IMG/VR virus record: IMGVR_UViG_3300010354_000279
Coordinates: 1 to 34,818 of that record
DNA from: a virus
Reading direction: 5' to 3' (one strand)
Length of the DNA stretch: 34,818 nucleotides
Shown piece by piece: positions 1 through 34,818 of this stretch. Below the pieces are notes generated by a model. That model worked only from the letters and a program-made list of their open reading frames with translations, had not been told where the DNA came from and searched no databases. Positions within the stretch are counted from its first letter, which is position 1. Every line of letters begins with the position of its first letter. The translations under genes and the position numbers were made by a program.

Positions 1-1646
1 AACTGCTTTGCTGGATTGAATGCCAACTTGACAACATTGCGTATGATACCACGGTTGTAACCTGCTGGAGAGAACCACGGATTTGCGGTACTATCTGTGC
101 GTGCGCAAAGTCCAGCGATATCTGGATTTAGCGGAACCCAACGATAGGTGTCGTTGTACTTGTCATAGATGTACTTCCAACCGCTGTCAACAACAGCATA
201 GGATGTGTCTGCTATCAATTCTCCTGATCTCCATGCTATGATGGAGTCGGTTGCCAACTGACCAGGAAGATCCTTTACAGTCTCCAACGGTGGGGAAACG
301 AAGGCAATAGCATCCTTACGCTTAGAAGCCAATTCTACAACATAGTTTGCAACAGCAGTGCCGTGCGAACCCTGCAAGAGAAGATTTGATTCTGTGTTTT
401 CAGTATCTTCGAAAATATCATATCCTTTGAACATATCTGTTATTGTTGGATTTGGGTCTGTTCCACCATTGAGAGCGCAATAGACATTTGCCTTCAACAG
501 TCTGAAGCCTGTTGTTGCTCCCACCACACCCAAAGATGCACCCCAAGAGAGTCCAGCGGCTGTGGTTTGTGCTGTGAATTCAGCAGTACCAGCACTGCTG
601 CCGTTTCCTTCTGGATGGCTGATCCAACGAACATACTGTGATTCTAGACCAATCTTACGACCATAGAAACTGTTTGTTCCGTCAAGATTTGTTCCGTTTA
701 GTGCTTTGGAGCCAATAAATGTTTCAAGAACTGTTCCTCTTGTACCAGAGATGAAGCCGTCTTCATCAACGATAGCAAAAGCAACTTCATCGTTCTTGTA
801 CCCCTTTTGGGTTGTAGTAACTGATGTAGATGGGGTGTAGTTTAGATAAGTTGTATACTTCCAAACAGCAGTAGCACCACTTCTTCCTACAAGAAGGTTT
901 ACTGCTTCCGATGTTGAACCAGGAACAGCCATTGTTATGTTTCTTTGGGTTGAGTCGGTTCCACCACTAAGACCAAGTATTTCATACTGCTTTGCGTTAG
1001 TGGATGAAGTGAATTTCAAATAATCACCAACGGCAAGTGCTTCCCAATCAGCAGTAGCCATTGCAGAAAGACCAGATGCATCAATTGAAACTGTTCTTCC
1101 AGTTGATTGTACATCGTCAGAAACAAGGGTAGTACCGAATGCGATGCCACGGGCAACATTATCTGAATATGATACTAGGAGTGAGTTTCCAAGAACACCA
1201 GGATATTTGGCACACACGACACCCTTTAATGGGGATGTTCCGTTACTGTTTTGAGCACCAGCACTGATACCATCATTTGTTAGTTTGGAATAGAGACTAT
1301 CATTCCAAATTATGCTTCCAGATATTCCACTATTTGTTGCTGGTGCAGTGTAGCCATTTCCACGACCTGCTACAGTTACCGCAACATTGCTTGCACGGAT
1401 AACTTGCAGACGAGCACCATATCCAATGAAGTTTGCAGCACTAAAGAAGTCACCGAAATTTGTGTCATCTGGTTGACCAAACTTGGATGCGAGTTCATTT
1501 TCGGTGCTTATGGTTGTGATTTGCTCAACTGGGCCCCATTTGTAGTTGCCGACATAGGCAGCAGAGGTATTTGAGACGATTTGATTGACCACACCTGTAC
1601 GGTCAATTTCTGTGATATTAATTCCTGGGCTGATTTGGAATGCCAT
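1..1646 (-). CDS. 18: Tail sheath protein (gp18), 3' end off the window
   Basis: This is the contractile tail sheath subunit, which polymerises around the tail tube and shortens to drive the tube into the cell. I translated it from the ATG at 1646. It begins MAFQISPGINITEIDRTG, the SPG-x-x-x-x-E opening typical of T4-type sheath proteins, followed by YVGNYKWGPVEQ, which corresponds to the T4 'G-K-F-Q-W-G-P' segment. About 548 residues are present against 659 in T4 gp18, so the C-terminal part lies beyond position 1. A strong Shine-Dalgarno (AAAAAGGAGAG) sits 5-6 bases before the ATG. The gene follows the terminase gene by 72 bases, and that gap carries a candidate late promoter. Base composition is richer in GC than the fibre genes (33 of 60 at 61-120), as is common for a highly expressed structural gene. 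Placement directly after gene 17 matches T4. Confidence 0.93.
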   Translation of the reverse strand, partial: MAFQISPGINITEIDRTGVVNQIVSNTSAAYVGNYKWGPVEQITTISTENELASKFGQPDDTNFGDFFSAANFIGYGARLQVIRASNVAVTVAGRGNGYTAPATNSGISGSIIWNDSLYSKLTNDGISAGAQNSNGTSPLKGVVCAKYPGVLGNSLLVSYSDNVARGIAFGTTLVSDDVQSTGRTVSIDASGLSAMATADWEALAVGDYLKFTSSTNAKQYEILGLSGGTDSTQRNITMAVPGSTSEAVNLLVGRSGATAVWKYTTYLNYTPSTSVTTTQKGYKNDEVAFAIVDEDGFISGTRGTVLETFIGSKALNGTNLDGTNSFYGRKIGLESQYVRWISHPEGNGSSAGTAEFTAQTTAAGLSWGASLGVVGATTGFRLLKANVYCALNGGTDPNPTITDMFKGYDIFEDTENTESNLLLQGSHGTAVANYVVELASKRKDAIAFVSPPLETVKDLPGQLATDSIIAWRSGELIADTSYAVVDSGWKYIYDKYNDTYRWVPLNPDIAGLCARTDSTANPWFSPAGYNRGIIRNVVKLAFNPAKQ

Positions 1647-1690
1647 GTGTTCTCTCCTTTTTGGCGAAATCTAAAGATTCAGTTCTCATG

Positions 1691-1704
1691 GGTTATGTAT
1701 AAAA
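1691..1704 (-). promoter_or_regulatory. Candidate late promoter before the tail sheath gene
   Basis: On the minus strand the gap between gene 17 and gene 18 reads TTTTATACATAACC. The TATACATA core differs at one base from the T4 late promoter TATAAATA. It lies about 47 bases upstream of the sheath ATG, so a transcript would have a leader of roughly 40 bases. The ten bases TTTATACATA recur exactly before gene 13. The match and position are seen; promoter activity is inferred. Confidence 0.5.
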
Positions 1705-1718
1705 CACAAAACTTCTAT

Positions 1719-3332
1719 TTAAGATGATTTCCAATAGGAATCTTCTCCTCCAGGATCACCCAAACCGTCATCAATAAATCCAAAAAACATCTCTTCTTCC
1801 AACTGTTTCATCTCTTTGCCATACATTTCTAAAGAAATATTTCCACCAATCAAATCTTTAAAATACAATTGGGTGGTAAGCCATGCAAAAAGCACCAGGG
1901 TCATAACCAAGTCATCGTGATGCCCAACCTCTGCTTCGTATGTATTCTTTTTTGATACAAATGAGAATAATTCTTTGACTAAATCATAATCTTCGATTAT
2001 TAGTTTTTCTTGTTCTATCAGCCCCTTTAGTGTCGTGCATCCTACACGCTTGACAACTTCAGTAGTCTTTACACCCCTCTGTTGGTTTTGGGCATTGAAG
2101 CCACCATCCAATACCTGTCCTTTTCGTCCCTTAACAGAGGTGGACATAAGCCCTTCATATTCAAATTCTTCATGTATGATATCGGCTACCTGTCCCCCAA
2201 TGTCATTTAATTCGACCAAGACAAGCGCATCGTTGAATTGTCTTGCTGCCGCAACAATTGCTGTAGGGTACATGGCTGGAGGCAGAATATTATTGCGAAA
2301 TGTAGCAACAACCCTATATGGAGCCTCAGTCATGTCTAAAACCGTGAAGGCATGGTAGTCATTTCCTGTTCCACGGGAAGTGTCTGCTATAAGGATATAG
2401 TTGTGTCCTTTTTTTGGTTTCTCGTACAACTTGAATCCCTCATCATTCTTATGAATTGGATTAACGAAGGAAAGAGTTTTTAGTTTTCTTGGTGATATAA
2501 GGGTATGTACAGAACCTACGAAATCACATTCAAACTCGGTGCGAAATTGCTCTTCGGAGGTATTCTTGATCGTCTGTTCCTTCCAAGCCTCGTCACGCCC
2601 AGGAACTTCGTCCCAAAACACCTCTACAGGAACATATTCATTGCGTCCGTTTACAGAGTCTGTCCACAACTTGTAGTACATATTCATACCTTTTGGTGTG
2701 GATACGATTATGACTTTGGTGTTCTTGCCCGATGAAATAGTTGGGTATACCGAGGAGAAGAACTCGTCGGCTATGTTGAAAGGAACATAGGCAAACTCGT
2801 CAAGTAGAATCAAGTTGAAAGAGTTACCACGAACGGCAGAGGAAGAGGTCGCCGCCGCCAGGATTTTGGAGCCGTTTTCCAACTCAATAGAGCCTTTATT
2901 CCAACTCAATACTCCCTGCTGAATCCACTTGGGGAGATATTCATATGCTAACTTCAAGCGATGTAGGAGTTCTCGGGCAGTAGCCAATTTATTTGCCAAA
3001 ATAGCCACATTTTGATTAGGATTGAACAGAACCGTATGTAAAATATAGGCTATAACGGTTGTCGATTTTCCGCTCTGACGGGGGAATTTTGATATGGTAA
3101 AGCGATTCTTGTGAATCGTATTAACAAATTTCTCTTGAAAGTCATATAGTTCAAAAGGCACAAGACCGTCATTAAGATTAACAATCTTGACATAGTTCTT
3201 TATGAAATAGACAGGATCTTGTGAACAATGGAGATATTCTGCAACCTGTTCCTCATTGAACTCAACAGGAACATTTGCTGCTTTCAGATTTGGATTGCCT
3301 AGATATGCACCCTTATCCTGTTTGTCCGTCAT
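1719..3332 (-). CDS. 17: Large terminase subunit (gp17), ATPase and nuclease
   Basis: This is the motor and nuclease that packages phage DNA into the prohead through the portal and cuts the concatemer. The protein has 537 residues (T4 gp17 has 610). The ATPase half shows a Q-motif-like glutamine (Q66), a Walker A site RQSGKST at 85-91 with K89, a Walker B site LILLDEF at 174-180 with D178/E179, and a coupling motif VIIVSTPKG at 207-215. The RNase-H-like nuclease half shows D317 in ADTSRGTGND, E374 in LVELND and D473/D474 in HHDDL, matching the D/E/D triad of T4 gp17. The start overlaps the end of gene 16 by 20 bases and has the Shine-Dalgarno AAGAGGTG. Adjacent genes 16 and 18 give the classical T4 order. 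The protein is full length with no missing catalytic residue. Confidence 0.96.
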   Translation of the reverse strand: MTDKQDKGAYLGNPNLKAANVPVEFNEEQVAEYLHCSQDPVYFIKNYVKIVNLNDGLVPFELYDFQEKFVNTIHKNRFTISKFPRQSGKSTTVIAYILHTVLFNPNQNVAILANKLATARELLHRLKLAYEYLPKWIQQGVLSWNKGSIELENGSKILAAATSSSAVRGNSFNLILLDEFAYVPFNIADEFFSSVYPTISSGKNTKVIIVSTPKGMNMYYKLWTDSVNGRNEYVPVEVFWDEVPGRDEAWKEQTIKNTSEEQFRTEFECDFVGSVHTLISPRKLKTLSFVNPIHKNDEGFKLYEKPKKGHNYILIADTSRGTGNDYHAFTVLDMTEAPYRVVATFRNNILPPAMYPTAIVAAARQFNDALVLVELNDIGGQVADIIHEEFEYEGLMSTSVKGRKGQVLDGGFNAQNQQRGVKTTEVVKRVGCTTLKGLIEQEKLIIEDYDLVKELFSFVSKKNTYEAEVGHHDDLVMTLVLFAWLTTQLYFKDLIGGNISLEMYGKEMKQLEEEMFFGFIDDGLGDPGGEDSYWKSS

Positions 3333-3828
3333 CTGTCACCTCTTCATTTTTTACCACTTCTGCCTCTACTACTTTGGCATTCATCAATTCTTTGTAACGC
3401 TCACGAACAACTGCTTGTAGGTCTTTAGTGCTTCCTACGAAAATAGAGTTGTTTGTAATACTTGTCGCTTTTTGAGAGGAAGCATCTCCACCTTCTATTT
3501 CCTTGACTTTCTTGTGGATTTCTAGCAAATCTTTGTTTACATCCGCAACAGCCTTTATTAGTTGCGCCGCAACCTCATATGCTCGGGGGGAGTCACTTTC
3601 TTTCGCTACAGTCAATACAGAATCAATAGCATCTGCTCCTGTCATAAGAATTTCACGAAGATTCTTGCGAACAGTGATGTAGTCTTTCTTTAGATCAATG
3701 TCTTCTATAGGTTTGCCTAACTCTGTCATTGTAACATCTGGAGATATTTTTTTGATTGCATTTTCTGGGGTGAACGCTATCTCTAGTTTTTTTGATATCT
3801 TTTCTTCTTGTGGTATCTCATCTTCCAT
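3313..3828 (-). CDS. 16: Small terminase subunit (gp16)
   Basis: This is the probable DNA-recognition and regulatory subunit that assembles as a ring and stimulates the gp17 motor. It is 171 residues long (T4 gp16 has 164). The central part has the heptad-like helix AYEVAAQLIKAVADVNKDL followed by LEIHKKVKEIEGG, consistent with the coiled-coil oligomerisation core of T4-type gp16. The ends are acidic and polar. I chose the ATG at 3828 because AGAGGA stands four bases before it. An upstream in-frame GTG at 3843 overlaps the gene 15 stop (GTGA) but has only a weak site. The call rests on size, helical content and position between genes 15 and 17; small terminases diverge strongly in sequence. 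Confidence 0.85.
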   Translation of the reverse strand: MEDEIPQEEKISKKLEIAFTPENAIKKISPDVTMTELGKPIEDIDLKKDYITVRKNLREILMTGADAIDSVLTVAKESDSPRAYEVAAQLIKAVADVNKDLLEIHKKVKEIEGGDASSQKATSITNNSIFVGSTKDLQAVVRERYKELMNAKVVEAEVVKNEEVTDDGQTG

Positions 3829-3832
3829 AAAA

Positions 3833-3838
3833 TCCTCT
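3833..3838 (-). promoter_or_regulatory. Shine-Dalgarno site deciding the gene 16 start
   Basis: AGAGGA on the minus strand is followed by TTTT and then ATG at 3828. The competing GTG at 3843 has only GGA in a poor context upstream. The site therefore favours a 171-residue product over a 176-residue one. Confidence 0.55.
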
Positions 3839-3839
3839 T

Positions 3840-4658
3840 TCACGATCCAAATATTTCTCCATCTGATGCAGTTGCTCCAAAGATTTGGACATAGTATCCG
3901 AATGCAGTTGCACCCGTACCCATGACCGATCCTGTTCCAGATGTAGTTCCAACCACTAAAGATTCGACTCTAGGAGCGGTTGATCCATATGTACTATAGT
4001 CGAAAAACTCAGTTATTGCTTTCTTTATGATGGTTGCATTTTTCTGTGGCCCATAGAGGTATCCACGAAGTCGGAATCCTAAAGTCCATGTAAGAATTCT
4101 ATGTTCTGTTCCATCATCTGCTTCTCCTTCAAAATCAATGCTTTGTTCATAAGAAGACATCACTATGGGTATGTCGATATTCTTTGCAAATCCACCCAAG
4201 TCTAAAGTGATGTTGAATTCTGGAGCAAAATAAGGAAGTATCTGTTCTACTACTTGTAGCCCATCTTCCATTTTTCTAGCCATGATATTTACATTGAATT
4301 CAAAATTGTATGGAACCTCGGCATAAATGTATTGATATGTGCCTTTTGTTGCATCATGTTCATATATCTTTGCCATAGAATTTCTTTTTCTAGAAGGATC
4401 ATATGACAGGTTATTTAACTGAAAAGACATTCTTGGAAGATAGGAGAAGGCTATTTCTGGATTGTTTTCATCAGATTGAAGAGAAGGAAATTCTTGCAAT
4501 CTTCTAATATATTTGTCTTTTTCAGAGTAAGATAAAGGCACTCTATACCTGGAATTTTCTCCAGACTCATTTTTTCTATTGATATAGATGTTGTTGAATA
4601 AAGTCCCAAAAGCAACAACATACTTTCTTATTGTTCCATGATAGAAGTAATTAAACAT
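3840..4658 (-). CDS. 15: Proximal tail sheath stabilisation / tail completion protein (gp15)
   Basis: This protein caps the finished tail tube and sheath at the end that joins the head. It has 272 residues, the same length as T4 gp15. The opening MFNYFYHGTIRKYV, then FGTLFNNI and NESGE..RVPLSY, parallels the T4 opening (MFGYFY, GDLFSNI, LESGD..RVPITY). The mid-protein segment VVEQILPYFAPEFN corresponds to T4 'IVEQILPYFQPHFN', and ILTWTLGFRLRGYLYGP corresponds to 'IEWSLTFEVNGWMYPP'. Its ATG shares a base with the gene 14 stop (TGATG), so the two are probably translationally coupled. The order 13-14-15-16-17-18 is the T4 order. Confidence 0.93.
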   Translation of the reverse strand: MFNYFYHGTIRKYVVAFGTLFNNIYINRKNESGENSRYRVPLSYSEKDKYIRRLQEFPSLQSDENNPEIAFSYLPRMSFQLNNLSYDPSRKRNSMAKIYEHDATKGTYQYIYAEVPYNFEFNVNIMARKMEDGLQVVEQILPYFAPEFNITLDLGGFAKNIDIPIVMSSYEQSIDFEGEADDGTEHRILTWTLGFRLRGYLYGPQKNATIIKKAITEFFDYSTYGSTAPRVESLVVGTTSGTGSVMGTGATAFGYYVQIFGATASDGEIFGS

Positions 4659-5542
4659 CAGTAGTTGCCCTCTGAGAATGGATCAACTTCGGAAAAGTCA
4701 ATGATTGTGCGGGATTCTTTCTGTATTTCATCGTTGTTTGCAAAGGGATTAATTGTTATGTGATCCATAGTATTTCCCATATTTTGCCCAACAATAGCCT
4801 GTGCTCCCGATTCTTCTCCCTTTAGAACAGAGTTTATAACAGATGCAACATCCCCTTCTGTGTCTTTTAGATACATTTGTTTGGGTGTCAATTCACTCCA
4901 ATTTGTAACCACTCCAGAGAAAGAGGCAGAGGATGGGGCAGAACCAACATAAACTGTTTCATTTATTAGGAACTCTCCTGTTATTCCACCAGTAAGACCA
5001 ATATAGGTTAAGAGTTCTTTTGAGTTTGTTGCTATGGAGTCTATGTTCTCCATTCCTGTTTCAATCTCTTCTTGATTGTGTTGATAAGTCTGTGCAGTTA
5101 TTTCATATGTAAAGTTTCTATTACCCTGATAATAAGGTGCGGCTTCGTTATCAACAAATTCTATCTCATACAACTCATAAGTTATTGGAGAATATATCAA
5201 ATCTCCTTCTCTCGGTCTTTTTATCTCAGTAAATGCAGAAGTTACGGCTTCTTCAAATCTCTTTTTTGACACAATCACTGTTATTCTATCTTTTAGTTCT
5301 AAACCAAATCTAGAAAATAACTCAGAACCATTGTGGCTCTCATAGTTTTTTAGATACATTTCTATGATAGCACTATCTTTAAATTTTGAGTTTATGTCTT
5401 CTCCAAACAAGTAGTCTCTATCAAAGTCTTCTCTTGCAATATAGATGTAATCATCTCCTGTGACTTTGATGGATTCTATAATCAACTCTTCCATCAGAGC
5501 AGGTTCGCTAGATTGGTACTTGAAATATGGATTTTTAGCCAT
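4658..5542 (-). CDS. 14: Neck protein (gp14)
   Basis: This is the head-completion/neck protein that, with gp13, seals the packaged head and provides the tail attachment surface. It has 294 residues against 256 in T4. The N-terminal part matches T4-type gp14: MAKNPYFKYQ, EELIIESIKVTGDDYIYIARE (T4 has IEKLHIEAIQIYGIDVIYLPRE), then LFGEDINSKFKDS, IEMYLKNYE and FSRFGLELKD. The C-terminal ~100 residues are polar and end in SEVDPFSEGNY; this tail accounts for the extra length. The gene begins three bases after the gene 13 stop and ends sharing a base with the gene 15 start. Confidence 0.92.
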   Translation of the reverse strand: MAKNPYFKYQSSEPALMEELIIESIKVTGDDYIYIAREDFDRDYLFGEDINSKFKDSAIIEMYLKNYESHNGSELFSRFGLELKDRITVIVSKKRFEEAVTSAFTEIKRPREGDLIYSPITYELYEIEFVDNEAAPYYQGNRNFTYEITAQTYQHNQEEIETGMENIDSIATNSKELLTYIGLTGGITGEFLINETVYVGSAPSSASFSGVVTNWSELTPKQMYLKDTEGDVASVINSVLKGEESGAQAIVGQNMGNTMDHITINPFANNDEIQKESRTIIDFSEVDPFSEGNY

Positions 5543-5545
5543 TTG

Positions 5546-6307
5546 TTACCCAACCATAAAATCTGGAGGCAATTCGTATTTTAGTTGAACTTGCTCTTCG
5601 ATCTTGTCTATTTGTGTTTGTGCTTCTTCTTGTATTTTTTGTCCATCAAACTGAACACCACCTGGGAGATTTACTCCAGTAAACTTAGACAGATTTTGTC
5701 CCCACTGACGCTTTATAAGATTTGTTAGATATTCTTTAAGAAGCCTATCATTGTAAATTTCTGGATAGGTGTTTGCATTAAGGATTACATACGCTTCTAT
5801 CATTAGATAATCACCAGGTGACATTACATCAGCCCAATTTGTTTCTATTCTTAGTTTGTTTGTCACTCTGCTGAAGGTGAATGCTTTTTCTGGTTCCAAG
5901 TATTGCTGAACTAGAGAAACATACTGTTGGGCTATCTCATAGTATGAAAGATTGAAACTACCATTTCTCAATCCAAAGTAGTCTTGCAAGTGCATTTGAT
6001 ATCTTGCACTAAAGAAGTTTGTTGCCGACATACCTGCTTCACTGAAAGGAAACACTCTTGTAACAGTTATTATGCTAGAACTCAGCAAATCGGTATTGAT
6101 ATACCTGTTTGTTATGTCTTGAGAAGTTATTTGATATGGAAAGTACATTCTCTCAACACCATCAAAATGGTATTCAGCGAAGAATTGGAGGGCATCGTCA
6201 AGTCTGTCTTCAACTTGACCATCATCTACATTTATTTTGATAACTGGATGACCTAATCTGCGTAAACAGTAGTCTTTAAGAGTCTGTCTAGAAGATGGTT
6301 GAGCCAT
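5546..6307 (-). CDS. 13: Neck protein (gp13)
   Basis: This is the head-completion/neck protein acting at the portal with gp14. It has 253 residues (T4 gp13 has 309). The opening resembles gp13 of marine T4-like phages: SSRQTLKDYCLRRLGHPVI, followed by INVDDGQVEDRLDDALQFFAEYH and FDGVER. Later segments GSFNLSYYEIAQQYV and DYLMIEAYVIL precede RLLKEYLTNLIKRQWGQNLSKF, all typical of this family. It is the first gene after an 84-base gap that carries a candidate promoter and a possible weak terminator. The leader holds a purine-rich AAAAGGATAGGGGG stretch as ribosome-binding site. It probably heads the 13-14-15-16-17 transcription unit. Confidence 0.91.
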   Translation of the reverse strand: MAQPSSRQTLKDYCLRRLGHPVIKINVDDGQVEDRLDDALQFFAEYHFDGVERMYFPYQITSQDITNRYINTDLLSSSIITVTRVFPFSEAGMSATNFFSARYQMHLQDYFGLRNGSFNLSYYEIAQQYVSLVQQYLEPEKAFTFSRVTNKLRIETNWADVMSPGDYLMIEAYVILNANTYPEIYNDRLLKEYLTNLIKRQWGQNLSKFTGVNLPGGVQFDGQKIQEEAQTQIDKIEEQVQLKYELPPDFMVG

Positions 6308-6336
6308 TTAATACCCCCTATCCTTTTGTTTTCAAT

Positions 6337-6350
6337 AATATGTATAAAGG
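6337..6350 (-). promoter_or_regulatory. Candidate late promoter before gene 13
   Basis: The minus strand reads CCTTTATACATATT here, ending 30 bases before the gene 13 ATG. TATACATA is one base from the T4 late consensus TATAAATA, and TTTATACATA is identical to the element before the sheath gene. It lies just downstream of a hairpin following the previous gene, which is a sensible place for a new transcription unit to start. Confidence 0.55.
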
Positions 6351-6353
6351 GAT

Positions 6354-6380
6354 AAAAATGGTATTTTGAGTTAATCAAAA
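6354..6380 (-). terminator. Weak intrinsic terminator candidate after the DUF1617-like gene
   Basis: On the minus strand a perfect 6-bp stem (TTTTGA / TCAAAA, loop TTAAC) begins 11 bases after the stop codon. It is followed after five bases by TTTTT. The stem is A/T-rich and the U-run is short and offset, so termination would be inefficient. The inverted repeat is seen; the function is inferred. Confidence 0.3.
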
Positions 6381-6391
6381 CATTCCTAGAT

Positions 6392-6796
6392 TTACACCGT
6401 TTCTGGTTCTTCTGCCAATGCCAATATCTCTTCTATTTCTTCTGTGAAAAGAAACTTTAGCATTTCATACGCTGCTATTGGCATCCGTATGTCTCCTAAT
6501 TTGTGGACAGAAACAGGTTTCCAATCTAATTCTACTTCAGCACTAAGATATTCCTTTAGATCCATTTCATAAAATGGTTTCTTTTCATCGTCAATATCGT
6601 ACTTACCAGTTTCTTCGTTTTTTGTGCCATAGAAAGATAGCAGTTCTTCTTGCTTTTTTGCCATTTCAGCATAATAGACATTTATCTGATCTATTAGATA
6701 AATTGCTGGTGCAATCTTGTCGAGGCTGAAATATTGTATTGCGAGTAGTTCAAATGCTGGGTGTGCTTCAAATAATTGATTTAGTGTTATTTTCAT
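6392..6796 (-). CDS. DUF1617-like small phage protein
   Basis: This acidic protein of about 134 residues is predicted to be mostly helical. MKITLNQLFEAHPAFELLA, then a middle segment ending in KKQEELLSFYG, and VELDWKPVSVHKLGDIRMPIAAYEMLKFLF resemble the family I remember as DUF1617: an N-terminal 'K-L-N-Q-L..A.PAL..LA' segment, then 'R..L..KYG', then a C-terminal 'EVELD...I....LG...ISA...LLALEWLF'. That family is known from tailed phages near tail genes and has no assigned role. I start at the ATG at 6796, seven bases after the preceding stop. An in-frame ATG at 6862 would overlap the 551-residue gene by 59 bases. The Shine-Dalgarno (TGAGAA) is weak, suggesting coupling to the gene before. 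The family assignment is from memory and was not tested. Confidence 0.65.
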   Translation of the reverse strand: MKITLNQLFEAHPAFELLAIQYFSLDKIAPAIYLIDQINVYYAEMAKKQEELLSFYGTKNEETGKYDIDDEKKPFYEMDLKEYLSAEVELDWKPVSVHKLGDIRMPIAAYEMLKFLFTEEIEEILALAEEPETV

Positions 6797-6803
6797 ATTT
6801 TTC

Positions 6804-8459
6804 TCACAATCTATAAATTGTTTTGTCTTGTGGCGATTCTGAAAATTCTTTAGAAAATACAATTTCTTCTATTGAACCTGATATTCCATAGGTGTCTGTA
6901 TTTGAGAGATAGTCTAATTGAGGTATAGAAGTCAATCCAAACAAGTAATTGAATGGCCCTATAACACCGCCTCTCATTCCAGTGAATGCAAACTCATAGT
7001 CTTGACCTTCATATGGGGATATATCTTTTGATAATTTACCACGATAGATAAGACTTCCTTCTAGGGAACCTTTGTATCCAAAATTAGGATCAACAAAACT
7101 TCCTCCACCAACTGTTATTGGTGATACGGGTATGTATTCAATTGAAGGTACGCCTATTCTTTGACCCCATTCCAACCATTGATTTCCAAAGGAATATGGC
7201 TCACCGTTTGGTGATCCAGCAATTCTTATTTTCGATGAATTTCTGCATTCCCAATTCTTGAATTCTGGAACAGAAACAGATATTACATTGAGATCAGAGA
7301 ATCCATAACCAAATAACCAATTCGGGCCATATCTGTATGGCTTTGCACCAGTGACTCCTGCTCTTTTCAGATCATCACCACTTATTGTTAGAAATGTAGC
7401 CAATTCTGTTGGGGTTCCAAAGAACCCCAAAGGAGCAAACTTATCTAATCCACCTATACCATCTCCTTCGACTAAGAGTTGATTTTGAACGATTTCCCAA
7501 TCTGCAAATGGGTGTGCATCAAAACCATGTAGACCAGCATCAACACACATACATTTCTCTTGTATTCCTTCCAGTCCAGGAATAACCTGATATACAAGAT
7601 TTGCGGAAAATCCTGGTATGTCGGCATTTCTTTCGTAATTTCTAATGATATCAGTTGCTATTTCATTCCAAGCATCTCCACCATTTTCAAATCCATTGCT
7701 AAATGCACTTTCACTCACTTGAAGTACACTTTGGTTTAATGCTAACAGAGAGACGATGTTATTTTTAAGCGCAATTCCAGCAGTAACAACACCACCACAG
7801 AGATCAATCATTGCATATGTAAAGAGATTAGCCTCAGTAGATCCACTAGGTGTAGCAAACTCTGAGTCCTTTATTCTTTGTGTGTACAGGTTATATTCTT
7901 CTGCACTAAGATCACCTTTAATTGCATTTGGCCCTCTATAGTCATAATACCATGTATTATTGGATGGATTTAAGATAGATTTTGGAAAACCTATAGAATC
8001 TAATTGTTCGTTTATTTTGTTTAAATCTGATGTCCCTCCTATCAGATTAAAGATTGAACCTAGATTCGGGCCATCTGTGAAATCACCTTCCCAAAGTTTG
8101 GCTATGTCGAATGTATAGCCCATGCCTTGAAAGTTTCTATCACACTTATGATATGAACAGTCGCATGGTGTGTACGATGTTCTAGAGTAACCTTCTGGTC
8201 TAGCAACCAATCTACCATCAACAGTATTTGCTTTTACAAAATTGAAATCCCACGGATTTACACATATACCAGCAGTTTTTCCTTCAATGTCTCTTGTTAT
8301 CTGATTTGATAAAAGGTACATTCCTTGAGACAAAGCCAAGCATCCATCTAGTTCTGATGAGTATTGGGTTGCCCAAGCATATCCTGACTCAAAACCAGGA
8401 GAGTAGCACAGACCTGGTATGTTTATTGGGTTTGGTTCAAAATCTCCACCGTCGCTCAT
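6804..8459 (-). CDS. Cysteine-rich virion protein of unknown family
   Basis: I do not recognise this 551-residue protein. It lies between the beta-helix fibres and the neck genes, where T4 keeps wac (fibritin), so a virion or fibre role is likely. The N-terminal two thirds hold all the cysteines that I count (about 11), including a tight cluster PCDCSYHKC near residue 97 and EKCMC near residue 300, which could bind metal or form disulfides. Aromatic- and glycine-rich sequence follows. The last ~130 residues look beta-rich (GSLEGSLIYRGKLS, YEFAFTGMRGGVIGPFNYLFG). I see no transmembrane segment or signal peptide. The start shares ATGA with the preceding stop and has AAGGAGT six to seven bases upstream. 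Function is unknown. Confidence 0.8.
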   Translation of the reverse strand: MSDGGDFEPNPINIPGLCYSPGFESGYAWATQYSSELDGCLALSQGMYLLSNQITRDIEGKTAGICVNPWDFNFVKANTVDGRLVARPEGYSRTSYTPCDCSYHKCDRNFQGMGYTFDIAKLWEGDFTDGPNLGSIFNLIGGTSDLNKINEQLDSIGFPKSILNPSNNTWYYDYRGPNAIKGDLSAEEYNLYTQRIKDSEFATPSGSTEANLFTYAMIDLCGGVVTAGIALKNNIVSLLALNQSVLQVSESAFSNGFENGGDAWNEIATDIIRNYERNADIPGFSANLVYQVIPGLEGIQEKCMCVDAGLHGFDAHPFADWEIVQNQLLVEGDGIGGLDKFAPLGFFGTPTELATFLTISGDDLKRAGVTGAKPYRYGPNWLFGYGFSDLNVISVSVPEFKNWECRNSSKIRIAGSPNGEPYSFGNQWLEWGQRIGVPSIEYIPVSPITVGGGSFVDPNFGYKGSLEGSLIYRGKLSKDISPYEGQDYEFAFTGMRGGVIGPFNYLFGLTSIPQLDYLSNTDTYGISGSIEEIVFSKEFSESPQDKTIYRL

Positions 8460-11400
8460 GCCCGACTCCTTTCTGATGGTGCAAAAGTATCAGTTGGAAA
8501 CGAACCCTTTATTCCAGACCAACCATACAGGTAAAATTCTCCATACTTTTTACTGTTGTATCTAGAAATAGTATTATCAGCAACTATCAGAGAATCTGCT
8601 TCTGAAGCAAATCCAGATCCAGAATTGAATTCAGATATCGTACTGTTTGATTCGTGATAGAGTACATTTGTACTATGAGTTGGATTGCTGTTTATACCAA
8701 TAGCAGCATCTGGTAAACTTATAGACGGATCGACTAGAGGAGCAGAAATTTTTATCTGATACAGATGGGGTGGCAATTGTGAGTATGTACCAAAATTATC
8801 AACAGTTTTATCTGTGTTGTATGCAGCAAACCCAGAACTTATTAGTTCTTTTCTATAATTTGCACACTTGGTTGAGTTTGCTCCAGCAGATATTGTTGAC
8901 TTATTCTGTGCCAATATTCCATCACCATCATTTGATCTTGCTATGAATTCATAGCATTTTATAGTTGATCTGTTTGTTGCCATAAGACCATGATACCCGT
9001 TCCATATTGATCTGCTTCGATGACAAACTAAGAGACTGTTATTTGCAGCACAGAATCCTATTCCAGAATTGAACTCAGAGAAAGAATTAGTAGCCTTCAT
9101 ATAGGAATTAAATTCGCAAACAAACCCATGCTTTTGACTTCCAACCGATACTGAATTCGAGCAGTCCATAGATGAACTTGCTATAGCCAAATAATTAGCC
9201 ATCTTTGATCCACTGCTTATTGTTCTTTGTGCATTGATATGGGATTTTATGGTACTTTCCATACCAATACCGTTTGCAGTAACAAAGGCAGCAGGGTCTA
9301 TTGCTCTGAACATATCCTTATGATATTGGTTATCGCTATTTCCTAAATCAGCCAAAAGATTTATCAAAGATTGATTCTTTGAAGAAATACCACAAGAGAA
9401 ACTACAAACAGCAATGTTGGTTGCATTTATGACAGACTCTTCATCCGCAAGCAATCCATAATTTCTTGTCTGTGAGTTTGTTCTTCCGAAATTTACTATA
9501 CAAACATCTTTTAGCAATCCTAGTTTGGACTTCTTTGAAATCTTAATCCCATTATTTCCAAAGCGCAAAATAGTCTTAAAGCACTTGGCTCTTATGTTTG
9601 TTGTTTCTAGTGAATACATTGTTTCTATAGGATTTGTGTCAAGAACATTTGGGTCAAATGTTTTGCTTATTATATTGTCATTTGCTGTTATATTAGAACC
9701 CTGTTCGTATGCAAATGAGTATCTGTCAAAAACAGTTAGTCCCATTGCACCCAATCCTCTATTTCCATCACCAACTTTTAGAAAATTGACAAGACCACTA
9801 TACCATACAGAACCCATAGAACCTTCTCTTGGACTATAATCAGATGTGTTTCCAAAACTAAATCCACCTCCAGATATTCCAGAATTCTCATAGTAAAATG
9901 TTGTTGGATCTAAGAAGTATGAATTTTTTGTTGCCGATCTTTCATTTGAAAATGCTCCCCTTGCTCCCCCTGCTATCTTATTGAAGATAGTAACAGGATT
10001 TGCAACATACTGTGGATATGTACTACCAATCAACTTATGGTATCCATCATTGTCATTAATATCACTTAAACTGGGTACAGGAGCACCAGTTGTTGCTCCT
10101 GTGTTGGTAAAGTATCTCTGCTTGTACCAACCTTGAGGAGTGATATATCCACAGAAGAAAGGACTTTGATTTCCTACTTTTTCCCAACGATCTAATTGTA
10201 GTCCCTTTTCAGTTGCATTATCGTTATACCAAGACCTGATTCTTCTAATCAAAGTAGGCTTGTACAACTGACCGTTTATCGGAGGATAGATGTTGTATGT
10301 CTGTAGTAAATAAGACAACTTTGTTTCATCTCTATATTCACTTGGATATGAAGTGGTGTCTACATCTGCTCCACCACTAAATGGTGGTCTACGGACAGCC
10401 GATCCTTCAAAAGGCCCATAGCCAAATCCAGGATGATTGTCTTCATCCCAAGATGGTACTCCTTCTAGATTTTCTGCTCCAGCAAGAAGATAATCACGAA
10501 CTTTCTTAGCCGCTTGAACAAATTTTCTAGTAGGAATAAAAGGATCAGAGGATTCACCAAAGTAGAATGGAAGGTCTAAATTGATTCCTAAATCTTGTAT
10601 CAACTTCTTATAGAAGTAAGAACATATTGTGGAAGATACCACTATTCTGTTGTATCCAGTTAGAGTTTTGTCATTCCATAAAAGTATGGCACTCTTTGCT
10701 TTTTTCCCGTTTCTTGGATCAATAATCTTGTCGTCCAAAGAATTTATACTCAATCTATAACCACGAATCATAATATCTACTATTTCTACTTGTTGAATAG
10801 GATTATCAAAATAGAATTGATCCAATCCTTGTGATTCCAAAGTCTGTGGATTTGAGAGCATCGTTCCACCATAAAACACAGGAGGCATAGAATTGCTCTG
10901 TTTTGATTCTATTGGAGAATTTCCAGGGCCTGCGGCATAAGTGTATATCGCATCACCCTTTTTTCTTCCCAAAGAAGTCCAATATGGAACCATTGAAAGA
11001 TTTTTATAGGTGTGATTTTCATTCTTTACATGAAGAGTAACTACACCAATTTTGACATCTGTGCTTTGGAATAACTCAGTGTCTAGGCTAGAGTAATTTC
11101 CAGAGTGAGTCATAAAAGGCCCGACATCAACAACTTCATGGCAACCCAATATCATGTCACAGCGGATTGCTTCAACATAGCAGTTATTTGTTGTTATTGT
11201 TCTAGAGAGAGGACTTTTAATATTGTTTCTAGCCCAAAAATAAGAAGGATTAGCCTTCTTTATTTTCAAATGGTCATAGATTCCCAAATAGTCACCAACA
11301 GAGATTTTATCCTGATTTGAGACAACTATTTGGCAGTAGTAACCTTCTCTATCAGGAGCCTTGTCATAATAGTTTATTGCAATAACTTCATGGTCTGTTG

Positions 11401-11722
11401 GTTTTACCCCTTTGATCTTAACTCTTTTTGCAGATTCAAAGTCGATCTTTACATCATCTTCTTCAAAATATTTTTTATAGCCACCATCTGAACTGGACTT
11501 AATAGCACCCAATTGTACAGTAACCATGTTTGTCTTGGAGATTATTTTGTTTCTCAGAACATCAATGGCTTTCCCAAGACTTCTGAAAGGACTACCATCA
11601 ACACCACTATTTGCGTCATCGTCTCCATCAACTTCAACATGAATGGTTATATCTTTGGTTGCACCACTTTCTATAAAGGGTACATCATCTGGATCGTCTA
11701 GAAACTGAAAGTTATTTGGCAT
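8456..11722 (-). CDS. Large beta-helix-like fibre protein A
   Basis: This 1088-residue protein is probably a tail fibre or virion decoration. Residues ~60-200 form an N-terminal region shared with the neighbouring 1073-residue protein: VKIKGVKPTDHEVIAINYYD, then EGYYCQIVVSNQDKISVGDYLGIYD, NPSYFWARN and GCHEVVDV. From about residue 700 a run of roughly 20-25-residue units with N-x-S and G-I/F-A/S-x-x-x-S patterns appears (for example NRSTIKCYEFIARSNDGDGI then LAQNKSTISAG). This is the pattern of a right-handed parallel beta-helix as in phage tailspikes and pectate-lyase folds. The middle part (~330-600) contains unique tyrosine- and proline-rich sequence. I cannot point to catalytic residues, so depolymerase activity is only a possibility. 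The stop overlaps the next start (ATGA). Confidence 0.8.
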   Translation of the reverse strand: MPNNFQFLDDPDDVPFIESGATKDITIHVEVDGDDDANSGVDGSPFRSLGKAIDVLRNKIISKTNMVTVQLGAIKSSSDGGYKKYFEEDDVKIDFESAKRVKIKGVKPTDHEVIAINYYDKAPDREGYYCQIVVSNQDKISVGDYLGIYDHLKIKKANPSYFWARNNIKSPLSRTITTNNCYVEAIRCDMILGCHEVVDVGPFMTHSGNYSSLDTELFQSTDVKIGVVTLHVKNENHTYKNLSMVPYWTSLGRKKGDAIYTYAAGPGNSPIESKQSNSMPPVFYGGTMLSNPQTLESQGLDQFYFDNPIQQVEIVDIMIRGYRLSINSLDDKIIDPRNGKKAKSAILLWNDKTLTGYNRIVVSSTICSYFYKKLIQDLGINLDLPFYFGESSDPFIPTRKFVQAAKKVRDYLLAGAENLEGVPSWDEDNHPGFGYGPFEGSAVRRPPFSGGADVDTTSYPSEYRDETKLSYLLQTYNIYPPINGQLYKPTLIRRIRSWYNDNATEKGLQLDRWEKVGNQSPFFCGYITPQGWYKQRYFTNTGATTGAPVPSLSDINDNDGYHKLIGSTYPQYVANPVTIFNKIAGGARGAFSNERSATKNSYFLDPTTFYYENSGISGGGFSFGNTSDYSPREGSMGSVWYSGLVNFLKVGDGNRGLGAMGLTVFDRYSFAYEQGSNITANDNIISKTFDPNVLDTNPIETMYSLETTNIRAKCFKTILRFGNNGIKISKKSKLGLLKDVCIVNFGRTNSQTRNYGLLADEESVINATNIAVCSFSCGISSKNQSLINLLADLGNSDNQYHKDMFRAIDPAAFVTANGIGMESTIKSHINAQRTISSGSKMANYLAIASSSMDCSNSVSVGSQKHGFVCEFNSYMKATNSFSEFNSGIGFCAANNSLLVCHRSRSIWNGYHGLMATNRSTIKCYEFIARSNDGDGILAQNKSTISAGANSTKCANYRKELISSGFAAYNTDKTVDNFGTYSQLPPHLYQIKISAPLVDPSISLPDAAIGINSNPTHSTNVLYHESNSTISEFNSGSGFASEADSLIVADNTISRYNSKKYGEFYLYGWSGIKGSFPTDTFAPSERSRA

Positions 11723-11738
11723 TATCTATCTCCCAATA

Positions 11739-14700
11739 TTAATATGTAGGATATCCGTCACCAGAAGATTGTTGTGGAGTGCTAGAAGTGTTTATGGAAA
11801 TAATTTCAGCAGCAGTTGCCCCAACATTGACTGTGATTGCTCCAGTATCAGGATCGGTCTTACCCAGGTTCAAGATATAGGGAGTGTTGTTTACAAAGCC
11901 TAATTGGGACACTGGATCAAATAATTCTGCTGCCGATAGGAAATCTTCAGAAGAATATCTGATTATCTTATTTGCTAACTTTGGATCAAGCGTTCCTTGT
12001 CCCTGATTACCGAATATTCCTGTTTCTAGCGTAATTTGATCGGTGATAACCAATTCGCTTCCGTTTCTATTTCCAGAGTAACCAATCAAAGTTGCTGGCT
12101 TCAGCATTCCTGATTCTTTAGCACTTCCTGGGTATAGAGGCTGAATCCTAACACCAGTTCTTATGTCATAATAACCAAAATTTGCAATTCTTCCTGCAAA
12201 TGCAATTTTTGCAGAGTCTCTAATTTCAACATCATAATTTGGTAGAATTAGTCCAATAGGTCTTTTTGGAGTTCTGTGGGCTATACCTTGAGAAACACAG
12301 ATGATATTTTCTAGTAGAGAATTAGAATCTGCTGTGCAAGCAAGGGTATTCGATTGCATAAAGAAACTATCTGTTGGTGTTTCTGCTGTATTTCCAGCCA
12401 ATATGTTTTCAACACTTGTTGATGGGCTACAAGCACCTCTTGCTGTATTTCCTCCTGGGGGGAAAGCAGCACCTGGCCCTTGTGCCAAATCATAGTAGAC
12501 GCCACACCCTATGAGATAACCCTTGCATCCTAATATCTTTCCAATAGTAAGTCCAGAGAAAGCACCATACTCTCCTTCCAATCCACCTATAATTGTATTG
12601 TATCTTGTTTTTGATACTGGAATTTGAGCAGTAACACCCACACTTTCTGCATATGGAATACAAATAGATGCTATTGGTGTTGACTCTGGAATCAAAGCAT
12701 TCAACATATCATTTGTGTTTCCACCGTCAAAGGAAGCAGGATTGAAAACAGCATTATCACAATACTTAAATGTTGCATCACAAAGAGATCCAGCAGAAGA
12801 ACCACCATAACAATAACCCACAACATTCGAATACACACAACTAACATCTTTCAATCTTCCGTGTTCTCCACCCAATCTAGAGTTATCGTTGGTTTCAAAG
12901 AAAGAAGCATTGACAAAGGAATCAGTAGAAGAAGCCAACCCCGATATACCATTAAATCTTGCTTGTGATATGTTTGTAGGATTCTCAAACTTATAATATG
13001 GCTGCTCGTAACCATAGAACAAGTCCCATTCTATTGGTTCTTTTGATGAATCGCCACAAATTATGGTAGACATATCGTTTGCAACTATTCCATCTTTCTT
13101 ATTAGAAGATGCTATAACATCAAACGCTCTAATTTCTCCAGAAGAGAATGCATGAATTCCATTACCGTAGTTGTAACAGGCTCTTCCCGAGTTTATTGTT
13201 ACAAGGCTTCCGTTTGAGGAAAAGAAACCATCAGAACCATTGAAACAAGAGAATGCCGAGTCTGCATTTATGAAACTCTTTCCTACTGCTACTATTCCAT
13301 ATTTTTTAGAACAAGTGGAAACTGCTGCATAGGCATTGATATATGAATTTTCTGCTGCATAGTAATTTGCAAATAAATTTCCACTACCAATGGAACGATG
13401 AGCATTGATATTGGAGTGGTTTCTTGCCTCATATCCAGTATAATTACAACAAGAGAATGCCCCAACCTCTCTGAAAACTTCTGGATCAGAGAATTTATCT
13501 GCCAAGATATTAACTGTTGATTTGTTATTTGCAAATATACCAGCACCTTTTCTGAAACCTACTACTGCAACCTGATGTAGATTTACAGATGAACTATTCT
13601 CGACCCTTATACCATGACCAGTAGAACCAATTTCAGAAACAAGAATGATGTTTTTGATTTCGGTGGGCTTGCTATTATTGCAGATTATAAACCCATCAGA
13701 TTTGCAGCGAATGATAGATTTGAAACCTTTAGCACGGAAATCGTTGGTATCTCTATAATTTCTGGTAACTATGTTGTCTCCACTAGTTTGGGCAAGTCGA
13801 TCATATCTTTCCCATCCATCACCAATGGACTCAACTGTGAGTCCATCAAGATACATTCCAGTAAGACCTATTCTATTATCAATGATTTGCGAGTGTTGTA
13901 GATTAGAAAGTTGAGAAGAGCCATTTCCATCTTGGAAATTGAAATATGTTGAGAATAATCCACCACCACCAGCAGCAAGTATACCATACTTATAGTGAGA
14001 GGAACTTCTGTATCCTGGTATGGAGGCTATATCTCCATTCCCAGATACTCCAGAAGAAAGACCGCTGAAGAAAAGAGGATCTTCTAATACAGAAGAAGAA
14101 CCATATCCCTGTTCAAATCTACCAATAACACCTTGAGGTGTCATATATGCTCTTCTAGCAAAATCTACTGTATATTCAGTAAGACCTATTGTGTAAGTCG
14201 GATTATAGTTTTTAATCCTAACAGTAACATAGTCAACTTTGTTTCCAGGATTGGATTTATTTATGAAAGAACCATCTGTTGTTCTAGTAAAATCTAAGTC
14301 GATTTTATCGACTATTTCGTGAACACCAACCATTAGTGATGCTCTCAATTTTTCAGCAGTCACTGGATATGGTGTTGCAAATACTCTACCGTTTACATCA
14401 TCTCTAAATCTATAAAATGAAGGATTCAGATATTTTTGATATCTATTGTCATATACTGCAAGATATTCACCTATCTTCAAACTAGCACCATTGCTTATTA
14501 CAAACTGTGCATAGAATCCATCTTCAGAAGCCAATTCTGTATTAGAAAACTTACTGTTAACAGTCGTCAATAAACTGTGTTTTGCTGCATCATAATAAGA
14601 AACACCGAATATTGAGTGATCTGTCGGTGCTATTCCTTCAATTACTAATCTTTCACCAACAGGGTGGTCGATTACAACTGGAACATCAAACGAATGAGCA

Positions 14701-14960
14701 GTTAGGGTTCTTCTAGCATCTAGCGTAGAACCTTCCGTGTCTTCAAACTTTATCGTAATTTTGACTTCATCATCAATAAACTGATCGTTTAGAGAATTCA
14801 ATGCACTTTGTATTTGAAAATCAGCAGACGGTTGCGATTGCAATTTCTTCAAAAAGACACTTTTATATGGATTTGGGATAGGAGTACCGTTGGACAACTT
14901 TTTGTAGAAATTGTTGTCTAGATTAGATACATCAAAATTGAAACCAGCGGTATATGACAT
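11739..14960 (-). CDS. Large beta-helix-like fibre protein B, paralogue of A
   Basis: This 1073-residue protein has the same architecture as its downstream neighbour. The N-terminal region includes LVIEGIAPTDHSIFGVSYYD, then DGFYAQFVISNGASLKIGEYLAVYD, LNPSFYRFRDD and GVHEIVD. These align segment by segment with protein A. Residues ~440-650 hold beta-helix-like repeats such as NNKSTVNILADKFSDPEVFR, ENSYINAYAAVSTCSKKYGI, GSFINADSAF-like units and EIRAFDVIASSNKKDGIVAN. The C-terminal third is different from A, with glycine- and alanine-rich non-repeat sequence, and ends SSGDGYPTY. The pair presumably arose by duplication and then diverged. A role in host recognition or surface glycan binding is inferred from fold pattern and position after the collar fibre. 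Confidence 0.8.
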   Translation of the reverse strand: MSYTAGFNFDVSNLDNNFYKKLSNGTPIPNPYKSVFLKKLQSQPSADFQIQSALNSLNDQFIDDEVKITIKFEDTEGSTLDARRTLTAHSFDVPVVIDHPVGERLVIEGIAPTDHSIFGVSYYDAAKHSLLTTVNSKFSNTELASEDGFYAQFVISNGASLKIGEYLAVYDNRYQKYLNPSFYRFRDDVNGRVFATPYPVTAEKLRASLMVGVHEIVDKIDLDFTRTTDGSFINKSNPGNKVDYVTVRIKNYNPTYTIGLTEYTVDFARRAYMTPQGVIGRFEQGYGSSSVLEDPLFFSGLSSGVSGNGDIASIPGYRSSSHYKYGILAAGGGGLFSTYFNFQDGNGSSQLSNLQHSQIIDNRIGLTGMYLDGLTVESIGDGWERYDRLAQTSGDNIVTRNYRDTNDFRAKGFKSIIRCKSDGFIICNNSKPTEIKNIILVSEIGSTGHGIRVENSSSVNLHQVAVVGFRKGAGIFANNKSTVNILADKFSDPEVFREVGAFSCCNYTGYEARNHSNINAHRSIGSGNLFANYYAAENSYINAYAAVSTCSKKYGIVAVGKSFINADSAFSCFNGSDGFFSSNGSLVTINSGRACYNYGNGIHAFSSGEIRAFDVIASSNKKDGIVANDMSTIICGDSSKEPIEWDLFYGYEQPYYKFENPTNISQARFNGISGLASSTDSFVNASFFETNDNSRLGGEHGRLKDVSCVYSNVVGYCYGGSSAGSLCDATFKYCDNAVFNPASFDGGNTNDMLNALIPESTPIASICIPYAESVGVTAQIPVSKTRYNTIIGGLEGEYGAFSGLTIGKILGCKGYLIGCGVYYDLAQGPGAAFPPGGNTARGACSPSTSVENILAGNTAETPTDSFFMQSNTLACTADSNSLLENIICVSQGIAHRTPKRPIGLILPNYDVEIRDSAKIAFAGRIANFGYYDIRTGVRIQPLYPGSAKESGMLKPATLIGYSGNRNGSELVITDQITLETGIFGNQGQGTLDPKLANKIIRYSSEDFLSAAELFDPVSQLGFVNNTPYILNLGKTDPDTGAITVNVGATAAEIISINTSSTPQQSSGDGYPTY

Positions 14961-14972
14961 TGTTTCTCCCTA

Positions 14973-16601
14973 TCAATACACAAACTTTACATTATCTATT
15001 GTTAACTTATTTGCCTTAAACTGAGCACCTGTCGAAGTTGACAGATAGTATGAATATTTGTAGTTTGTTCCAGTTCCGCCTTCATATGTTCTTGCTGCAA
15101 CAGTAGCAGAGAAAGGCACTTTCATTTTCTTTATGTCTCCTTGAACATAATGTGGTATGACAACAGAATCGAATTCTGTGGTTGAGTTTCCATATCCTAT
15201 TATGTTTACTTCCACTGTTCCATCAACGGAGCCATTTGTCGGTTCTATTTCAAGAGTTCCATTGAAATAAATTATTCCTTTTCTTCCAACAGGTGCATCT
15301 GAAGTAATACCCAATTGAACAACAACAGCGGAGGGTCTTGGGGAGCCATTTTTGTGTGATCTTTGTGTTTTGTCTATACTGATGTTAGATCCACTAGGAG
15401 CAGTGACCTTAAATGTAGGCACACCATTTGTTACTGTTTGGACTGTCAAAATATCATTTACTGCAATATTATTTTCGTTGTATGTCAAGTCTTTACTATT
15501 TGAAATATTGTGTTTTGTGAATCTCCAAGTCGAACCATCATATCGGATCAAATCACCGTCCGAAGCAGTAATTCCCTTTTCCACATTTGTTAGACTTTCT
15601 ACATTTACATCCAATAGGGCAAATTCAGACTCAGCCTTTGCTCTGATTATCCAATTTGCAACAGAGTATGGCTGCATATTGTTGTGTGAAGAATTTCCTC
15701 CAACAGAATTTGTCTTGTATGATGGGGCAATAAATCCGTCTGATGGTTTTGTTGCCGCATTTCCATCGTAATCAAAATTTGGAGTTCCTATTCTATTGTC
15801 GCTGCCCCACCAATGGTCAACTCCCTCATTTGTTCCTATTGCTGGTCTGTGGTTGTGGCTTGGCATTTCGGCAATGGAGAGTTGGTGCTGTTCTTCTCCA
15901 CCAAATTCTCCTATGAGTCTTGTTGAAAGTCCTTCACCAGAACCAGCACCAACCATAGTTCTACCACGGAAATCTGGCAACTTGAAACGACCATCTAAAA
16001 CTTCTCCATAAACAGATCCTATCAGCCTATAGAGATCGGGATATGCGTCAATACTTACATAAGATCCATCGCAAAGGAGCCAATTCTTTGGTATAGAATC
16101 TGTATTTCCTATGAAAGAGGTAAGAGTTCCTATGGGCTGTATTGCGGATATATTAACATATCCACGATAAGATATACCATTAACAATTCCAGGGGTTCCT
16201 AAAACAACAAATCCATTATCTACCTTTTGTATGACTGCTATTCTTGTTGTTCCTAAAGCAATCGGTGGTGAATTGCGCAAAGAACCAGAAATACTATCAC
16301 TTAAAAACCAAACTTCTCCACTAGAAACGGATGTTCCTTCCATTCCTTTTGGAACAGTAGTTGTGAATCCTTGAGTCACAATTGTTACTCTACCACTACT
16401 TATGTCAGTGACTATTCCAACTATGGAAGATAGAAGACGACTAGATGCATTAGCCTTTACTAATTTTCCTGTTTGATCGTATGCGACAACTGTTCCATTT
16501 GTTATGGAACTATCCCCAACATCAACCGAAATCTCAATTTTATTGAGTGGTTTCAGATAAACTTCATATGGATTGTTTCCGAAAATTCTAGTCGTTGACA
16601 T
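14973..16601 (-). CDS. Tail fibre with phage tail-collar domain (gp12-like position)
   Basis: This is a 542-residue fibre protein. Residues ~1-150 are beta-rich. Residues ~154-322 form a clear tail-collar domain (as in T4 gp12 and many short tail fibres): IQPIGTLTSFIGNTDSIPKN, WLLCDGSYVSIDAYPDLYRL, IGSVYGE, then FKLPDFRGRTMVGAG, MPSHNHRP and SSHNNMQPYSVANWIIRA. The histidines in SHNHRP and SSHNN resemble the metal-binding histidines of this domain. Beyond it lie ~220 residues of unrecognised beta-rich sequence, so the collar is internal rather than C-terminal. It probably contacts the cell surface as a short fibre. It sits in the gene 10-12 region by synteny. The Shine-Dalgarno before the ATG is AGGAGA. 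Confidence 0.88.
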   Translation of the reverse strand: MSTTRIFGNNPYEVYLKPLNKIEISVDVGDSSITNGTVVAYDQTGKLVKANASSRLLSSIVGIVTDISSGRVTIVTQGFTTTVPKGMEGTSVSSGEVWFLSDSISGSLRNSPPIALGTTRIAVIQKVDNGFVVLGTPGIVNGISYRGYVNISAIQPIGTLTSFIGNTDSIPKNWLLCDGSYVSIDAYPDLYRLIGSVYGEVLDGRFKLPDFRGRTMVGAGSGEGLSTRLIGEFGGEEQHQLSIAEMPSHNHRPAIGTNEGVDHWWGSDNRIGTPNFDYDGNAATKPSDGFIAPSYKTNSVGGNSSHNNMQPYSVANWIIRAKAESEFALLDVNVESLTNVEKGITASDGDLIRYDGSTWRFTKHNISNSKDLTYNENNIAVNDILTVQTVTNGVPTFKVTAPSGSNISIDKTQRSHKNGSPRPSAVVVQLGITSDAPVGRKGIIYFNGTLEIEPTNGSVDGTVEVNIIGYGNSTTEFDSVVIPHYVQGDIKKMKVPFSATVAARTYEGGTGTNYKYSYYLSTSTGAQFKANKLTIDNVKFVY

Positions 16602-16613
16602 TTTTCTCTCCTA

Positions 16614-19600
16614 TTAAACCATTCCAACCAATTTTCCTGCAACAGAACCAGAGAATCCAGAAGAATCTAACGAATACACAGATTCAAAGAATCTGTGATA
16701 TGTTGTGGATACTGTGTCTACATCACGAAGAACTGAAATAGAATCTTTTCTTAAGTTTCTGATATCTCCCGAGGCAGAAGCACCTACCACACCAACATTT
16801 GTTATGTCTATTGCAGTTACAACATTTGGTGTTTCTGCTAAAGGAACAGAGAGATTGGATACGGTGAAAATCTTAGGGCCCGAACTACCAGTAAATATTG
16901 GATAATAACCTCCATTACCCAAAATAATGTTTTGGAAATAACGGTCGCATTCTGCCTTTTCAAATGATACTGACCGTTTTTCGTAAGGCTTGGGGGACAT
17001 TCCTTTAGATAGTTGAAGTCCAGTTATGTAAATTGATTTTCCATCACCCAAAGTTAATCCCATTTCTATAAATGGAGCAACAAACGATGAATTTGTCCCC
17101 AAAAGACCAGGGAATGTTAAACTCTCCGCAGAGAATATGAAGTTATATCTTTGATATGAATTTGTAAGATTCAGAGTGTAGAAGTTTCCACCAGAAACAC
17201 CAGAACCACTAGAGAGGAATGCTCCTCTTGACTCTATTATTCCATAAGTGGTTCCAGCATTCCAAACAAATGCTGTTCCTATTGTTATTCCGACTGTTGA
17301 AGTAGAATCTGTCTTCGCAAAGAAAGAGAAATTGAAATCACTACCAGAAATAGTTTTGTGATCTGGTATTATTGAATATAGTCTAGGTCTACCAGACGCA
17401 TTACCACCAGTAACTTGCATCATTCTCAATTCATAATTTGGTGGGGATGCCATCGAAGGAAGAGTTGAACTTATTGGTTGTCTTCTAACAATAATCGACC
17501 TTGATCTATTTTTTGTATCAAAGAAATAACCATCTGCAATGTATCCAGATACAATCGTATTAGAGAATGGTGTAGAGGCAAGACCATCATATGTTGTTCC
17601 AAATGGATAAACTTGTCTTGTGGTTTGACCAAATGTTATTCCGTTGTTAATTCCAGAATCAAATCCCAAATAAGTTCCACCAGCCGCATCCAACCTTCTC
17701 CAAAGATCAAATCCAGAATTCAGAATTTTATTTGTTCCAGCAACTTGTCCTATGATGCTAAAGTCTTTCAGTTCTCCTGTATCTTTATCATAGTAAACAG
17801 GTTGTGTTTCAAAAGATGTTATTGAATATGTTAGTCCTAGTCCCTGATAGTGTTGGAAAAGACCCATTCTCTTTCCATCAATTAAGCCTAAGTATATGAA
17901 TACTGGTTTGGCTACATTAGCACCAGATTGATAGAATGTTATAGGATCGAATAGATTTCCAGGTGAATATGTAACACCACCATAGCAATTGCTCTTGTTT
18001 CCACCAAATGTTCCACCAAGATAGAAAAGCCATCCAGCAGATAAGCCCAAACTAGTAATACTGCTGTATCCTGTAGCACCTGATGTTGGTATCTCAAAAA
18101 CACCTTGTCTTACTATGACTCCATAATTTATGGGAGATACGGTAATTCCTATCGTAGAAGATACACGAATCAAGTCGTTATCCCCACCACTAGAACCCTG
18201 AAGGGTAGCACCACCATTTTGGAACAATAGACCATTTGTTGCTGCAAAAGAACCAACCGTTATTCCTTGTGGGAAAGTATCAACAAATACTTTTATTCCA
18301 CTCAATCCATTTGCAGGAAGATTATCATAAACATAGCCACGAACAGTGAATCCATTTCCAACTATAGAGACATTCTCATTGACTGAGAACAGAGATTGGG
18401 TATAGGTAGCACCAGCACCACTTATGACTGGAACTTGCAGCAAGAAATCATCAGAAGTGATCTTTTCCAATATTCCGATTACTTCTGAATCTTTGTACCC
18501 ATCAAAAGGATCAGCGTCCCACCTTGCTCTTTTATATTGACCAAAATTATTATAAGTCAGAACTGTTCCTTCTTTGAAGAAAGATAGTGGCTCTGCAAAC
18601 ATTCCACCATCTGCTGTAGCCTTTATTTCCACCAAATCACGATTTTGCCAACTATAGTGGAGAACTTGCTTTTCTCTTGTTGATGGAACACTAAACTTAG
18701 TTGCTTCTGTTCTGAAACTTCCCTCTCCACCAGTGCCATTTGCTATTGTTCCTATTTTTACTTCTGAACTTGGGAACATCTCTAGTGCATCAAAGTCTGT
18801 TATTCCTTCTCTTTTTATCTTTAGAGAGCCAACCTGTGCTCCAGTAACAGACTGATAAATTTTCCATCCAGAAGGAATGGATGCGGTGTCCTGTCCTATA
18901 GTTCTGAGAGATATAAACGGAGAACTTCCACTTACTCCTATGAATTTGAATCCACCATCAGAAGAGACATATCCTTTTTGGGTTTCGAGATATTCAGATG
19001 ATGTAAATGCATAGTAAGTGTTTCCATTATCAGAACTTTTGTAGACAAATAGTTTATCTCCAGAAATCCCCTTAACAACAAATCCTGAACCAGAACCACC
19101 TGCCAAAACTGAATTTATAGTCAAACCGCTAAGTGAGCCAGGTGCATCTGTGTTACCAGCAGATGCTAAGAATATAAGTCTATCATCAACATGGAATTGT
19201 GATGAATTTATTACTACTTGAGAACCATCAAAGAATATTTCTCCACGGAATCTGTGTGATCCATCTATGTTGTATGGCAAAGAATCTTTTGCAAAGACCT
19301 TTAGTGGTCTGAAAACTCCATCACCTCTACTACCACTAGCACCGATAGAAACAATATCAAAATCAGAGACAGAAACGGTTGCTCCACAGGCTCCGACAAA
19401 GGGAGAGGAAAGTTGAAGATTATCATAATTTATTCTGATAGCGAAGGTGTTTCCCTCCCATTCAGAACCAACGCTACTATTTGGATTAGAAAGACCAATA
19501 AGCCCTAACCCATATCCATTTGCGCCTGTCGATGCAAAATTAAGACGGAATACCTCAACTGCTCCAGACGGCCCTGACACTTGCCTTGAGTGGATGATAC

Positions 19601-19730
19601 CACCAGTGGCAAGAACATCATATGTTCTTATTTGGTTGACAACCGATATAAGGTCATTGGTTTTTATGAAATGCCTTAAAAAATTATCACCTAGTCCTAA
19701 TGGTGTGATTACATGAAGGGGTTGACTCAT
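16614..19730 (-). CDS. Large tail fibre protein with jelly-roll-like C-terminal region
   Basis: This 1038-residue protein opens SQPLHVITPLGLGDNFLRHF. It continues with glycine- and serine-rich beta sequence, including a segment with SSDNGNTYYAFTSSEY around residues 230-250. Residues ~663-930 carry a pattern seen in many phage fibres and carbohydrate-binding-like jelly rolls: NKILNSGFDLWRR at the start, YIADGYFFD, a strand-rich middle, then IYITGLQLSKG and KPYEKRSVSFEKAECDRYFQ. The last element is a typical end of such modules before a short tip domain. I infer an adhesin or long fibre component. It lies between the small coiled-coil gene and the collar fibre and has an AGAGGAAAT ribosome-binding site. 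The specific receptor cannot be predicted. Confidence 0.82.
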   Translation of the reverse strand: MSQPLHVITPLGLGDNFLRHFIKTNDLISVVNQIRTYDVLATGGIIHSRQVSGPSGAVEVFRLNFASTGANGYGLGLIGLSNPNSSVGSEWEGNTFAIRINYDNLQLSSPFVGACGATVSVSDFDIVSIGASGSRGDGVFRPLKVFAKDSLPYNIDGSHRFRGEIFFDGSQVVINSSQFHVDDRLIFLASAGNTDAPGSLSGLTINSVLAGGSGSGFVVKGISGDKLFVYKSSDNGNTYYAFTSSEYLETQKGYVSSDGGFKFIGVSGSSPFISLRTIGQDTASIPSGWKIYQSVTGAQVGSLKIKREGITDFDALEMFPSSEVKIGTIANGTGGEGSFRTEATKFSVPSTREKQVLHYSWQNRDLVEIKATADGGMFAEPLSFFKEGTVLTYNNFGQYKRARWDADPFDGYKDSEVIGILEKITSDDFLLQVPVISGAGATYTQSLFSVNENVSIVGNGFTVRGYVYDNLPANGLSGIKVFVDTFPQGITVGSFAATNGLLFQNGGATLQGSSGGDNDLIRVSSTIGITVSPINYGVIVRQGVFEIPTSGATGYSSITSLGLSAGWLFYLGGTFGGNKSNCYGGVTYSPGNLFDPITFYQSGANVAKPVFIYLGLIDGKRMGLFQHYQGLGLTYSITSFETQPVYYDKDTGELKDFSIIGQVAGTNKILNSGFDLWRRLDAAGGTYLGFDSGINNGITFGQTTRQVYPFGTTYDGLASTPFSNTIVSGYIADGYFFDTKNRSRSIIVRRQPISSTLPSMASPPNYELRMMQVTGGNASGRPRLYSIIPDHKTISGSDFNFSFFAKTDSTSTVGITIGTAFVWNAGTTYGIIESRGAFLSSGSGVSGGNFYTLNLTNSYQRYNFIFSAESLTFPGLLGTNSSFVAPFIEMGLTLGDGKSIYITGLQLSKGMSPKPYEKRSVSFEKAECDRYFQNIILGNGGYYPIFTGSSGPKIFTVSNLSVPLAETPNVVTAIDITNVGVVGASASGDIRNLRKDSISVLRDVDTVSTTYHRFFESVYSLDSSGFSGSVAGKLVGMV

Positions 19731-19750
19731 ATTTCCTCTTCTACTCTAGA

Positions 19751-19924
19751 TTAGTTAATAGTATCTTTTCTTGAATCTTCTAGTTTAGAAATTCTTTCGA
19801 TCATATCTGATAGTAAGATTTCTAATCTATCTATGCGCTTTTCTAAATTCTTCTTCTCTTCTCTATTTCTTACGAAAATTTGATAAGATTCTTCGTTTGT
19901 ATTGATGTATGTTCCATGTACCAT
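19751..19924 (-). CDS. Small 57-residue coiled-coil protein
   Basis: This is a short gene that fills the 196-base gap between the DUF4815 gene and the large fibre gene. Translated from ATG at 19924 it opens MVHGTYINTNEESYQIFVRN and continues with a charged heptad-patterned helix (NLEKRIDRLEILLSDMIERI then SKLEDSRKD) before a TAA stop at 19751. Leucine/isoleucine spacing of 3 and 4 residues suggests a dimeric or trimeric coiled coil. GAGG stands five bases before the ATG and lies in the last codons of the preceding gene, which supports real, coupled translation. Possible roles are a fibre attachment or trimerisation factor, or a fibre chaperone. I do not recognise a family. Confidence 0.72.
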   Translation of the reverse strand: MVHGTYINTNEESYQIFVRNREEKKNLEKRIDRLEILLSDMIERISKLEDSRKDTIN

Positions 19925-19926
19925 AT

Positions 19927-22900
19927 TTACCTCACCGAAGAAACAACAGTTAGATTCTTGATTTCTGGATAGAATGAGATTCTATCCGTCGTAGTTGATC
20001 CATTTGCCGTTATTATTACCTTTACCGAGAAAGATATGAAATTCTTAGCACTAGATGTTGCATCTAGTTCAAATATCATTTCTCCGAAAGAATTTTTGGA
20101 AACATTGGAGTCACCACTTATTCTTTTCATTTCTGTATAAACTTGATTATCAAAATCTGTATCTCCTTCGTATAACAGTTTTCCATATACCCGTATATCA
20201 AAGTCTTCGGGTAACATTGCATCAAATGAAGTTCTGAGTACATTTGCAGGTAAACGAAGGTCTGTTCTTCTTGTAATATACTTCATAACAGAGCCATCGG
20301 AACCTCCAAAATTCTTTAGTTCTGCTCCACTTTTTGTGACATCAACAGTCTTTGATAATCTGTTTTTGACTGTCAAAAGTCCTAATTTTCTGATATCAAC
20401 TATTGGGGATATTGATTCTTTGTTTGTTGTGACTACAATTCCTAATCTAGATGTGGAGGTAGAGATGTTACCAGACCCATCATTGTCTGTGTTTGATGAT
20501 ATTATCTTCTGTTGAGAAGCCTTTAGTGTATAAACAACATTTCCTGTGGTTGTTCTCCAATTATCATTTGAGAAATATAAAGTATCAAAATCAACTGTGC
20601 TATTAGTTCCATTGAATAGAGGTAGCCTAAATTGTGCCTGTTTTTCTATTCCCCCACCCGTCTTGAATGATTTTCTGTGAAGATAGAATCTTAGGGTTGT
20701 GTTTGTGTCTTCTGCTTGCGTGAGCGAACTCCCACCAAAGAATCCATTGCAACCGAAAACAGAGTTAGCAAATACTTCTCCATCCAATAACACTGCACTT
20801 TCATCAACTCTAGTCTCTCCCTTTTGAGAAACATGAACGGCATATAGACTTGAGTTTGATCTTATCGCAAGAGAGTATTCACCTGGAGAAAGGTATACAG
20901 ATTTTGTGAATCTAAATTCGTTGTATCCCTTTGTTGTTGGTGTTGCTTCTATTCTAGAATTTCTTATTATCTTATGATAGTCTACTTCACCATTGAAGAC
21001 TTTTCTTATCTCTATAGACACAGGAAGTGATAAATCAATTCTTGAGAAATATACACCAATTTTGTCTATGATTATTCCATCTGGATTTTCTGTGTTATCA
21101 ACAAAGAACTTTTGATAAACCCCGTTTATTACACCCTCATCTGCATAAAGGGTGTTTTCATTTGTAAGCAAAACATCAGTTCTTCCTATCGGCAATGTTT
21201 CGAACTCTACTGTTGTGTCATCATTCTCTGCCAAATTCTTCCAAGCAGAACCATTATTCGAATAGACACAAGAAGCAAATGATTTTTTAGTCGATTGTGT
21301 GTTTTCAACTATCTTTATCACCTTATTTCCTGTGATATATGCTCCGTTTGGAACATACAAGACAAAATTTAGATTACCGCTAGAATCACTGATGAGATTT
21401 GTCAGTTGATTTCCCTGTAAATCTAGTATTCTACTCGACAGAATAGGAGAAACCATGTTCTCAAAGAATACAGAGAATGAAGTATTTGGTTTTAAGGATG
21501 TTCCTCTTATTATGAGATAATTTTCTGGAGAGAAGAAACTCAATCCAGAGTCAACATATCTGTTTGTCTTTGAATCGGTAAGACCAAACCCTCCATTTCC
21601 TATTGTTTTCTTTGGAAATGACATCAGCGTGTCTTTGTTTACGCTTCTTGAGAACCTTGAAGGAGCCGCATTTATGATGGTGTCGGCAAATCCTTTGGCA
21701 GAACTTCTGTCTTTTTCAATCACTGTACTCGTTAGCAAACTTTCGCCAAACCAAAGACTCTTCCAAAATGCCCATTGTGTTCCAAAACCATTCTTTCTAC
21801 CATTGGACTGAACACACTCACCACCAGCCTCCCAAGCATCATTTTGTCCTCTTGTATTGTTTCTAACAATAGGTTTGGTTGTTTGGTCAACCCAAAGTTG
21901 ATATGGTCTGTCTAATGAAAGATAACCTTGCCAATTGCTAGAGCCTACTGGATTCACTGTGACTTCTGTTGTTCCCTGATCGTTTGCCACTATAGTCACA
22001 CCAGAAACATTTTCTTCAGCCATTATGAAATAGTCTTTTTCTCCCACAACAGTTGTTGGATATCCAGTGTTTGGTATGAAGTCAAAGAATTGACAAGTGA
22101 AAGGAGCACGAAGAGAACCTTTGGAAAAATCAATCGAACAGTTGTATTCATCGTTTGAAACATCTCCAACATAATGACCACCAAAGTCGTCAATAAGCAT
22201 TCCAGTAAGGAATTCATTACGCAAAACAGCACTCTGTGCTCTTGCTTTGTTTTCCAATGTTTGTATAGAGAGTGACTTTTCCAATTCAGCGATTCTGTTT
22301 TGCATATCGTTGAGTTCTGGAAGAGATATAGATTTAATAAAGGGTTTCTTTATGATGAAGTCTTCAGAAGAAACTATTGTTCCTGGAACATTTATTTCAG
22401 CAACAACGCATCCGTCTTTTGGATATTCTGGAGGAACTGGATTAGTAGATGGTTCTCCAGAAAGCAAAGAGAATTTTCCATCTTCTCTCAAGACCAAAAG
22501 ATCTATTCTAGGTAAATCTAATTTATAACTAGCCTCTACCGCAGCAGATGAATCTGGTGATGGGAACCATCTTGCTCTTAATATCGAAGACTTGTTCAGT
22601 TTATTTTCTATCAATCCTTCTTGTGTTCTAAACATTCTGAAATCAACAGCGTCTGCAAGTGATATAACCTCTCCACTTATTCTGTCTAAGAAATTAGGTA
22701 TTTCATCATATCCTAAAGTCATTCTCTGACCATTGAGGTCAAATCCGTGGAAATTTGGTATAGCAATTCCATCTTTGTCAAACCCATAGGAGTTGACGGT
22801 GATCGGGCCATAGAACCCTGGAGCAATTGGTTCATGTTCAAAATATCTAAACTCAACTGTGTACTCTTTTTCATTGCCATCGGGTATTTCACCAGATACC

Positions 22901-25110
22901 AATGTTATTGTTGCGTGGTCGTATCGGTCGTTTCTCTGACCATCATCAAATATGAATTTATCTGTTACATTGGTTCCTGTTGAATCTGTAACTGACTTAA
23001 GAAGGTAAACATCGGAGTATCCTAAACTTATGGTTCTATTTTTTGCCAAATTCTGCAAATAAACACCTCTAGCCTCTTTGAGTATTTTCTTTCTATGAGG
23101 GAGAGGGGTCGAAGCAGCCGCAGAAGAGTCTCCAGAAGATTTCTCTGGAAATCTTACTTTTGTAATCAAATAACACTTACCAGCACTAGGGAGAACCAAT
23201 CTTGTTTCGTTGTCAGATGATGTTGCTGGAAACTGATCGCTTGTTAGGACAACAGTAACTCTTGTTTTGCTTTCATTTATCCTAATATGGGGGGTAGCAC
23301 CATTTCCTCTTTTTAAGGGAACAGCCTTTCCATTCAGAACAACCGTAAACATATCAACATTTGCAGTTGGATAATTATTGTCATTGAATACACCATTGGG
23401 TATATCCATGTCAAACTCAACAATTGTCGCATTTGTTGGTACTTCTTGTGTTCCTGGAATTATGCTTGTTTTTATATCCGATACAAAATCTCTAGTAATC
23501 ATATAATCTGCATCGAAAACAGATCGAACATTGCTTCCCTTTGGAACCTTATACACCAATCTCTGTTTGCCACCAGGAGTTGTATCAGTGCAAGTTAGAG
23601 AAACTGGACTTTCAACTGAAAATACTTTCTCTCCATCCAAAGAAAGTGTACAGGCTTCAGCAAACAGCATTGATGTTGAGATTGTGCTGATATAACTTTG
23701 CAATTCATTGAAGTAAATTCTGTAAGATGTTTCATCGTTTTTTTCTATGTCAAGAACAGTCAAGCATCCTATTTTGATGCCATCGCAATTGACTATTTCT
23801 AGTCTCGTTGCTTCATCGGAGAATAATTTTCTAATTTTTCCACTTCCAAAATAGTTTGTGTTTGTCAAAGTGTAATCGTTCGCAGCACCACCAGTTCCTC
23901 CAACTCCAGAAAATAGAGGATTTTCGTTGTTACTTTGTACTATAATTGCTTCTGAAAGGCATTGGTCGTTGAACGCTTGGTTCGAAAACAGTATGTTATC
24001 GCTTTCTTTGACTAAACTTACTGCTTGATTTTCAATCACTTCTATATCAGTGCAATTGACCAATGCTCTTCCGCTGTTTATATTAAGAGTAGCACCTATT
24101 ATATCCAAGATAAATGGTTTGAGAACTTTGTCAACAGAATCACAGTTAGGATCTCTTTTCCTCTTCTTGAATGAAGAGTCTACAACTCTAATAGAACCAT
24201 TTATTATATCAGCCAATTCTATTGTATTTTCAAAATTTTGACCAAAACTCATTTGTATAAGTGATGGGTCGATTTGCAGTCTGTCAGCACCAGGAGAAGC
24301 AAAATTATAGAATCCAGCAGAAGGATCATACAAAGTAGGATCAGTTTCAAAGGTAATAAACTTTTGTGTTAGTTTTAGCCCAACTCTAGTATTTTGTATT
24401 GAAGGGGCATAGTTAAGATACTTGCCAGAACCAGAACTTTGAATTAAAGTTTGCAAAGGTAGAAGTAGCGTACTCTTTGTTGAGATAGAAAATCCTCTTT
24501 TGTAGAATACACCAGGTGATAGTCGAACCAATAAAGCATCTCCGTGTATCAACAATCCTGTGTTTGGATTTCTGTCTGCCTCCGATAGAGTATTATAGTT
24601 TGGAACACCTTTGATATTGAATGTGAAATTGGTTTGGCTTAAAGTGCTTTCGTCTATAACAGTAGCAACATAAGTTTGATTTATCAGAGGAAGAGGATTC
24701 AAATTTATTGCGGTAGTGAACTCAGTACCATCACGATATTCAAAAAACATGACATAATTATTGTCGAAAGAGTCTATGTTTTTTGTAACATCAATTACTT
24801 TTATTCTGGACAGGATTTGGTTCTCACCAAATATAACTAATTTATCTTTTAAGAACGATGGATCACCCAAATAGTAAAATTTTAGATACTTTACATTTGT
24901 TACTTGAAAATCGCCGCCAGACACAATAGGAGAAGTGATAATCCTGTCACCAATTGTGCTTATCTGATTCTGTAAAATAGTTTGAATTTGAGTCAACTCT
25001 CTTGACTGTATTGCCCTACCTGGTCTAAAAAGAATCTTAGAATAATTCTTTGATGAGTCAAAGTCATCAAAGTAGGGTGGTTTATTTGAAATTCCTAATC
25101 TGTCAGCCAT
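19927..25110 (-). CDS. DUF4815 baseplate/fibre-linking protein (gp10 position)
   Basis: This 1727-residue structural protein belongs to the type found in the gene 10 position of marine T4-like phages. The opening GISNKPPYFDDFDSSKNYSK, ILFRPGRAIQSRELTQIQTI and LQNQISTIGDRI is the hallmark of DUF4815. Another family-like block is the coiled coil at ~930-955 (LNDMQNRIAELEKSLSIQTL), followed by FLTGMLIDDFGG and CSIDFSKGSLRAPF. The C-terminal ~700 residues are beta-rich (for example VFFENMVSPILSSRI, YLSPGEYSLAIRSNSS) and may form receptor-facing or fibre-docking domains. It probably joins the baseplate wedge to the fibres encoded just downstream. It follows gene 8 by eight bases and has the Shine-Dalgarno TTGAGGT. 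The DUF4815 match is from memory. Confidence 0.88.
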   Translation of the reverse strand: MADRLGISNKPPYFDDFDSSKNYSKILFRPGRAIQSRELTQIQTILQNQISTIGDRIITSPIVSGGDFQVTNVKYLKFYYLGDPSFLKDKLVIFGENQILSRIKVIDVTKNIDSFDNNYVMFFEYRDGTEFTTAINLNPLPLINQTYVATVIDESTLSQTNFTFNIKGVPNYNTLSEADRNPNTGLLIHGDALLVRLSPGVFYKRGFSISTKSTLLLPLQTLIQSSGSGKYLNYAPSIQNTRVGLKLTQKFITFETDPTLYDPSAGFYNFASPGADRLQIDPSLIQMSFGQNFENTIELADIINGSIRVVDSSFKKRKRDPNCDSVDKVLKPFILDIIGATLNINSGRALVNCTDIEVIENQAVSLVKESDNILFSNQAFNDQCLSEAIIVQSNNENPLFSGVGGTGGAANDYTLTNTNYFGSGKIRKLFSDEATRLEIVNCDGIKIGCLTVLDIEKNDETSYRIYFNELQSYISTISTSMLFAEACTLSLDGEKVFSVESPVSLTCTDTTPGGKQRLVYKVPKGSNVRSVFDADYMITRDFVSDIKTSIIPGTQEVPTNATIVEFDMDIPNGVFNDNNYPTANVDMFTVVLNGKAVPLKRGNGATPHIRINESKTRVTVVLTSDQFPATSSDNETRLVLPSAGKCYLITKVRFPEKSSGDSSAAASTPLPHRKKILKEARGVYLQNLAKNRTISLGYSDVYLLKSVTDSTGTNVTDKFIFDDGQRNDRYDHATITLVSGEIPDGNEKEYTVEFRYFEHEPIAPGFYGPITVNSYGFDKDGIAIPNFHGFDLNGQRMTLGYDEIPNFLDRISGEVISLADAVDFRMFRTQEGLIENKLNKSSILRARWFPSPDSSAAVEASYKLDLPRIDLLVLREDGKFSLLSGEPSTNPVPPEYPKDGCVVAEINVPGTIVSSEDFIIKKPFIKSISLPELNDMQNRIAELEKSLSIQTLENKARAQSAVLRNEFLTGMLIDDFGGHYVGDVSNDEYNCSIDFSKGSLRAPFTCQFFDFIPNTGYPTTVVGEKDYFIMAEENVSGVTIVANDQGTTEVTVNPVGSSNWQGYLSLDRPYQLWVDQTTKPIVRNNTRGQNDAWEAGGECVQSNGRKNGFGTQWAFWKSLWFGESLLTSTVIEKDRSSAKGFADTIINAAPSRFSRSVNKDTLMSFPKKTIGNGGFGLTDSKTNRYVDSGLSFFSPENYLIIRGTSLKPNTSFSVFFENMVSPILSSRILDLQGNQLTNLISDSSGNLNFVLYVPNGAYITGNKVIKIVENTQSTKKSFASCVYSNNGSAWKNLAENDDTTVEFETLPIGRTDVLLTNENTLYADEGVINGVYQKFFVDNTENPDGIIIDKIGVYFSRIDLSLPVSIEIRKVFNGEVDYHKIIRNSRIEATPTTKGYNEFRFTKSVYLSPGEYSLAIRSNSSLYAVHVSQKGETRVDESAVLLDGEVFANSVFGCNGFFGGSSLTQAEDTNTTLRFYLHRKSFKTGGGIEKQAQFRLPLFNGTNSTVDFDTLYFSNDNWRTTTGNVVYTLKASQQKIISSNTDNDGSGNISTSTSRLGIVVTTNKESISPIVDIRKLGLLTVKNRLSKTVDVTKSGAELKNFGGSDGSVMKYITRRTDLRLPANVLRTSFDAMLPEDFDIRVYGKLLYEGDTDFDNQVYTEMKRISGDSNVSKNSFGEMIFELDATSSAKNFISFSVKVIITANGSTTTDRISFYPEIKNLTVVSSVR

Positions 25111-25118
25111 CAGTTACC

Positions 25119-27200
25119 TCAAATCTTGATTAGTATTGATACTCTTTCCATTTGAACCCTGCTTCTAGTCTTGTTCTCTGTATTTTCTATGTAGATCATT
25201 TCTCCAGAAAGAGGCTCAAACGCTGGTGGATCAACAAAGACAACTTGGGCAGTTCCTTTATTTGGTTCAATCGTCCCTCCCGCCGTCAAAACATCAAACG
25301 AAAGAGAAGCAGAGGCTCCTCTTGTGATTATATTATCTATACCAACCACACCAGTTAATTCAATATAATGAGAAGCAGACGCTCCAGCATAACTTACTCT
25401 TCTTATTGAGAATATTCTAGAATTGAATTTATCTGCACTTACCCCCATAATATAGGCAAATCCATTTTTATACGAAGATAATGGCTGGCTAAAATTAGTT
25501 GCAGTAAGTCCAATAGTTGTTGTTAATTTATAGGCTTGGTTTATTGCGTTCCCTCCTATGAATGGAGAAGATGAAACTACTATTCCAACATCTTTTGCCA
25601 ATCTCTTGAATTCTGAGCCAGGTGAACTGTGAGAATATATTGATATGTTTTCTCCATTGACGCCAAATGAAGACTCCACCAATGACCCATTTAAGCCATT
25701 TACCAACAATATCCAATCTCTTCCGCTATTTCTGATGTTTTGTATCTTTCCAACAGACCGTGTAGTTTCACCGAAGATATAGTTTCCAGAAACTATGGAG
25801 GAAATATCCGCTGTTCCAGTTAGAACTCGCAAGACAACTTCATCATATTTACCATTTTCAGTTCCAGCAATTTTACCAGTATTCCAAAGGAGCGGGTCTT
25901 TTACAATTGATATTTGTCTAAATGAACCATCAGCCAATTGAAGCGTTGATGCCGTTTCCCCCCCATCTATATCAACACAAAGTTGAATGTAAGTTGGATT
26001 GAGTTCATTTACTGCATCGTAACCATGACCACCAAAGGGAGCAATATTTGGGTGAGAAGAAAAGTTTATCAAAGAACCTAAAGGAGCAGGGTTTGTTGTA
26101 AGGGCATAGGTATAGTCTCTTCCTCTATCAGTTACAACGAATTTTTCTACATCAAATGATTTGGGAAATTCTGTTAGTTTAAGATAACCATTTCCTCCAG
26201 TTCCATCTCCCAATATCTTTATTGTTGGGGCTATTTGATAATTAGATCCAACTGGGACATCTTTTGGCAAAGGCTCTCTAAAAGAAATAAGCCCACCCGA
26301 TGCAGCATATGTGTATCCTGTTATCTCTCTGAAAATTCCAGCAGCAGCCCCATTTGTTATCGTTATAGTATATTCTCTATAAATATTATTTGATTGTGAT
26401 ATCAAAGTAGGACTACCAATCACCATTGTTGTTGCACCAGACACACCAGATATCACTCTATAGTCTTGACTCTTCGCTGTAGAGACAGATACACTATATG
26501 CAGAATTTGGAATATTTGCATTACCAGAAAGACCTGTTGTTGGATTAATGAAAACACTGTCTATAGTTCCAGGGATGGCATTTTCTTGCACTTCATATTG
26601 TAGGACTCTTTCACCATAGGCATAATTTGCCTTTGCTTTTGAGATTGGAATATAGTTTGTCTCATCGCTGAATTGGGTTATAAGTCTTTTTTCATACTCG
26701 GGAACAGTATACAGATACTTCCATGTATAACCATCAGGAGTGCTAAATGCATTTTCCGTGTCTTTTGAAGAGGGTTCGATCAAAGACGGAAGACCCGTTT
26801 CTTCTATGTTTCTTCCATTTTCTAGACACTTGTACACACTGCCATCGGATGTAAAAACATAGTACAGATATCTTTCATCAAAGATGTTAGTGTTTGATGC
26901 ATACTTTGCGTATCTAGTGCCTTTTGTCCATTGGATCAGCGGAACCATCAAACGAATATCGTTTGCTCCTATTCTTTTTGCAAAGAAGCCATCACGAAGG
27001 CTGTTGTTGTAGTCTTCTACAGAATCAATGGGAAAAGGAATAGTCTCACCACCAGGTGATAGTATGACTCCGTTTCTTGAGTTCCACGGATAACTTCTAC
27101 CCAATACAACAAAGTATGATCTTTGCGGGTCTAATATTTCCCTGTAAAGAGCACTGGCAATTCCTTTTCTTATGACTTCTTTTGTTGTTTGTGTGGACAT
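25119..27200 (-). CDS. 8: Baseplate wedge protein (gp8-like), enlarged
   Basis: This wedge subunit has 693 residues against 334 in T4 gp8. Three separated segments match T4 gp8: SYFVVLGRSYPWNSRNG at 28-44 (T4 IFITFGRSEPWSSN), DGYTWKYLYTVPEYEK at 156-171 (T4 DGYVWEYLFEIPPD) and the very C-terminus SGEMIYIENTENKTR..ILIKI (T4 SGEMIYMENRPPI..ILFTF). FRQISIVKDPLLWNTG also corresponds to T4 FRQISIITNPLEAK. The additional ~360 residues are inserted between and after these landmarks (beta-rich, glycine/serine-rich), a feature I associate with marine T4-like phages. It lies in synteny between the gp7-like block and the gene 10 position. The ribosome-binding site is AGGAT. Confidence 0.88.
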   Translation of the reverse strand: MSTQTTKEVIRKGIASALYREILDPQRSYFVVLGRSYPWNSRNGVILSPGGETIPFPIDSVEDYNNSLRDGFFAKRIGANDIRLMVPLIQWTKGTRYAKYASNTNIFDERYLYYVFTSDGSVYKCLENGRNIEETGLPSLIEPSSKDTENAFSTPDGYTWKYLYTVPEYEKRLITQFSDETNYIPISKAKANYAYGERVLQYEVQENAIPGTIDSVFINPTTGLSGNANIPNSAYSVSVSTAKSQDYRVISGVSGATTMVIGSPTLISQSNNIYREYTITITNGAAAGIFREITGYTYAASGGLISFREPLPKDVPVGSNYQIAPTIKILGDGTGGNGYLKLTEFPKSFDVEKFVVTDRGRDYTYALTTNPAPLGSLINFSSHPNIAPFGGHGYDAVNELNPTYIQLCVDIDGGETASTLQLADGSFRQISIVKDPLLWNTGKIAGTENGKYDEVVLRVLTGTADISSIVSGNYIFGETTRSVGKIQNIRNSGRDWILLVNGLNGSLVESSFGVNGENISIYSHSSPGSEFKRLAKDVGIVVSSSPFIGGNAINQAYKLTTTIGLTATNFSQPLSSYKNGFAYIMGVSADKFNSRIFSIRRVSYAGASASHYIELTGVVGIDNIITRGASASLSFDVLTAGGTIEPNKGTAQVVFVDPPAFEPLSGEMIYIENTENKTRSRVQMERVSILIKI

Positions 27201-27222
27201 GGTTTATCGTTATCCTATTTTT

Positions 27223-27233
27223 TGTATTTATGT
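27223..27233 (-). promoter_or_regulatory. Possible late-promoter-like element before gene 8
   Basis: The minus strand reads ACATAAATACA, containing CATAAATA, one base from the T4 late consensus TATAAATA. It overlaps the stop codon of the upstream gene and ends 23 bases before the gene 8 ATG. A similar CATAAATAA occurs inside the beta-helix gene near 14257, so chance is a real explanation. Confidence 0.25.
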
Positions 27234-28937
27234 TGCTTCATTGCCGACATCATCAATTCCCACCACTGGTAGATATGGAGTTTGATAAGTATTCAAGAAT
27301 GTCTTGAATGCATTAGCATTTGGACAACGATCAATAAATCTTTGTTGTCCTGTTGGAACAAAACTATCGGGAAAAACTTGAAGGGCATTGTGTGGTAACA
27401 TGAAGTGGGGTATTGTTCTGTTTGTTCCAGTATCTCCAGGCAGATCAAATCTATCTATTAGATTTCTTGCAGCATAGATGTGCAAGAATTGCAACCCATC
27501 CATAAATGTTGCAGCACCAGGTTCTTCTGGTGCTTTATAGATGGGTATTCTTCTGTCTCCATCTGATCCAGTTTCTCCAAATGCATTGAGATCCGTATAT
27601 CTTGCTGGTGATCTATTGAAACTGAATCTTGCTGTTTTGGGCCCAACTCCACCCCAACGATAATTTCTCATATATTTCACTCTACCCAACTCACTGTATC
27701 TGTGCTTTGTTGGATCGGGATAATATGACCAATCTTCCGCAGAGATAACATTCATACCTAAGTATGGAGAAGGCTCCAATGCACCATTGTCTAATCTTGT
27801 TTTGACATGAGGGCCAGCCTCAACCCAAAGCCGATCTAGCCCTACTTGATCTTTTAACCAAGAGAAGAATTCCCACCAACCCATTTGTGCTTGTCCAGAA
27901 AGCAAATTTCCAGGAATATATGCTCCTGGTTCTTCTCCGGGACAAGTTGAAAGAGCATCTAAACCTATTAGCATTCCACACTCAATAAGAGGTTGCACCG
28001 AGTCCTTGAGTCTTTGGAGAGCATCATCATAACTAAGAGCAAAAAGCCTGTTCCATCTTGGATACTGATTTTCTTCTTCTGCACCGTATCTGGATATTGT
28101 GCCGTTATATGTCAATACCGTTATTGGATCATTAGGATTAAACCATTCTGTAATTATTTGCCATTGTTGATTTGTTAATTTTCCTTGTCTTCCTGATATT
28201 AAGGCTTTCCAAACATCAATGAAATCATTTGTCAACCAAGCCATTGGGCTACCCCACTGTATTCCTAAGTCACTCCAACCATCTCTTGCGCAGATGAAAG
28301 AATCTGCCTGATATGAAAGATTTTCCCAATTTTGAAATATTGGATTGAGCACAGGTAAAACTGGTCTTCCAAACGGAGAATGTAATTCAAACTGCCTAGC
28401 ACCCCATTGATACCATGCACGAATAGACCACGGATGAACTTGACCTGATCCAGCAGGATTATATCCTTCAAATGCAGCACCTTGACCATTGATAAAATCA
28501 AACCAAGTGAAAGAACCATTTTCACCACCAAATGCACAGGCACGGCTATAAGGAGCAGCAGTTACAACATCTCCATCAAAATTATATGCTACCCAAACCC
28601 TGTCCATTATGTTTTGTTCAACTGATCTGAATGCAGCAAAAGAAAATGCTTGAACCTCATCTGGTAAAGACGGAGTGGGAGAATTTATTTTTGAAATGAT
28701 ATTATCATATTTTTCCGCACCGTCTAAAACCTGAGTTTTTGTATTTTCTATTATTTGCTTTATATTAGTTACAGTTTGATCTGATACAGAGTCAGTAGAA
28801 GTTGTTATGTTTGGCTGTATGGTATATTCGTGTATAGTAACATTGTCTAGTGGAGTTTTGATAACAGAAGCACCTTGAGTGAGGTCTTTCTTTCCCACCA
28901 ATGTTGTGTTTTTATATTGTCCAGAAAAACTAGCCAT
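27228..28937 (-). CDS. Baseplate-region protein, possible TIM-barrel enzyme-like domain
   Basis: I do not recognise a named family for this 569-residue protein. Residues 1-110 are polar and look like a virion-attachment segment (TNIKQIIENTKTQVLDGAEK). From ~113 on, hydrophobic strands alternate with amphipathic helices as in a (beta/alpha)8 barrel: VWVAYNF (114-120), RQFELHSPFG (181-190), PITVLTYNG (271-279), GMLIGLDALS (321-330), DRLWVEAGPH (368-377), GMNVISAEDW (394-403). Acidic residues E184, D327, E373 and E401/D402 fall at predicted strand ends, where glycoside hydrolases place catalytic acids. Tryptophan is abundant (IRAWYQWGA, EDWSYY). It is placed between the gp7-like and gp8 wedge genes, so it is presumably a baseplate component. 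An enzymatic role is inference; a purely structural barrel is equally possible. Confidence 0.78.
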   Translation of the reverse strand: MASFSGQYKNTTLVGKKDLTQGASVIKTPLDNVTIHEYTIQPNITTSTDSVSDQTVTNIKQIIENTKTQVLDGAEKYDNIISKINSPTPSLPDEVQAFSFAAFRSVEQNIMDRVWVAYNFDGDVVTAAPYSRACAFGGENGSFTWFDFINGQGAAFEGYNPAGSGQVHPWSIRAWYQWGARQFELHSPFGRPVLPVLNPIFQNWENLSYQADSFICARDGWSDLGIQWGSPMAWLTNDFIDVWKALISGRQGKLTNQQWQIITEWFNPNDPITVLTYNGTISRYGAEEENQYPRWNRLFALSYDDALQRLKDSVQPLIECGMLIGLDALSTCPGEEPGAYIPGNLLSGQAQMGWWEFFSWLKDQVGLDRLWVEAGPHVKTRLDNGALEPSPYLGMNVISAEDWSYYPDPTKHRYSELGRVKYMRNYRWGGVGPKTARFSFNRSPARYTDLNAFGETGSDGDRRIPIYKAPEEPGAATFMDGLQFLHIYAARNLIDRFDLPGDTGTNRTIPHFMLPHNALQVFPDSFVPTGQQRFIDRCPNANAFKTFLNTYQTPYLPVVGIDDVGNEAT

Positions 28938-28949
28938 TATATTCTCCTG

Positions 28950-30545
28950 TTACTGTGTAATTATAGGCACAAGCATTTTTGATACATCATCTATGCTTAT
29001 GTCTTGAAAGAGTGTTCCTGCTGGAATTGCTGTCATGCCTCTAGTAGAAGGATGGGGAAAAACAATCCAATGAGTTATTCCTGCAACTTGACTTTCGGTG
29101 TCATTTCTAAGGAATATTCTATCTGGTGCAAAATTTCCAAACAAGAAAGCAGTGTTTCCACCAGGACCGTTTGGTGGAGTTGCTCCTGGATTGACAAAAA
29201 CTGTTCCAACATTCCATTTAGAGAAAACCTTTCCCCAAGTTTTTGTTGGATTTTGGTCGCCAGCCTCTAGGGGATTGAAGGCAACCATTGATCCAGCACC
29301 AGTTCCAGCACACAATCCATATGATGCATAAGAGCCAATGCTTGGGTATTCATAAGCCATTATTCTGGTTTTATATTCTGTCGGCTTAGAGGTAATAATA
29401 TTATTGTACAGAGAATTGAATACTGCAAATCCAGCAGGATGTAAAATAGTTCTAAGTGCCTCTATGTACTCTTCTAGTGATCGTTTAGATTTTATAACAT
29501 ACGAGAACTGCTGATACTGAAAACTGTCTTGTATTCTAGATTCTTTATTCAATAAGTTTTTGGTATTTTCGTATTCATCAACTTGACTAGAAATAATACT
29601 CTTAGTAACAGACAGATCAGCACCAGTTCCAAAAGCCGTTTCAAAATAAACGGTGTCCGTTCCTGTATAGTTTACTGGATTTGAGAATAGTTTTACCTTT
29701 AATACGGAACCCCTTTCATCAGTATTTGAAACAAATCCTTTTATGAAATCTTGGTGGGTATTTCCAATGGAAAACATATCTCCAACAGCATAACCTGTAC
29801 CACCAGACACTATTTCCAATTCAGATACATTTGAAATAGCATAGTGATAGAAGAATTTTTTATCCTGTTCTATTACTGTTGGCATAAAATCAGACTCAAC
29901 AAAATTTCCAACAGGGTTTGAGAGAGAAAGTATGAAATATTCTTTGCCTCTTACGGATACTTCATTCGCATCTTCTATTGTTGCACTGCCGATAAGAGTA
30001 TCTACTCCTTCATACTGCTTTATTTGAAGTCCTTTAAGTTTAAAGGGATCAAACCCCAAAGATAAATTAGTGTAATCTTTCAAAAGATACATTTTGTAAT
30101 AGTCTCTGTAATTTCCAGAAGAAAGAACAAAGACATAATCACGGGGATACTCAATTGCAGTATCCGATCCAGTTATGATTTTGAATAACAGTTTGATTGA
30201 CTTTTCATTTCCCTTTATCTTGTAAAATTCACGAATATTCTTTATAAGGGTTCTTTCATCAATCACCCCATTTGCGTTCTCGGCAAATGTCTTTGGAAAT
30301 CCATATAGATAAGTATTCTTGAAATTTTTTAAGAATTCATCTGTGGTTGAGTCTATGTCGAAATATCTGTCTCCATTCTTTAGAAACTCAATAGGATTAC
30401 CATACTGATCCAACCACTCATAATATGCTTCCAAAAAGTCTACAAATAAAGGATATTCCTCCAGTATAAATCGGGGAACAGATTGCTTTATGACTTTCGA
30501 GAAGCCACTTCTTCTAGCAGTTAGTGATTGGTTCGATGTTGCCAT
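28950..30545 (-). CDS. 7: Baseplate wedge protein, similar to C-terminal part of gp7
   Basis: This 531-residue protein begins with VPRFILEEYPLFVDFLEAYY EWLDQYG, then TLIKNIREFYKIKGNEKSIK and LLFKIITGSDTAIEYP. These parallel the C-terminal third of T4 gp7, where an 'FEAFCEAYIQYL' segment is followed by 'RFFESRSYDFYSTKGIEASY' and 'KFLFKVLYNEEVEIE'. Later, LHPAGFAVFNSLYNNIITSK aligns with the gp7 'VHPVGFGFIAITLL' segment. T4 gp7 has 1032 residues, so this version lacks the N-terminal half and corresponds to the short wedge protein of marine T4-like phages. Its position directly after gene 6 is that of T4 gene 7. The last ~130 residues are proline/glycine-rich and unassigned. The upstream Shine-Dalgarno is GGAAG. 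Confidence 0.8.
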   Translation of the reverse strand: MATSNQSLTARRSGFSKVIKQSVPRFILEEYPLFVDFLEAYYEWLDQYGNPIEFLKNGDRYFDIDSTTDEFLKNFKNTYLYGFPKTFAENANGVIDERTLIKNIREFYKIKGNEKSIKLLFKIITGSDTAIEYPRDYVFVLSSGNYRDYYKMYLLKDYTNLSLGFDPFKLKGLQIKQYEGVDTLIGSATIEDANEVSVRGKEYFILSLSNPVGNFVESDFMPTVIEQDKKFFYHYAISNVSELEIVSGGTGYAVGDMFSIGNTHQDFIKGFVSNTDERGSVLKVKLFSNPVNYTGTDTVYFETAFGTGADLSVTKSIISSQVDEYENTKNLLNKESRIQDSFQYQQFSYVIKSKRSLEEYIEALRTILHPAGFAVFNSLYNNIITSKPTEYKTRIMAYEYPSIGSYASYGLCAGTGAGSMVAFNPLEAGDQNPTKTWGKVFSKWNVGTVFVNPGATPPNGPGGNTAFLFGNFAPDRIFLRNDTESQVAGITHWIVFPHPSTRGMTAIPAGTLFQDISIDDVSKMLVPIITQ

Positions 30546-30546
30546 A

Positions 30547-32523
30547 CTATATTCTTCCGAGTGTAGGTAGTGTTATCGGCACACTATTTGGTAGAGGCGG
30601 TGTGAAAGGTGCTGTTGGAACTGTGTACGGAGAGAAACCAAAGGCTATTCCAGAAGGAGAAACCAAAACAGGGCCTTCGGGGAGAATACCTCTAGATGAA
30701 AGTGAATCAGTAAAATCTTTTGATGCACCACGCATATTTCTTTGAACTTCATCATTTGTCATAACTTCAATATAAATGGACTCGGTATTTGTTGTTATGA
30801 TCTTATTTTTCATGGCAAATATGTCATTTGATTCTGGTGTTATTCTTATTTTGATGTGATCTGTATTTCCAAAATCGTTAGGCATAAACTCAAATATTGT
30901 AAGATTTCCACTGAAATAATCAACCTCTCCAGCGTTTTCTACAATGATGATTTTGTTGTCTCCCTCACCACTAACAATAGAGAGAAGTCCATTACCATTA
31001 TCTTCGATGTAACAACTCTTTATTTCTCCAACAGCATTTTTATATCCAAACAAAGATGATCGAACTCCTCCTCTATAACCATTGTAGGGGTGGTATATTC
31101 TGTTATAGAAACGAAGGTCAATCAATGTTGGGTATATTGTGCTAGGTCTTATCTGTTGTTCAATGTTTAGTTTTAGTTGTGTTCCTAAAATAGAAGAATC
31201 AACTTCATCTAATAATTTATTCAGTTTAGATGTATACAGAGAAACATCAAATTTTTCCAAGACTTCATCAAAGTATTCTAGAGCCTTTTGTCTTTGTAGT
31301 GCTCCTATTTCATTTCTGGATAGAGAAGTCTTTGAAGGATCAAAGTTTGTGTTTATTGTCAAGAATGCATAGAGGTATTCTGGATCAACTATTTCTGGAA
31401 CTATTCCAACCATTGATTTTTCTTTGATAGAATTTGATAGTTGTCTTTTATCAAGATCAGATATTTTAAGCCCACCAGTTGGTTTTATTGAAACAAATAC
31501 CTTTCCATATTGAGGTGGGTTGTTTTCTTCCCCACCCCAAACCTTTACCGTTTCTGCCTGTGGGTATAAAGAGTAAATGGTGCTTTCGTAATCTTTTGCC
31601 GTTACACTTCTGTTCTGAGCAGAGAAAGCCTTTACTGCATTTTTTCTTATGCTTGTTACATCCTCTGCTTCTCCACCACCAGTTGCTGGAGAAACTGTTG
31701 TTATTGCTGCACCAGACATAACAAAGGTAGAGTAGAAGTTTCCTTCTTCTCCACCAGATTGTAGATATTCGATATAGACTAAATTTCCGTCGTTTAGTCT
31801 CTTACCAAGAACACCATCTCCAAAGAATACTTCATATTGACCATCATATGCTGCTTGTAAGAAGAATACTCTTTGACCCTCTCCTAATTGTGTAAAATCT
31901 TTTGCTAAGTACCAAGTTTCGGTATCATCTTCCGACATTGCTGCACTTTGTCTTATCTTCACACGAATAGTTGATATATCTGCATTCGATGGAACAAGGA
32001 ATTTTCTCTCTCTTATTCTTTCATCATAAACATATGTAAGAGTTTGGAGAAATCCCTCAGAAACAACAGCATCGGTTACTTTCCAATTATTAGTTCCTAC
32101 TTGAGTGTATTCATAGTCTTCTAAAAAAGTAAATGTTCTTGATTCTGTTTGGTTATTATCATTTTTGTAAGTTCCTATGAGAGTATCACCACGATTGATA
32201 GACCCTGATGTTGTTCTCTGAAGATTTATCACAGCCCTTGCTGATGTTGTTGATCTGGGAACATAGTTCAACATCTTTGCGTGGGACACCACTGAATCTT
32301 TTTTAGATGCACTGTCTAGAAACATCTCATTTCCGACCATGCTTGCATAAAAAGCAGCATAGTGTGTATTGTATGCCAATATATCCATTAGGATATTCAT
32401 GGACGATCCTTCAAAATCATAACCACTTAGGCTCGACTTCGACTTGAGATAATTCTTCAAATTAGTCTTGATTCCTTCAAAATCAAGTTCTGTTATGTCC
32501 AAATAGTTTTCGTTATTCGCCAT
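30547..32523 (-). CDS. 6: Baseplate wedge protein (gp6)
   Basis: This is the wedge subunit whose dimers form the continuous inner ring of the baseplate and trigger sheath contraction. It has 658 residues (T4 gp6 has 660). It contains the typical N-terminal region NYLDITELDFEGIKTNLKNY, FEGSSMNILMDILAYNTHYA, MVGNEMFLDSASKKDSVVSH and AKMLNYVPRSTTSARAVI. The middle has GQYEVFFGDGVLGKRLNDGN and YESTIYSLYPQAETVKVWGG, as in gp6/baseplate J-like proteins. The C-terminal ~40 residues are proline-rich. The gene starts directly after the gp25 stop (TAAATG) with the ribosome-binding site GAGGTTGAG. Confidence 0.94.
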   Translation of the reverse strand: MANNENYLDITELDFEGIKTNLKNYLKSKSSLSGYDFEGSSMNILMDILAYNTHYAAFYASMVGNEMFLDSASKKDSVVSHAKMLNYVPRSTTSARAVINLQRTTSGSINRGDTLIGTYKNDNNQTESRTFTFLEDYEYTQVGTNNWKVTDAVVSEGFLQTLTYVYDERIRERKFLVPSNADISTIRVKIRQSAAMSEDDTETWYLAKDFTQLGEGQRVFFLQAAYDGQYEVFFGDGVLGKRLNDGNLVYIEYLQSGGEEGNFYSTFVMSGAAITTVSPATGGGEAEDVTSIRKNAVKAFSAQNRSVTAKDYESTIYSLYPQAETVKVWGGEENNPPQYGKVFVSIKPTGGLKISDLDKRQLSNSIKEKSMVGIVPEIVDPEYLYAFLTINTNFDPSKTSLSRNEIGALQRQKALEYFDEVLEKFDVSLYTSKLNKLLDEVDSSILGTQLKLNIEQQIRPSTIYPTLIDLRFYNRIYHPYNGYRGGVRSSLFGYKNAVGEIKSCYIEDNGNGLLSIVSGEGDNKIIIVENAGEVDYFSGNLTIFEFMPNDFGNTDHIKIRITPESNDIFAMKNKIITTNTESIYIEVMTNDEVQRNMRGASKDFTDSLSSRGILPEGPVLVSPSGIAFGFSPYTVPTAPFTPPLPNSVPITLPTLGRI

Positions 32524-32916
32524 TTATCTCAACCTCTCTACAGGTAGGAACAGTTGTAATGATTCTCTTGATCCACTTTTTTTCACAGTAAATGATAGGT
32601 CTACTTGATATTTATTATCTTCTGGATAAGGTGTAACAGTTACATTCAGTGTCGATATTCTAGGTTCATATTGCTCAACAAGATATTTTATGTTTGTTTT
32701 CATAAGTGTTGCAGTTGCTACATCCATCGGTTCGAATAAAACTTCATATAAGGGAGATGAAATCTCTCTATTGAATGGTTTATCAAACGGAGCCAACCGT
32801 AATAGATTTTTTATCGCAATTTTGATAGCAGCCTCGCCAGATGAAGAGGAAAGATCACTAGAAAGAGGATGGGATTTGAATGAAAAGTCAAAATCCTTGT
32901 ATATCTGTTCAGCCAT
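32524..32916 (-). CDS. 25: Baseplate wedge / sheath initiator (gp25)
   Basis: This gp25-like subunit starts sheath assembly on the baseplate. It has 130 residues (T4 gp25 has 132). The family features are visible: IKIAIKNLLRLAPFDKPFNR, then SPLYEVLFEP, and the conserved EPR motif at residues 84-86 in VEQYEPRISTLNV, followed by the beta segment KYQVDLSFTV. The EPR motif is the signature of gp25-type sheath initiators in phages, T6SS (TssE) and other contractile systems. The gene lies directly before gene 6, as in marine T4-like phages; in T4, gene 53 holds that place. It starts one base after the preceding stop (TAAAATG) with GAGGAAG as Shine-Dalgarno. Confidence 0.94.
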   Translation of the reverse strand: MAEQIYKDFDFSFKSHPLSSDLSSSSGEAAIKIAIKNLLRLAPFDKPFNREISSPLYEVLFEPMDVATATLMKTNIKYLVEQYEPRISTLNVTVTPYPEDNKYQVDLSFTVKKSGSRESLQLFLPVERLR

Positions 32917-32917
32917 T

Positions 32918-33580
32918 TTACTTCTTCCTCTCGGTACTCAGAACAAACTCTATACTATTTCTGGCTTCACTGAATTTATCATAAAAGCGATCATTCTGAA
33001 CTCTGTCCGCAAACTCCCATGCACACCATTCACAGAGAATACATCCTATTTCTTCTCTTTTAGTGCTTCTTAACGGAAGAACTGAAAACATAAGAACATG
33101 GTTGGACTGAAGATAAGATTTAAAGAACGAATCTTTCAGAGTGCCAGTATTTATCAGATTTGGTTCATTTTCATGTGCCATTTCCAAAAGATCTGCAAAC
33201 AGAGACACCATAATATCATTACTACCAGGAAGAGTTGGCTTCATTCCAGGATGACAAGATTCGTGGGTCATTGACATTTTTTTCATAGATTTCCCATTAG
33301 AGAAAAATCCTCCGTTGTGATACTGAAGAACCTTTACTCTACAGGCATCGGTATCGTACCGTAGACGGTTCAAAAATTCATTTATGTTTTTGTCCACGGA
33401 GAAATCAGGTGATTTCTTAGGCTTTTTCTCGCCTTTCCATAGATCAGTTAAAAAATCACTTACTGGTTTTCTTATCTTTATCCAACCTATGACTAAACCA
33501 GCAATTATTGCTGCCAACATGACACTAATTTCAAACCAATACTTCATGTTTTGGAACAATTCCCCTGTATCTTCAGTCAT
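32918..33580 (-). CDS. Single-pass membrane protein with GAF-like soluble domain
   Basis: I do not recognise a named family for this 220-residue protein. Residues ~16-35 (FEISVMLAAIIAGLVIGWIK) form one transmembrane segment followed by a positively charged stretch (KIRK, KGEKKPKKS), so the soluble part probably faces the cytoplasm. The soluble part has RVKVLQYHNGGFFSNGKSMK at 81-100, then KMSMTHESC, and IGCILCEWCAWEF at 178-190. This V-L-Q-Y-H-N-G / M-S-x-T-x-E arrangement looks like a GAF-type sensor fold, and C180, C183 and C186 could bind a ligand or metal. The start shares ATGA with the PAAR-like gene stop. A lysis, sensing or membrane-docking role can be imagined, but none is shown. Confidence 0.75.
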   Translation of the reverse strand: MTEDTGELFQNMKYWFEISVMLAAIIAGLVIGWIKIRKPVSDFLTDLWKGEKKPKKSPDFSVDKNINEFLNRLRYDTDACRVKVLQYHNGGFFSNGKSMKKMSMTHESCHPGMKPTLPGSNDIMVSLFADLLEMAHENEPNLINTGTLKDSFFKSYLQSNHVLMFSVLPLRSTKREEIGCILCEWCAWEFADRVQNDRFYDKFSEARNSIEFVLSTERKK

Positions 33581-33864
33581 CTTGATACTCCGTATTTTCC
33601 TCCAAGATCACCGTTGACCGATCCTGCACGGGAATGCGGGTCTTTCACGGGGTTTCCATTAACAGTGAATCTTGAGCCTAAGTCCGCACCTAAAACCACA
33701 GTGCGTCCGTCCGCTAATCGGACAGTATCGGAGGATTGCAATACAGGGCTACCATTGGCTGTGTGCTTGGACGATAGAAGACCAACAACAGGCTTTGCTG
33801 TTCTTCTTCCATTTGAATCTGTGTAGATGAACAGATCGCCCGATTTTCCTACTGGTGTTCCCAT
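33577..33864 (-). CDS. PAAR-like tail-tip protein (gene 5.4 position)
   Basis: This 95-residue glycine-rich beta protein lies where T4 has gene 5.4, the PAAR protein that sharpens the gp5 spike. Two similar units are visible: SKHTANGSPVLQSSDTV and SRFTVNGNPVKDPHSRAG. This T-x-N-G-x-P-V repeat and the glycine/valine turns (LADGRTVVLGADLG) recall the short-hairpin PAAR cone, and two histidines could take part in metal binding at the tip. I start at the ATG at 33864 because GGAGG stands five bases before it. The ATG at 33876 has no site and would add four residues. The stop overlaps the next start (ATGA). GC is high (31 of 60 at 33661-33720). PAAR identity is probable, not certain. Confidence 0.7.
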   Translation of the reverse strand: MGTPVGKSGDLFIYTDSNGRRTAKPVVGLLSSKHTANGSPVLQSSDTVRLADGRTVVLGADLGSRFTVNGNPVKDPHSRAGSVNGDLGGKYGVSR

Positions 33865-33869
33865 GACTT

Positions 33870-33874
33870 CCTCC
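33870..33874 (-). promoter_or_regulatory. Shine-Dalgarno site deciding the PAAR-like gene start
   Basis: GGAGG followed by AAGTC and ATG at 33864 is an ideal site. It overlaps codons 1-3 of the alternative upstream ATG (33876), which itself lacks a site, so the downstream ATG is preferred. Confidence 0.6.
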
Positions 33875-33879
33875 ATTAT

Positions 33880-33890
33880 CTTATGTATCG
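33880..33890 (-). promoter_or_regulatory. Candidate late promoter before the PAAR-like gene
   Basis: The minus strand reads CGATACATAAG in the 56-base gap between the HAD gene and the PAAR-like gene. GATACATAA differs at one base from the TATACATAA before the sheath gene. If active it would give a very short leader of about 10 bases before the 33864 start. This is the weakest of the three related elements. Confidence 0.35.
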
Positions 33891-33920
33891 GAGGTTTGTG
33901 TAGTAAAACAATACAGGATA

Positions 33921-34235
33921 TTATGAGAATTTATTTTGAACTTTTCTATCCCAATCTTCGGGAGACATTGCCTTGTCATCTACAAAGATATCAACATCGG
34001 GCTTTCCAAACACTAATTTATGGTATTTAATACCAAAAGCAGCCATCTGATCTTCTGTGAGCCTTCTGTAGTCCTTGCCTGATCTAGAACCTCTGGCTGT
34101 GAACAATATGATAATGTTTCCACTGTCATACAGAGCATTCACAGCATCTATCCTGTGTTGTATGGGTGTTGAACTGCTGTAGTCACCGTCTTGGGTGTGA
34201 ACAAGGGTGTTGTCTATATCAAAGGCGTACCTCAT
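33921..34235 (-). CDS. Small HAD-superfamily phosphatase (EcbF/BcbF-like)
   Basis: This 104-residue minimal HAD protein shows motif I in FDIDNTL with nucleophile D6 and D8, motif II in FTARG with T46, and motif III/IV in FGKPDVDIFVDDKA with K78 and D86/D87. The overall pattern (a 'P...RI.AVNALYD.G' segment, then 'TARGS..GKDYRRLTEDQ' and 'FGIKYHKLVFGKP') is that of the small phosphatases found in capsule and LPS gene clusters and in some phages (the group I remember as EcbF/BcbF). It lacks a large cap domain, so it may act on an exposed phosphate such as a sugar phosphate or polymer end. Its ATG overlaps the cupin stop (ATGA), suggesting one pathway with the cupin and epimerase. The substrate is unknown. 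Confidence 0.85.
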   Translation of the reverse strand: MRYAFDIDNTLVHTQDGDYSSSTPIQHRIDAVNALYDSGNIIILFTARGSRSGKDYRRLTEDQMAAFGIKYHKLVFGKPDVDIFVDDKAMSPEDWDRKVQNKFS

Positions 34236-34603
34236 CTTTGGCTGTCCCCTGGTGCTACTCTGTAACTATCATCATCAAAATGCGGAGTGGATACTTCGAA
34301 AATAACAGAATCTTCAAGAGCCTCAACTTGGTGTGGCTGTCCACGCTTGTTTCGGACAACATCTCCAACCGAAAGAATCTCACAGTGCTGCTTTCCGTTC
34401 TTTGGATCAATCCACGAAAGAGATACCTTGCCTTTGGCAATATACCAAGTCTCATCCTTTAGGATATGGAAGTGCATACTGCCTTTGCTGCCCTCTTTGA
34501 AGTTCAGCAGTTTGCCACAGTATTCGCTGTTGTTTGCAAATACCGTCTCTGACCCCCATCCCTTTTGGATGATCTCTGCTTTTTCTTTCCGTGTATCAGC
34601 CAT
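34232..34603 (-). CDS. Small cupin, sugar-isomerase type
   Basis: This 123-residue single-domain cupin matches cupin motif 1 exactly: G41, then HFH at 44-46, E51 four residues later and G58 (MHFHILKDETWYIAKG). Motif 2 is represented by G80...RGQPHQV with H91. H44, H46, E51 and H91 would hold a divalent metal. The N-terminal KGWGSETVFANNSEY is typical of cupins related to the mannose-6-phosphate isomerase C-domain / sugar-nucleotide group. It may isomerise, epimerise or bind a sugar phosphate. The start lies inside the end of the epimerase gene (8-base overlap) and the stop overlaps the HAD gene start. GC is 30 of 60 at 34321-34380, higher than in the fibre genes. Confidence 0.82.
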   Translation of the reverse strand: MADTRKEKAEIIQKGWGSETVFANNSEYCGKLLNFKEGSKGSMHFHILKDETWYIAKGKVSLSWIDPKNGKQHCEILSVGDVVRNKRGQPHQVEALEDSVIFEVSTPHFDDDSYRVAPGDSQR

Positions 34604-34818
34604 ATGCTTTCTCCATTTTCATCAGGTGCTTCATGTACAGGGAAATCCCCTCTCTTGGATGCAGGGGATCTACTCCGAATCCTAATTCACGCATTGGGGA
34701 CAAGTCTGCAACCGTATTTGTTTGGTATTGTGGAGCAAGATCATAAGGCATGGGTATGTACTCCCGTTCTCCCGCTCCAAATGCCTCTATGACCAAATCT
34801 GCAACCTCTTCGAAGGAA
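34596..34818 (-). CDS. Sugar-nucleotide epimerase, HldD-like (C-terminal fragment)
   Basis: Only the last ~73 residues are in the window; the open frame runs off the right edge. The visible part reads SFEEVADLVIEAF then REYIPMPYDLAPQYQTNTVA, DLSPMRELGF and EGISLYMKHL. It lines up with the C-terminus of ADP-L-glycero-D-manno-heptose 6-epimerase HldD ('[34 protein letters not shown]...GVTEYM'). HldD is an extended short-chain dehydrogenase that makes the LPS core heptose. Other NAD-dependent epimerases share some of this, so the substrate is not certain, and the Rossmann motif and catalytic YxxxK are beyond the edge. It forms an overlapping set with the cupin and HAD genes. Confidence 0.75.
   Translation of the reverse strand, partial: SFEEVADLVIEAFGAGEREYIPMPYDLAPQYQTNTVADLSPMRELGFGVDPLHPREGISLYMKHLMKMEKAYG

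Follow-up and report, generated by a model that had tools for sequence, protein, structure and literature searches.

A predicted TIM-barrel protein resembling glycoside hydrolases in the baseplate wedge gene block of a T4-like phage

What might a protein of 569 aa be doing between two baseplate wedge genes of a T4-like phage? The sequence examined here is a single IMG/VR virus record of 34,818 bases (the window, meaning the whole stretch of DNA that was analysed), and the ORF in question is intact and closely preceded by a ribosome-binding site of the AGGAG type. Its neighbours were matched in Pfam and PHROGs, and this bears out the sequence-only reading in placing the gene between the gp7-like and gp8 wedge genes. 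The features of the block are:

32524..32916, minus strand: gp25 baseplate wedge protein (phrog_261, 8.3e-37)
30547..32523, minus strand: gp6 baseplate wedge protein (phrog_219, 1.6e-145)
28950..30545, minus strand: gp7-like baseplate wedge protein, the upstream neighbour (PF23786, Baseplate_wedge, 2.4e-17; phrog_17744, 2.5e-44)
27228..28937, minus strand: the whole 569-aa protein (from ORF, translation and ribosome-binding site), with a short conserved N-terminal segment, a linker and a predicted (beta/alpha)8 barrel
25119..27200, minus strand: gp8-like baseplate wedge protein, the downstream neighbour (phrog_438, 2.6e-61; PF09215, 4.7e-8)

In the order of transcription, gp25, gp6 and the gp7-like gene precede the 569-aa ORF, and the gp8-like gene, large structural and tail proteins, genes of the gp13–gp15 type and the terminase genes follow it. 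The same reading had called the protein rich in tryptophan, and at 3.3% its content is indeed the highest among the 21 window ORFs examined, the runner-up having 2.4%. Elsewhere in the window, a putative membrane protein of 220 aa (32918-33580, phrog_14038) adjoins gp25, as it also does in the viral contigs L002, L003 and L004, and a homologue is present in L117. Two adjacent paralogues of about 1.1 kaa (8456-11722 and 11739-14960; 33% identity over 276 aa), which gave no Pfam or PHROG match, are probably tail fibres.

The window shares the wedge genes gp6, gp7, gp8 and gp25 with T4, whose gp7 and gp8 are not known to be separated by a barrel gene. In Ochrobactrum phage OC and Pelagibacter phage HTVC008M, unlike the window, no gene intervenes at this point, and in the other T4-like phages examined the position is either empty or filled by unrelated genes, so that the gap is a site of variable insertions. 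Unrelated inserts were seen there in L049, L051, L052, L059, L096 and others, often beginning like MAKQSIGLGSSANDGSGDTLRAGGD. When viral contigs were searched with the neighbouring gp6, three informative relatives were obtained. One of them, L002, carries a full-length homologue (51% identical) in the same slot of the same T4-like block, flanked by gp7-like and gp8-like genes. In the other two, L003 and L004, the slot is occupied by a protein of 116 aa that matches the first ~50 residues of the 569-aa protein and nothing beyond them. The N-terminal part of the protein can accordingly be divided as follows:

28785..28937, minus strand: residues 1-51, a conserved N-terminal segment that is present without the barrel in the 116-aa protein of L003 and L004
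28611..28784, minus strand: residues 52-109, a variable linker, poorly conserved in the family alignments

Identity between residues 1-51 and the 116-aa protein is 46% over 52 aa (tblastn), and when an HMM built from the N-termini of the window and L002 proteins was run against 9,583 ORFs, it recovered L003 and L004 at E = 4e-8, whereas the best of the other ORFs reached E = 3.2. This segment is likely a baseplate-docking peptide.

The remainder of the protein proved to be new to the sequence libraries. As a query, the 569-aa protein had no match in Pfam, PHROGs, NCBIfam or the PDB sequences; isolate phages gave none when searched with six different family members, and neither plasmids nor two scans of GTDB genomes returned a relative at the sensitivity of sequence searches. 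None of the glycoside hydrolase (GH) families of Pfam and NCBIfam matched the query, and the best weak match of any family member lay far below significance. The family was therefore enlarged from viral contigs, by profile scans with successive conserved stretches as queries, to 27 aligned sequences, the members being 29–56% identical to the query. Two further candidates, L093 and L094, were discarded as chance matches to one motif. The barrel domain is thus a phage protein family that is absent from the libraries searched and common to several phage protein architectures.

With the 27 sequences, AlphaFold2 gave a confident model of residues 98-569 (pLDDT 87.1, pTM 0.89), an earlier model from six sequences having been discarded at pLDDT 38. 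Eight strands (114-119, 182-186, 273-278, 323-326, 370-373, 396-400, 421-425 and 509-515 in protein numbering) alternate with helices in (beta/alpha)8 order, and the structural neighbours are TIM barrels, so that on this model the protein is a TIM barrel, as the sequence-only reading had proposed. The same reading called the protein glycosidase-like, and this stands as a likeness of general class. In a second-look structural alignment to the PDB, glycoside hydrolases, transglycosidases and the Cwp19 transglycosylase made up 48 of the best 50 matches (Z 9.8–11.7), and an ene-reductase and a HisF barrel accounted for the rest. The families represented among these 50, which we assign from entry titles and general knowledge, are presumably GH13, GH20, GH29, GH31, GH36, GH77, GH168 and GH1, besides Cwp19. 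Foldseek by itself gave weak matches: against solved structures the best E-value was 7e-4, with low TM-scores of about 0.3, and among viral models nothing was found below E = 0.001. Since no single GH family stands out, the conclusion concerns the fold and the general class and not membership of a family. The barrel and the residues that bear on its activity are:

27270..28610, minus strand: residues 110-556, the (beta/alpha)8 barrel domain (AlphaFold2 model and structural neighbours)
28380..28382, minus strand: H186 at the end of strand 2, conserved in 25/27 members
27957..27959, minus strand: D327 just after strand 4, invariant (26/26), candidate nucleophile
27819..27821, minus strand: E373 at the end of strand 5, invariant (26/26), candidate acid/base
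27732..27737, minus strand: E401/D402 after strand 6, neither site invariant but one or both of them acidic in all complete members
27690..27704, minus strand: H412 and E416 between strands 6 and 7, both invariant (26/26)

It had been suggested that the predicted strands end in acidic residues (E184, D327, E373 and E401/D402), and that their conservation in homologues would be a guide to their importance. For D327, E373 and E401/D402 both points hold, the former in the AlphaFold2 model and the latter across five architectures, where the counts of 26 refer to the members that cover the positions. E184 fails as a catalytic candidate, being a glutamate in five of the 27 members and a histidine in 13; the strand does end in a conserved residue, namely H186. 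A further acid, D212, is invariant in all 27. Because D327 and E373 are retained in every one of 26 members at identities of 29–56%, the pattern goes beyond chance. On average, the C-terminal and N-terminal strand ends are equally conserved (0.56 and 0.57, respectively), and the argument for an active site therefore rests on the invariant charged residues. To judge from the strand ends of the model, D327, E373 and E401/D402 would cluster in one pocket. H186, D212, H412 and E416 might just as well bind metal or have a structural role.

In the predicted model, D327 and E373 form a conserved carboxylate pair at C-terminal strand ends, as is general among glycoside hydrolases, and the layouts of individual families can be compared with it. 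Clan GH-A enzymes (GH5 and others) carry glutamates at strands 4 and 7, which does not agree with the aspartate at strand 4 and the lack of a conserved acid at strand 7; GH20 enzymes have an Asp–Glu dyad at strand 4, and in the present family the residue after D327 is alanine in 24/26. In clan GH-D (GH27, GH31 and GH36), with aspartates at strands 4 and 6, D327 together with an acid at 401 or 402 would fit, neither of the latter positions being invariant. GH13 enzymes require a third aspartate at strand 7. No acid is conserved around 421-428, and neither PDB nor Pfam gave a GH13 sequence match, which speaks against membership of that family. There is nevertheless a close resemblance to clan GH-H (GH13 and GH77; cyclodextrin glycosyltransferase 4jcm and D-enzyme 6lx1), which has the barrel fold in common with the window protein and gave the best Z, 11.7. 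In GH13 the nucleophilic aspartate ends strand 4 and the proton-donor glutamate ends strand 5 (PMC9781549), and the window protein is alike in D327 and E373. It differs in having neither the strand-7 aspartate nor the conserved regions of GH13, nor any detected sequence similarity.

Proteins containing the barrel were found in five architectures:

Form 1: N-terminal segment and barrel, in the baseplate block (window and L002)
Form 2: DNRLRE-like N-terminus and barrel (L083, L084, L088 and L104-L106)
Form 3: barrel alone (L110, L112, L113, L117, L119, L123, L125 and L126)
Form 4: proline/threonine-rich N-terminus followed by the barrel (L114 and L116)
Form 5: barrel within giant proteins, the shortest about 1,500 aa and the longest more than 3,000 aa

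All six members of form 2 matched one stretch of NF033679, at E = 2e-4 to 1e-2 and 16–21 bits against a cut-off of 34 bits; the window protein does not carry this DNRLRE-like domain. The alginate-binding family CBM96 is about 30% identical to DNRLRE domains (PMC9971899). The giant barrel protein is encoded after gp15 in L115 and L120, with gp16–gp17 downstream of it in L115. The L115 protein (1091-8170; 2,360 aa), between gp15 and gp16 of a T4-like phage, has no Pfam match along its whole length. In the barrel tree, the window and L002 sequences lie next to the DNRLRE-fused members in an eight-member set (97/97), with a narrower grouping at 88/86, and a position inside the DNRLRE-fused group is as expected for domain capture. 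Given this placement and the barrel-less proteins of L003 and L004, the data suggest that a short baseplate protein, the older partner, acquired the barrel; loss of the barrel in L003 and L004 is the converse reading, which we do not prefer. Values of dN/dS for the barrel (0.04–0.12 in three pairs) indicate strong purifying selection. Two close pairs of giant-form barrels (L129/L130 and L132/L133) gave 0.6–0.9, from alignments unchecked by eye. GT11-type glycosyltransferase genes lie close downstream of barrel genes in L114 (4665-5507), L118 (1232-2089) and L116 (10047-10877), assigned in L114 by PF01531 (1.1e-26) and in the other two by sequence resemblance. A Cohesin-domain protein (PF00963, 3e-7) is encoded directly upstream of the stand-alone barrel in L112 (6620-7816), and a protein resembling it is found in L104 (12856-14067).

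Since a predicted fold like that of sugar-cleaving enzymes sits between baseplate genes, the phage may bring along a glycan cutter of its own, mounted on the baseplate. The reading that we favour, with a probability of roughly 0.55, is that a short baseplate protein has captured a glycan-cleaving barrel enzyme, now anchored to the virion in the form of the 569-aa protein. The N-terminal ~50 residues would dock on the wedge in the region of gp7 and gp8, and the barrel would act as a retaining glycoside hydrolase with D327 as nucleophile and E373 as acid/base, perhaps with help from E401/D402 and H186. As part of the particle, the enzyme could cut a host surface or extracellular glycan during adsorption or penetration, opening the envelope to the baseplate. 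This reading is favoured by the gene order shared with L002, the confident barrel model and its glycoside hydrolase neighbours, the invariant D327 and E373, the barrel-less N-terminal segment of L003 and L004, the tree, the link between DNRLRE domains and CBM96, and the purifying selection in three pairs. Against it count the failure to match any GH family in sequence, the low TM-scores with no family ahead of the others, the lack of a conserved acid at strand 7, the conserved H186, D212, H412 and E416 with their possible metal-binding or structural role, and the dN/dS values of 0.6–0.9 in some giant forms.

Other readings must be set against this. An inactive barrel that binds a glycan or receptor, and so serves as a receptor-binding module of the baseplate, would suit the virion location indicated by gene order, the abundance of tryptophan and the modular exchange among phage proteins, which is also seen in receptor-binding domains; yet a pure binder has no obvious need of D327 and E373, invariant in 26/26 members over five architectures, and we regard it as unlikely though worth keeping in mind. 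Much the same standing, or slightly lower, is given to a metal-dependent TIM-barrel enzyme outside the glycoside hydrolases, such as an AP-endonuclease-like protein or a phosphodiester or ester hydrolase, with its metal at H186, D327, E373, D402, H412 and E416. Two histidines that are invariant or nearly so, together with several fully conserved acids, are what such an enzyme would show, and the UV damage endonucleases in the Foldseek list include the lowest rmsd among the matches listed (7.7, 2j6v), but they rank below the glycoside hydrolases and outside the best 50 of the second-look alignment, and H186 is missing in two members.

Both of the remaining possibilities seem very improbable. 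A purely structural baseplate part without a ligand would agree with the position in the wedge block, but L003 and L004 have the same wedge genes without the barrel, and the domain also occurs outside baseplate operons. Proximity of some relatives to glycosyltransferases (such as the GT11 gene of L114) could point to an intracellular, non-virion enzyme that acts on glycans or in virion glycosylation and is simply housed in the operon; this is hard to reconcile with an N-terminal segment that recurs in the 116-aa protein at the corresponding place of L003 and L004, or with the barrels of L115 and L120, which lie within a giant protein after gp15.

A broader proposal, tentative and given somewhat less than even odds, is that glycan-cleaving barrels borne on the virion form a new family among T4-like phages known from metagenomes only, passed between the docking peptide of the baseplate, a domain that resembles sugar-binding ones and the giant proteins of tail operons; they would be the first members of a new GH family. 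If active, these barrels would be glycan cutters that phages of uncultured bacteria plug onto different virion parts; they would help to show on which surface glycans of the host infection depends, and would supply enzymes without known relatives. The barrel-less L003 and L004 offer a natural comparison for their barrel-bearing relatives.

Beta-helix tailspikes account for most known phage depolymerases, and to our knowledge baseplate enzymes of other folds are rare; a literature search for a TIM barrel in the baseplate wedge found nothing. Known systems come close in separate respects. The functional region of Cwp19 of Clostridioides difficile, a GHL10/DUF187 lytic transglycosylase (5oq2 and 5oq3), acts on cell-wall glycan (PMC6016235), and its likeness to the window protein lies in a single barrel fold (Z 11.3, 258 residues, rmsd 5.4, 5% identity to the predicted barrel). 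Gp255 of the jumbo Bacillus phage vB_BpuM_BpSp is an active GH25 virion enzyme that binds the baseplate protein Gp287 (PMC4870245). Like it, the window protein would be a glycan hydrolase of a myovirus, borne at the baseplate as a polypeptide in its own right, but Gp255 belongs to a known family and has been shown to be active, whereas the window protein is a predicted enzyme without a known family.
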